NCBI GenBank assembly: GCA_020091685.1
Contig: CM034603.1
Location: 18,476,611 to 18,540,610 of the forward strand
Direction of reading: 5' to 3'
DNA: 64,000 nucleotides
DNA from: Lutjanus erythropterus
Taxonomy: Eukaryota > Chordata > Actinopteri > Lutjaniformes > Lutjanidae
Under the pieces are notes generated by a model. That model did not search any database. It was not told the origin of the DNA and saw nothing but the letters and a program-made list of their open reading frames with translations. Shown here piece after piece: positions 1 through 64,000 of the stretch. The position numbers were made by a program, and so were the translations under genes. Positions within the stretch are counted from its first letter, which is position 1; every line of letters starts with the position of its first letter.

Positions 1-1233
1 TGCGCTGCTGGATGAGAGCACGGTGCAGAGCAGAGGCTGTCACTCTGCAGACTATTACATTAGCTAAATAAATTATCGTCCTAAAAATCATCCAAAAAAA
101 GCAGTCAACAATGGATCCTGCCCATCGTCGATATGTGATGTAGTCATCCAGTTGCCCAACCTTGGACAGTGGCTTTTTGCAGGAGGGGCTTCAGGAAAGG
201 TCTTTTATCACAATATTGAATAATGACTGTGTGTATTTAAGGCATAAGCTCAAAACCGGGCCCAAACTTGACACACATATGCCTGAAATACAGTAGAGAA
301 TAAATGTTACCTCTAGAGCCTGACTGATACTGGACTTTTAAGGTGGATATTAGGGAGCAAGAAAGAAATTCTGATACTGACATATACGTTGAGGTTTTTT
401 CAAGTTTGTCTTTTTCCTTCAGAAATGACTATTTTAACATAGATAAAAACTGTATCATTCAGACACTAAATTAATTATTTACATTTCTATAGTTTTGACC
501 CTAAAAGAAGGTTAAATGATTAAAACTTCCATTTGGTCAGATGTCCTCTCCCCACAGTGTTAGCTAACAGGAGAATATTCTCTTGGATCTTTGGATCCTC
601 TGCAATCTGCTCAGTGGGTAGACTGAATAGTTTAAACTTTGATTTGTCAGTCCCTAGTATGTTCAACTGATATTCTCTGACCCAATTCTGATAGTTCTCA
701 GCCTAAAATAACTTCTGTTTTTGCTTTGAAGTTTTACAAATAGCTTTGCTAAAGTAACATGCCTGATTCTAACTTGTTATATGCATTATTATGCACTTGG
801 TAGTGAAACAGGAATTTGTGCCTCTTCAAATCTGCACAAATTCTGATGCTTAGTTTCAAATTTCTTTTACAAATAACTTGTGATTCCTTCTCTTCTTATC
901 CAGCTTCTGCTCAGAGGTATCATTGTCTCTCTCTGCCCTTTCAGTTGGCAGTCTGGTTGAACATTGCACATTATTTTGCTTTCTGTTTTTAAGCATTACT
1001 TTTTGGCAAACCCTTCAAAATAGTATCTATTTTTAAAAAAGAACTTTCTACAACCTAAAAGCATGATCATTCAAAAATGATCCCCATTGTACCAAGTTAA
1101 GCTTTTGTGGCAGGCAATTCCAAAGTTTTGAATGGCATTTTACATATATACCGTACGAACTCAAAAAATGTTGTAGTTTTGTGGTATTTCAGCACATAAC
1201 TAATGCACTTAACATTATAAGGTGTCCACTTAC
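1..1233. other. Intron of gene A, no further feature recognised
   Basis: AT-rich sequence downstream of gene A exon 22. I looked for a counterpart of the CTLD6 mini-exon or of the next CTLD6 exon and found none; no clear repeat ends were seen either. Confidence 0.5.
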
Positions 1234-4200
1234 CTGAAAATCCCAGTTACTGTATCGCATGTTTTGCCCATCAGTCCAGTAAAATTGATTACCATTTACA
1301 CTAACCAAACCAATCCACACGTTTGTGGTAGGTGCATCTGCCATTGTAGTTGTCAAAAACACTGAAAATTCAACACATATTGATAAAGTTGATTTAAGTT
1401 TTAGATATTTGAAACAACAACAGGGAAAAACAACAGGGATGCACCAATTGACTGGCCAGAGACCGGGTGGCTTTCAGTGTGACCTACCCTGACCAGTGAC
1501 AGGCCAGTCAGCATCACATATCTGAATCTGTACTGGTTAAATTAACACACATGCTCTGCATGATAGTCTTGTCATTCACGCAGGAGACACACTGACTGTA
1601 ACGTCACAGACACAACAGCGCTGGTCACAGCTACACACACTCAGACACATGCTTGCATGAAGTCAGCAATATATTCCAAGAACAGGATAAAGAGAAGACA
1701 GATAGTTTAGAAGGAAATGGAGCAGCTGATGGTGTCACCAAACAACTGTTTTTGCTCTGTTCTGTTTTTGTCACTGCAAACCTTTATTACAGTAAGCTGA
1801 TGCACCGCATCTGTCTCTGGTTTGTTTACATCTGCTTCTGCATGAGATCACATGAAATTATGTCACGTGAGATCCTGTGACATCGTGCTCCCTCTTGTGC
1901 ATAATCTTAATCTAGAGCATTTTTGGAGAAAATGTTAAAGTTATTCAATAGCCATTTAATAGAGAAAATGTTATTCAGTATTTTACAAGAAAAATTGCAA
2001 TAATGTTTGTGAAAGCTGTTGATTATAGTCCTTATAAAGACTAAAAAATGGAATCGGCCAAAATCAGAATCTGCAGGTCAGACCCTTTAAAGAAATTTGA
2101 AATTGTAATGGACCAACCAAATTCAAATCAGCGCATCTGTTAAAGATTAAAAGCATGTGTCAAGCTCCCACTGAAGTTGCTGCTTCTGCTTCTTTCAGCG
2201 AATCCCCATGCCTGCTTCTAGAGAGGCACCGATTCAATTTTCTTAGCCAATTCCGATTTCCGATTTTCATAAGGGTCTGATCTGCTGATTCTGATTTTGG
2301 CTGATTCCGATTTTCAGTCTTTCTAAGACCTGTAATTGACAGCATTCACAAACATTTTTGCAACTTTTCTTGTAAAAATTAAATTAGATGTTCATAATAA
2401 AACACTGACTGAATGTGATCTCGCAAGATCATGGAATCTCACGGAATTTCGCGAGACGTGATTTCACGTGATCTCCTGTGGAAGCAGATGTAAACAAACT
2501 GGAGATGGACGCTATGCAACAGGAGGCGAGATTTTAACTGTCAGTCTGTGAACAGCAGTCTGCTGCTGGCTAACATTAGCCTGAAGAGCTACAAAGCTTG
2601 TGGCTGTTCTGCGACATTGTCAGCTGCTCTGTCTCATTGTAGACTGTCTGTCTTCTCTTTATCCTGTTCTTGGAATCTGTCGCTGACAGCATCTTCAAGC
2701 GAGCATGTGTCTGAGTGTGTAACTGTCATCAGCACCGTGTTGATATCACGGTCAATTTGTTTGCTGCGTGCATGACGTGACCATCGTGCAGAACTCATGT
2801 GTGACAATGACGGGCACAGAATTGGATCTGGACGGTGCATCTCTACCTGCTTCTCTCTCTCTCTGACAGGGAGAGACACAGCACACCTTAAGCAGGACAC
2901 ACTGCACCGTCCTCAGAGTCATTCTCTCCTGCTGCCTCCATTGTCTCTCAGACTACTGCCTCTTTGGAAGAGGGACAGCAGCTTATGCATGATATCTATT
3001 TATCTGGAATATAAAAATTAAATTAAAAAAATCATGCAACAAACCTTGCACTTTTTTTGAGGGAATTGAGGCCAGATTTCCTCCCATTTCTTTGCATTGT
3101 GTCCTCGCTCCATCCCAGGTCTCCCTCTGGTTGTAAATGACGTTGTAACACTATGGGTGAAATATCAACAACTTTGGGTGATCTCAAAAGCAGTAGGTTA
3201 TTTTTTTTAATCCACAAATAGTATAATAATAATATAATAATAGATCAATGTTTTGTCAAATTGAAGGCCCATTTCATTGCAGGCACTGAGAATTGAATTC
3301 TGTTCAACATCCTGCCAACAATTATATCAATTAAAAGTGACTTCTGACCTTTGAGTCAAATTGTTTCCAGTTTTGTGGGCAACCACCTTTTGGGGAAACT
3401 GTTGGTGCTACTGTGGCATTGGCAGGTGGTGAACCACTGCGTTTACAAATTGAATAGTTGTCAACCCCACAATTTTTAGCACGCCAAAACCCTGTGAAAC
3501 AGTCAAAAATATTAAATAAACATTTCAGCAAGACCAGTGTGCATTTTATTTTAAAACCATTTCAAATCTTCAATTTTAATTCATTTCAATTCATTCAATT
3601 CCTCAATTCATTACATAAAAGTATGCCAACGAGGATGAATCAATTTTAAGTTACTTACCCATAGTGAAAGTCATGACAGCACAATGCTCATCATTGTTCA
3701 GGAGTTGAGGTTGATTTTCATCCCACCTTTGAAACACCACTGGGGAACCATCCACCCACCTTGTTGGAACACAATAAAATCAGTTGAAAATTTAAGACAT
3801 TTTCATGGTACACTCTTAATTTCATTTCAATTTTTTTAATGTTATGAATGGTTATATTGCAAAATATTTTGACAAAAAGTGAGTCAAGGGGATGGCTTAC
3901 TGCCCCCCCCCCCCTTTTTTTGTTTTTTGTTTGTTTTCTCTTGTCTTCTGTACTTAATTGTGTATAATTTGTGTAATTGGGATTAAAACAAATAAAAAAT
4001 TGGTCACAAATAAAAGTTTAGAAGAAGTCAGACAGATGACAGCTCGTTTTGATTTAATAACCGGAAATAAAGTTCAATGTAGACTGAGACAGAATAAACT
4101 GATATATACACACTTGACTGGAGCAGTGAGTAGCCACATTCAGCACAGACACAGACATTAACCTGAGAGCAGAGTAGGCTGCTGCACTGTTAACGTTAAT

Positions 4201-7200
4201 AAGTGTCTAGTCTAGTCTAAGTGAGTAGTCTGCCCCATAATGAGATGAGTTGTCTGCTCCATAATGTAGATTAATCAGTATATATAATGTGATTTATTCT
4301 CAGAGTTAGACAAGGGCTAGATTGGGCACCTCAACTGCATTTATTTGGTAGAAAGCATGAAATATATAAATAATCAGTACAAGTACAAAGTACAATAGTC
4401 AGTGTACCACAGGGCAGGTCTTATCAGTATGATAACATACAGCAGCAACATACACAGCTATCCGGCACAGCAGAGGGGCTGTAATTTAAAAACAAAACCA
4501 GCTGAGCTGCTGCAGTATGAAGTTCCACAAAAAGTAACGGGATGTCCCACATCACCCTACTACTACTACTATGTTCATATCGTCCCAGCCTCCCAGTTGT
4601 TTGCTGCCACATTTAAAATATCAGATAAAATTCCAAATGAAAGCCCAAAGCATGCAAGAAATGGAATGGAATTATATTTTATCTGAAACACTTCTGGGTT
4701 AAACAACTGGCTGGTAGAAGTAGCCACATATGATGGATTTACCTTCAAACAGTAGGGTGAAATGCACCTCTGTCAGAACAGTGAAGAAAGACAGTCGAAA
4801 TCATCCCAATAATTAACTAACATCAAGTTAGTGAGAACTCTTTTATAGCTTTGCTTTCTAATTTTGTGATCACTTTTTAAGCTGACTATATCTGACACAC
4901 ACGGTGACAGCCTTCTGCTGCACTCAAACATCAAATAACTTGCTTTAATGAATTTTGACAGTTTATAATCTGAAGAATCAGGGCTCCAGACTAACTTTTT
5001 TTACTAGGAGCACAGTGGCCCCTAACTTAAAATTTTAGGAGCACAAGCAGAAAATTTCCTCTCATTTTCACTATATTACTGATAAATACTTGAACAATAA
5101 ATGCAGAAACTATAATGTTTTCCTTGGCAATGAAATAGGCCGTGTTAAACTTTAATATCAATTCGGCCTCCTCGGCGCACTGGTTAGCAGCCTGTTGTCT
5201 TCTAAATACAACTGGGAGTGGAGTTCTTTCACTTTCATTACACAGGTCACGACACATTTTATGTTTCAGACTGGCACTGTGTTTGCTCAAAGTGTCGTGT
5301 TTTAATTGTGTGGTGCCAGTATTATCAGCAAATAGCATGTTCCCCGCATGTTGTGGGTATCGACAGCAGAATTTGCAGTTCATTGAATTCGTCTCCTTGA
5401 AATACCTCAGCCAGGTGAACTCGCACAGCCACTCATCGAGAAAACAGAATTTCATGGCTTTTTTCGCCACAACCGTTTTCCCGCAATCTGAATGGGACTC
5501 ATTATCAGCATTTGTCTCCTCTGGAACACTAGGTTTACTGGGGAGAAAGTAAGAACTGATAGTCCTCTTCGCCATTGTTCATTGTTTACAAGAGTTATGT
5601 GAAACCTGTGGATTTGTGCGATAACCCCAAGACCTGCCTCTTTTCATACATAAGCCAATCACAGTGGTCATTTGCCCCCGCTCGCACACATTGGCCCGCC
5701 TTCTTCTTCTTTGGTGTTCGTCTCCTTTCTTCGTCTTTTGGAGTCGGTTGGCAAACCAGCTCATTTGCGCATTACTGTCAACTACTGGGCTGAAGTTTGT
5801 CAGCAACAAGAAATATTCAATAATAATAATAATAATAATAATAAAGAAATCGGCAAATTTGCGTGAGTAGACGAAAAATTTACTCGCGCTGTCTCAAATT
5901 TTTGTCGCAAAATGCGACCATTTAGTCGCAGTCTGGAGCCCTGTGGATTGTAAAACATCACTTCCATGAGGCTGTTTAGTGAGACAGATCACAGGCAGTA
6001 AACTTAGCAGCTGCAACAATGTCCAAGCTGCTGCACAGGTTATGTTCATTTTAAAGTTAATTAACATAAATGTTGTACTGCTGTAGTGTTTGAAAGTACC
6101 TTGACCGTTGTCCACCAAAATCTAACCAGTTCATCATTGAGTTCAAGTGGTCATTTGTGCAAAGTTTGAGGAAATTCTCTCAAAGCAATATGAGATATCA
6201 ATTTCATAAGACTGGAATAACTGAAAACATAATTTCTGTGGCAACAGCTAGCATTTGTGTGGAGCCGTAAAAAGGTTTTCCAAAAATTGTGAATTACAAG
6301 GGTCCTTTAGCATCCAGTTGTGGTTATGCACAAAAAATAGGCTGATCAGACACTTCTTTTGTATTTTTTTTTTAATCCATTACACATTCTTGAATTCATA
6401 CTTACTCATATGTTCTATCAAGATCTACCGCCAGGGCTATCCAGAAATGCAAATATCTGCGTGTCTCAGTTTTGGTTATCTACACACACAAACCGGGGCA
6501 CATGGTAAAAGTAGCAGTACTTGCATTGCAATATGTTCTGATTATAAGTACCATGGGTAATGAGTAATGTCAGTACTTTAGTATAAATGTCACTGCTCAC
6601 CTGTTTCCATAAAAACACACTTTCAGCTTCACTGTTGATGATTACCAAGTCACTATGCTTTTCCTGGCAATAGCGTCGAGCTCCTTCCATGTCCTGCGCT
6701 GACAAGTTAATTAAATACTGATTTCCCCTCCATTCTATCCACCCGTCTGAGGTCCTGTTGTAGTCTGCAAGAAATATCAAATATATTACACTGAACATGT
6801 ACAGATTATCAGCTGGTTTTAGACATGCTAGCAGCATGACTATGGATGGTAATGTTAGTCAGTCTGCCACTTTGGTGTTGACAGAAGATAAATATCTCAA
6901 AAACTATCAGATGGATTTCTATGAACTTCAGTACAGACATTTATGGTCCACAGAGGTTAAATCTTAACTGATTTTGATGAGCCCTTGATTTCTTTTTGTC
7001 CCGGCCAAGCCAATGTTTTCATTTGTCCAATACAATATTCAGCTTCTACTGTATAAACACTCCATGTTGATGTATCCTACTGACTTTAATGATCACCTGA
7101 CTTTTCATCTAGTGCCACCACCACCAGTTCACATTCATGACTTTTGGTGAAATGTCAAAAACTATTAGGTTTGCCTTGAAATTTGACACATACCTTCATG

Positions 7201-10004
7201 TCCTCCACAGAATAAATGGTAATATATTTGATGATCCCTTAACCTTTCATTTAATGCCACCATCAGGTGAAAATTTTAACTTCTTCAAGAGTTTGGTTTA
7301 TGAACAAATACCTGCAAAATTAATGACATTCACATCACCCTCATCTGTACATTGTGGTCAGTGCTAAATAGTAGGGGTGCAGTGAATCACAGTTGAACCA
7401 TGTTCTGTACGGGTTGATGTCCACGGTTCAGCACACAGTGATCCATGGATTAAATGTAACCATCATAGTGTGAAATGCAGTTTTACCGTTGCTGTTAGTT
7501 TTTGAAGTAATAACTTCACCTTTGACGCTGAGCTCCAGTGAAAAGATGAGACAGATGTCCGATGTCTTTTACTCTGACTCCCTGTGCTATGGGACACAGA
7601 GTCGCACTTAACACTGCTTGCATATGGACAATATTTTTGCCTTCCATTTGCTCGAGTTTGAAGATGCGAGGAGGTGACATTTAAAAAGTGAAGAGCAATG
7701 ACTGATCTAAAAGCCGTCACTTTCAGCTTCATCGAGTGAAATCTGACAACAATTTTGAGCCTTTCCAGCGGTTTATCTGAGAAACTGGATGTGCTTGTCA
7801 CAGATCTACATCATGAGATTGTGATGTTTATTTGATGATGTCTGCTGCTGCTTTCTCTCTGACACACAGCTGTCATTCACAGGAGCTGTCACCGGTGTCA
7901 TGCTTACCCACTACACCAGAGCATTTTTGTCCTTTTTTTAATATGTTGATCCATGAAATGATCTGGTCCATTATTCAAACTGCTGATACAATCCAAACCG
8001 TGAGTTTTGTGATCCGTTGCACCTGTTCCTAAATAGCAAATATTAGCAAAGTACTGTGCTAAACTAAGATGGTGAACATCAGCATGTTGGCGTTGTCATG
8101 GTGGCTGTGTTAGCATTCTAACATTATCATTTAACTTAAATACAGCCTCACAGGGGCGCTAACATGGCTGTAGACTCTTGTTGCCCATGTGCAACACATT
8201 TATAGGTATTAAATGAGGATCACAGAGAAGTAATAGCAGTGGCAAATTTAAACTGTATCATAGAAAAAAAACAAGGTTTGGGCTGAAAATGCTTATGCTT
8301 TGTTTTGCATGTGGTTCTATGTTGTTGCATAGAAAAATGCCCAACTTACCACGAGGGGCAGGTTTTGGAAAGGGTTTTGGAGTCACTCCTGTAAAGACAT
8401 TGACAGAAGACAGTTATACTTAGAACACTTAATAGACAGAGCACAGGAGTGATAGACAGTACAGAGATGCATTTGAGGAAGACATTGTTGGAAAGTCTTG
8501 CTTGCTAAATAATGAACAGAAGAGAAAGAAATGGTTTCAGTCCCTCATTTTACCTTTACGGATCTGGCACAGCAATTCATTGTACTTCTCACAGTTCACA
8601 TCATTCCAAGAGTAACTATAGTCTGTGATTTCAGTACAAGATTGCAAATTGTTTTTATTGTTTGGCTGTCCAGTCGCCCAGCTTTGGAACTGCAGCTACA
8701 AAACAAAAGCAAACACAGTGATTTATAATGTTATTGTCTATTTAATTGAGTCTCCTAAACAACAATTTAAGTAAAAAACTGTTAACTCACTGGGGATCCA
8801 TCACTCCATACAAAACCAGTGGCCGGGTCAGGGGCACTAAGTCCAATCCAGGTTGTTCCACTGTTGTAATGGGCAAACTTAACATTAATGATTCAAGTGT
8901 AAAACCTGTTTGTAAAGTGTTAAAAGAACAAACCTTTGCCTAATTTAAAGGGGACCTATTGAAAATATTCTTTTAAAGCAAAGAGGAGGGACAGACCCGC
9001 CACTCGCCTACAGATAGCTGCTGAGCTCAGGGGAGGAGGGGAAAGAGCTGAGGACAGAGATGGAGATGCTGAAGATATGACAGGAAAGAGGGTAGAGATA
9101 GAGGGGATGACATGCAGCAAATGGGCTGCAGGTGGGAGTTGAAACAGCAGATGCTGCAGAGGACTAATAGCTAGAGATGCACCGATTCCAATTTTCTGGG
9201 CCAGTTTACTTTTTTCTTTTTTTTTTTTAAGGGCCTGACCTGCCGATACCAATTTTCAGTCTTCCTAAGAACTATATTTGACAGCATTCACAAACGGTTT
9301 GCAACTTTTCTTGTCAATTGGATGCTCATAATAAAACACTGACTATTAAATACTCACTAAATACTATTTCACATTTCTCCAAAGTCCTCCGGGTAACAGC
9401 CAGGTCTTATTTTAATTTTATATTAAGATTATGTACTAGGGGGATCACAATCTTGCAAGACTGATGCAACAGTTTGCTGTAGTAAAATTTGCAGTGAGAA
9501 AACCACAATGGAAAGTCTGGATGAGAAAATGTTTGAGGAGACACATCAACACATCAGCAGGTTGTTTATTCTTCAGCCAGAACAGGAGGTGAAATTTAAA
9601 CTGTCCCTCGGTGAGCAGCAGTCTGCTGCTGGCTAACATTAGTATGAAGGGCTAGAAAGTATATGGCTGTTATGCAAAATTGTCAGCTGCGGCATCTTTT
9701 TGTAGACTGTCTGTCTTCTCTTTATGCTGTTCATGGAACCTATCACTAACACCAACTTCATACAAGCATGTGTCTGATAGTGTGTAGCTGCTTTTGTGGG
9801 TTTTACGTTAGGTCAGTGTGTGCTGTGCCGATGACGTGACCATCCTGCAGAACATGTCTGTGACACAGAACATGGACACAGAATCAGATATGTTACTCTG
9901 ACTGGCCGGTCACCGGTCACCGGTCAGGGCTAGTCACTCTTAAAATTGTCTGACTCATAACATCTATCAAACATTGAAAAGATCTAATACTATTTTTAAT
10001 TTAA

Positions 10005-10036
<32 letters not shown>

Positions 10037-10053
10037 GTAGTAGTATTAGTATT

Positions 10054-10111
<58 letters not shown>

Positions 10112-13100
10112 ATAATAATAATAATAATAATGATAACAATAACAATAAGTTTGGTATACTTTAAAACACTAAAACTGGGAGCTGTTCAGAATGGTACCAA
10201 GCCAGGCTTGTGGGCAATGGAACCCAGCCTCCACAACTGGCAAGCAACACAGTACCGATTTACAGCCAAACCTCCAGCAGCGCATACAGACTGAACAACC
10301 TCCAAATACTTGAAGGGATGTCTTGAGCAGAGTGTTCAAATACGTTAGACAGACTGACTGGGTGGCTGAGGTATCTCTGTACTTTGTGGGCATGCTGTGG
10401 CTGGAGCTAATGAACATACAGAGAAATGACAAGCCAACATCAGGCCATCACGAAAGTAACAAAAAAAACATGAAAACCTAGTATTCAGAACAGTCTGAAG
10501 CCTGAGATTTTTGGTCATAGGAATTACTTTTACATATGTTTTCCTCATAATCTGAAACTTTGACAACATTTAATATGAACATCCAACATTGTAAAATTAT
10601 ATATTTGACAGAAAATTAGGGAAAACACTGGGTGCCTTGATAGCTGACATGGTAGAACGTTTACTCAATGTACTTCCATCAGGCCCTGGTTTGATTTCAG
10701 CTGGTGGCTGCCTGACATCCTGTCATATCTCAGCTGTCTCTATATAATATAGGCTGTAACCTATATTCTGCAACCTAGGCCTGGGTGATATAGCTGAAAA
10801 GTCTATCATGATACTGAAGTTTCATATCAATAGATATTGATAATTATCAATCATGTTGCCTGTGACTGATGACATCTTGTGTACTCTGATGGGTGGAAAC
10901 AGCTGAGGTTATAAAAGAAATTTGGTGTATTACCAGTGTTGGTCGGGATGCTTTTTCTGCGGTGTCTACACAGCACTATTCTGATAGTTGTTGATCCATC
11001 CATCCATTTTCCTCCGTTTATCAGCGGTTGGGTTGTAGTGACAGTAGGCCGAGCATGAGCATTTTTTACCCGTACTTATTTTGTTGCTGTTTCTGCTTGT
11101 CCCATGTGTCACTCACACTGTTAGTTGTCATCATCATCATCATCATCATCATCTCATCTCTAACTTTACACTGTTTCTCACATGTCGACGGGGAAGCCCA
11201 AAAGCATACCTATGAAATGATTGGCTGTTTGCGCGTCACTGCACCACCAAGGGATATGATAGGCTGTTTGTAAGCCACAGAGGGAGCACACATGGGGCTT
11301 GTTTATTAAATGACTGGCTGTTCGTGTGTGACTTGAAGCACACTTTGTTATCAAGAGATATGATTGGCTGTCTGTGTACATTGCTGATAGCTAACACTTT
11401 TTTTGTGTTTAACACCAGTTTTGTGTTTTCTTAATTGTGTACTTTGCCAGATCATACTGTACCGAGTTGGTATCCCCAGTACTGTATGAAAACTGTGGAT
11501 GCTGAGCAGGTCTCCTCCGATGGCTCTGCAGAAATCTCTGGCCTCATACCAGGTCATTTTCTGTGGAAACCACTTAAAAACAAGACAAAAGGGTTAAACA
11601 TGTTTTTTCCCCTTTCCCACTTTGCCTATGTGCCTATTGGAATAGGCTCAACATTTTCTTTAGGCTATATGTAACAGCACAGCCATATACACATTTGCAT
11701 GTATCTGAACCATAGTACTGGAAATGTCTTATTTAGATGTCATACACCTGACAAAATCTTAAGAGCAGGAGAAAAATTACAAGCATTCGCATTTCATGCT
11801 GGTGGATCTTAACCAGGTTATGAGTGGAGCTTCAAAATGCAAATAGAAGAAACAGGAGCAAGAGACAAGAAGTTTAAGACCATAGCCTTGAAAAGTCAAA
11901 ATCTGCGCAAGTGAAGTTTCATATCGGTCGATATCGATAATTATTGATCGTGTTAGTTGTGACTGATATGTTGTGTACTCCAAAGGGTGGAAGTGGCTGA
12001 GGGGATAAAATAAATTTGTTGTATTATATTGCATCAATATTACAGGGATGACTTGGTGCTTTCACAAAATGTGAGATTATTTTATAAATAATCATTAGTA
12101 ATGTGGATATAATGCCCAAGTGAGTAAAAGCAAATAACAGATCAGCTGGAACAGTCTGGTAAATTCTCAAAATGACAACACTTAACTGTAATGCAGCCTT
12201 TAAAACCAGGAAAAGACAACACTTCTGACATATCACGATATAACGATATCCAAAATCTATCACGATATCTACTGTCATATCACAATACAGTTTAATATAA
12301 TTATATTGCCCAGCCCTAAGTGGTAGACCCAAAAAAATTTCACCTGTGCTGTCGTTCTGACAGGCTGTCCATGAAGACACAAGTCGATTCTTGACCCACA
12401 TTAATGCCCTTACTGATGCTGACTGCAGCCCAATAACTGTAAGACGGCATCTGTGAAAGAAGGGCTTAAAGAACAAAAAACCTCTTCAAAGGCCATGTCT
12501 CCTCCAGTGCCACAAACTTGCCCGTTTGGACTTTGCAAGGGAGCACCAAACATGGGACATAGAAAGGTGGAAGAAAGTTTCATTCTCTCAGGAGAAAAAA
12601 TTTAACCTGGATGGTCCTGATGGCTTCCAACATTACTGGCATGGCAAGGAGATCCCACTTGTGATGTTTTCTACGCGGCACAGTGGAGGAGGCTCCATCA
12701 TGATCTGGGGTGCTTTTTCCTTCAATGGAACAATGGAGCTTCAGGTTGTGCAGGGGCGTCAACATGCGGCTGGCTATGTGGAGATGTTGCAGTGGGCATC
12801 CCTCTTGACTGCGGGCCCTTGTCTGTGCAGTAATGACTGGGTCTTTCAACAGGACAATGCTGCAGTTCACAACGCCTGCCTGACGAAGGACTTACTATAT
12901 ATAACATACCTTCAGGAATATCCATTCCCACACTGAGTAAACATCTCAGGAATAACGTCACTCTTTTGGACTATCCTGCGTGTTCCCCTTATCTAAATCC
13001 CATTGAGAACGGATGGCAAGGGAAGTTTACAACAACGGACGTCAGTTCCAGACTGTGGATGCCCTTCTTGAAGCCATCTTCACCACATGGAGCAACGTTC

Positions 13101-16100
13101 CTTTTTAACATTATGATCTTAAATTTTTGATCAGCTGATGAACAGCCTGTTTGAGTTTAAGTTTAATCCAGTTTTCAATAAATTGCCTACTCTCTATTTT
13201 TTGTTTTGCTCCTGTTTCTTCTTTTTGTATTTTGAAGCTCTATGTACAACCTGGTTATGATCCACCAGTGCGAAATGCAAATACTTTTCTCCTGGTCTTA
13301 AGATTTTGTTCAGGAGTGTATGTCAACTGCTGAATAAAGTATCATGTTAGATTGTTAGACTGCATATAACATTAATAACATAATAACATTTCTTACAGTG
13401 TAGATGCACTATTAAGGGTGCAATGTGTAAGATACAGCCATAACTTTAGTTGACATTATCAACAGAATGTTAAGAAATAACTGTTCTAATATTATGTAGA
13501 TATTTCTACAATAAATAGACATCCTTAAGTTACCATACTGACCGGCTCGCTCTGGACTGGCCTGTCTAGTAATGCCACTTTGTTCCACTTTCTAAGATTT
13601 TCAACTAGTGGTCATTAGTTAAGGCAAACAGTCAATTGGTCTTCCAGTCTGTGGCTTCCTGATGGTGAAACAAGCTACCAAACCAAACAAAGTTGTAAAC
13701 TGGTCATTGCACATGTGTGATATAAAATTCCAAGATATTTGTGGAAATAAGCAAACTGCCTGTTAAACGCTAACAGCAAAAGCAGCAATGATTCTGACTG
13801 TGTCTGAACAACCAGCAAGGAGACCGAACAGTTCTTCACAAAACAAATACTCACTTGAACTAGCTACTGACTGCTACAGCACAGTTAGCAGCGTGCACTA
13901 ATGACTACAGTTGTTACAGGAAGAAAGGTCTGTGTTGCAATAATCTCCCATGCCGATCAATGAAATGATGAATAAATGACAGCATGGTTGGCTAAGGCTC
14001 TTACCACAGACTAATGAGGGGGCCCTAGTAATTTTTTTTCCATTATTCATTAAAAAGAGTTCTGCACATCTAAGACCTTTTTTCCCCTCTTTCCAACCGG
14101 CTAATATACAGTTAAAATATTGTGCCACAAAATGCATTTGTTTAATCATTTTGAGAATTTGTTCAGTTGTATGCAGAAAGAGGTAGGGTGCTAATTAGTT
14201 TCAAGACAAAGTCCTATTCAAATATATCCAAAAGTCCTGTTTCAATGGTAGGTGAAATCTGGTCTGTAGAAAATGTAATTTCTTTGCATTTAATGTTTCA
14301 TATAAAATTTCATAAATACAGTGCTGTGTGCTGTAACCAGAAACTTCCAGGACATCATAATGGGAGAAGATCTTACCCAGCCAGACACACTGCTTTCACA
14401 GTGAGGCAGTGGCTAACTGCCATCACAGCTTAGCTCATAACTAGGAGGTAACGATGCATCGTGAGACAGTTAAAAATTGATACAAATGTGTGGCGATTGA
14501 AATCGGTTGAGATGAAAAATGAATCGTGATGCCATTTTTAAAGAGTGCATGAGACCGGCCTGACCCGGAGAGAAAATTTGTGCTTCTGACAGAGCTGGTT
14601 GGATATACCGTGCGTAATTTTGTGCACTTCAAACTTCAGAAACACTTTCTGATTCTGTTTCCTCCACCCTCAGTCATGTTAGTGGGATGGGGGAGTGATG
14701 ATGGGAGGAGGAGATGAGGAAGAGGAAGAAGAGGAGAAGAAGGAGGAACACGGTCAGCTGCGTAATTGCTCTCTTGAGATGGCAGCTTCACAGCGCACCA
14801 GCTCTCTCCCCAACTCCTTTCTCCTCTCCTCTGAATTATGAGATACAACCCATTTTCAAGGCACCTCAGTGTAAAGGCCAAAACGCACTAAAGGCGTCTG
14901 ACGCTCGCGATTTGAAATGCACCCATTGTTCTAAATGGCAGAACACACACTGAAAGCATCTTGACGCGCGTCACAGTGACTTGACGCTCGCACTCTGAAC
15001 TTGTTCCGATTTTTGGAGCGTCAAATGAGGACCAGGGCTTTTTTATCTGCAGCTGCAGTTCGAGTTTGGGGAGAGTTACATGGAATAAAAAAAGGCATGG
15101 ACATGAGGAGCGAGTACTGATGGAGCTTTAGCTCCACCTGAAACCAGGTAAAAGAAAAAAGGAAAAAAAAAAAATGACCCGCAGGAGAGAGGGAGGGAGG
15201 GAGAGAGTGTGTGAATAGGGACAGATGCACCGACTTGATATAAAAACTTTTTATGATCATGAAACATAATATTGAACACTTTTGTGGCGTGTGAGTTTTC
15301 TGTTCTAAGTCCGATTTGTTTACTTAATACTTTACTTAGTTACTCCCCGCCGATTGATCATAACTGCGCAGGAGGAGAGAGAGGGACAGCAGAGAGGAGG
15401 AAGAGGTGTGTGAAGTGCTGACTGATATAAAACTGATAAATCCTGATGTTACTGTACAATTCCCTGACTAAAATATCTGTCTCAGGAACAGACAGACGCT
15501 CGTCTCCTCCATGAAAGCTTTGTCACTTCGCAACATTATTTTAAATCATTATGAACTGTCCAGACTCTGTGTCTCCCTCTTCATCTCCTCGGTGTGTGTC
15601 GGTGTGCAGTTTGCTGTCTGCTGTGGTCTAAAACATCCTTACAGGTGTAAACTGGGTGAAACTGATGTAAATTATCCTGCTTTCTTAATACAAAAACATT
15701 AATATCGCGCACCGTTTAGTCATTATATAGATGGACCTGAAAAAAGATGAGGATCAATAGACGCGCGTCAAATGAAGCCTGCAGTGCGTTTTGGCCTTAA
15801 AACATAACCAGTTATGTATCTGCATGACATTTGCAGTTAATTAATTGCATTACTTTTTGCAGGCATTCATGTAAAATAAATTATTTCCACATCTCGCTCT
15901 CGCACTTTCACTTCTCAAACCAGGAGATCTGTCTCCTCGCTTTGAAAATCTTTTCTCTTTGTTTCCTTCTGGTAAGTCCGCCTTCATGCTGCCACCACTT
16001 GCCCTCCTAGTGCACCTGCTTCTTAAAGGCGATGAGAGCTGACTGTCTGACTGGCTGAATGAGGGCACTTGGGCTCAGCTGATAGATGTATCCTGGTGTG

Positions 16101-19100
16101 CGCTGGTGGCGCAAGGGGCGGGATAGGGGCAAGATACCCCTGCACCCCTGGCACAAGACTGCAAAGGTGGATTAGGACACACCTTGTAAAAATGAAGCAG
16201 CTTCTGCTGCTGCTGCTCCTTTTGCAGGTTTATGTCTGTGTCGGTGCTTAATGTGGGGCCGTGTTTCTCCAGTCGAGTGAATATATATCAGTGTATTCTG
16301 TCACAGTCTACATTCAACATTATTTCCATTTTCCAGATAAAACCAATGCCAAACTGTGCTGATTTTAAGAGCTGTCATCTGTTTGACTTTGCTGCTATAA
16401 ACATCCAGGGTTGTCTAGGCGATCCGGGCATATGCACTGGGTGAAAGGGGCTGCTGTCTGACAGAGCCACAGCCCCGACTAGTGGTGGGCGGCTGCATAA
16501 AATCTTAGAGGCAACAGATAACTGGCATCATGCATGAATAAAATATTGCTAAATAGTTTAAACAATTAGTATTTCTTGTGCCGACTAGCAAGGGTGGGGA
16601 CATTTGATTGTATAGTTGATAATCGTGCGCATCCCTAGAGCTTATCAATATTTCGGCACCAGTTTACTTCCATTACCAATCAGGACTTGGTACCAATTTA
16701 GTCTTGACACCCTTCCCTAATTTACTTTCATGCATGTGCATGTGGAGCGTTGTTGTCGTAACACATACTTGGAAAAATCTGATGATGAGATGGACTGTAT
16801 TTATATGTAGCCATACCTGGATGCAATAGTTTGTAGATGCCATCGGACGCCAGAAGCTTGCACAGTTGGCACTGGGAGAAGTGGGTGGTGCCGGAGTTAA
16901 ACGTGCTCCTTCTGCCAGGTGTTTACAGATGTATTTCTCCTTATTGGTGCAGGGCAGCACATCCCAGAGGCCAGCAAAAATCCCAGTTTTCATAGCAACA
17001 CAACCCTGTCGGTGACCTTGCAAGGAAGAAATTGTGAAATGCCAGTCGTGAAGCCACTTTTTGACACATTTTAGACATGGAGTTTACAGGTTTTTCGTAC
17101 CTGGCATTTCTGCGTTCCAGTGAGTAAATCTCACTAAATTTGTGTTGGTCCACACAAATTCATCAATGTTTTTCTGGTTTGAGAGGCCTATCCAGAAGTG
17201 TTTCTCTGGTCTCAACCCCACTAAGCTGACAAGGAATGCATTATCCACTCTGGAAATAATTACACAAGTAGGATCATAGGATTTCTGATGTCATCAATGT
17301 TGTATAGTAACAAAAGCTTATATTATTTTTCCCTTTGTAAATCTAAATACATTTGAACTTCTGAAATTTAGTATTAATCTCAACATTTGGAGGAAAAATA
17401 AATCTTACCCATTTGAAACATCAGCTAAGTAAGAATTTGATCTCTGGCAGTCATCTTTAGCGTCATCAAATATTTTGTTCTCTGTTCCTATGAAGTAACA
17501 GTATGAGCCATGTCTTCTCCAACCCTGAATTTATGGAAAACAGAAAAGTGAAGAATACACATTTTATGATTTTCTGTTTTTAGAGGAGGAAAAAAACACC
17601 CTGAAGTTTTCCCCTAGTATATGATATCTGTAGGAATTTGACAGAGTTGTTTAATAATATCACTGACTGATGATATGACAGTGATTGCGCTGAAAGCAAC
17701 ACATTCCAACAGTTTTTACCATGATTGTCTTATTTTTTAGAAATCTTTCAAACTTTAGAAAAGATCAGAAAAACATTCTGTAATCTAGCCTAAATGGTCT
17801 ACCAGGTATTTTGAAGTTCAACATATGTAAGGCTGCAATAAAGGAACTACTTGGGTGAACTGTACAACAAGCAAAAAAAACCCCATACAGCCCTGACATA
17901 TTATTTGTAGTAAGCAGGAACATTGGCATTCATTTGAAGCCATGTTTCCATCCTCTTGTAAATTCGTTCATATTCAGTTGCTTTTAAGTGTTCTGTTTAT
18001 GTGGCTCTTAAGCTGCTTGGTTGTCCACTGTGTTCACCAGCTAACTTAACTTTGATAAACTGACAGTCCTCAACCTGCCCAGCTCCACAAGGCAAAACAG
18101 AACCAAAACACTGAGCTCAATAAAAGCTAAAAATCTCTGTTGAGCTTAGGACAATGGTAGAGGTTGGTGAGGTGCCTGGATGTTACAGAACTATACCGTG
18201 AGTACACTTTTGGAATTATTTTATGACTGAGAGATAAACATTTTTTAAACTATCAAAAGTAAGTCAACTTCACGTACAGTTTTGCAGCCTACATCCTGCC
18301 TCACTTCATCTCCAGTGGGATTAGAGGCACTCATCTTCATACAAATGTAGCCATGTTTCTCTTCACACACAGAGTCAGCCCAGTTCCCTTTCTGCAACAG
18401 AGTACATGAAATATTTATTTAGTGTGGGAATGGATGTTCTTGAAGGTATGTTTCAGAGTCAAACAAAAACACCAAAATCTTTAAACTGTGCAAATGTAAT
18501 GCTAGAATACATACAGAGAGACATACAGACATACACAGCAGACAAATTTAAAAGATGCAGGGTCCAACATTAAGGTTTTTTCCTACTTGCCCTGCAGGGC
18601 AAATACTTCTCAAATCTCCTTACACCATCTAAATTTGTACTTGCCCTGCCTAGGAGGTTCTTTTTCTGGCTGTTTGGTACATAATTTCGCTCACAACTTA
18701 TTTCTAACTAAAATCTTTTGCCTTTTGACTGTATGAAACACTACACAACACTTCTTTCTTCAGAGAGCAGTATTTATTAGCTATATTATAGCCAACAAAA
18801 AGTGATAAAAGATAAAGAAATCGTAAAGAACAGAGGGGGTATGACCAGAAAAGATTTTTTTTTTTAACTTGCTCTTACTCCTATTGAACATGAACAATAT
18901 TTTTTATGTTCATTATTTGTTGTTAATGTGCTGTTGAAGAACCTGTTTGTCTTTTTTATTTTTATAGCTTGTTTTTATTTTGTTTGTATTATTTTCAATA
19001 AACTTCAAACTCAACTCAACATTATATTTAACGAGGAATTTGTACAGATCAGTGCAGTCAGATCGGTGAAATGTTTAAGTGCTATTTCACAGTAATTAAA

Positions 19101-22100
19101 CAGGACCAGTTACTAGGGTTGGGTGATTGAATGAATTTATCATCTATCAACAATGGGCTGAATCTATCGCTAAATGCTTTTTTGGCCAATATTCAGGGCG
19201 ATATTTGTCATTTTATTCTGCTAATGTAATAGTCTACAGACCCACTCAGCTGACGATGAGTGAGCTGAGCTGGGTGATGAGTGAGAGGAAAACAGTCTGC
19301 AGAGTCAGACTCTTTATGCTGTTTCTGCATGGTGAATTAAGGACTTTTTTTTGACCAAACCAGAGTTGGTGATTGTTGGAAGAGAGGACAGACTATCAAA
19401 GACGGTTTTGGTGAGTTTTACATGTTTTTCTGTTGCGTTTGAATGAAGTGTGTTTTCCGAGGAGTTAATGAGCCAATTAAGCTCATCTTAGTTTGGTAAA
19501 GGAGAGAAACTTGAATTCAGAAAGTGTATGGTAGTATTTCTCTGTTTAAAATGGAAAATACGTGTGAGAAGATGTAATTTCTAGACAGTTTGTGAGTTTA
19601 TTTTGTCTGTTGGATGTAGTGAACGCACACAGCATGTGTAACATACTGAATTCGCCGCTTGTGCACATCTCCCAGCTGAGACCAGAGAGGGAGGGAGGTG
19701 GGGGGAGGGGGGTGAAGATATCGCCAATTGCTGATGGATGGGCTGACAATGATTGTTTAGAAAATTTTAACATATCGCCCAACTCTACCAGTTTTACACC
19801 CTCTGTGCTCTCTCTGAACAGGTGAGCCACCTGTTTAACGCTGTTGTTGCTGCGGTAAAATTATCCATTTTTATCGGCTGTAGCTGGGAACTCTCTGCAG
19901 ACAGTGCAGTACATAGTATATATTGTAGCATTGTACTCCACCCACGGATACATTTCTTTCCACGAAGGGAGAAATTTTCTGTGTCTCTTTTATGTTACAT
20001 AAGCTAATTTAGCTAACTTTGGCTGTGAGCCTTCCGCCATGATGTTTGAATGAACATCTGGCATTTGTACGTTAGCAGAGATGCTCAGCCAATGGAGGCA
20101 GGGCACACTGTAACTGACCACTCTGGGGCTCCGTAGTAACAGAAACGAGAGAGGAAAAACATAATCGGGTATGTCTGGGCAGGTTTTGCTTGCCCACCAG
20201 TTATTTTTAGTTGCCTCAGGCATTCAGGCAGCTGTTAATGTTGGACCCTGAAATGCACATCTAAGTAACTCTGAGGTGCAGCTGGACTATTTGCCTGTTT
20301 TTACTGCCTGATTAATTAGGTTAAAGAGCCTTATTTAATGTCTTTCTCTAATTGAGAGCATGTTATGTCCACATACACCAAGGTAATATGTAGGGATGTC
20401 TCGATCACATTTTTTTGCCCCCGAGTCGGAGCCCGAGTCATTTGATTTTCAGTATCTGCCGATACCGAGTCCCGATCCAATACTTCAGCAATGCATTAAT
20501 AAGAAGAAGAGAGAACACATCCACTTTTCCACCACACGAAATGCCCAATTTGTACACATTACAAGTGGCTGTTGCGCTGCCTTCGCTGTCCAGTTTAAAA
20601 TACCTCCAAACTGCAGACATTTTCACTGTCCCGAGGTGACACGTTTGCCCTGCGTTAGCCTACTGACTACCAACTCACTACTATTATGTTGTCTGAATTC
20701 CCTGCCTGCCATAAATTGTGACGTTTACGGTGTTGTTTCCGTCTGTGCAACAATGAATATTGATGTTATGGAACTTATTAAAAATTAAAACTAAGCCATT
20801 GTCATTCCATTTGACAACCTCTTTGTACCCCAGGATGAATTTAAAACGTGAACATGGCCATGTTTGTTGTTTTGTAAGGTTAAATCTGATAATTTCCACC
20901 CGATTCTGATCATTTGAAAATCATGTGATCTGCCCCGATTTCTGATCACGTGATCGGATCGGGACATCCCTAGTAATATGTGCAGCATACACATGGCTTA
21001 CCTCTCCCCTGATGAGAACACAGTCTTGATCTTGATCAGTGGACACAGCAGGTTTCCCAAATTCCCAGCTAGTGAAACTGACAGTAGAGTGGTCAGTCCA
21101 GTCAAATAGCCCCTCTGTTTTCCTGTCATTCAGTCCAATCCAAAGCTCATCAGTGGATGCTGCAGACATGATCAAAAGAAAATGTTTTTTCCATAACCAT
21201 TTTTTACAACAACTTAAAAGTAATTTTTGTATTTTTCATGTGGATGTTCAGGCAGTATTGCTGGTAAATGTAGTCAGTTCCTCAGCCCGCCAACTCGTGT
21301 CTGTCTCCCTACGTGTTGCAGCTGTTGAGCCAGGCTGTGACAGTAGTGTAGTGAAGATTACATGAGGTGGAAACGGAACTTCACTCTGGAAAGCTTGTGA
21401 AGTTTGTCTTTCAACCACTGTGGGGTGTTGTAGGATTCTGGCTTGTGGCATTGTCAAGGCTGAGAGATGGCACTCATTTGCATAATTCCCCATTAATTAA
21501 TAAATTCTGAGAGTTTAAGTTTCCTATTTTATGTTCCAAAATGCAAATGTTACCATTTGATAGTGCTTGTATTGTGTTTGTTCTGAACAAAAAGTCAGTA
21601 TCTGGCCCCTGATTATGGATCCAATAGGTTCCATCTCTAATAATTTGTCAATTTCTCAACATATTTGCCTCTGACAGAACTATTCTTGGTCACGGCAGTG
21701 TTGGGGGAGTGTGAAACATCAGCAATTGTAATGCTATTATAGTTCTCACTGGACTCCTTACACACTGCTTTGATAAAGAATATATTCAGATGGCTACATG
21801 ATTAATAACAAGATCAGTAATGACTGTACATCAGGGTTTTCTGCAGCATATTGTAGCAGAGGTAGGTCATCTTGCCTGAATTAAAGACCACCTTCTTAAA
21901 GGGAAAGTTCACCCAAAAATGAAAATTCAGTCATTATCTACTCGCCCTCATGCCCTCATTTTGTTAGTTTGCAAAACACTGCTGGAGTTCCACAGGAAAA
22001 AAAACGTGTTGCAGACTATGTAAGTGAATGGTGACCAGGGAAACAGGGAAACAACATCATATGCCCCCCATACTGCTTGTCTGGCATAATCCAAGTCTCT

Positions 22101-25100
22101 TAAAGTCCTGACATGCCATTTGCACACCATCACACCACACACACCTAGTTCAGAAAGTGTGCATGAACATGTGAACGTGGCACCAAGCTAGAAATCTACC
22201 GTGAAGATTCAGGTTAAAAACATAGTGTAAATAACATTTTTTTAGTCAGCTTGGCATCTTGGGGCTTTATGAGGCTGAGATTACACCAGACGAGCAGTAT
22301 GGAGGCATTTTATGTTTTTACTGTGAAGATTTTTACATTTGAAAACTGGTCACCATTAGACATGGGCAGTATTAAGATATTATAGTATACCAGGGTATTA
22401 AGAAATCCTGATGGTGTGATTTTTAATACTGTCAAATACAGATGCTCCTCTTTTATTTAACTGATACTGAGATGCTGTATTGTAGTGCACAGCTTACACC
22501 AACAGGGGTCAGTCTCTGTGCAGCAGTTGCAGCATTGTTTGGGAGAGTCTGCAACACTGTTATCCTGTGCAATTCCAGCAGTGTTTTGAGGACTAAAAAA
22601 CTAAACCTGACCTTCATTTGGCATGAGGGTGAGGAGGTAATGACTGAGCTTTCATTTTTGGCTGAACTATCCCTTTAATTGTGTAAATAATTATACAAAA
22701 GTAATATTTATCTTAAGAAATAAGTGTAGAGGTGCTATGTCACAATGTGAAGGCTGTACATTTATTTATAGATCTGTCAGCTTTGGCTTAGCACATGATG
22801 ATGAATAATTGTAGATTTTACATTCCCTTTGAGGTAGTTAATCAGAGCAGAGCATCACAATGCCAGTCTGAGCGATGTAAGGATTTCTTCCTTAAAGAAA
22901 AACGTGTTTGTTTTTATTGTTTTTTACATACTGTATCCAAGTTGAGAGATGACAAAGCTTTGGTCCTCCACATTACGGATGCTGACTAGGTTCCCTCCTC
23001 CATTATGACACAATCTCTGAGCATCAGACCAGGTTTTCTGTGTCCGATTGAGGTAGAAGCAGTGGTCATTGTAGGGAATCCAAGGATTTGAACAAAATCC
23101 TGTCTGAACAGCTGATTATACAAACAACAAAGAAATATAAGGACTGAGGGTTAGGTATAGTGTTGATGTACAGTTCTCAGGAGATGTGTAGAGTGAAATA
23201 GATATTTTTCTTTTTTTACCCGGTGTAGGCTGTTCTTCAGCCATTTTACTGTAGCAGATGTACCCCAGTTTCTTGCTGCAGGGTGAACTTTGCCAGGAGT
23301 ACCGTACAGCAGGATCAGCAATTGCACAATTATGTCCAGGATTAGGAAGTGGGTGTCCTAAAACAAGATGAAATCAGATCAGAGCAGGAGTCATGACTCA
23401 GTTACTCAAGATAATTCACAGACCTTGTTCTGACCGGTTTCATGCAGGAAATATTTTCTTCATATAGCAGAATCTACTGGCACTCCTCTTTCTGCAATAG
23501 AATCTATTTTTTACTAGAAAGAAAGTAGTTCTTATGTGAAACTGCTCACAACAAAGCTTGTGAATTATTTTGATTAAACTTGTCATGATTTGTGGAAAGA
23601 GACATTGGTGTTGAATTTTTCAAATGTATTTTTCGTGCTTTGTGCACCATAAGCCAAGTACCGTTTAGTCCCATCACATTTGGGAGAAAACAGACATCTT
23701 TAAAGCCATTATCTCCAAGACTGGGCTACTCGCCAGTGGTGGACAAAGTACTCAACCCCAGTACTTGAGTCAAAGTATAGATACTCCTGGTCAAATATTA
23801 CGCAACTACAAGTGAAAGTTGCTTAGTCAAAATTTTACTTGAGTTAAAGTACTAGAGTTCTTGCTTTTAAAAATACTTAAGTATTCAAAAGTACATGTTT
23901 TTAAAAATACTTAAGTATTCAAAAGTACAAATTACAAAGTACATTTTCTAATATCAGTACATGGCTGTATTGTTTTCACGATGCATTTACAGAACCTTGT
24001 AACTTTCTGAAACCACCTAATGATGCACTGACCTGCTTGTAGAACCACTCTGCTACACAAAGTCTATAGAAACACTTATAAAAACTTCAGCATAGAAATA
24101 CAATCAAAAACAAAAAGGACAGCTGTTGTCAATTTCTGATGTAACTGTATTAAAATCACATCATAAAATTAGATTGAAGCCAACTGTAAGGAGTTCTCCA
24201 AGACTGAGATTTCTTTCTGGCTTCAGGGGCAGTATATACATGAATTATGTGGTATTTTTCACCCCGATAAAAACAATCCAACTTTAAAAGCTACCTGCAA
24301 TGATTAATAATTATAATAACATCTTGAGATTTAATTTTGTCTTTCTCCTGCTGTCACCATTACCGCTTTTTGTTTGAATGAAAGAGGGAGAGTTTGCTTG
24401 TGCTTGTTACAGAGCGCCTGAATGACGCATTTCCACTTTAACATCAGTCCCATTTGAGAGGAGCTACAGTGATTGGTTTCCTTTTGTGAAGAACACAGCA
24501 TGTGACCAATTGCATTTTAGAAAAGAAAAAACAGCAACAGCTGACTTCAAAGCTCAGTCAAAAAGTAACAACAACCTTCCTAGAAATGTAGTGGAGTCAA
24601 AAGTACAATATTTGTCTTTGAAATGTAGTGGAGTGAAAATAATAAGTTTCCATAAAAACAAATACTCAAGTAAAGTACAGATACTCAAAAAATGTACTTA
24701 AGTACAGTACTCAAGTAAATGTACTTTCACTACTGTCCACCACTGCTACTCGCACTAAAACAATCTAGATGGATGAATAAAACTACAGGTACGAGGAAAA
24801 ACGTGTTTTTTATTATGGGGTGTTCCTTTAAAGAGGAAATATTATATAATATATTTTAATACATCAGAATAGAAACACAAAGTGTCAAAGTGAAGGGAAA
24901 ATCTACCTGAGTCCCATTTCATGTAGCGATAAGGCTTCCCATTAGACCATGTCCAGCCATGTTCTGGTTCCAGAATCAGCCCAGTCCAAAACCTATTGCC
25001 CCCTCTCCCTAGTAGTGCTGTTGAGGGCATGGAGAAAAAAAGAATAATGAGCCACTAGTTGTTGATAAGGCTCAGAGTGTCTGAGTTATACATATATAGT

Positions 25101-28100
25101 TATTTAAATTATTTTGACAACACAACAGTATTCAAACTGAGATTCATCACATCATGTAATGTATTTAAGAATGTATAAAAATGATCTTAATAATAAATCC
25201 AATAATGAAATAAACGTAATTGGGAAAAAAAAATCAATAGGTATATAATTATTGTATGTGCCTAAATACATGCTCCCTTAACAATGCATTCAGTATAGAG
25301 TTAGTGTCACCTTACCTATGACATAAGCATGCTCGTGAGGATCAGTGATACTGAGCAGGGAGGCACCCTGCTGTTTGCAGCTAGTTTCAGCCTGGTGCCA
25401 AGTCAGAGCGGACTGTGTGTTGAGCTGGTAATACGCTCCGGTTGTTGGGTGTATATCCCAGCCTTCTTTGGCTATAAATGTATACAAAATATAGATTTGT
25501 TATTTTTACCACAACGTAAAGTACTCCCTGTAACCTAAAGTGGTATATTTAAGTTTTCAATAAGTGAATGTGAAGAAAACAACAGTAAACTGGTGTAGGC
25601 CCTAAATTAAAGGATAGCTGCTGATAGTCACAAAATTTGGCCACTTTTATAACCCCTTTGTCAGCTTTTTTAAAATATATATATATATCAAGTAACCTCA
25701 AGAGCAGACCTTAACTCATTTCCAATTAAGAGAGTAGCAAAAATGTTTAGGAGAATGTGCTCTGTGTACCTAGCTGTAAACTCAGTTTACAAGAGTGCAC
25801 ATCTGGATCCTTTGTTCGTGACACTTCACTCCCACAGTCCATACAACAGCCTTAAAATGTTTTGTTTATGAACTTACAGGTCGATTTATATGCATATTGA
25901 TGAGATGATAGCAGCTTGAAGAATATTAATAACTGATGATAAAGCTCAGTAGAGTCAGTTAAGTTTAGCTTGAATCCATAAATGTATTTAAATACATAAA
26001 TTTATGATGTCCTTCACATGGAAATGAAGTAGCAACACTGGCTCTTGAAAGCTTTCATGAATCACATATTTTTAATCAGTGTACACGGACACTGTGAATA
26101 TGGCTTTCTATCACCAAAATATTAAAACAAAAGCTTTCATAGGCAGTACTCACAAGTAACTGGGCAGAAGCCCCAGCGTTCACTTTGAAATTTTGTTTCT
26201 ACCGCACACCAAAGACGTTTTTCTGAGGAGTCGATCAGAGTGCAGTCTGAGTACCACTGGTCTTTGTACTGGAAGGGAAACATGCATGGCATTCCAGCTG
26301 CATTTCCACCAATAGTATAAAGTTCTGTGAGAGGTGATAATAATAAAGAAAGATTAGCTACAAAATGTCTGCACCTGCAGTAATTTACCTTTTCATAACA
26401 ACACATGATAAACCACTTTAAAGCATGGTGTTAAAATCTATTTTAAATGCAAGGTGGAATCTTCAGAATGTGTTTTGCTTTGTGTTTTCCACAGTTCAAA
26501 TGAAGATTTATTAAACAGTTATGACTATATGTCATATTTTAAGTAAATAGAAATGCATGAGTAGCTGTTGACAGATTGATCTTCTGTTGAAGCTAGCATG
26601 TAAATATCATGTTTAGCATAACCGTAGGTGTTAAAACATTTTCTTGACAACTGTCATCTTTATTGTTTTACTTTTGTACTGGTAATTCAATTAAAAATTG
26701 TTGATTTTAGCGTGGACAGTACAAGCCCTTCAAAAACAATACAGTACTGTACCTCTGAATGTTCTTGTGCAGGCGCCACTGGATGTCCCTGAAATTGTGA
26801 GATGGTTGTTGGGTCCTACTGTTTTGGAGAGAACTGCTGTGTTATCTGCAGTGAGCTCAATGTAAAGCTCTTGGTCTTTAAGGGCAAGCGCTGTCTCATT
26901 CCTGCATTCCCACTTTTGGAGTTCGCTGGTTTCGTCACAATCATAGAGGGTTACTTCACTTCCCACACTTTTCCCCTGGGCTCCAAGGCATTTCTTCCTT
27001 TGTGGAACCAGAAGTCGGTCACCAGTTGTCCAACGTATGTCACTGCAGTCGTTATTTGTTTTAACCAAACAAAAGCCAGTTGCCCTGTTAGTTAGTTGAA
27101 AGGGTGAATCTGTCGAGAAAAATGACACATTTTTTACTCTTTATTGCAGGCGTATTAGAAAAAAACAGTTTACTAATTTTACTAGGACTAAGATTATCAG
27201 AGGAAAGTGAAATGTATAAACATGTGTCGTTGGCATATGAATGGTTGGATATATTATAGGCTTGGGTGATTGGACAGATATATTGACTATTAACGATGGG
27301 CTGAATCCATCGCTGTTTGCTTCTTGGCCAAATTTGGGATGATATTTGTCATTGTATTTTGCTAATGTAATGATGAGGAGTGACAGGTAAATAGCCTGCA
27401 GAGTTAAGACTCTTTGCACTTTTTTCACGTAGTGAACTAAGGATTTAATTCAACCAAACCAGAGTTTGTGATTGTTGCAAGAATGGACAGACTAACAAAG
27501 ACAGATTTGGTGACTTTTACTTTTTTTTTTTTACACGTTTGTCTGAATGAAGTGTTTTTTCCATCAGTGTATTTCTCATCAGATCCACACCAGTTTAGTC
27601 GCTGACCTTTTTTCTTGTTTTGACTTAGAATGGCGAGTTTTGCTGATTGCTGAATTTACATAAAGGGTTCAAAATCCTGGGTTGTACATTTTTATCTTTG
27701 TTAGCCACATTGCAACAGTATGACCATATTTTGGTCGACTATATAACGGATAAGCTAAGTTATTCCTAACCAGCAAGCACATAAACCTGGCGTTGAATTT
27801 CTACAAGACAGCATAAAATTATTTACTCATCAAATTAGTGTAGCAAACACAAGAATCATAGTAATGCTGACAAGAATGGCCACTGCTGTTGAAATGACGT
27901 CCATCTGTAATTGGGCATGTCCAGGCATCTTTCAGAGTGAGGTAACATGCCAAGAGACAGAATGATCTGCGCATGTCTGAATGTTGAAAAAAGCAGTGTC
28001 ACACGGTGGCAGAGGAAGCACATCCTCTGCCATCCTTTACCATTCTCTTTGCTTAAAAGATGTCCTCTGAAAATGTTCAAAAACAAGCCAAAGAAAACAA

Positions 28101-28787
28101 GACAGTGTAAAACATTGGTATTATAATGCCATAGGAAAAGTGGCATGATAATTTTTTATTATTAGGCTATGAAATAAAAGGGCGAAAGTAGATGGCTAAT
28201 CTTTCTGATTAATTAATAAACTGATCATTTTTGCTGCACTTAATTCAGTTTATGATGAAACATGATAATTTTTAAGTTCTTACAGTATTGTGCATACAGA
28301 ATTTTGAATTTGTTAATAATACTATTGCCTGCATATAGGCCTACTTAAAAATAAAATGTTCCCATGAAATGTGGTGGAGTAGGCTACTCATGTTAAGTGC
28401 CTCAAATTTGTGAGATACTTAAGTATAAGAGTAATGTACTTAGTTACATTTCACAACTGGAAAAAAGCACAACTTCTAAGTACTTGTTTAAGTGAACCCA
28501 ACTCAAGTACACTGAGTTTAGCAGACCCCAAAGTACAAGTAACTTATTTAAAATGAGTGTTAATAACAAGTTGATAAAAACTGAGTTACGTCAACTCAGT
28601 ATTTGTAATTAAACTTGATGTAAGTATTTACAGTGCAGTGGAGGAGGCAGTAGTCTCATGTACAGTAGTAGTAGAGTGCACACTCAAACAAAAAACTCAA
28701 AATTAAACATTAGAATACTGTACCATCAGAGGCCAAACATCGTGACGCTTGGATGAGGATCACAAATGCTGCACAAACTATCTTCAT
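1..28787 (-). CDS. mrc1: Macrophage mannose receptor 1-like, 5' part (gene A, continues past left edge)
   Basis: Tandem paralog of the gene at 34684-60008, in the same orientation. Visible exons: 28724-28787, 26753-27109, 26154-26324, 25316-25471, 24907-25017, 23220-23357, 22932-23111, 21002-21159, 18278-18391, 17409-17524, 17101-17249, 16817-17016, 11463-11572, 8791-8860, 8554-8695, 8350-8388, 6601-6764, 6406-6479, 3659-3759, 3349-3491, 3045-3150, 1234-1361. They sum to 2991 nt, 997 in-frame codons, with every intron phase matching the paralog. They encode signal peptide, ricin-type domain, FNII, CTLD1-5 and the first part of CTLD6. No stop, frameshift or broken splice site was found, so it looks intact as far as it can be read. 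The rest of CTLD6, CTLD7-8, membrane span and tail must lie left of position 1. Introns are longer and more transposon-laden than in the paralog. Confidence 0.93.
1234..3150 (-). CDS. mrc1: Gene A exons 21-22: first part of CTLD6
   Basis: Exons 3045-3150 (phase 0-1) and 1234-1361 (1-0). Motifs are [63 protein letters not shown]. The last exon ends at a GTAAGT donor in phase 0. The next exon, where the paralog has the mini-exon pair, is not recognisable in 1-1233 and must lie outside the window. Confidence 0.9.
1432..2105 (-). repeat. hAT-like repeat, inverted copy 1
   Basis: Interspersed element in gene A intron 21, reverse orientation relative to the copies at 2208 and 9174. It begins with gggatgcaccaattgactgg-like terminal sequence and ends with the aatcggccaaaatcag-type sequence that starts the other copies. 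It carries no intact coding sequence. Confidence 0.6.
2208..2860 (+). repeat. hAT-like repeat, copy 2 (head to head with copy 1)
   Basis: Begins gaggcaccgattcaatttt and runs through blocks such as cagcagtctgctgctggctaa and agactgtctgtcttctcttt. Both blocks recur in the copy at 9174-9945 and, reversed, in 1432-2105. A shorter start of the same family lies at the right window edge (63927-64000). Confidence 0.6.
3349..6764 (-). CDS. mrc1: Gene A exons 17-20: CTLD5 with degraded sugar site
   Basis: Exons 6601-6764 (phase 1-0), 6406-6479 (0-2), 3659-3759 (2-1) and 3349-3491 (1-0). Motifs are [80 protein letters not shown] and YSICK. The calcium site reads QPQ (854-856) and WRA (874-876): both halves have lost ligand residues, so this domain should not bind sugar by the usual calcium mechanism. 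Exon 6406-6479 is four codons longer at its 5' end than the paralog and stays in frame. Confidence 0.9.
3760..4978. other. Intron of gene A (part): low-complexity tract and repeat fragment
   Basis: Contains a poly-C/poly-T tract (3901-3921) and a fragment at about 4060-4200 that resembles 29810-29940 (ttgactggagca, cattaacctg). Nothing else was recognised. Confidence 0.4.
5027..5575 (-). pseudogene. hAT transposase N-terminal fragment (BED zinc finger)
   Basis: A 182-residue ORF inside the element at 4979-5943. Residues about 40-115 form the zinc-finger region ([13 protein letters not shown], then [15 protein letters not shown]). The last 40 residues look like non-homologous readthrough. It is more likely transposon debris than a host gene because its ATG and stop lie inside the inverted repeats. 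Confidence 0.6.
5818..5844. repeat. (AAT)n microsatellite
   Basis: Nine consecutive aat/ata trinucleotide units near the end of the hAT-like element. Confidence 0.8.
6840..8210 (+). repeat. Fish interspersed repeat interrupted by a hAT element
   Basis: Contains the wording common in many fish genomes: 'atggtgaacatcagcatgtt' and 'cagcctcacaggggcgctaa'. The left part (6840-7371) and right part (8029-8210) flank the inserted element at 7372-8028. Related fragments occur at 34200-34270 and 37195-37500. Confidence 0.5.
7372..8028 (+). mobile_element. Nonautonomous hAT element with 8-bp target duplication
   Basis: Starts taggggtgcagtgaatcaca and ends with the inverted version gtgatccgttgcacctgttc. 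It is flanked by a perfect 8-bp direct repeat ctaaatag (7364-7371 and 8029-8036), the hAT hallmark. It lies in gene A intron 16. No transposase is left. Confidence 0.75.
8350..8388 (-). CDS. mrc1: Gene A exon 16: 13-codon proline-rich linker
   Basis: A 39-nt phase 1-1 exon encoding [13 protein letters not shown] with TTACAG acceptor and GTAAGT donor. It is the exact counterpart of 47969-48007 and forms the CTLD4-CTLD5 hinge. Confidence 0.88.
8554..11572 (-). CDS. mrc1: Gene A exons 13-15: CTLD4 with QPN/WND motif
   Basis: Exons 11463-11572 (phase 0-2), 8791-8860 (2-0) and 8554-8695 (0-1). Motifs are [61 protein letters not shown] and ELLC. The triplet at the calcium site is QPN (residues 708-710) where the paralog has EPN, while WND is kept. 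Gln for Glu alters a calcium ligand, so affinity or specificity may differ. Exons 13 and 12 are separated by a 5.2 kb transposon-rich intron. Confidence 0.9.
9174..9945 (+). repeat. hAT-like repeat, copy 3
   Basis: Same family as 1432-2860, in gene A intron 13. It begins agatgcaccgattccaattt and ends around the ccggtcaccggtcagggc repeat. Internal blocks (cagcagtctgctgctggctaa, agactgtctgtcttctcttt) match the other copies. Confidence 0.6.
10008..10146. repeat. (ATT)n / (AAT)n microsatellite
   Basis: About 140 bp of nearly pure att trinucleotides with a few agt units, turning into aat near the end. Confidence 0.85.
10628..10745 (+). repeat. tRNA-derived SINE fragment
   Basis: A tRNA-like head (gggtgccttgatagctgaca, tggtagaac; box A-like) is followed about 40 bp later by ggtttgatttcagctgg (box B-like). 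It does not fold into a tRNA with proper anticodon stem, so I read it as a SINE head in gene A intron 13. Confidence 0.45.
11131..11155. repeat. (CAT)n microsatellite
   Basis: Eight consecutive cat units in gene A intron 13. The surrounding 10780-10950 resembles the start of the ctatatcgcccag MITE family seen at 11883-12318. Confidence 0.7.
11883..12318 (-). mobile_element. MITE inserted in the Tc1 element
   Basis: About 435 bp ending attatattgcccagcccta; the same family is at 32085-32482 in the opposite orientation, with fragments at 10780-10950 and 49575-49655. It interrupts the 5' part of the Tc1 copy, so it is younger. The family has internal cgatatc-rich palindromic ends. Confidence 0.6.
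12330..13110 (+). pseudogene. Tc1-family transposase remnant
   Basis: A readable stretch at 12526-12936 includes [22 protein letters not shown] and [12 protein letters not shown], the block with the second catalytic aspartate. After a frame break, [18 protein letters not shown] at about 12966-13019 carries the third acidic residue. Stops and frameshifts interrupt it and the N-terminal paired-type domain is mostly missing, so it cannot be functional. Confidence 0.75.
13321..14873. other. Intron of gene A (part): uncharacterised repeat-like sequence
   Basis: Includes gggtgcaatgtgtaagatac near 13416, which looks like the start of a common fish MITE, and a GA-rich block near 14710-14750. No clear second end or coding sequence was recognised. 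Confidence 0.35.
14874..15798 (+). mobile_element. DNA transposon with aaggccaaaacgcact inverted repeats
   Basis: Inverted repeat aaggccaaaacgcact at 14874 pairs with agtgcgttttggcctt ending 15798. Subterminal gacgcgcgtca motifs occur at both ends. The 925-bp body has no recognisable transposase. It is unusually GC-rich near its ends compared with the surrounding intron 12 of gene A. Confidence 0.6.
16240..16637 (-). repeat. hAT-like repeat (gcgcatccctag end)
   Basis: Ends ttgataatcgtgcgcatccc; the mirror-image end cagggatgcgcacgatta begins the copy at 29471. The block tctacattcaacattatttcc is shared with 31838. It lies in gene A intron 12. Confidence 0.5.
16817..17524 (-). CDS. mrc1: Gene A exons 10-12: CTLD3
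   Basis: Exons 17409-17524 (phase 0-2), 17101-17249 (2-1) and 16817-17016 (1-0) are identical in size to the paralogous exons. Motifs are [60 protein letters not shown] and KYICK. The last exon also encodes the linker and the first strand of CTLD4 ([18 protein letters not shown]). Confidence 0.92.
18278..23111 (-). CDS. mrc1: Gene A exons 7-9: CTLD2
   Basis: Exons 22932-23111, 21002-21159 and 18278-18391 give residues about 333-483. Motifs are [73 protein letters not shown] and HGYICMK. The second exon has one codon more than its paralog. No EPN or QPD is present. Confidence 0.91.
18558..20250 (+). mobile_element. hAT-like element with cagggtccaacattaa inverted repeats
   Basis: Perfect 16-bp terminal inverted repeat: cagggtccaacattaa at 18558 and ttaatgttggaccctg ending 20250. 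Subterminal tacttgccctgc motifs are repeated and reversed (gcttgccc) near the far end. It contains a second element at 19114-19787. It lies in gene A intron 8 and has no transposase ORF. Confidence 0.7.
19114..19787 (+). mobile_element. MITE nested in the 18558-20250 element
   Basis: Starts tagggttgggtgattga and ends tatcgcccaactcta, imperfect inverted termini, with flanks ccagttac and ccagtttt (6 of 8 identical). Related partial copies are at 27259-27600 and 32602-33240. Confidence 0.65.
20391..20972 (+). mobile_element. Nonautonomous hAT element with perfect target duplication
   Basis: Termini tagggatgtctcgatca and cggatcgggacatccct are inverted, and the 8-bp duplication gtaatatg occurs at 20383-20390 and 20973-20980. 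The insertion ends only 30 bp from the start of gene A exon 8 (21002), on the donor side. Confidence 0.85.
21896..22678 (+). mobile_element. TTAA-flanked MITE
   Basis: ttaaagggaaagttcaccc at 21896 and gctgaactatccctttaa ending 22678 form inverted termini inside a TTAA duplication, as in piggyBac-type elements. The interior (about 22350-22440) seems to hold another short insertion. It lies in gene A intron 7. A right-half fragment of the family is at 62360-62625. Confidence 0.65.
23220..25471 (-). CDS. mrc1: Gene A exons 4-6: CTLD1
   Basis: Exons 25316-25471, 24907-25017 and 23220-23357 (phase 1-1 each) give residues about 198-332. Motifs are [43 protein letters not shown] and KKLGYICY. The middle exon is four codons shorter than in the paralog, in the loop before the WTGL strand. 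The second intron contains a complete hAT-type element (23734-24745). Confidence 0.9.
23734..24745 (+). mobile_element. Nonautonomous hAT element with perfect target duplication
   Basis: Inverted termini cagtggtggacaaagtac and gtccaccactg. A perfect 8-bp duplication ctactcgc is at 23726-23733 and 24746-24753. The ends are rich in repeated aagtatt/gtactt motifs (subterminal repeats). It sits in gene A intron 5. Confidence 0.85.
25472..26752. other. Gene A introns 2-3, apart from the FNII exon: nothing further recognised
   Basis: Apart from exon 26154-26324, only AT-rich intron with a short (TA)n stretch at 25676-25688 was seen. Confidence 0.4.
26154..26324 (-). CDS. mrc1: Gene A exon 3: fibronectin type II domain
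   Basis: 57 codons, phase 1-1. FNII signature residues are present: [38 protein letters not shown] and WGFCP. All four cysteines are kept, as are the tryptophans that form the collagen-binding pocket in this family. Confidence 0.92.
26753..27109 (-). CDS. mrc1: Gene A exon 2: ricin-type lectin domain
   Basis: 119 codons, phase 1-1, residues about 22-140. It contains [50 protein letters not shown] and RNET. Length and cysteine pattern match the paralogous exon. It starts after a CAG acceptor at 27110-27111 and ends at a GTAC donor. Confidence 0.92.
27259..27600 (+). repeat. Partial copy of the gggtgattg MITE family
   Basis: Gene A intron 1. It reads ggcttgggtgattggacaga and resembles 19114 onwards (gatgggctgaatccatcgct), but the right terminus is missing. 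Further right in the intron, 28340-28640 has gtacttaagta-like pieces related to the ends of the 23734 element. Confidence 0.5.
28724..28787 (-). CDS. mrc1: Gene A exon 1: signal peptide
   Basis: The ATG (plus-strand cat 28785-28787) begins a 21-codon signal peptide, [20 protein letters not shown] then D, ending in phase 1. It is nearly the same as exon 1 of the downstream-coordinate paralog, with K-I[11 protein letters not shown] shared. The match fixes the start codon. Confidence 0.9.
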
Positions 28788-28900
28788 TGTTAGAATTCTT
28801 CTGAGATGTCTCACAGCAGACGCTTTCATCCATGCATCTCTCAAACAGGATTTTAGAGTTGTGTGACTGATTGTTGAAAGTCAGCCTTAATAGCGCTGAC
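28788..28900 (-). promoter_or_regulatory. Proximal promoter and 5' UTR of gene A
   Basis: A TATTAA box (plus-strand ttaata, 28887-28892) lies about 100 bp before the ATG, with the same downstream blocks as the paralog's promoter. Just upstream (28903-28925) a tandem repeat gives two CAGGAT cores, which could be ETS-family sites. Mammalian MRC1 is known to respond to the ETS factor PU.1, but the match here is short and only suggestive. Confidence 0.45.
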
Positions 28901-28925
28901 ACATCCTGTCTCATCCTGTCTCATC

Positions 28926-29470
28926 AACTCATCAGACAGTCAAGGAGGGGCAAATGATCATCTCAGTTTTTTTTTTTGTTTTGTTTTTTTTTGTTTTTGT
29001 GTTTTTTTCTTTTTTTCAAGCCAGATCCCCATTGCTGACTTGCACACTGTTTCATTCTTACACACCGCAACCCCAGAGCAATACGCACCTTATTACAAGG
29101 ATACGTGCCATTGCATAATATACAGGCAATGTGGGAAAGGGGAAGTGCTAGTTTCATAATTGAAATAAAATGACTTAGTCTACACAGATACTAAACATGT
29201 GAATCAGAGGACAACATTTCTGATTTTCAATTTTAAGATAAGTTATATAGCAGTAAGTTCAACCAAGTAATTTGATTGGACAAGAGACGTTTCATGATTG
29301 TTATTATAGACTACAACATGACTGGGACTTTAAACTACATGTATCACTCTGCTTTTTAGTGCTCTAATAATCATTAGTCTATATTAACATTACAATGACT
29401 TAACAGATAGAGACCATAGAGACAGCAGGAGACAGGAGGCGTCTTGTACATAATTCAGAGCTTATTACCA
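28926..29470. other. Intergenic: poly-T tract, otherwise nothing recognised
   Basis: Contains a long T-rich tract (28968-29018). No exon, promoter or repeat terminus was recognised. Confidence 0.4.
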
Positions 29471-30100
29471 GGGATGCGCACGATTAGTTGACTATACAAT
29501 TAAATGTCGCCACTCTTGCTAGTCGGCACCAGAATTACTTACTTAATTAATTTAAAATATTTATTAACATTTCATTCATGCACAAAGCCAGTTAACTGTT
29601 GCCTCTAAGGTGTTATGCAGCTGCCCGTCACTTGTCAGGGCTGCAGCCCCATTAGATAGTGACCCATCTTGATGTACACCATATGCATGTATGCCCACAT
29701 CACCCAGGCAACCCCAGATGTTTACATCAGCAAAGTTAGACAAATGACAACTCATAGAACCAACACGGTTTGGCAGTGTTTTAATCCAGAAAATGGAAAG
29801 AATGTTGAATGTAGACTGTGAAAGAAAAAAGTGGTATACAATCACTTGACTGGAGCAACATGTGCACAATAAGCACAGACACGAACATTAACCTGCAGGC
29901 AGAGCTGCAAGCTGCTGCTGCTAACACTGCTAATGTTAGTCACACTGTGAAGCAGGCTGACAGGTAACATCTGATATTGCACCACAGTGGAATATTGTCA
30001 TTGCACAATCTACTGGGAACAGAGCTGATTGCAAAGTCTGACAGCAGCAGGGAGGAAGGACTTGCAGTAACGTTCCTTCACACACTGAATAAGTAGAAAG
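29471..30100 (+). repeat. hAT-like repeat (gggatgcgcacgatta start)
   Basis: Begins agggatgcgcacgattagtt and contains catccattttctg-like blocks shared, reversed, with 16240-16637 and 31830-32518. It lies in the intergenic region. The right terminus is unclear. Confidence 0.5.
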
Positions 30101-31829
30101 GCAAGCCCAGCCTTTCTCCCCCATCTTTAAATTCTTTAGTCACTCCCCATTGTTTACCATTTAAGTACCTTACAGTTATTCATTATATGTTAATCATTCA
30201 CAGTAATACTTCTAATTTATTTTACATTTATTAATACAATGAACTGATATAATTTTTCCAACCATCTAAAGACAGAGAAGCAGACGTGAGACAAGTCGTG
30301 GTTGAAGCAGCCGATAGCAGCATGATAAACACAGATTCTAGACAATGCTGTGGTTGACCATTTGGAAATTCATCAATTTCAACTTCACTTCCGAAGGTAT
30401 TGGGCAATATTCACAACAAGGAAGCTTCCATAGTGCTGACCCAGTGTTTTTGTAAGTGAACGCTGGACTTTCTCAAGACATAACTGCCAGAAAGTAATGA
30501 CATTGCATGCTGATCCAAACGTCGTGTACCAAACAGTTCAGGTCAAATGCTTGCACAATTCCACCCCTGTTTACCCTACAGGATGCTAATTTAGGCTAAC
30601 AGTTAATTACAAGAAAGCAATCAAATTAGGCAAACAAATCCAGAAGGTTGAGGTACTGATACACCAAAACAACCTTGAGAAAACTAGCACAGTCTACAGT
30701 CTACTACCAAATCATAGCGTACTTTAAATGCCGCTGACAAACAGATCAAAAGCTGTTTAAGCTGCTGTGCTTATGTCCAACTCTGTATACTTTGTCCGAT
30801 TAAAAAGTGTGACAGTGGTCCTACAGCAATAAGTAGGGATGTTCCTGTGAACTAATTTCCCTGTTGATTAAACGCAAAATTTAATTACGAGTAGTTGACT
30901 AGTCTAATGTTAAGAAAACACAAATGAAAATTGTAGCCATCTTGAAACTTAAGACAAACTGCCAAAAACAAGCCAGTGAGATACAGCAGTAAAATGATAT
31001 TAATCTGCTATATATTTTATATACTGTACTGTAATGTATTATACAGTTGTGTACATAAGTTTTACAATATACTGTAATTTACCTTGTGGACTAACTTGAA
31101 AAGCCTTTGAAACAGCTGTGCTATATTTTAAAATTAAAATTCATATAAGAAATATGCAACTGTAAATTAGATGCTTGACAGTTTGTAAGAAAAAACAGAG
31201 AAAAAACATCTGTTATAATCATCAGCTTAAACTGATCAATTTTACCCAGACAGATGTGATCACTATAAGAGCTTTCCACGTAAATTTAAACTGTGCAAAA
31301 TCAATATGTGCAATGGTGTAAATTGGTATAAATTGCTGAGTGTGTTCTGTTTTATTTCCTCTTACTGGCACGAGGCCGATATTCAGTCCAACAGTACAAC
31401 CTTGAGTGTGATATTGCTTTTATATAACAGTTCCAGAAATAACTGACAACAGATTATGATTTCTTTGTTTATTTACTCATTTATTTGGCTCTGCCAAAAC
31501 AAATAAATCGGCCACTGTGCTGGATTGTTCCCATGTAACACAAACAAGCCTCAGGGCTGTATTCAGCTCAGACTTCTTAAGAGATTGAATGTCCCTGTTT
31601 AATTTTTTTAAGACTCACCCTGGTACAGACCAAGCAAAAAGACTGAGATGGCAGAAAAGGTGGGTCACAGTCTGCTTTCAAATTGCCTCTGGCAAGATTT
31701 GTTTGTTATTTGAAAGCAAATGAACCAACCGGAGGATCCTACGATGGCAGGTTTGTTATTCTAGCGGATTTAAGAAGCTAATCTACTAATTATTAACATA
31801 ATTAATATAATTAATAATTATATACCACT
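30101..31829. other. Intergenic: no gene recognised
   Basis: AT-rich with scattered old repeat pieces (for example tagggatgttcctgtgaact near 30836). No exon-like or RNA-like sequence was found. Confidence 0.4.
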
Positions 31830-32518
31830 TTCTGTCACAGTCTACATTCAACATTATTTCCATTTTCTGGATTAAAACACTGCCAACCCGTGCTTGTTTT
31901 ACGAGCTGTCGTCTGTCCGATTTTGTTGATATGAACTGCAGGGGTTGCCTGGGCAACATGCTTCCAGCATACAGTGAGAGGGGCTGCAGAATGAAATGTT
32001 GATAAATAGTTGAAACAACTAGTATTTCCGGTGCTGACTGGCGAGGGTGGTGATGTTTAATCTACGGTTGATGATGATAATATATTTTAGTGATGATAAT
32101 GATATTCTATTGTATTGTGATATGACACTAGATATCGTGATAGATTTTGGATATCGTTATATCGTATATACAGTTAAGTGTTGTCATTTTGAGAATTTAC
32201 CAGACTGTTCCAGCTGATCTGTTATTTGCTTTTACTCACTTGGGCATTATGTCCACATGATTATTTATAAAATAATCTCACATTTTGTGAAAGCACCAAT
32301 AGTCATCCCTGTAATATTGTTGCAATATAATACAACAAATTTATTTTATCCCCTCAGCCACTTCCACCCTTTGGAGTACACAACATATCAGTCACAACTT
32401 ACACAATCAATAATTATCGATATCGACCGATATGAAATTTCACTATCGTGATAGGTTTTTCGGCTATATCGCCCAGGCCTAGTTCAATCATAAAGTTGCT
32501 TAATCACATGCATCCCTA
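31830..32518 (-). repeat. hAT-like repeat split by a MITE
   Basis: The left part (31830-32080) matches 16290-16620. The right tail (32483-32518, cataaagttgcttaatcaca then tgcatccct) is the expected end of the family. The MITE at 32085-32482 separates them. Confidence 0.55.
32085..32482 (+). mobile_element. MITE nested in the repeat at 31830-32518
   Basis: Same family as 11883-12318, opposite orientation, ending ggctatatcgcccaggccta. The two copies align over their whole length, including the inner block cagactgttccagctgatct. Confidence 0.6.
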
Positions 32519-32601
32519 TCTTGTACCTCTTAATATTTAACTATCTGCAGGTAAATTCAGTTTTTTAGTCATGCACATTCAGTTACAGTCCACCCCAACT
32601 A

Positions 32602-33240
32602 GGGCTGAGTGATTGCATGAATATATCACTTATTGGTGATGGGATGAATCCATTGTTTGTGGGGGGAGAGTTTTTGGGATGATGTTTCTTTTTTTATTTT
32701 ACCAATGTAATGGTTGACAGAGTGACAGGCACTGTTCTGCGATACGCTCTCATCTAGCAGTGCAGTACACACATACTCAGCCAGAACTATGTGCTCTGAG
32801 CTGGGTGAGAAATGAGAGCTGCCTGCAGATATTTAACATTTAATGCTGTGAATTTAGGATTTATTTCAATCAAACCAGAGATGGTGATTGTTGTGAAAAT
32901 GGAAATACTAACAAAGATGGGTTGGGTGAGTTTTACATACTTTCCTGTTAACTTTGAATGAAGTGTGTTAGTGACGAGTCAACGAGCCAATTAAACTGGT
33001 CTTAGTTCAGTAACAGGGAGAAGCTTGAATTCAGAAGGTGTACAATTGTATTTTTATGTTTTAAAAGGAAAATAGGTGTGAGAATGTTTAATTTCTTGAC
33101 AGTTTGTTAGTTTATTTTGTTTACTGGATGTAGTGAATGTACCTAACTTATGAAACACAGTTAATTCGTTCACACATCTCTCCCAACTGAGACTTGGGAT
33201 GGGGGTGGAAGATAGTAGGAGTGGCCCACAGTTTTGATTG
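32602..33240 (+). repeat. Partial copy of the gggtgattg MITE family
   Basis: Begins tagggctgagtgattgcatg and shares gaattcagaa, tttcttgacagtttgttag and the ctcccaactgagac block with 19114-19787. The right end is lost. Confidence 0.5.
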
Positions 33241-33879
33241 TTGGCTTGCAGAAGCAACACAGGAACTAAGGTTAAGTGTGTGGCTGTAGAGGAAAGAAAA
33301 CTGTTTGATTAAAGAGGAGATTGGATGTAATAATACTTACTCAAGAACATATCAATGATAATTATTGCGGTGCCATAACTGGTTACATTGTGTTTGCCAT
33401 CATGGATCATTAGTACCAGTTTAAGACAATATGATTTGGTCAATAGAAGCAAATAGAAAAAAATCTGTGCACCTTTTTAAAAAGGCTGTTATGCTCAAAG
33501 GGGAAGTGGCTTTTGTAAATCCGAGAAGTGAGCCTTGAGAATACTGTTGGTGAGTAAGGGATCAAAAAGTTAAAAGATGAGATACTCCAAAATATCGCCA
33601 CACACAAAGCACTTGGGCAACACCAAACTCAAACTGGTAATGTGGTAATCCAGAGTAAAAAGTTGCTGTGTGTTTCAGCACAGTTTGGCTAAAACATTTT
33701 CTCCAGATATATCTCTTGTCTCTCATTTCTGTTGAAACTGAATGAAGTGTCTTTCTTGAACGTAGCATTAACCATGATACAAGCACTGAACACAGCAGCT
33801 GTTTAGCTTGCAGTTTGGGTCATTCTGGACTCTCACTATGATATAATTTACATTTTCCACTTTTGAGGCAAAGAAAAAA

Positions 33880-33985
33880 AAATATATACATATATGTATA
33901 TATATATACATATATGTATATATATATACATATATGTATATTTATATATATACATATATGTATATATATATATGTATATTATCTT
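33880..33985. repeat. (TA)n/(CATATATG)n microsatellite
   Basis: About 100 bp of alternating tatata, with regularly spaced catatatg units, downstream of gene B. Confidence 0.85.
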
Positions 33986-34527
33986 GGGGAAGGTTGTTAA
34001 AATTTAGAAATGTCACTGATTTACTTAACTATTGTTGTTATACAACATTATGTTGTGTTATTGTGTTGTGTGCTCTAGGGATAACAAGGTCACCACAAGG
34101 TCATTCCAAATTAGTTTGGTGATCCCCTGATTTTTCATCATCAACAGTCCAAAATTTTAATGTGTCCAGTAATTAATGCTTTATTATGACCAGTATCTGA
34201 AACCTCCCATCAGCTTTACTACCGGAACACTTTGTGTTTAGTGCAAAATAGCAAATGTCAGCATGCATACATGCTATAACTAAAAAAAAGTGAGAACACT
34301 TATTTATGACTTGTTTTAAGAAAATGTTGTCAGACCAAAGTTCTTTCTTCTGAAAACTTCCTTACCATGTCCACTATTAAGTGTTCAGAGATTGACCAAT
34401 GCATTGTTGATGTAGGTCCTTTCATGGAATTTGTTGACTGGCTCAAAACCACCACAGATACTGAATGGAAAGTATCATGTAAATTCAAGAAGGAGAAAAT
34501 ACAGTAATGATAATCATGTCTGCTATA

Positions 34528-34533
34528 TTTATT
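34528..34533 (-). promoter_or_regulatory. Probable polyadenylation signal of gene B
   Basis: AATAAA on the minus strand (plus-strand tttatt), about 150 nt after the stop codon and the first such hexamer downstream of it. It implies a short 3' UTR ending near 34510. Confidence 0.5.
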
Positions 34534-34683
34534 GCTTTGTTCAATGTTAATTAGATATTACAAGTCTTACACAGCAGCCAATCCATAGTGAGTAATAAAA
34601 TACACAGCACTATCCTAGAGTTAAAATACATTTAAAAAACAAGGTGAACAGGTCCACACTGTTGTTGTTTGGGGGTTGGGGAA

Positions 34684-35058
34684 TCACATAGTTCCAACAG
34701 CAGGCTCACAGTTCTCTTCCTCTGCATTCTGGACCAGTATATTGCTGTCAACCACATTGGGTTGGGTCTGCCCATTGCTGAAGAAGAGTGGATTATCAAA
34801 GGCGGTTAATTTGGCAGGGATGGGTAAGCGATGACGATTCTTCTTGAAGAGGAAGAAGGCAATGACTGCTCCCATGACAATCCCAGTTATGACTATCACA
34901 ACTGCCAAAGCAATGTGGCCACGGCCGGATAGTTCTGCAAAGATTGAAAGAGAAGATAATGATTAGCTGCAAGAACACAGTCATAATTTTGAAGAAGATG
35001 AAGAGTTGTTACTTACGAGGTCCTGGTGGTGATGATGATGATGCTATTGATGGTAATA
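34684..35058 (-). CDS. mrc1: Gene B exons 30-31: stalk, transmembrane segment, cytoplasmic tail
   Basis: Exon 35017-35058 (14 codons, VLPSIASSSSPPGPR spanning the junction) is a Ser/Pro stalk. Exon 34684-34934 gives a 23-residue hydrophobic span (residues about 1374-1396), a KKNRHR stop-transfer cluster and a roughly 50-residue tail ending PAVGTM before TGA (plus-strand tca 34684-34686). The tail carries FDNPLFF, equivalent in place to the aromatic internalisation motif of MRC1, with Phe where mammals have Tyr. An acidic stretch EEEN lies near the end. Confidence 0.93.
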
Positions 35059-38000
35059 CTAGAGAGAGAGAAGGCAAATGTGAGTTATACTAAAATCATT
35101 ACTAGATGATATAAGCCTGATAATGGGCCAACCTGATATACAGGAAAAAAAAGAATGTTGGGCATGACACATGCTTGTTTTCCCCATATAGTTAGTCATT
35201 TTGGAAAACAGCAATACAGCATCTGGGAAGCCTCATGGTGTCTGGACAGTCCTGACAGTCCAGGAGCACCGAGCCCTTTTAAATGCACAGCTGTAAACAT
35301 GGCGTTGTGAAACAAAAATGATTGGTCCCTGGCATGTGAGCGATCACTTACAAGCTTCACACAATCCTTGAAAGACAGAAAGCTATGAATCATCAGGCCA
35401 CAATGCGTAGAGTTAGAGTTCACACACCATACAGATAGCTTGCAGCAATTTTAATGAACATTTCAATCTAACAGAGATCAGGCATTGTCAAATCAGTGCC
35501 TGACGATTGTTAAATCATTTGACAATGCCTGACGAAGATCTCGGTTAGACTGAAATGTTGCTCAATAAAAATTGCTGCAAGCTATCAGAACAAATGCAAA
35601 TCTTTTGCCTGATTCTTCCTCCAGTTTGCATTTTGAAGGTTGAAGTCATAGCTAGGCTGAATGGCAATGATCACCTAATCTGACACAATCATCTTCAAAG
35701 ACGAGAATATTGTTGAGAATATATTATTGAGTCCACTTGAGAACAATGATTTTACCTTTGGGTGTTTTGCAGATGTATGGTCTAGAATAGTAGGAATGGT
35801 CTGCCTTCCACGTCCCATCTGAGGTAGTAATCCCGCCAAATTTTTGATCAGAGGGTTGATATTCATCCCAGTTAGTGTAGTCCATTACTGCTCTGTCCCA
35901 CCACAACCACTCTCCTGGAGACAAAAACATATTTTTTCTTGTTTAGTTTTGTTTAATTTAATGCTCTTAAGATACTGCAGCTCAGTAGTTCTCCTGGTGT
36001 TCTTGTGCAATAACTTAAAAATACACATTATAAATCAACAAAATAACCCTTATATATATTTTGTTTTTCTTCATTAGTTGTTCACCAAGCAGTTTTTCTT
36101 TTTTCTTAGTCGTTTCCCTTCCATAGCTCAATATTTGTTTGGAAGAGCAGAAAATGTGACTGTACCTTTGTTATTTTTAAACAGGCCAATCCAGAAAGAG
36201 GAGTGGTTGTCCTGAAATATTTTTGCTTTTTTTTGGATGAAGTCTTGTTCCGTGGGATCTCCAATGCTGGCTAGTGATCCACCTTCACAAAACAAAAAGG
36301 CCTTAGTTAAAGGTACATGCATTTTAGTGCCTAAAAATATCTTAGACAATTCACAGACAGGACTTACCATGTCTTGCACAGCTAGTAGATGCATCTGGCC
36401 ACCTTTTTTCTTCTGTGAAAAATATGTAACAGTAACCCCTAAATGGTATCCAGAAGTTATTACGACCTGTGTTTGTTATATCTGGGTCTTCAGGGCAAAC
36501 ACCTGGAAAATCAGGTGACTCTGTTGGTGGTACGTCTGTGAATGAGAGAAACAGAAATTATGCTGGGCTCATCTAATTTGATTTTTTCACAATTGGCACT
36601 TACAATTTGACAAAATAAAACTGTTACATCTAAAAATATAGTATATATAAATACATACAAAACAAAGCTCAGGATTTTTTTCCTATCTTTTAAAACACAG
36701 AATGATTTTAAAATGACAGGCACTCCTGTGTACTACAGTGAAATATAGAACAGACACTCTGGGGTGTTATGGGGTCTAGAGGGTTAAAGGGTAACTTAAA
36801 ACCATATGATACTAAAATAATCTTGCACAATAGGAGGTATTGCAACATTTACAGGATAATAGCTTAAGTTAAGGCATGCCAGCATTGAAGATGAGTTACG
36901 TAGTCATTTATTTATGTTATCAACTGTTTGTTAGTTATTGGACGTACCTGTGGACTTCATGCAAACACTGTTCATGGTCTGGTTACAGGCAGCGGTCTTC
37001 CATTTTCCATCCACATCCATGTAGACGCAGGGTTTGTCTCTACCCGGTTCATTTGGACCCCAGTGAGAAAATGTCATGTGCCAGCCATCAATGTATCTGA
37101 AATACCCCTTAGTCTGAAAGCAAAGATTAATCAAACTGCATTCAGCTTCATTAAGCAACAAAATTATCAAGAAAATATGTAATCTTTGTGATTTTTAAAG
37201 CAATAAATGATGAACATCCTCAGCCATGTTAGCATTGTAGCTGTATTGGTTAGTCCACCACTTTGGTCCAGATAGAAATATCGTATCAAATATACTGTAA
37301 CATTTCCTACAACAATTCATGTTCCCCAATGCAGGCACTGTAATCACATTGTATTCCTTTAACTTTTCATTTACCACCATTATTAGGTCAAAAATGTTTG
37401 TCCAACTCTTTGGTTTATGACTTAATGCCAAAACTAATGTTATTCCCATCAGCATTAGCTATACTTTATGTTAAATAGTTGGCATGATATTATGCTAAAC
37501 ATCAGTAAATTTTTACAGTAGTCTGTAGTTACAAACAGGTTAGTTGTGTTAATTTTACTACTTTGAGCAGTTTGAGAGGATTTCTGGACTGTACCTCCTT
37601 TTTGTTCATTCCAATCCACAGAGGAGCTTTGAGATTCAAACTCAGCAGCTCAACATAAGCCTGTGACCACTCATTTCGCAGGCTAATGAGTTTAGCGCCG
37701 TCATCTTCACAGTGCTTCTTGGCTGCATCCCAGGTCATTTGTTGAGTAACAACCTTGATTGAATCATTAAATATTCTGACATAGTCGGTAGAAGTTGTAA
37801 GTTCAGGTGAGTCGGGGAAATAAGATTCTGTTTAGGGTGAGAAATTAGACAAATTTAGTTTTCTGTTCACCTTAGGGTCAGGCTGTTGGTTAAAAGCTTA
37901 AGAGTTAAGAGTTTTTTCCATTCCATTCGGTTTGAATTGGCCAAAGTCCAACACATTTTAATTTTTTATTGTTGAAAGGCTGACTGAATCACAGTTTCTG

Positions 38001-41000
38001 TCATTGAGAAACATTGATTCAATGTTGCACAGTTGATTTAGTACACTTAATCCGGCTGGACTGGGACTGTTCAGCAAAATATGCACTTGTGGAAGATGCT
38101 GTAGCTCAGCTCTTTGAGAAGCACATTAGGGATTGCTAAAGATTTTCAAACATCTTTGCTACACTACCAACTTACTCACTACCTTTAACCTCAAGTATTG
38201 AACATTTACATGTCATCACCCTTTAAGTTGATATGGTAAACTTGTTTGCAAACCATTGCTTATTTACACAACCACTTATTACAGAGCAACATAAGCTTTT
38301 ATTTGGAGTCTCTTTTTTTGGCCACCTGGCAAACAAAAGTCCAGTCTCTTTTTTTCTCTGTATTTGGTCTCTAACAACTCCAGAGGGAAAAATCTAGCCC
38401 TTTAACTGCTAAATGCTCCACTGTGTTCACCAGCTAGTCACTAAGGGTGTTTGTCTGTTGTTTAGTAGTTCTTTTTTTCTTTTTCTTTCTTCTTTTTTTA
38501 AACAGCATTTTAACTGAAAACATCTACCGTATTTTCCGCACTATAAGGCGCACCTAAAAGCCTTTAATTTTCTCAAAAACCGACAGTGCGCCTTATAATC
38601 CGATGCGCCTTATATATGGATCAATATTGGTCAATTATGGCTACCGTAGTCAGGGGGCATCGCTGAAGTAACAGCGGTAAAAACGGTAAAGGGGAATTCC
38701 AGTCCCACACCACTTGTGTGTGTATAAAGACCCCAAAATGGCACCTTTCAAGAGACACGCTTACGACGCAGAGTTCAAACTCAAGGCTATCAGTCACGCA
38801 GAAGAACATGGGAATAGAGCAGCAGCGAGAGAATTCAACAACTGACTGACTTATCAGGGCCCCGTTTCCCAGAGCCTTCGTAGCGCTACGTGCGTCGTAA
38901 GTTGTATTTTAAGGTCTCCCTTAAGGTTGTCCCAACTCTGGGAAACAGCCCGTAACCTTAAGGGAGACCTTAAAATACAATTTACGACGCACGTAGCGCT
39001 ACGAAGGCTCTGGGAAACGGGACCCTGACTGTTTTGTGGACATGCCCTTTAGCGCAGCTCCATCTAGTGGATGCATAACGCAACCCCAGCCACTACAGTA
39101 GTTTCTATTCTATGCGCCTTATAATGCGGTGCGCCCTATATATGAAAACAGTTTTAAAATAGGCCATTCATTGAAGGTGCGCCTTATAATCCGATGCGCC
39201 TTATAGTGCGGAAAATACGGTACCTGCTTCAGCTAAAAACAATTCTGGGAGCCATGAGATTGACCCAAAACAGTAAAATTATGGGCAGGGCACTTAATGA
39301 GCCTCTGTAAAGCTGAGGGTAGCTGCAGGCTGTAGAGATAATTATAAAAAGAATTCATCATTAGATGTGAACCTTTCATATTGTCACATTGTATTCATAT
39401 CAGAATTTGATGCATTTTATTGCAAAAAATTGATTATAGTAACTTCAAGAAATACAAACTAAACAAAACAGGAAAATTTGCTAGTTCTTACCTCAACTCT
39501 GCAACTGTAAAATAATTTTTAGACATGAGGGAATGTTTTAAAGAGAAAGATGGGCTCACCAACATCTCGAAGACAGACAAATCCATTGGTGTCATTGCAG
39601 GACTTAATTTGCCATTTCCCAATACCAAGGGAAGGATTTGTATTGATCACAACACATTGTGACTTGGGAAACACAAAGTGAGAAAGAGCCCAACGTTATT
39701 ACAGAGTCATGATAAAACATTTTCTTTCTGGGACTACAGCCTACTTCTAACAGCATTAATAGATAGATGATCTGGATAGTAAAGGCCTACTGTTCAATGG
39801 AAAAATATAAATATAAATTATTTACTGTTCCCTTTTCAAAGAAATTATGTCAATTAGGGCATCTGGTTCATATATAGACCAAGGTCAATCTTGCATGGGC
39901 AGTCCACAAAAATACATTAATTACATAATTAAGGTACCATCGGCGTTCACCCCAGGGCCAGATGACTCTGCAGTAATTACAGATATTTATCAGCAATTGA
40001 AGAGAGGTTAATTCTCTCATTGTTACAAAAGTGTACTGTCATTTGTCTCCAAGTCATGACAACATAAGTGGCATATCTAAATTGAAAGTGCTTCTTACCT
40101 CTAATTCAAGCTCGAAAGGATGAAAGGATCTTCGGAAACGCCCAAATCCCTGCAATGTAAACCCAGATAGTCGAAATGTTTATAAATACACAAAATATAG
40201 TAATAAATACTGATGTTACACACTCTGCAGTGTTTCACACACAGACTTGGATGGGCACTCAAATATATTTTGCAATCCATTCTGGACTTTTTATTTATTT
40301 ATTTATTTTTCTATCCAAAAGTGCAAAACCATGCATGATTGACCACTGGACAATCTCCCCTCTGACCCTCCCTCACTTGTTTGTTCTGCTGTGTGAGAAC
40401 ACACTCTGCAGAGAAACACACAGAGTGTCTTTTTTATAATGCAGGAGTGTCAAACTCATTTTGGTTCAGGGGCCACATACAGCCCAATTTGATCTCAAGT
40501 GGGCCGGACCAGTAAAATTAAAGCATAATCGATCATTCTGGCCATTAATCAAGTAATCAGATAGGAAATATTGTGTTCTGCATTTTTTCTATCACATTAC
40601 TTGCTTGCTTTATTTGAGAACAACGGTAATATACAAAAGAGAAGATAAGACAGTTCTATTAAAATTGCTAAAGTAAAAATACTCAGTAAAGTAGCTTTAC
40701 TTTTACTGTTTTCACTTTTTACTTTTTTCAAGTACAAGGTAAAAGTAAAGGTAGTAATGTCTGCAGAAACCACAAACAGAAGCAGTCACCAGAATGCTTT
40801 GTTCATATGTTAAAATCACAACATTTTTCTTCTGGAGCAGGACAGACGCTCCCAGACCCCCAACAGGGGACTGGTTTACCAACATGCCACCTTTTTCTCC
40901 TCTTATGAGTTTGCAGGTCTCTATTTAGTAATCAAGAAATACCAATAAGAATACCATTGATTTTTCAAAAAAAGGAAACAGTAACATGCAAGATTTTTAA

Positions 41001-44000
41001 ACTGTAAATGGTATTTATGTTGTGGTATTAGTGCTTTTACTTAAGTAAAGAATCTGAGTATTTTTCCATCACAGCAGGTCAGTGATCAGTGTTTCATTGA
41101 CTCTGTGGATCAGTGAATAGTGTTTTATTTATGGCAGCCTGCCACATTAAAAACATCGGCACCAAGACATGATTTTCTATTTTTGGAGCTGCGCACCTTT
41201 TTCGGTCGTGACTAGAAGCTAACTCTTTATTTGCACAACTCTCACGAGATTTATGTTTGTTATTTTTACTAAAATGTCAAACTTGCGTGATCTTTTGCAA
41301 GTCTAGGGTTCCCTTCTAAACACGACCCTCTCTGCAGACTGTCTGTAAACAGCATGATGTTACACTCTGCAGTGTTTCACACGAAGACTTTATTTGTGTG
41401 GACACTCAGTCCGAGAGGACGACGGCATCAGTGATTGATTAGTGATCAGTCTGCCCTCCTCTCCTCCCTCACCTGTTCACTCTGCTGTGAGAAGGTCTGA
41501 AAGTTTCTCACAGAGAAACACAGACTCTCCTGTTTTACATATAGGCCTCCTTATGCAGTTGTTTAATTTTATAAGTGCATCTGGTTGGTGTCGATATCAT
41601 TAACCGTCATGTTAGTTTCGACTGTTGTAATAAACTCTGTCATTAACAACAGTCTCCTCCACACGCAGCTTCTCTGCTGCTGTGAAAACTGAATCATGGG
41701 TGGATTAATTTATAAGGAAAAACCCAAAATGCGAGTTAAATTTTGGCATTTTGGCTTTGTAAAACATCCTGCTGATGAAGAAAGTCAATAGATCAGATAC
41801 AGACAGGGTAAGAGAATCACACTGACCTCCTCTGTGTGTGTCTGTACTGTACGTGTGTGTATGGAGGAGCTGCATTGACGCAGAGAGGAGATGCTGCAGC
41901 TGTGTGATAATAAATTACATCAAAATTTAAATGTCGGCACTCATCAGTACTCTGGACTTTAATAACCCCCACATGCGAAACACAGTGTGCTGTACAGTTT
42001 GACACCCCTGATTTAATGTATATGTCTACTTATGCAGTTGTTCTTTCTGTACTCCTGGTTGGTGTTGGTGTCATCTGGTACCACACTGGCTTTGTTGCTC
42101 ACAACAAACGTCCTCCACACGCAGCTTGCCTGCTGCTGTGAAAACGGATTTGTGGGTGGAAAAATCTAAATGTGAGTTGTGTTTTTTTGGGCGTCTTTAT
42201 GAAACATTCTGCTGATGAAGAAAGTCAACAGATCAGAGAGAGAGAGAAACACAGTGAGCAGGGCAAGCCCCAGAGTGTGTGCACTAAGAGACCACAGGTG
42301 TTTGTGTGTGTGGAGAGAAGACAATTGAAGAGAGTTTAATTCTCTCATTGTTACAAAAGTGTACTGTCATTCGTCTCCAAGTCATGACAACATAAGTGGC
42401 ATATCTAAATTGTAAGTGCTTCTTACCTCATAGTAGACAAAGCCATCATACCTTCGGAAAGGGCTGGATCTCTGCAATGTAAACCCAGATAGTTGAAATG
42501 TTTATAAATACACAAAATAGTAACAAATACTAGAAATGCATTCAACTCTTCAACATAATGAAAATAGATTTTGTCTTGTTGATGCATGCTACACTCTTAT
42601 ACATTCTTACACCTCAAGTAAAATTAAATATGAACCTATTAACATAATGTCTTGGGGCATATATTGTGTCTTATTTTAAACACACACAATCAGCATCACA
42701 TCATAAAACATAATTCAAGTTGTGCTCACTTACTTGACCAAAGTTGAAATATTTCCTTGGGCGCCCATTAGTCCAAAAAAATGTATATCCATTTGCACTG
42801 TGAAAACCAATCCAAAGGTCTGAAGTAGGTGAGGTAGGGCCAGCCATTTGACTCAACAAAAACACTGAAATATAACAATGGTTAAAGGATCATATATCTG
42901 CATGGAAGTTTTCTTAACTTTTAAAAAAAAAATGTATACATATAACATATAATCAGTGAATATTTTATCCCCAAAAAGAGAAAGGAAAAAAAAAGTTAAA
43001 CAAACCTTCCTCATGTCTCGAGGAAATAGAGACCAAGTCTCCTCCATTATCTTTGCAATATTTCCATGCTTTTTCCTGTGTTAATTTCTGGTCGTTAACG
43101 ATGCTGTAACACTAGAGGTGAGGAATGATAATTTGATTTACAACTTCTGAAAATACATTGCAAATACAGCCAGTCAAACATTGTCCTAGTTAGTACATCA
43201 ATCTGAATTTCACATGACAAAACTACCTCTTTTGACATCTTAAAAGAGCATTAGATTAAAAAAAAAAATCGTTATAAAATAAAAGACCCATGTCATCACA
43301 GACATTGAGAGATTGACTCTGTCATGCATCAGTTTTATTCCAATCAATTCAGCACAACATGCTTAAAGGCTAAGAGTGACCTCTGACCTTAGACTTAAAT
43401 TTTTTCCATTGGGGTGGGCAGCCACCTTTAGGAGCCTCTGTGGGTGGCGCTGTGGTGTTGACAGCAGGCGAGACATTCCGTTTACAAATGGATCTGTGCT
43501 CATGCCCACAATTATAATCATGCCAGTGCCCTGTGAACAAATTCAAGACATGAAAATTAACACTTCGTCAAATATGATGTTTCTTTCAAATATCAGGTTA
43601 AAGTTTTAATCCTTAAGATTTTCACAAAATCAAATCCAATTTTTGATACAGTTTGTGGTTAGTGTTTTTATGCAATAGCCATTCAGTGTATTCACATTCA
43701 GTAATTACCTCCACCACTCATTCTAGTAGTGGAATTTACAATAACATTCATATAATGCAGTCTTATGTCATTAATAGCTTCAAAGTTAACTGTCTTTTCA
43801 CCCTATCAGAGCTGTATTAAGTAGGGATGGGTGTTATTATAATTTTATCTATACTGATACAGCTTATCAGTACTGATACTACTTTGTAGGGCCCCTGGAT
43901 AAACATTTTCTTAGTCGACCAGTAGTCGCAGTAAAGTCACTAGTCAACTTGTTGTTGCATGTTTATGATCTTAATTTCATTATTTTATATATTTGTGGTG

Positions 44001-47000
44001 CATGAAGCAAGCCACCTATTAAATGCAAATGGCAAAAGCACCACGCCTTCTGTCCTTGCTTGTCCCACCTGTCTTCATTGTCCTCTGAGTCAGAGTCTGT
44101 ACATCACGTCAGTAAAGTTATTTCCAGTAACTGACCACCTTCAGTCACAGAGGCTGTAGCCCAGTCTATATGATGGCTAACTGACCTATCTGACTAATGG
44201 CAGCTACAGCATAGTTAGCAGCAGTACACCAGTGACTTAAATGCTACAAGAGAAATGATGATCGCAGTCCCTTCATAACGTGACCAGGTGTCCAAGTTTA
44301 TGTGGGACTGCAACTCGTTTTTATCCTTTCTCTCACATCCCACCTGGGTCTAGTTTTCAAACGTTAAACCACAGCTGGACAGACAGATTTCTAAAATCTG
44401 GCTGTTATCCAACGGCTGTTAAGAAAGAAGGGAGGGCTGTCATCATAGGGCATTGTTTGGCATGGCTCTTAGATAAGAGGGACATGAAGAAGAAACTTAA
44501 ATACTACACATGTGTAATTAAAATACTAGTTAAAGTACTGTAAATGATAAAGAAATATTTATCTTATGTAACACCATTTGTAACAGTAACTTAATTCTAC
44601 AAGTCAATAATAATGTGTAATTATTATACTGAAATATATAATGTACACAGTAAACTGCACAGCTTAATAAGGAAGACAGAATAGTGAAGTAATTTACTAC
44701 AAATAACCCGAAAATGTAATGTGTATAGTAACTATGGTTACACTAGCAGCAGGAAACAGCAACAACAATTTGTTACATCTCGAAATTGAGGAACATCCGA
44801 TGAAAATAAAACATGTTTTTAAAGTTATTGTAAGAAGTGTAATGGCATTACTAAGTACTGATATTGGTACTTAGTATCAGCAAGTACCCACATGTAAGTA
44901 CTTGTACTCAGTCTGAAAAAAAGTGGTATTGGTGCCTATTTACTACCCTACACCCAACTGGGCATCACCTCAATGTCACAAGCTGATTTAGGCAGATGAT
45001 GATGGAAACTACTTGCCTGGAATTCAGACAAAACTGCCAAGCTCACGCTTTCATTTGCTCTGGCAAAGAAATGGAAATGCAGCTACAACAAAAACTGGGA
45101 AACTGCTCATCTATAGACTATTGTGTGCTACTGAATCAAACACAAGGCAAATATAGAGATGTTACATTTACTACCAAAATTTAAAACTAACCCTTATCGT
45201 GAGTAACTTGTCCCACACAAACATAATCTATGTCCCACATTCGATTTGTTGGGATCTGGTCACCCTAATCGTTAATCAAAAGTGTGTTTACAAAACAAGA
45301 CAACTGTTACTTTTCGTCATATCATTGCAACTATTGCTAGTCAAGAAATCAGCCACAGTGAGCTGATATATGAAGAGTTGCGGGCAACACGTTAAACACT
45401 TTGAACTCTTTAAACATGCACCAGCTGCTCTTATGTCATATTTTAGACAAAGAAGCTGCTCAACAAGTGTTTGCTTTAGTAATAATGCACTTGCTTTTAC
45501 CATGTTAACCACAGGTCTGTCAAACCAGGACTAAAATCTTAAGGACTGCAACTTCAAGACTTTGTTTAATTTGTCAATTGCATGTATGTCAGTGAATGTG
45601 AATCATATTTTACTTTACTCACCAGTATAAGAGCTCATGACAGCACAGGTCTCAAAATTCTTTAAATCAGGCTGACCTACATCCCACCTTTGAAAGACCA
45701 CCGGAGAACCATTCATCCACCTTAATGTAACACAGACAAATAAGTTGTTTTTTTTTTTTTTTTACTAAAACAAAACATTGTGAAAATATTACTAGCATAA
45801 TGATATGTGGAATTAAGTTTAAAGGGACAGTTTGCCCCCAAATCAAAATACATATTTTTCCTTTTGCATGTAGAGCTATGTATTAGAGCTGCAACTGATG
45901 ATTATTTTCATAGTGGATTAATTGGTTGATTATTTTCTTGATGAACTGATTAATAGTTTTTTGTTTTAAAATGTCAGAAAATGGCAAAAAAAAGTCTATC
46001 TACATGCCAACTGGGACTCGCAGCTGCTGCAAAAAAAGTAGGCCTTGTGTGACAATCATCATATGATTTATACGAAACTTTCATAGTGTGGTTTACGCTT
46101 GATATACGAGAACATAATGTATGATTGGTGTTCTGCAGCGCCACATATTGCATACAGCCAGTGACATTGCACTCCCTCACGCAATGTCCAAAATGCATGA
46201 AAATTCAAAGCTGTGTCAACTGACAGGTGTCCAGTAACAACCCCAAGGCTTCCTTATCCCTTTACACAGACAGGGGTGCAAGGGCCCATTTATTACTGAT
46301 TTGCGCTTTAATTATTGTTGCTGTCGGGCAGAAACCTAGTATGTCCAAGACTATTACTTTTCAGGAAAAGAAAAAAAAAAGTCTTTAAACTAACTGAATA
46401 CTGCTTAGTACTAGTTAGTACTTTTCAGTGGTGTGGTTAAATATTTGTCAAACCCAGAGACATAAAGGGTGACCATAGCAATGATTTATGAAAGATAATA
46501 AAAATGTCAAAATATGGAGATACAAAGTTTGCACCAGACAGCATCTTAATGTTTGTTCTTTTTCCAGGTACAAAAATACAGACTTGTGAGATCCTGGAAC
46601 AAAAAGAACAGCTTCATGTTGTGATCAGTAACTCTGTACTCTCTAGAATAAAACCCTCTTATTCATATCTAATTCATACTCACTCAAATGTTCCATCAAG
46701 GTCTACTGACAAGCCTATCCAGTAAGACCCATAAGTCCTGGATATCTGCACACACAGATAGACATGGTAAAGCCAACAGTTTTTACATATCAGTTTGTGC
46801 TGAGGTTAAATGCCAGATAATTGTCACTGCTTACCTGTTTCCATAAAAAGACACTTTCAGCTTCACTGTCAATGGTTACCAAGTCGCCATGCCTCCTCTG
46901 GCAGAAATGGCGAGCGTCTTCCATGGCCATGGACTTTGCGTTAATATAATACTGATTTCCCTTCCATTCTATCCACCCATCTGAGGTCTTATTGTAGTCT

Positions 47001-50000
47001 GCAAACATTATAAAGATGTAATATATCTTTAATTATATCATCAAGCCCTCATACTCGAAGAAAAATAAATGATTCGTCATTGCCTTCCATAATGATCCAT
47101 ATAATCGTTCTAAGAAGGATTCATATGAGCAGTTTCTAAACTTGTATTGTTAATTTGTGGGTAAGTTTAAGCAATTTAAACTACTTGGGTAAAGTCACAG
47201 AGGGATTGGTTGAAATACGGAGAATTTCCAGACTTGACTGTGAACAATTTTTAAGTTTTTTCAAGCTGTTCACAGCGAATAGCAAGAGACAAATATTTGG
47301 ATGAAGGAGACATTGCTGGTGATTTCTCAACTCCATTTTGCTAGGGTCGCGGCACAAATCTCAGACAGCAATATCTCTAAAATTGGGCAAATAATTTACA
47401 TAAAACAGTACTTTACTTTTAGAAAGTCAACTCGAAACTAAAATGAAAGGGAACTGTACTGTAAATATTAAACAAGGAGACAAATTGTGAGATGATATAT
47501 GAAGGGTAGATGCATTTGCAAATAGAAAAACATCATCATCATCTCATTATTTAGTCAAATGTGTTAATGTTTTCATATTGTTTTAAGTTCAAAGCTAAGC
47601 TGTTTAAGTTTAAAGTACAACAAGTGACTAGCTAAGTAGGTCTCAAGCCTTTAACTTTTGCAGTGATTTTTTCCTTCCTTGAATGTTTGTTTAATTGGTT
47701 GTTAAGCAAGGCAAGATACAAAGCATAAACTACATGCAAAACAAATCTGTGTACCACTGACAAAAATCACAGAAGAGGGGGTGCTGTAATAATTAATAAA
47801 AACACTATTTTATCAAAAGAGAAGACAGGACAGTTTACCAATTTTCTGTACTATGTAAGAGAAAAAAACATGCTATTTAATTTCAGTTATACTGTAACCA
47901 TGTTTAACTGAATAATCATGTAAAAATAGCATATTTTTATGTTGTGACAAACATAATTTCCCACTTACCAGGCGTGACTGGGTTTGGAGGGGGCTTTGGA
48001 GTCACTCCTGTAAGGACATATAAAAAAGGTAAAAAAAAAAACATTTAGAATAGATGATTAAGGGGTGGTACTGGCCACCTGAAGGGGGAAACTGCATACA
48101 CCTGAACACACATGAAGAAAATGTTGCTGGAAAAAATAATCTTACTCATTCAACTCTCAACAAAAAGATTTACAAAAGAATTACATGATTTTCTTTGAAA
48201 CCCATCAATTTAGACCAAGACCAAGCTTTACCTGCACCGATCTGACACACCCATCCATTGTACTTCTCACATTGGTTATCATTCCAAGTCTCCCTCGTAC
48301 CCAAGTAAGATAGCAGTATTTCAGTACAAGATTCAACATTATTTTTATTGTTTGGCTCTCCATCTGACCAGTGTTGGAAATTTACCTGTAAACAAACACA
48401 AACAACCGAATGACACATTGATGTGTTTTTTTTTTGTTTGTTTTTTTGTTTGAGTTGCATAAACTAAAATTGATTTACTCAACAACTGTACACAGAGAAA
48501 ACTGTTAACTCACTGGGGATCCATCGCTCCATACAAAACCAGTGACTGGGTCAGGGGCGCTAAGTCCAATCCAGACGGTGTCATGTCTAAAATGGACAGA
48601 ATGCATTAATAATTGAAATATGCAACCTCTGAAAATGTTTGAAGAACAAACATTTTGTAATTTCATTGTTATCTGATAATTCACTTTCCCTGTGCTCTTT
48701 TGGACACTAGCCAACCATTAGCTATCTTTTGCAACCAGTTTTCCCCTTTATTTAATCCCTCCAATCTTATTAAAGGACCAGTGTGTAGGATTTAGTGGCA
48801 TCCAACGGTGAGCTTGCAGTTTGCAAACACATTGCCTTACCCTCTCCTTCTTAGTGTTCAGTAGAACATACAACAGCCACTTAACTTGCAAAACGCCATA
48901 TCAAGAACCAGTGTTTGGTTTGACCATTCTGGGCTACTGTGGAAACATGGCTGTGAAACACAGTGGACGCCAATGAAGAGGATACCGCACCCTCTGTAGA
49001 TATTAACATTCTAGGGTAATGAAAACCTTATACTAATCTTTAGGTGGTTTTGCTCTGCCAAAAAAAATTCAACTAAATCTTACACACTGGACCCTTAATA
49101 TTATTATAATTTAAATATCTGTGCAAATATTCTGTGTGTGTGCAGCATGAAGGGGCTACAACTTACATTTAATTGCGCAACCCTGTATTCTAAATTGATA
49201 AAACAATAAATAACCCTTGATACCTTTATTTAGTAATTTTCCATTTACGGTACTCAAACATGATACTCTGCGAAAGATCATTTTTATCACCTCATATTAA
49301 TTTCAATAAACAGGACACACTTCTAGCAACTGGAAAGAATGAGAATAGTCTTCTTTGAGTATGTGATTTGGACTGGGATAAATTTGCCAAGCGCAGCCTT
49401 AATTGTGTGTGACCAGGTCGTGCTGTACCTTCTCTCTCCCAGTTGTAGCTCAGCATTACTGTGGATGCTGAGCAGGTCTCCTCCGATGGCCCTGCAGTAG
49501 TCTTGGGCTTCATACCAGGTCCTCTTGTTCACAGATAACGGTAAATACACCTTAAACACAAGGCAAGAAGCTCAACTCTGATCGATAATTATCGATATCT
49601 ACCGAAACTTCACTATCGTGACAAATTTTTCAGCTATATCGCCCAGGCCCAGTCCCCTTTTATGCAACGTTACTACAATGTATGTTTGTGTTCTTTAGAA
49701 CGGAGTTGGTCCACTGAGAATGGCTAATGTTACCTGGATAACTGCTATGACTTATGACTAATGCTAAAGGCAATTAAAATAGCCTAAAACTAGAGGCTGG
49801 AAGCAGCATGGATCAGACGTGTTTTTCTCTTGAGATAGCAATGACACGTAGCTGATAACTTGCTAGCTTTGAGCTCAGTGGAGCGAACAGCTCCGCGGTG
49901 GCAATAGATGTAATGTTTTAACAGAAATACTGGCCAGTTTTAGGTGGCTAAAGGGTCATTGTAAGACAAAAACCAGGTCACTTGTTATTTGCTTGCTTGT

Positions 50001-53000
50001 GATACAGTCAAATTTATTTTTCACCTGCCTGAATGGCCAACTGCATGAGGTATTCTACTTGCCTGAACACAGTTTACTTGCACCAGGCAAGCATTTATGC
50101 CGAGCCCTGACTTGGAAACACTAGAGATCTGAAATGTTGTTTGTTTACACTTTAAATGATCATGTAAATTAATGCCTGTAAAGACACATCCCTGTATTAT
50201 AGAGTAGTTATTTTTAGAGTTCAGATAGTTGCATTTGGATAGATGCATTGTTGCTTGACTTGGGACAGATGTAAGATGATGCAGATGTAATTACAGGTAC
50301 AGGTGTAATTTCAGTACTTGAAGCAGCAACATGAAACAATTTTTGATACTGAGAGCGTCACAGGCTGAAACTACAGGAGCTAAACCCAAAACCAAATCAT
50401 AAAAATGTTAAACAGAACCTCCATACTGGGTTTTAGTAGGACTGGCACAAGGGAAACACCATGGCAGTCATCTTTACATGTCTTGATTTGGGGGTTTGTG
50501 TCAGAAATATGTTTCACTCATGGATCTTACCTTAAAGCAGTAGTTTCTTGTTCCCAATGGACTCCAGCCATCTGCACATTTGAAAGAGACAGTAGGGGAC
50601 GGTGCAGGGGTTAAAGGTGCCCCCTCGGCCAAGTGTTTGCAGATGTATTTCTCCCTATTGGTGCAGGGCAGCACATCCCAGAGGCCAGCAAAAATCCCAG
50701 TTGTCATGGCAACACAGCCCTGTTGATGTCCTTGCAGTGTTGATGAGAAATGGTAAATTGTGAGTTGTGAAGCTACTTTTGAACACGTCTGTCAGCAAGA
50801 AATTTTCATTCTCCATACCTGGCATTGCAGCATTCCAGTGAGTAAATCTCACAGAGTCTGTGTTGGTCCATACAAATTGATCAATGTTTTTCTGGTTTGA
50901 GAGGCCAAGCCAGAAGTGTTTCTCTGGTCTTAACCCCACCAAGCTGACAAGGAAGGCATTATCCACCCTGAAAATAATTACACAGGTAGGATTGCAAGTT
51001 TTCTTATGTCAGTGAGTGATGTATAATAACAAACGTGTATACAATACATCCCATTATATCTATTATTTAGAATCAAAATATTTGTTGTTACCCAGTTGAA
51101 ACATCAGCTAAGTAAGAATCTGAGCTCTTGCAGTCATCTTTGGCTTCATCAAATGTCTTTGTCTCTGTCCCTACAAAGTAGCAGTAGGAGCCATGCCTTT
51201 TCCAACCCTGGAATGTAGAAAAACAAACGTAGGAAAATCTTGTTAGGTCGTTTTTCAAATTTCCAGAGAACAAAAGGTTAAACAAAATGAAATGACTGTA
51301 ATGTATCAGGGATTTGACAGGCTTAATTTCATTGACTATTGAGTATTTCACAACATGCTTAGATATTTGGCTTTCACATAACATCTTTCCTTACTCAGTG
51401 TGTGCTTATTTATGAGCCTAAATATATGCCATAACTTTCTTGTGTCAGTCAATTCAATGATACCACACCGTTGCATTATTCAGCATTACATACTGTGAAG
51501 TCACTTTTATTTCTCTAGCACCAAATCATAATAAAATTTGTCTCAGGACACTTTTTATATAGAGTAAGTCAAGACCATGCTCTTTATAATATTACTTACA
51601 GATACCCAATATTTCCCACCAAGAGCAAGCACTAAGGTGACAGTGGTGAGGAAAAACTTCCTTAAAGGCGCAGGAACAGCAATTAAAATTACACATATAA
51701 GATGTCTTCTCCAGATATTTCTGTTGATCTCCTCAGTGCTTGTCTCTTTGTTGAAATTGTGTCCCTTTTAAAATTATAGTAAAGGTTGAGGTTTTGAGGT
51801 GCCAGTAATCATCAGCTGCTTTTTTTGAACCCAGTGTTCAATATTACTGTATTTTGTAGATACAAATTGACCATTAGACAATTTTGAGGCACAAAACCCA
51901 ACACCCACATAAAAATGGCAGGCTTTAACATTGAAGAATAAACCATTGTAAACAGATACGGACACATGCATATAAAATAAAAGAAGTAAAGTTCACGCAC
52001 AAGTTTGCAGCCAACATTCTGGTCCTCCTCATCTCCAGAGGGTTCAGCAGCACTTGTCTTCATACAAATGAAGCCATTTTTCTCACTACACACACGATCG
52101 GCCCAGTTCCCATTCTGAAAGAAAATAGCACAGTAAAATGTAAATCTATTTGGAGATTGGATATACTGACAGATAGGCAAGTTGTAGTGTATGTCATCAA
52201 CCAAAAAGCAGTGTCTTAAAAATGTTCAAAGTTATTGTCATAGATACATATTTAAATTCAGCCAATATCTAGACAGCCAAAAATTAGACCCTTTTGCAAA
52301 ACTATTGATGTTAAAAGCAAAACAAAAAATAAAGGAAGGCTTTCTATAATCCTACACCTAGGTCAAACCATGAAAAACAGAAAAGAAAAAAGAAGCAAAC
52401 ACAAGTGTTTCATCAGGAGTGCATCTACTGTCTTAAATAAAAAACTAATAATTATGACATATAGCTGCATAATTTGCTGGTTTGCTTTGAGGAAGGTTAG
52501 TTTTTATTAGACATTTAGCAATACTTTTTCTAGTATGTAACATTTGTGCCATACCCAGATGTTGCTCCTTACCTCTCCCCTGATGAGAACACAGTCTTCT
52601 TGATTAGTAGTAAGAGCAGGTTTCCCAAACTCCCAGCTGGTGAAGCTGACAGTAGAGTGATCACTCCAGTCAAATAGCCCCTCTGTCGTCCTGTCATTCA
52701 GTCCAATCCAAAGCTCATCAGTGGATGCTGCAGACATGGGCAGAAAAAATATATTGAGCCACTTGTCTGCAGCTAATCTCACATACTACTGAGCCCATCA
52801 GCCAAAAACATTTTGTGCACATTTATGACTGAATACTCAACGACCTCTGGTGGTTGCAGTGATTCACAACTTTTGAAAATTTGTATAAAGCTTATATATA
52901 ACTTATACTGATTGCTGACTCTCTTAATCATTTGTTAGGGGCCATAAGTCATCAACTATTGCTAGTCTAAAACAAGACTTGCCTGTGTTGGGGGATAATT

Positions 53001-56000
53001 TGCAACATGTAACTTCTTACATGCAATTATATAACAAAATTAATTAATTTGTAGTCCATTACAGTTACTTAAATAAACCTGTGTCATTCAGTTACAGTTT
53101 ACTAATCAAAATTTTGAGATTAGAAAAGGATTACATCCGAATTTTCTTTTCTGGTTTCCAGGCAGAGGTCTGCACTCTCCTGGGTTACCTCTCAATTAAA
53201 CCAATGTACTGTATATAATATTTAACATTGTTTATATGAATTGTAGTGATAGACAGATGAAGCTTCACGAAGCTTTGGGTTTTCTTTATATTTGTGCTAA
53301 AAAAGATTCAAAGCCTTGAGTCTTCAAATTCAGCTAACACACTGACATCTTATGGTTTGTAGAAGTTATAGCAGCCCTTCAAGACTAGGGCCTGAGCACA
53401 GCCACACCTCGCTGATATAAGAGTCTCATACGTGTGCCATAAAAGTCCAAGAGGCCTGCATGCAGCTAAATCTGTAGGCTTACCTTTAGTCAGAAATGTT
53501 GCATTAAATAAGCATGTTATTGTGCTGCATGCTAAACCAAAAATATGCATCGTCCAAAATGTCTAGACAAAACAAAAATGTACTAGTGTGGTTTCACTTT
53601 TTTTTTTAATTTAATGGTTGATATTTGTGCAATGTCTGATATGAGTTGCAATGTGATGTGACTGGAGAGTGATATTCACTAAATTGGCCTCTTACTTTTA
53701 TAACATTATTACTTGATATCACAAGGAAATGTTCTCATATTTATGACTGTCCTTCTACTGTAGCATACATCGCCATATTTCTCAGTTACTCTCTTCTCTT
53801 CTTATCCCATTAATGTGTGAACCACATAGTTAACTGTAAAACTTCCAAAACTCTCAAATTGAATAAATTGCTTTCTGAAGCACTTGTGACATTTGAAGCT
53901 TTGGACATCATCAGTCCTGTGACGTTCTTGATTTGACACGAGCTCCGTCATGCTGTTCACAGTTGACACAGCAGGGCAAGCTCCCTGGGCTAGCCAGTTA
54001 GCTTATCACTTGGTGGGGCTAAATACTGAAATGAGTCTTTTAGGGCTGGGGTGATTTGTTGACGTAATCGACACCACTGATAACGAAAATACATTGATTT
54101 GCACAACATGCATCAACATTTGCCGATGTACTGCTGTGCCCGAGCTGCAGAGAGCCTCACTGCGCTAATCTAAAGTGTGGGAGTATTTGAGATGCAAACG
54201 TTTCGCTCTCTTTAAACTCTACAAACTGCATGTAACTTGTCACAGCAGCTTAAATTAATATGCATCACAGCTTCTCATTATAATGTGCTTTATGTGTCTG
54301 TTTTTCAGGATTATGGTTGAAATTATTAAAATTATTGAAATATTAAAATATTAATGAGACAAGGTTTTGGTGATTATTGATTTAGGTAAGTTAACTGTTA
54401 CATTAATTTAATAATAAAAAAAAAAAATGTTTAAAAAATAGTCATTAGGTGCAGCCCTAGAGTCTTTACTGACATTGCAGTGGCACGATAAGCACACTTA
54501 ATATCAACAAGACAGTGCAACATGATGAAATACGGACAGACAATTGGATTGTTGTGCTACATGAACCTGACAGCACACTTTTAGTGACTCTTGCACTGTA
54601 ATGGCAACAGCAGGGAATGAGCAGAGGGACAAGAAGCGGAAACAAATTCATAATGTCAATATATAATTTGAAAATAAAAGTCTGAAAAAGCAGTCTCTGG
54701 GAGGCTGAATAAATCTTTTGTTGTTATAATAATAATTTTAATAATAATTTTATTTATATAGCACTTTTCAAGCTTACGCACAAAGTGCTTTCCATATTAA
54801 AAGATTTACAGAATAAAAGGAAAAAGGCATAAAGATCATATTGAAACATTTAAAAACGCATTTAGAGCAGATAAATACAACATATTTTCTTAAAAACAAT
54901 AAAGCAATAAAACATTAATCATAGTAGGCCATTCTATAGAAGTGAGATTTAAGAAGTCGCTTGAAAGCCTCTGTGGAGTCTGCTGATCTCACATTAAGGG
55001 GAAGACTGTTCCAGAGCCGAGGGGCCAAAGCTGAAAAGGCACGGTCACCCTTAGTTTTAAGTCTGGTCTGAGGAACAGCCAGGAGATTTTGATCAGCTGA
55101 TCTCAAGGGCCTGGCTGGACTGTACAAGGTTAAAAGCTCCTTATTATATTCTGGAGCAAGACCATGAATTGCCTTGTATGTAATTAGTACAATTTTAAAA
55201 TGTATTCTAAACTTAACTGGTAACCAGTGCAGGGATGCTAAAATTGGGGTGATATGACAGGACTTTCTAGATGTAGTCAGTAATCTGGCTGCTGAGTTCT
55301 GGATGAGTTGTAGTTGTGAGACCAAGTGTGAGTTTAAACAGGTAAAAAGAGAGTTACAGTAGTCCAGACGTGACGATATAAAAGCATGTATGACTTTTTC
55401 TGTGTCATTAAAACTGAGCATGTGTCTAATCTTGGAGATGTTTCTTAGCTGGTAGAAACAAGACTGTGTGATCTTCCTGGTGTGCTGTTCAAAGGACAGT
55501 TGACTGTCAAAAGTTACTCCAAGGTTCTTTGTTACAGATTTTACATTGGTGGAGATTGGACCTAGAGAGGACTGTATCTGTAATTTGTGACGTTCTGGGC
55601 CAAAGATCAAAACCTCTTTTTTATTGCTGTTGAACTGTAGAAAATTCATTGCCATCCAGTCTTTGACACTGGATAAGCAGGATTGGAGTATGCTGAGAGA
55701 CTGCATATGCTGTGGCATCGGTCATCTTTGGGAGCGGGAAAAGAGGGGAGTCCCTTTTACGATGTACTCATGATTCCTCTGAAAAGCGCACTACACTGAA
55801 ATGTGTGTTGTGTGTTCCAATCACTGTTTTTATTTTACTCACGTACCATAGCCAAGTTGAGAGATCACAAAGCTGTGGTCCTCCACATTGTGGATGCTGA
55901 CGAGGTCTCCTCCTTCTTTGCGACATTCTCTCTGAGCGTCAGGCCACGTTTTCTTGGTCCGGTTGAGGTAGAAGCACTGACCATTGTAGGGAATCCAAGG

Positions 56001-59000
56001 ACGTGAACAAAATCCTGTCTCAGCAGCTGATCATGGCAAGAACAAATGATTAAGCCACTGATAATAATCACTTAACCAAAGACAAAATAGTAATACAGTA
56101 ACTGATGGACAGCTGTGGTAAAATGGAATAGAATAAAGATAATTTTAGCTAATTATTTTTAGATAATTGTCTTTACCCTCAGTAGGAGCAGCCACAACTC
56201 TATCACTGAAGCAAATGTATCCCAGTTTCTTGGTGCATGTTGAACTTTGCCAGGAGTACTGCACAGCACCATCAATATATGCACAGTTGTGTCCCGGATA
56301 AGACAGTGGATATCCTACAACAAGATGATAGTTGAAAACTTGGCATGATGACATAGACTCAAATTAGTTCTCAGATGTCTTTAAATTAACAAATTAACAC
56401 CTAAAAAAATATAATAGTATCAAATGACACAGTTCAGCACTATTACAGGCCAAAATATGAAGGATAAAGCAAGTAGCAAAGTTCATGGTATAGAACAACA
56501 GCAGAAACAATATACTAATATAAGTAGTTTATAAATGCATACTTGGAAACACCATATTAAAATTAATTGATTCATATAATATTTGCAAAATAGAATGAAA
56601 TGATAATTAATGACTGAAAATGGAGGTGGTGTAATTACAGTCAAGTGATTATTTTGTACATTATTAGAACCAGATTTGAATGCAAACAGCAAGGATGACA
56701 TCCCTTTGACAAATACAGTTGCTGGAATGTGAATCTAAACTGCTGACCAGTCAAAAGTCAAAAAACTTTTATAAATATATGCATTGTAGCTGGGGCCCTT
56801 GCTGTGGGCTGTAAGTACTAAGAAAAATGATTAGTCAGTTTTACAATCACGTGACAACATGGGGTTTATAAGGTAGAAAGGATAAAATGCAGATGGGATG
56901 TATAAGAGATGCAGTAATCTTGTTTTTTTTGTTTTTGTTTTTTTTTGTTTTTTTTTTTGTAGAATAGCAAAACAGTATTTTGAGGTGGAAAGAAAACTTA
57001 CCTGAGTCCCAGTTAAGATAACGGTAAGGCTTCCCATTAATCCACTGCCAGCCATGCTCTGAATCCAGGGTCAGTCCAGTCCAAAGCTTGTCCCCCTGTC
57101 CTCTATCCGCTTGCCCTAGTATTGCTTTTTTTTAAAAACAAGGAATCAAAGACAGTAAAATAATAATGACTAAGGCTCAAACATCCATCACTAGCCTGAT
57201 TTCTGTTATAACAGAAAACTGATAAAGTAGATGTTGATTAAACTGAACTAGCCATCTTACAGACTGGATCACATTTATGTGTTTAATAAATGACAAATGA
57301 TGAAAAGCACTGATGTCTTTTTCCTCAAATATTTCTCTACTTGCCCTCTTTATCAATACATAATTCAGTATAGAGTCAGTGTCACCTTACCCATGACATA
57401 AGCCCTCTGGTGAGGGTCTGTGATGCTGAGCAGGGAGGCACCCTGTTGCCTGCAGCTTTTTTCAGCCTGGGGCCAAGTCAGAACAGACTGTGTGTTGAGC
57501 TGGTAATACGCTCCAGTTGTAATGTGTCTGGTCCAGTGTTCTCTGGCTATGAAATATACAAACAAAAATATGGAATTGCACTTCAAAATGTAATTTTTTT
57601 TCATGATAAATATACATTTATGCCTCCTTATCTACATTGAATGTTAGAGTCTGACTTGGCAGGTCCTAAACAGTGTTGGGCCATAATACATTTCTCAGTA
57701 AGTTGTAATATTATTACTTTATCCAGTGATGAGTAGTGTAAGAGATTACAATTTTCAAAACAGTAATTATTTTACAGCTACTAATCCAAATACCACTGCA
57801 TGGATTAACCACAGTCTCCGTGGTTGTAACTGAGGTCCACACATCACTCAGAGGTTGTTTCTGGCACAACAGACATCTGGATAACTAACAAAAGCTGTTT
57901 GTATGTTAACAGTTCACTAGATAAGCAGTTCAACTTTGGAGCACAGCAAGATACGAAAGTAATATAAAAATGTAATGAGTAATGTTACTGAATTACCTTT
58001 TGTTACCAACTAATAAGTAAAGTAATATTATTACTTTTTAAAGGAGTAATAAGTAAAAAGTTACATTTAATGAGCCATTTGCAGTTTCACTGTACCGGCC
58101 GTGTGCACTTGTGTGCATGGCTTAATCTCTGAGACAAGCATATGCTACCGGCAGTGTACACTTAAAAAAAAGTGCATTGTAGCTATACCCTTCTCTTGCT
58201 GCAGATAAAATAATACTTTGAGGTAGTACTCACAATTAGTTGGGCAGTACCCCCAGAGTTCATTTTCATATTTTGTTTCAACCGCACACCAAAGACGGTT
58301 GACTGAAGAATCAAAGGTCGTGCAGGATGAGTACCACCTATTTTTGTACATGAAGGGAAACACGCAGGGTCTACCATACGCATTTCCTCCAATTGTGTAA
58401 AGTTCTGTAAGGACAAAAGAAGGACAAAATAGTAAAACTTTGTTATTTTGAGAACATCTGTAACTATAATTATTTATATTTTAACAGAATGAAAGAAACA
58501 CTACTTCATCAGATTTATAGAATGAACTTTTGTAGTCTATTGACCACTTCACATTCACCCATTTGCAAACATATTCACATGTTGATGGCACAGGAACTTA
58601 GGGTTCAGTATCCCAAAGACACTTCGACATGTGGGCTGGAGGAGCTGATCATCTGTTTAGTGGACGATCGGCTCTACTGTGAGCCACAGCCATTCGTTTT
58701 AGAATTTAATCAAACCAGGGCTCAACAATGAGGATTGCCTGCTTGCCTGGGGCAAGTAAAATGCTATGTAGGGCAAGTAAATCAGGCAACTAAAAAAAAT
58801 TTGATAATAGATTAACCATTCATGAATGGCAGAAAATGCCCTTTTCAGCCTCTCAACTGTGGAGCTTTCCCACTTTTTCGTTTACCATATTAAGCCAAAT
58901 ATCTTTGGGTTTTAGGTTGACAAAGCAAGGCATTTAAAGACATGTTGGACAATCACTATTTTCTCACAATTTCTAAATTTTGCAGCCTTAGAATAAGCAT

Positions 59001-60008
59001 GACAATTATCTTTACTTTGTGCAAGGTTTCTGAACAACTTGGCCAACTAAACATGAAACCATTGGTCTTTAATCTTTTTCATACTTTGATTTCCAGACAT
59101 CTGTAGATAATTTATAACTGTACTTAATAATATACGTATAAAATCTAATTCCTGGTTGTGAATAAGTCAAGAGGAACAACAGTGTTTTACAGTGTACCTC
59201 TGTATGTTCTTGTGCAAGCACCATTGGACAATCCTAAAATTGTGAGGTGGTTGTTGGGTCCTATTGTTCTGGAGAGAACTGCTGTGCTATCAGCAGTGAG
59301 CTCAATGTAAAGCTCTTGGCCTTTGAGGGCGAGCGCTGTTTCATTCTTGCATTCCCACTTTTGGAGTTCGCTGTTTTCGTCACAGTCGTAGAGGTGTATT
59401 TCACTTCCCACACTTTTCCCCTGAACTCCAAGGCACTTATCTAACCAGTTAACCAGAAGTCGGTCACCGGTTGTCCAGAACATTTCAAGGCACGTGTCGT
59501 ATCTTTTAACCAAACAAAAACCAGTGTTCTTGTTAGTTAGTGCAAATGGTGAATCTGTAGAGAAAAAAAATTTACACAGTTGATATGACAGAAACCATTA
59601 GAAATCAGAAAAACATCTCAACAACTATTTGCACAGTCTATTTAGACTTGTTTCAGAGTCGTTTCAGTTGCTTTTAATTAGATTTTATATTAGACAGACA
59701 ATATTACTGATGATTATCCACAGAATAAACAGAAATGTAACAAGCAAACATTCTTATTATTACTATCAAAATCACTTGAATATTGAGCTATAGCAAATCT
59801 ACAACAATAGTGTAGCCTTACACAGGTGACACACTTACACATGGTAAAGGACACCACAGTCTCATATTGTGTCATATCAAGCAATGTGCATGACATACCT
59901 GCTCTGTAAAAACCACACACAAAGATTATAAAAAAACACTGTACCGTCTGAAGCCAAACATTGTAAAGCTTGGATGAGGATCACAAAGGCAGCACAAGTT
60001 ATCTTCAT
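34684..60008 (-). CDS. mrc1: Macrophage mannose receptor 1-like, complete gene (gene B)
   Basis: Type I membrane lectin receptor for endocytic uptake of glycoconjugates. Exons (minus strand, in order): 59945-60008, 59198-59554, 58234-58404, 57391-57546, 57002-57124, 56177-56314, 55847-56026, 52573-52727, 52001-52114, 51092-51207, 50819-50967, 50531-50730, 49429-49550, 48514-48586, 48232-48385, 47969-48007, 46835-46998, 46684-46745, 45623-45720, 43388-43530, 43006-43111, 42734-42864, mini-exon 42427-42471 and/or 40099-40149, 39560-39662, 37595-37827, 36948-37113, 36368-36535, 36166-36282, 35756-35914, 35017-35058, 34684-34934. All junctions have GT/AG and consistent phase. The sum is 4350 nt (1449 residues) with both mini-exons, close to the roughly 1450 residues usual for MRC1. 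Domain order is signal peptide, ricin-type, FNII, CTLD1-8, membrane span, tail. Eight CTLDs exclude DEC-205; MRC2 and PLA2R share the plan, but the EPN site in CTLD4 and the FDNPLFF tail favour MRC1. No stop or frameshift was seen. Confidence 0.95.
35434..35586 (-). repeat. Palindromic hairpin element in gene B intron 29
   Basis: Arm 35434-35493 starts gatagcttgcagcaatttt and is the reverse complement of 35517-35586, which ends aaaattgctgcaagctatc. Arms are about 60-68 bp, separated by about 20 bp. It is transcribed within the pre-mRNA of gene B if that model is correct. Confidence 0.7.
35756..36535 (-). CDS. mrc1: Gene B exons 27-29: CTLD8 lacking one disulfide pair
   Basis: Exons 36368-36535, 36166-36282 and 35756-35914 (all phase 1-1) give residues about 1205-1352. 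Motifs are a linker VPPTESPDFPGVCPEDPD, GYCYIFFTEEKRWPDASTSC, GGSLASIGDPTEQDFI, SFWIGLFKNNKG, EWLWWDRAVMDYTNWDEYQP and RPYICKTPKG. The outer core cysteines are present. The two inner ones, expected near FGGITTSDGTW and HSYYSRP, are both missing. The frame and splice sites are intact. Confidence 0.9.
36948..37827 (-). CDS. mrc1: Gene B exons 25-26: CTLD7
   Basis: Exons 37595-37827 (phase 1-0) and 36948-37113 (0-1) give residues about 1072-1204. Motifs are TWDAAKKHCEDDGAKLISL, PLWIGMNKKE, FRYIDGWHMTFSHW, GPNEPGRDKPCVYM, GKWKTAAC and NSVCMK. It has NEPG rather than a clean EPN and KWKT instead of WND, so calcium-dependent sugar binding is doubtful. The N-terminal hairpin cysteine pair is absent. 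Confidence 0.9.
37195..37500 (-). repeat. Fragment of the fish repeat also at 6840-8210
   Basis: Gene B intron 25, reverse orientation: cagccatgttagcattgtag, then catcagcattagctat and gctaaacatcag. No coding content. Confidence 0.4.
38527..39220 (+). mobile_element. pogo/Tigger-type nonautonomous element
   Basis: Perfect 26-bp inverted termini beginning ccgtattttccgcactataa, flanked by TA (38525-38526 and 39221-39222). A plus-strand fragment at 38738-38844 reads MAPFKRHAYDAEFKLKAI then ISHAEEHGNRAAAREF, the start of the helix-turn-helix domain of pogo-type transposases, and stops. It lies in gene B intron 24 and contains a hairpin element at 38855-39027. Confidence 0.8.
38855..39027. mobile_element. 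Near-perfect hairpin element nested in the Tigger copy
   Basis: Two 74-bp arms (38855-38928 and 38954-39027), starting cagggccccgtttcccagag and ending ctctgggaaacgggaccctg, differ at only two positions when one is reversed. The spacer is about 25 bp. It cuts the transposase fragment of the Tigger copy right after its first 35 or so codons. No clear target duplication was seen. Confidence 0.8.
39560..43111 (-). CDS. mrc1: Gene B exons 21-24: CTLD6 with duplicated loop mini-exon
   Basis: Exons 43006-43111 (phase 0-1), 42734-42864 (1-0), mini-exon copies 42427-42471 and 40099-40149 (both 0-0) and 39560-39662 (0-1). Motifs are CYSIVNDQKLTQEKAWKYC, GGDLVSIS, LWIGFHSANG, FFWTNGRPRKYFNFGQ, then the loop, then SQCVVIN, GKWQIKSC and NGFVCL. 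The calcium site is not conserved. One mini-exon gives a normal-sized long loop, two give an oversized one, and skipping both still keeps the frame. Confidence 0.88.
39994..40211 (-). repeat. Duplicated mini-exon unit, copy b
   Basis: About 218 bp that aligns with 42322-42533 across intron, exon and intron (shared: tgaagagag then taattctctcattgttaca; and tgcaatgtaaacccagatag). The unit contains mini-exon 40099-40149. Confidence 0.85.
40099..40149 (-). CDS. mrc1: Gene B mini-exon 23b, downstream copy (17 codons)
   Basis: A 51-nt phase 0-0 exon encoding GFGRFRRSFHPFELELE, with the same TTGCAG acceptor and GTAAGA donor as the copy at 42427-42471. The common core is FRR. The rest of the coding part has diverged far more than the flanking intron, where long stretches remain identical. 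It may be used instead of, or together with, the upstream copy. Confidence 0.75.
40442..42010 (+). mobile_element. Nonautonomous hAT element between the mini-exon units
   Basis: Termini caggagtgtcaaactcattt and cagtttgacacccctg are inverted; flanks ttataatg and atttaatg are 6 of 8 identical. The interior at 41355-41830 resembles the sequence outside the element (40212-40440 and 42020-42320), so it seems to have landed in an older copy or fragment of the same family. No transposase was seen. Confidence 0.7.
42322..42533 (-). repeat. Duplicated mini-exon unit, copy a
   Basis: About 212 bp, direct repeat of 39994-40211, containing mini-exon 42427-42471. The two units are separated by 2.1 kb of transposon-derived sequence. 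Confidence 0.85.
42427..42471 (-). CDS. mrc1: Gene B mini-exon 23a, upstream copy (15 codons)
   Basis: A 45-nt phase 0-0 exon encoding RSSPFRRYDGFVYYE, bounded by TTGCAG and GTAAGA. Exon and about 165 bp of flanking intron (42322-42533) are duplicated at 39994-40211. It sits in the long-loop segment of CTLD6. Splice sites are as good as those of neighbouring exons; actual inclusion cannot be judged from DNA alone. Confidence 0.75.
43388..46998 (-). CDS. mrc1: Gene B exons 17-20: CTLD5, galactose-type QPD motif
   Basis: Exons 46835-46998 (phase 1-0), 46684-46745 (0-2), 45623-45720 (2-1) and 43388-43530 (1-0) give residues about 771-905 plus the linker into CTLD6. Motifs are [72 protein letters not shown] and RSIC. 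The calcium-site triplet is QPD (862-864) with WHD (881-883), the galactose-type arrangement. Ligand preference is inferred from the motif only. A threonine/proline-rich linker (VNTTAPPTEAPKGGCP) closes the last exon. Confidence 0.92.
43823..44957 (+). repeat. MITE with a second insertion, gene B intron 19
   Basis: Begins tagggatgggtgttattata with tactgatac repeats; 44880-44957 carries the mirror end (ggtattggtgcctatttact, accctacacccaact). The middle (about 43890-44830) looks like unrelated inserted sequence beginning tcttagtcgaccagtagtcg. Confidence 0.5.
45893..46250 (+). repeat. Repeat cluster, gene B intron 18
   Basis: Starts attagagctgcaactgatga, a common fish repeat terminus, and continues into a block (46030-46200) that resembles 61230-61370 in reverse. 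Another start (aaagggacagtttgccccc) precedes it at 45821. Confidence 0.45.
46999..47968. other. Gene B intron 16: nothing recognised
   Basis: AT-rich, no repeat termini or exon-like stretch recognised. Confidence 0.4.
47969..48007 (-). CDS. mrc1: Gene B exon 16: 13-codon proline-rich linker
   Basis: A 39-nt exon (phase 1-1) encoding GVTPKPPPNPVTP, the hinge between CTLD4 and CTLD5. It has clear TTACAG acceptor and GTAAGT donor sites, and a same-length counterpart exists in the paralog at 8350-8388. It is too short to be found as an open reading frame. Confidence 0.9.
48232..49550 (-). CDS. mrc1: Gene B exons 13-15: CTLD4, predicted mannose-type sugar site
   Basis: Exons 49429-49550 (phase 0-2), 48514-48586 (2-0) and 48232-48385 (0-1), together with the end of exon 12, give residues about 625-757. 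Motifs are [58 protein letters not shown] and GWVC. The EPN triplet (residues 716-718) and WND (740-742) are the two halves of the principal calcium and mannose/fucose/GlcNAc site. CTLD4 is the main sugar-binding domain in characterised MRC1, so this copy is predicted to bind mannose-type ligands. Confidence 0.93.
48770..49098 (+). mobile_element. TTAA-flanked MITE, 329 bp
   Basis: ttaaaggaccagtgtgtagg at 48770 and cacactggacccttaa ending 49098 are inverted termini with TTAA at each edge, typical of piggyBac-derived MITEs. Gene B intron 13. Confidence 0.75.
49551..50530. other. Gene B intron 12: repeat fragments
   Basis: 49575-49655 is a fragment of the ctatatcgcccag family; 49990-50115 (cacctgcctgaatggcc, tacttgcctgaaca, ccgagccctga) resembles the tacttgccctg ends of the 18558 element. 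Nothing else was recognised. Confidence 0.45.
50531..51207 (-). CDS. mrc1: Gene B exons 10-12: CTLD3
   Basis: Exons 51092-51207 (phase 0-2), 50819-50967 (2-1) and 50531-50730 (1-0) cover residues about 487-641. Motifs are [60 protein letters not shown] and KYICK. The last exon also holds a proline-rich linker and the first strand of CTLD4 (CADGWSPLGTRNYCFK). No EPN/QPD triplet is present. Confidence 0.92.
51208..52000. other. Gene B intron 9: nothing recognised
   Basis: No repeat termini, exon or RNA-like structure recognised. Confidence 0.35.
52001..56026 (-). CDS. mrc1: Gene B exons 7-9: CTLD2
   Basis: Exons 55847-56026 (60 codons, phase 1-1), 52573-52727 (phase 1-0) and 52001-52114 (38 codons, phase 0-0) give residues about 337-486. 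Motifs are [45 protein letters not shown] and NGFICMK. The calcium-site triplet is GKP rather than EPN, so it is probably not a calcium-dependent sugar binder. The 3.1 kb intron between the first two exons carries a LINE end and a hAT element. Confidence 0.92.
54041..54459 (+). mobile_element. Nonautonomous hAT element with perfect target duplication
   Basis: Termini tagggctggggtgattt and ttaggtgcagccct are inverted; the 8-bp duplication gagtcttt is at 54033-54040 and 54460-54467. Gene B intron 7. Confidence 0.85.
54719..55735 (-). mobile_element. 5'-truncated L2-like LINE
   Basis: The minus-strand ORF 54915-55718 encodes the C-terminal part of a non-LTR reverse transcriptase polyprotein. 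Motifs are LQFNSNKKEVLIFGP, NLGVTFDSQLSFEQH, SRLDYCNSL, AARLLT, LHWLPVKFRI, TYKAIHGLAP and PRLWNSLP. The 3' tail contains GTGCTATATAAATAAAATTA and an ATT-rich end, the usual L2-type terminus. The catalytic FADD region is lost by truncation. Gene B intron 7, same strand as the gene. Confidence 0.85.
54915..55718 (-). pseudogene. LINE reverse transcriptase C-terminal fragment
   Basis: 267 residues without a stop, matching the thumb and C-terminal part of L2/CR1-type polyproteins. No palm catalytic residues and no endonuclease are present, so it cannot mobilise itself. The intact frame suggests a recent insertion. Confidence 0.8.
56177..57546 (-). CDS. mrc1: Gene B exons 4-6: CTLD1
   Basis: Exons 57391-57546, 57002-57124 and 56177-56314 (all phase 1-1) give residues about 198-336. 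C-type lectin fold marks are TWPQAEKSC, GASLLSI, LWTGL, GHNCAYIDG and KKLGYIC, with the core cysteines present. There is no EPN or QPD at the calcium site, so carbohydrate binding is unlikely, as in CTLD1 of MRC1 generally. The intron between the last two exons ends near a long poly-T tract (56920-56960). Confidence 0.9.
58234..58404 (-). CDS. mrc1: Gene B exon 3: fibronectin type II domain
   Basis: 57 codons (phase 1-1), residues about 141-197. It contains the FNII signature: [12 protein letters not shown]-x-[19 protein letters not shown] and WGYCP, with the four conserved cysteines. In MRC1 this domain binds collagens, so a collagen-clearance role is inferred from the family. Donor is GTGAGT; acceptor is TTACAG. 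Confidence 0.92.
58545..58700 (-). repeat. tRNA-derived SINE, reverse orientation
   Basis: Plus-strand text includes agtatcccaaagacacttcg, gtggacgatcggctctactg and gagccacagcc. Read in reverse this gives a tRNA-like head (ggctgtggctcacagtagag) and a tail gtgtgaa-type block (58545-58570), the common fish arrangement. Gene B intron 2. A fragment at 58714-58800 (cagggctcaacaatgagg) belongs to another family. Confidence 0.5.
59198..59554 (-). CDS. mrc1: Gene B exon 2: N-terminal ricin-type (cysteine-rich) lectin domain
   Basis: A single 119-codon exon (phase 1-1), residues about 22-140. It begins SPFALTNKNTGFCLV and contains [24 protein letters not shown] and the beta-trefoil Q-x-W motif in LQKWEC, followed by an NET glycosylation site. 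In mammalian MRC1 this domain binds sulfated N-acetylgalactosamine; that ligand is inferred from the family, not shown here. The paralogous exon at 26753-27109 has exactly the same length. Confidence 0.92.
59945..60008 (-). CDS. mrc1: Gene B exon 1: signal peptide
   Basis: The ATG (plus-strand cat at 60006-60008) opens a 21-codon signal peptide: a basic residue, a hydrophobic core rich in A, V, I and L, then CLASD near the expected cleavage point. The exon ends in phase 1 at a GT donor. The same exon in the paralog differs at only a few residues. It is the only ATG that joins in frame to the ricin-type exon. Confidence 0.9.
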
Positions 60009-60125
60009 TGTTCAAGTTCTTCTGTAATGTCTCAAAGCAAATGACTTTATCCATGCATCTCACACTGAAGATTTAACAGTTGTGTGAATGATTGTGGAAA
60101 GAAGGGAATATTAATAGCACTCGAC
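60009..60125 (-). promoter_or_regulatory. Proximal promoter and 5' UTR of gene B
   Basis: A TATTAA box (plus-strand ttaata, 60111-60116) lies about 105 bp before the start codon. The stretch between box and ATG is recognisably similar to the same stretch of the paralog at 28788-28900. Shared blocks include CACACAACT, GAGATGCATGGAT, GAGACAT and CAGAAGAA. Conservation and position support a promoter plus short 5' UTR; the transcription start itself was not determined. Confidence 0.5.
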
Positions 60126-60828
60126 CCATCCTTCTGCGTCATGTCATCATGACTTCTTTTTTTTCTTTTTTTAATGAATCAGCACCATGTTTCAGACTTA
60201 TTTGTCAACTATTTCACATGAACAGGGATGTGCAAGTTTACCATAACTCTCTTTTTCTCTTGTCTTTTCTCCGGGAACCCAAATGCTGATATCTGCAGTC
60301 TTGAGTTTTCCTTAGAGCTTGAAATTTAGTAATATTGATTACAAATCAGAAAACAATGAGATTCCATTAATAAGAGTTACAACAAAGGTACAGTACCTTT
60401 GAAAAGAACATTTCAGTTAACTTTAGAAAAACAACAACCAATAACTAACTAAAATAAATTAAATATGTACTGGAATTGTCTTTAGTTTTAGTATTTGTCA
60501 CTTTGGTCAAATTTGTCAACAACACACACGAGTAGGCATTGGTGCATATGTTTATTGAGAAAAGGATGTCTTTCACAAAGAGTTGTGTTTTTATTGTAAT
60601 ACCTATTCTGAACTTCTTAAATCTAACCCTAACAATATAATCACAATTAAAACTAAAACTAAACTTTTTTAACAAATGAAAACTAAACTGAAATGAGCAA
60701 ACTCACTCTGGAAACTAACCAAAACTAAACTGACTTGAAAACAAAAACAATAAATAAATAAATAGATAACTGGCCAGCATTTAGCATTAAGCAGATCATA
60801 GAAAAAAAGATTTAACAAAAAATCAGGG

Positions 60829-60862
60829 TGCCCCTGTTACTCAGCTGGTAGAGCAGTATAGC
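60829..60862 (+). repeat. tRNA-like SINE head fragment
   Basis: tgttactcagctggtagagc is a box A-like sequence; the rest of a tRNA (anticodon arm, box B) is missing and A-rich sequence follows. Confidence 0.35.
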
Positions 60863-60899
60863 AGTATAAAAAAAAAATAAAAGATCAAAAATCACAAAC

Positions 60900-63800
60900 C
60901 AAATGCAGTGAATAATAATTACCCATTAAGTGCATTTACTGCCAGTCAAGATGCCTGTCAGTACTTGCATGGAAACAGATGACAGTGTGAATAGTGGATT
61001 TAAGAAAGGTCAGTTAAAATAGTATGGAACTGAAACCAACTAAAAACCTACTGCTGATGGGAGAAAACTAACTTTGAATTTGAGCCTCAGAAGTTATTAT
61101 AAATAAATAAAACAGACATTAATATTCAAGCTACAAGCACTGATGACTGGGCCGTGTGCCTGGGCATGTCATGGAGTTGTTACTGACTGGTTGACGCACT
61201 TGATTAACGTTTTTTGGACGCTGTACAGAGAGAGTTCAGCGTCACGTCCTGTGTCCACTATGTGGTGCTACAGAACACTCACTAATTATACGTTGTGTTC
61301 CAGTATATCAAATATGGACCATACCATGAAAATTTCATATAAATGAAATGATTCTTTTCACACAAGGCTCACTGTTAATACTCTTATGACTATCACTATC
61401 GATGGTGACATATCGAAATTTGTCCTACTGTCAGGGTGATGCCATTTGACAAGAACATTGTCATGGTCTTCAGGAAGGAAGACCAGATCTACCAACTAGG
61501 AGGAGAACATCAAAGTACAAAACATGTAATTTCTTGCTGCCATTAGGTGGTGCTGTGAATCTAACTCAGTATTGGCATGAAGACATCTTTAGGTTTGGTC
61601 TCATATCAAATTTGTGAAGTCTGGAGCAGACTGGACAATGTACCTTGAAGTTACAACTTCCGGTTTCATGGCAAAAATCTAAATTCGATGCCACACCATG
61701 ACCACATTTTTTTTTTTTAAATAACTGCGGTTTTGATATGCTTTATATTTAGTTAAAAGGTGTGTTTCAAGAAAATATTCATGAATCCCAGATTTGTGCC
61801 TAAAACATTTGTACGCACAGTTTAAACACAAATCTGTGCACACTGTACACACTGTTCAGGCCCATCATGTTTTGTAACACCATCTCGATTCTCAGAAACA
61901 CCAGACTATGTTGTTTCACATGCAAAGATTCACAATAGTGGTTCATTTTGTGTTGTGTTAAAACTGCCAATCACTACATAGCAGTATTGTTCTAAATGCA
62001 TCTAAAAAACTTAGATTTTATGCATATGATGGTGTGTTATTTATACTATGGCAGTTTTCCTAAAATTAGATTTAACAAATAACATTACATCACCTTGCTT
62101 ACAGTATTGCAATTGTTTTGAATCGTATCCTCAGTATCGTGATACATTTTGTCATACGTATTCTTGCCAATACACAGCCCTAACATCTAGGTGAAACTGC
62201 TGCTTCTCAAGGGGCAAGGTTGAGACATTTTGTCATGCCCATCGCCAAACCCATATCAAATGTAAATTTTCATCATGTCTCATTTTTGTTCCTACTAAGT
62301 TTCAAGCATGTTAGCCCTTCAAAAATGCTACGTATATCGTGAAATAAGGGTTGTTCTCGTGTGTGTGCACCATCTGAACTGGGTGTCTGTGGTGAGATGG
62401 TGAGACCTGAATTAAACCAGACAAGCGGTATGAAGATTTTGTGAGTTTTTGTTAATTTTTTTGGTTCAAACCTGGTCACGATTCACTTTAGTTGCTAGGG
62501 AGTTTGTGCAATGGTGGCTTCCTGTGAAACTCCAGCAGTATTTTGTGGACTAAAAAACTAAACCTGACCTTAAATCAGCATGAAGATTAGAAGATAATTT
62601 TCATTTTTTGGATGACCTATCCTTTTGTCAATAAAGCTAACCCTAGGGAGTCTCCCCACACATTATAACATCATGTCAAATAGTCAGTTATTATGCAGAA
62701 CCTTTAAGGCTAGTGTTTGTTAAGTGTATCTATAAATGTACTGTAACGTCCTCATAATTTTAATTTTCCCATAATATGGTAGAGCAGACAGAAGCGGATG
62801 TGACTCAAATTTCCATGTAAAAGCCATATATGATTCACGCAGGTTCTAGAGAACAGAGCATTTTGGTTGCATGTTAACTGTATTGTGCAACATTTACAAA
62901 GAGGTCACCACCATAATGCTGATGGGCTGTTTCTTTATTTCCTTTGTAAGTGAAAGTGAATTCATAAGAATCGATCGGCAGGAAAGTCCCAATTTCTATA
63001 ACTACTTGGAAGTACTATAATTTTTTATTTCTGTTTAATAATTAAGTGGTCACAGTGTAGAATATTACTTAGCTTACATAACCCAGTGTAAGTTTGGTAA
63101 AAAATAGGGGTATAATGGTTCACTCATGCATCTGATACATCGGACTTAAATGTGTAAGATACAAATGCATCGGTTCAGATGGTCTGAATAGGAAAAAAAT
63201 CGGTGCAGCACTAGTGTATCAGTATAAAACAGTAAAAGGAGGTTTTCAGACCAGGCAAACAAACTGAAGAGTTCTAAGGGCTCTGACTTGCTGAGCCAAC
63301 CTCAACTGATGGATTATGAGAAGGTGGCACTGGGAATGGCTGCCATGTCTCAAGCTTTTCCTCAACTTTGAATTTCTCTTGTTTTGTTGTATTTTGTTAT
63401 TTATATTTTGCAACATGGGCCCCACTCAAGTTAGCCCTATTATACAGTATAAGGAACAACTTTTGCACATTCGATCACTGGTGGACAACACTTTTCAACA
63501 TGATCAATGAACAATAAAAAGTAACCATGGCTTGGATTGCCTGTTGTTGTACCTGTATAATTGTGGAGACAAAGGAAACACGGGTTGCAGTCACTGGTCC
63601 TGGTCAGGTTGAGGAAGCATGAAAATCTGCCTCCTCCACCAAAACATTCTAATAATAGTAAGCGGGATGAACTCGAGAGCAGGGCAACTTTTCACCAGAA
63701 CACTAAGAGCTGTAACATTATGGTTTTCATTTAAGACTTGGCTTGATCCTGACTTGACCATTGTTTGTGATAGTGGCATGGCATGGTATACTGAAATTTA

Positions 63801-63926
63801 TTTTGCGCATATTACACATATTTTTGTGTTATTTCCCTCCACTCTTGTTTTTCTCCTCTGTACACCTGTGCGTTCACAAACTCAAGTACATCGGATCAGA
63901 ATCTGATAGAACTCGAGGTTTTTATT
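60900..63926. other. Upstream region of gene B: repeat fragments only
   Basis: Contains a piece related to 46030-46200 (61230-61370), a right-half fragment of the TTAA MITE (62360-62625, ending gatgacctatccttttgtc) and a gatacatcgg/aaatgcatcggttcag repeat (63120-63220). No exon with lectin motifs or other coding similarity was seen. Confidence 0.4.
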
Positions 63927-64000
63927 AAAGATACATCGATTTCAATTTTCTTGGCCGAATCTGATTTCCTTTATTTTTTTAAGGTCTGACCTGCCAAGTC
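63927..64000 (+). repeat. hAT-like repeat, start of a copy cut by window edge
   Basis: aagatacatcgatttcaatt, cttggccgaatctgatttcc and ggtctgacctgcc match the beginning of the copies at 2208 and 9174. Confidence 0.5.

Follow-up and report, generated by a model that had tools for sequence, protein, structure and literature searches.

Duplicated mini-exons with diverged coding sequence and near-identical flanks in the CTLD6 loop of an MRC1-like gene of Lutjanus erythropterus

We observed that an MRC1-like gene of Lutjanus erythropterus (gene A) carries two in-frame mini-exons, a and b, at the site coding for the long CTLD6 loop, and that their coding sequences have diverged far more than the introns flanking them. 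The best reading of this pattern is that selection may be holding two loops different. Our favoured view, to which we give a probability of roughly one half, is that both mini-exons work, that selection holds their loops apart, and that splicing can include a, b or a+b. The window, the whole stretch of 64,000 nucleotides that was analysed, contains the following features of the gene and of its CTLD6 region.

34687..60002, minus strand: gene A, MRC1-like (signal, CysR, FNII, eight CTLDs, TM, tail)
43006..43111, minus strand: CTLD6 exon 1 (with either 43111 or 43103 as its upper edge)
42734..42864, minus strand: CTLD6 exon 2, ending ...YFNFGQ, phase 0
42322..42531, minus strand: repeat copy 1 (exon a with 60 nt of intron upstream and 105 nt downstream)
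42427..42471, minus strand: mini-exon a, 45 nt, phase 0-0, RSSPFRRYDGFVYYE
39994..40211, minus strand: repeat copy 2 (exon b with 62 nt of intron upstream and 105 nt downstream)
40099..40149, minus strand: mini-exon b, 51 nt, phase 0-0, GFGRFRRSFHPFELELE
39560..39662, minus strand: CTLD6 exon 3, starting SQC..., AAG acceptor, phase 0

The first-pass annotation's placing of the gene was supported as far as MRC1-like: the protein joined from the exons matched Pfam fn2 with 54.1 bits and Lectin_C in eight stretches. Its N-terminal cysteine-rich region scored 19.8 bits for Ricin_B_lectin, under the curated cut-off of 29, and the exon of this domain is conserved between gene A and the tandem paralogue gene B. 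A hydrophobic TM segment is followed by a tail (34962-34687) with FDNPLFF, presumably the MRC1 endocytosis motif. Human MRC1 was the best match of CTLD1 and CTLD3 of gene B among the domains supplied; the best matches of CTLD6 were FcRY and PLA2R, and no solved MRC1 chain compared extends to CTLD6. The EPN/WND motif residues are present in CTLD4 of gene A and absent from its CTLD6. A scan of the 64-kb window for tRNA found none. We found a 28-exon phase-consistent chain running through both mini-exons, in a search that took open exons only, so that the lack of stops is partly by construction, and in which several outer boundaries are weak. By our count, gene A has 30 exons with one mini-exon and 31 with both.

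The mini-exons lie in direct repeats of 210 bp (copy 1) and 218 bp (copy 2). A duplication of about 215 bp reaching 42533 had been annotated; the duplication stands, with an upper edge at 42531 and the lengths given here. Both mini-exons are in frame and phase 0-0, as had been stated, and the neighbouring exons are also phase 0 where they face them (end 42734, start 39662). Since 45 and 51 nt are multiples of three, any choice of a, b, both or neither keeps the frame. A whole-genome search (E <= 0.001, very common words skipped) found the repeat at these two places only. A donor for exon b elsewhere was rejected, as a genome search that tolerated up to 3 mismatches found its 3' 30 nt just once. 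The splice sites of a and b are ordinary GT-AG and near-identical to each other, and in a splice-score scan of the intron b ranked first and a second of five candidates. Splice scores alone are no proof of exon use, because a 24-nt candidate at 41496-41473 scores 7.8, close to exon a (8.3). Neither a nor b has signs of decay, unlike the second mini-exon copy of gene B.

The divergence between the copies is concentrated in the exon. The upstream flanks align with 58 matches, 2 mismatches and 2 gap columns and the downstream flanks with 102, 3 and 0, while the exons align with 28, 16 and 8. The earlier claim that the exon has diverged more than the intron therefore holds: mismatches are 16/44 in the exon (~36%) and 5/165 in the flanks (~3%; Fisher p 1.1e-8), and the initial 20 nt of the exon alone differ at 6/20 (p 2.5e-4). 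A blind two-rate scan placed the best segment at aligned columns 60-100 (the exon occupies 60-103), with a score matched in 0/200 permutations; together with the Fisher test, this rules out a chance pattern. Simple exon decay is unlikely, as it cannot push an exon's divergence above that of its own intron. The comparison of coding change with flank divergence that had been proposed as a check gave dN 0.79 and dS 0.55 against 0.03 for the flanks, on few sites (3.8/9.7 synonymous) and with an ambiguous alignment of the 3' half; silent sites thus also exceed intron divergence. At the amino-acid level a and b were no more similar than shuffles (3598/5000 reach the score), although comparisons over 15 residues say little about homology either way. 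From the place of the loop in the CTLD fold, the changed segment would lie on the protein surface.

The copies are separated by a 2277-bp a-b intron, whose spacer is filled with repeats.

42016..42321, no strand: older spacer-filling repeat, left part (when joined, the flanks match 41900-41340 over their length)
40437..42015, no strand: nested element with terminal inverted repeats, which we take to be hAT-like; imperfect 8-bp target duplication CATTAAAT/CATTATAA
40212..40436, no strand: older spacer-filling repeat, right part

The terminal branch of the nested element, from a clock built on 5 copies of 51 matches, is 0.039-0.050 substitutions per site. Flanks duplicated before the element should therefore differ by ~0.08, given which the probability of 5 or fewer mismatches in 165 is ~0.0075. 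Strictly private changes of the element (2.5%, 14/563) give an expectation of 0.05 and a probability of 0.16. Against the first of these expectations, the low flank divergence favours flanks that were homogenised or constrained.

Measured from NF up to the following Cys, the predicted loop would be 19 residues long if only a is included, 21 if only b is, 36 if both are and 4 if neither is. One exon thus gives a long loop, as the first-pass annotation had put it, compared with 22-23 residues in the solved PLA2R, FcRY and LY75 domains. The chicken FcRY loop is similar to exon a (4/5000 shuffles reach the score; 22/2000 with a shorter string) and not to exon b (3617/5000); the change may therefore be confined to b. 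Of six loop comparisons, only that of a with FcRY was striking; b against PLA2R gave 156/5000 and the others 1022 to 4426/5000. For an assumed human MRC1 loop the counts out of 5000 shuffles were 1021 with a, 140 with b and 1165 with the two together, and we gave them no weight. PLA2R1 of the same genome (C1:15310844-15312367) likewise has a long CTLD6 loop before the Cys, of similar length. There the loop is split over exons 2 and 3 by a single phase 0 intron, and a search of this intron gave no phase 0-0 mini-exon candidate.

The genome holds three tandem MRC1-like genes (A, B and C) in an array that extends outside the window.

1..28781, minus strand: gene B, tandem MRC1-like paralogue (the window edge cuts CTLD6; the mini-exon falls beyond it, at C13:18475751-18475692)

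All three genes have a mini-exon at the CTLD6 site, with low amino-acid similarity among them. Gene C shows a single copy. Gene B has its own, older head-to-tail duplication (B1/B2), in which B2 has decayed and lost its acceptor. Two of the three sister genes thus have a duplicate of what appears to be a fast-changing loop exon. Among the exons of CTLD6, it is the mini-exon that differs most between the genes, with 20-42% amino-acid identity against 37-55% for the other CTLD6 exons; identities are 53-69% in CTLD7 and 78-90% in two CTLD2/3 exons compared. The duplicated unit measures ~212 bp in gene A, with the spacer removed, and 200 bp in gene B. Flank identity between A and B1 (86/121 and 90/122) is as high as between B1 and B2 (89/121), and the duplication may therefore be as old as the genes; that of gene B may be independent of a/b or shared and older. 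The lowest shuffle counts of the ten exon pairs in DNA were 3/2000 for b-C1, 17/2000 for a-b and 31/2000 for B2-C1, and all ten amino-acid pairs gave 403 to 1299 of 2000; these pairings favour neither a shared nor a separate descent of a/b and B1/B2. A decayed second copy in other species was named in the first-pass annotation as evidence against its proposal; B2 resembles this, but lies in a sister gene of the same genome. Matches outside the array were also scored for a retrocopy that would reveal the joining of the exons: the 27 found (30 candidates scored) were at most 32% identical and none looked spliced.

We propose that a head-to-tail duplication of a ~210-bp unit gave rise to a and b, both encoding the CTLD6 long loop, that repeats were inserted later between the copies, and that selection would maintain the difference between the loops. 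Two routes could account for the likeness of the flanks: gene conversion may have homogenised the intron, with selection acting against it in the exon, or the duplication may be young and the exon may have changed very fast. As the splice sites of the two copies are ordinary and near-identical, transcripts with a, b and a+b would be expected, giving receptor forms with 19-, 21- and 36-residue loops that might differ in ligand binding; exclusion would not be built in.

The near-identical splice sites and compatible frames, and the phase-consistent chain through both copies, would equally suit a receptor in which a and b are always joined. Such a loop would have 36 residues, far above the 22-23 of the solved domains, and in each of genes B and C a single intact copy is used, which makes this reading possible but doubtful. 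Use of one copy, probably the FcRY-like a, with the other unused or decaying, would have a precedent in B2; an unused copy should, however, diverge like its intron (3%) and not by 36%, and frame and splice sites are intact in both, so we consider it unlikely.

Strict mutual exclusion, a splice-switched isoform pair, had been raised as a possibility by the first-pass annotation. Homologous neighbouring exons of equal phase are a mark of mutually exclusive exons, and a and b are such a pair with divergent coding sequence. Double inclusion nevertheless keeps the frame, and no barrier to it was found among frame break, short intron, incompatible (U12) spliceosomes and an inverted-repeat link: the GT-AG sites are ordinary, the intron between the copies is long, and none of six inverted-repeat pairs, in the one structure class examined, links the copies. 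We regard strict exclusion as rather improbable. Two alleles of one exon set in tandem by the assembly would explain the very similar flanks; this is highly improbable, as the repeat spans only ~215 bp, other repeats lie between the copies, and the same unit is also duplicated in gene B, whether independently or by an older shared event.

The mannose receptor (MRC1) family, the group VI CTLD proteins of vertebrates, includes the tandem MRC1L-A to -E of chicken (PMC4229073) and the duplicated MManR of Fugu (PMC514892); it has CysR, FNII, eight CTLDs, TM and tail, and tandem paralogues on one strand, as here. Chicken MRC1L has a 30-exon structure with all phases conserved, according to PMC4229073; gene A would have an extra intact CTLD6 mini-exon (31) and gene B a decayed one, although the mini-exon may or may not belong to the reported 30, and PLA2R1 here is without it. 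In Dscam (PMC3236188), a cell-surface protein of immune type, alternatively spliced duplicated exons that share a phase also stand next to each other, in dozens of copies rather than two; here no sign of enforced exclusion was seen. The Dscam study reports an absence of gene conversion between the Dscam exons and of positive selection between paralogous ones; here the introns are far more alike than the exons. The pair a/b shows exon-restricted divergence with conserved introns, as in ASSET of snake venom genes (PMC2711939), where surface segments change radically within exons and introns stay >85% similar. In ASSET the change separates gene copies for secreted venom proteins; a and b lie within one receptor gene. 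Among the open-licence papers listed, none described duplicated or alternative CTLD6 exons in MRC1.

As a tentative extension that we hold to be more doubtful than the main reading, the three-gene array might keep a hypervariable CTLD6 loop cassette, with repeated mini-exon duplication, exons driven apart, gene conversion making the intron and the splice signals alike, and loss of copies that fail, such as B2; this would provide germline-encoded, splice-selectable recognition loops in a vertebrate endocytic receptor. The contrast between 36% in the exon and 3% in the flanks, with its edge at the splice sites, offers a compact place to ask whether selection filters gene conversion exon by exon, and its recurrence in a sister gene makes the pattern traceable across fish genomes. 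In conclusion, should both copies be in use, a single MRC1 gene would yield receptors distinguished by just one loop, which would be a simple way to diversify an innate receptor.

We observed that the two mini-exons in the CTLD6 loop of gene A, an MRC1-like gene inside the window, each lie within one copy of a repeat together with their intron flanks. The features concerned are as follows; positions without the C13 prefix are those of the window.

C13:18476611-18540610 (G000): the window, within a 937.6-Mb genome
near 60002 to 34687, minus strand: gene A, signal-peptide exon to end of TM and tail exon
42322-42531: repeat copy spanning exon a and flanks
42471-42427, minus strand: exon a, 45 nt, RSSPFRRYDGFVYYE
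39994-40211: repeat copy spanning exon b and flanks
40149-40099, minus strand: exon b, 51 nt, GFGRFRRSFHPFELELE
C13:18567220 (CTLD1) to C13:18550006 (CTLD8): gene C
C13:18553996-18553952: single mini-exon candidate of gene C, 45 nt, KTRRRPGTFYQRWNE
C13:18475751-18475692: mini-exon of gene B (B1), 60 nt, NGEIFHLIRNERRNHYLHSE
C13:18465096 (CTLD8): end of gene B

Both mini-exons have a CAG acceptor and a GAG/GTAAGA (exon/intron) donor and are bordered by phase 0 ends on either side. A scan of their intron for phase 0-0 mini-exons ranked b first (9.3) and a second (8.3) among five candidates, the third (24 nt, score 7.8) lying inside a transposon. The repeat copies differ at 2/60 positions in the upstream flank and 3/105 in the downstream flank, compared to 16/44 aligned exon positions (Fisher p 1.1e-8), with 2, 0 and 8 gap columns, respectively. 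A change-point scan of all aligned columns picked 60-100, the exon being 60-103; its last three bases, GAG, are common to both copies. These data confirm the duplicated, diverged mini-exons described in the first-pass annotation.

Codon counts gave 17.2/35.3 nonsynonymous and 3.8/9.7 synonymous differences between a and b. Silent sites thus also differ more often than the flanks, which stand at 3% (about 4/10 at 0.03, P 1.5e-4); this holds in the first seven codons too (2/5, P 0.009 at the flank rate). The proposal that selection keeps the exons divergent is supported by the sequence, and faster divergence than its own intron would not be expected of an unused copy. Recent positive selection on replacements alone would not achieve the rise at silent sites; this leaves an old exon between flanks that have been homogenised, an exchange of segments, or silent counts inflated by multi-hit codons.

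Between a and b lies a single older repeat, split by a 1579-bp element; this element has inverted ends and at least 51 genome matches (40 of 1836 candidates scored). At 40212-42321, the element nested in the older repeat also holds related sequence. From the window copy and five other fetched copies, we estimated the terminal branch of the window copy at 0.040 (5' part) and 0.050 (full length), or 0.039 once CpG columns were excluded. Had a and b already flanked the element, neutral flanks would be expected to differ by ~0.08, at which 5/165 or fewer has P 0.0075; P rises to 0.16 at 0.05, the minimum given by strictly private changes. We therefore favour, without regarding it as proven, that the flanks were homogenised or constrained. 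The pattern would also be compatible with a duplication that spanned the element once it was in place.

A genome search revealed, by their CTLD6 exons, two more MRC1-like genes, B and C, in tandem with gene A; outside the three genes, C13 18426700-18600499 held no further CTLD exon of at least 9 bits. B1 ranked first among 10 mini-exon candidates in its intron. Directly downstream, outside the window, lies a head-to-tail diverged copy, B2 (C13:18475613-18475440; 62.9% identical across 178 columns, with E 5e-4 and an offset of about 200 bp). Its acceptor reads CAA where CAG is expected, and a weak AAG acceptor would give a 30-nt exon, MDEMELLLHQ, third of the 10; we read B2 as a decayed mini-exon copy. 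The mini-exon flanks of A and B (B1) are recognisably common (0 to 1 of 500 shuffles); those of A and C showed no recognisable likeness (103-230 of 500). Pairwise amino acid identity (and dN) among the three genes was 78-90% (0.05-0.11) for two CTLD2/3 exons, 53-69% (0.18-0.34) for two CTLD7 exons and 37-55% (0.28-0.53) for CTLD6 exons 1-3; for the mini-exon, whose alignments have many gaps, it was 20-42% (0.68-1.46). Between A and B, two CTLD6 exons had the highest dN (0.43 and 0.39; 18/20 exons compared), and protein identity ran from 67-90% in CTLD1-3 exons to 38-48% in CTLD6 exons. CTLD8 of all three genes (A, 35915-35766; B, C13:18465248-18465096; C, C13:18550149-18550006) is without the inner pair of cysteines that the CTLD fold usually has.

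The protein joined from gene A exons matched FNII (54.1 bits) and contained eight Lectin_C stretches, with Ricin_B_lectin (19.8, cut-off 29) and a poxvirus A33R model (21.2, cut-off 22.5) below threshold. We read its UL45 (38.2) and Xlink (29) matches, both above cut-offs of 27, as CTLD-fold cross-matches. In a six-frame scan of both strands, CTLD matches >10 bits lay only on the minus strand. CTLD6 with exon a (123 residues) had matches at E <= 0.001 to 19 distinct solved sequences, led by chicken FcRY (5e-41, whole chain) and PLA2R (1e-35); no MRC1 chain among the solved matches listed extends to CTLD6. Likeness to the FcRY loop is seen for exon a (RYDGFVYYE versus RYNGVYVEE, 4 of 5000 shuffles) but not for b (3617 of 5000), which suggests that a is nearer the old form. 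In PLA2R1 of the same genome, the loop, SPIEPKSYLT followed by EDEWLTGFADEPLC, is split by one phase 0 intron, which yielded no phase 0-0 candidate for a mini-exon; unlike gene A, PLA2R1 is without a CTLD6 mini-exon. By our count, gene A has 30 exons if one mini-exon is included and 31 if both are, compared to the 30-exon structure with conserved phases that a paper on the chicken array gives as common to MRC1, MRC2 and PLA2R (PMC4229073).

Ordinary splicing, with no exclusion built in, would pick a, b or both for the receptor's CTLD6 loop, with selection for different loops probably working on the two exons. Mutual exclusion, raised earlier as possible, is not supported. The EPN/WND residues are present in CTLD4 of gene A and absent from CTLD6. 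CTLD4 reads EPN...WND in A (48385-48242) and C (C13:18558906-18558751), and QPN...WND in B (8692-8564), which might change sugar choice. Because CTLD6 is without these residues, the a/b loop would not imply changed sugar binding; contact with proteins or other domains, or an effect on receptor conformation, would be as likely.
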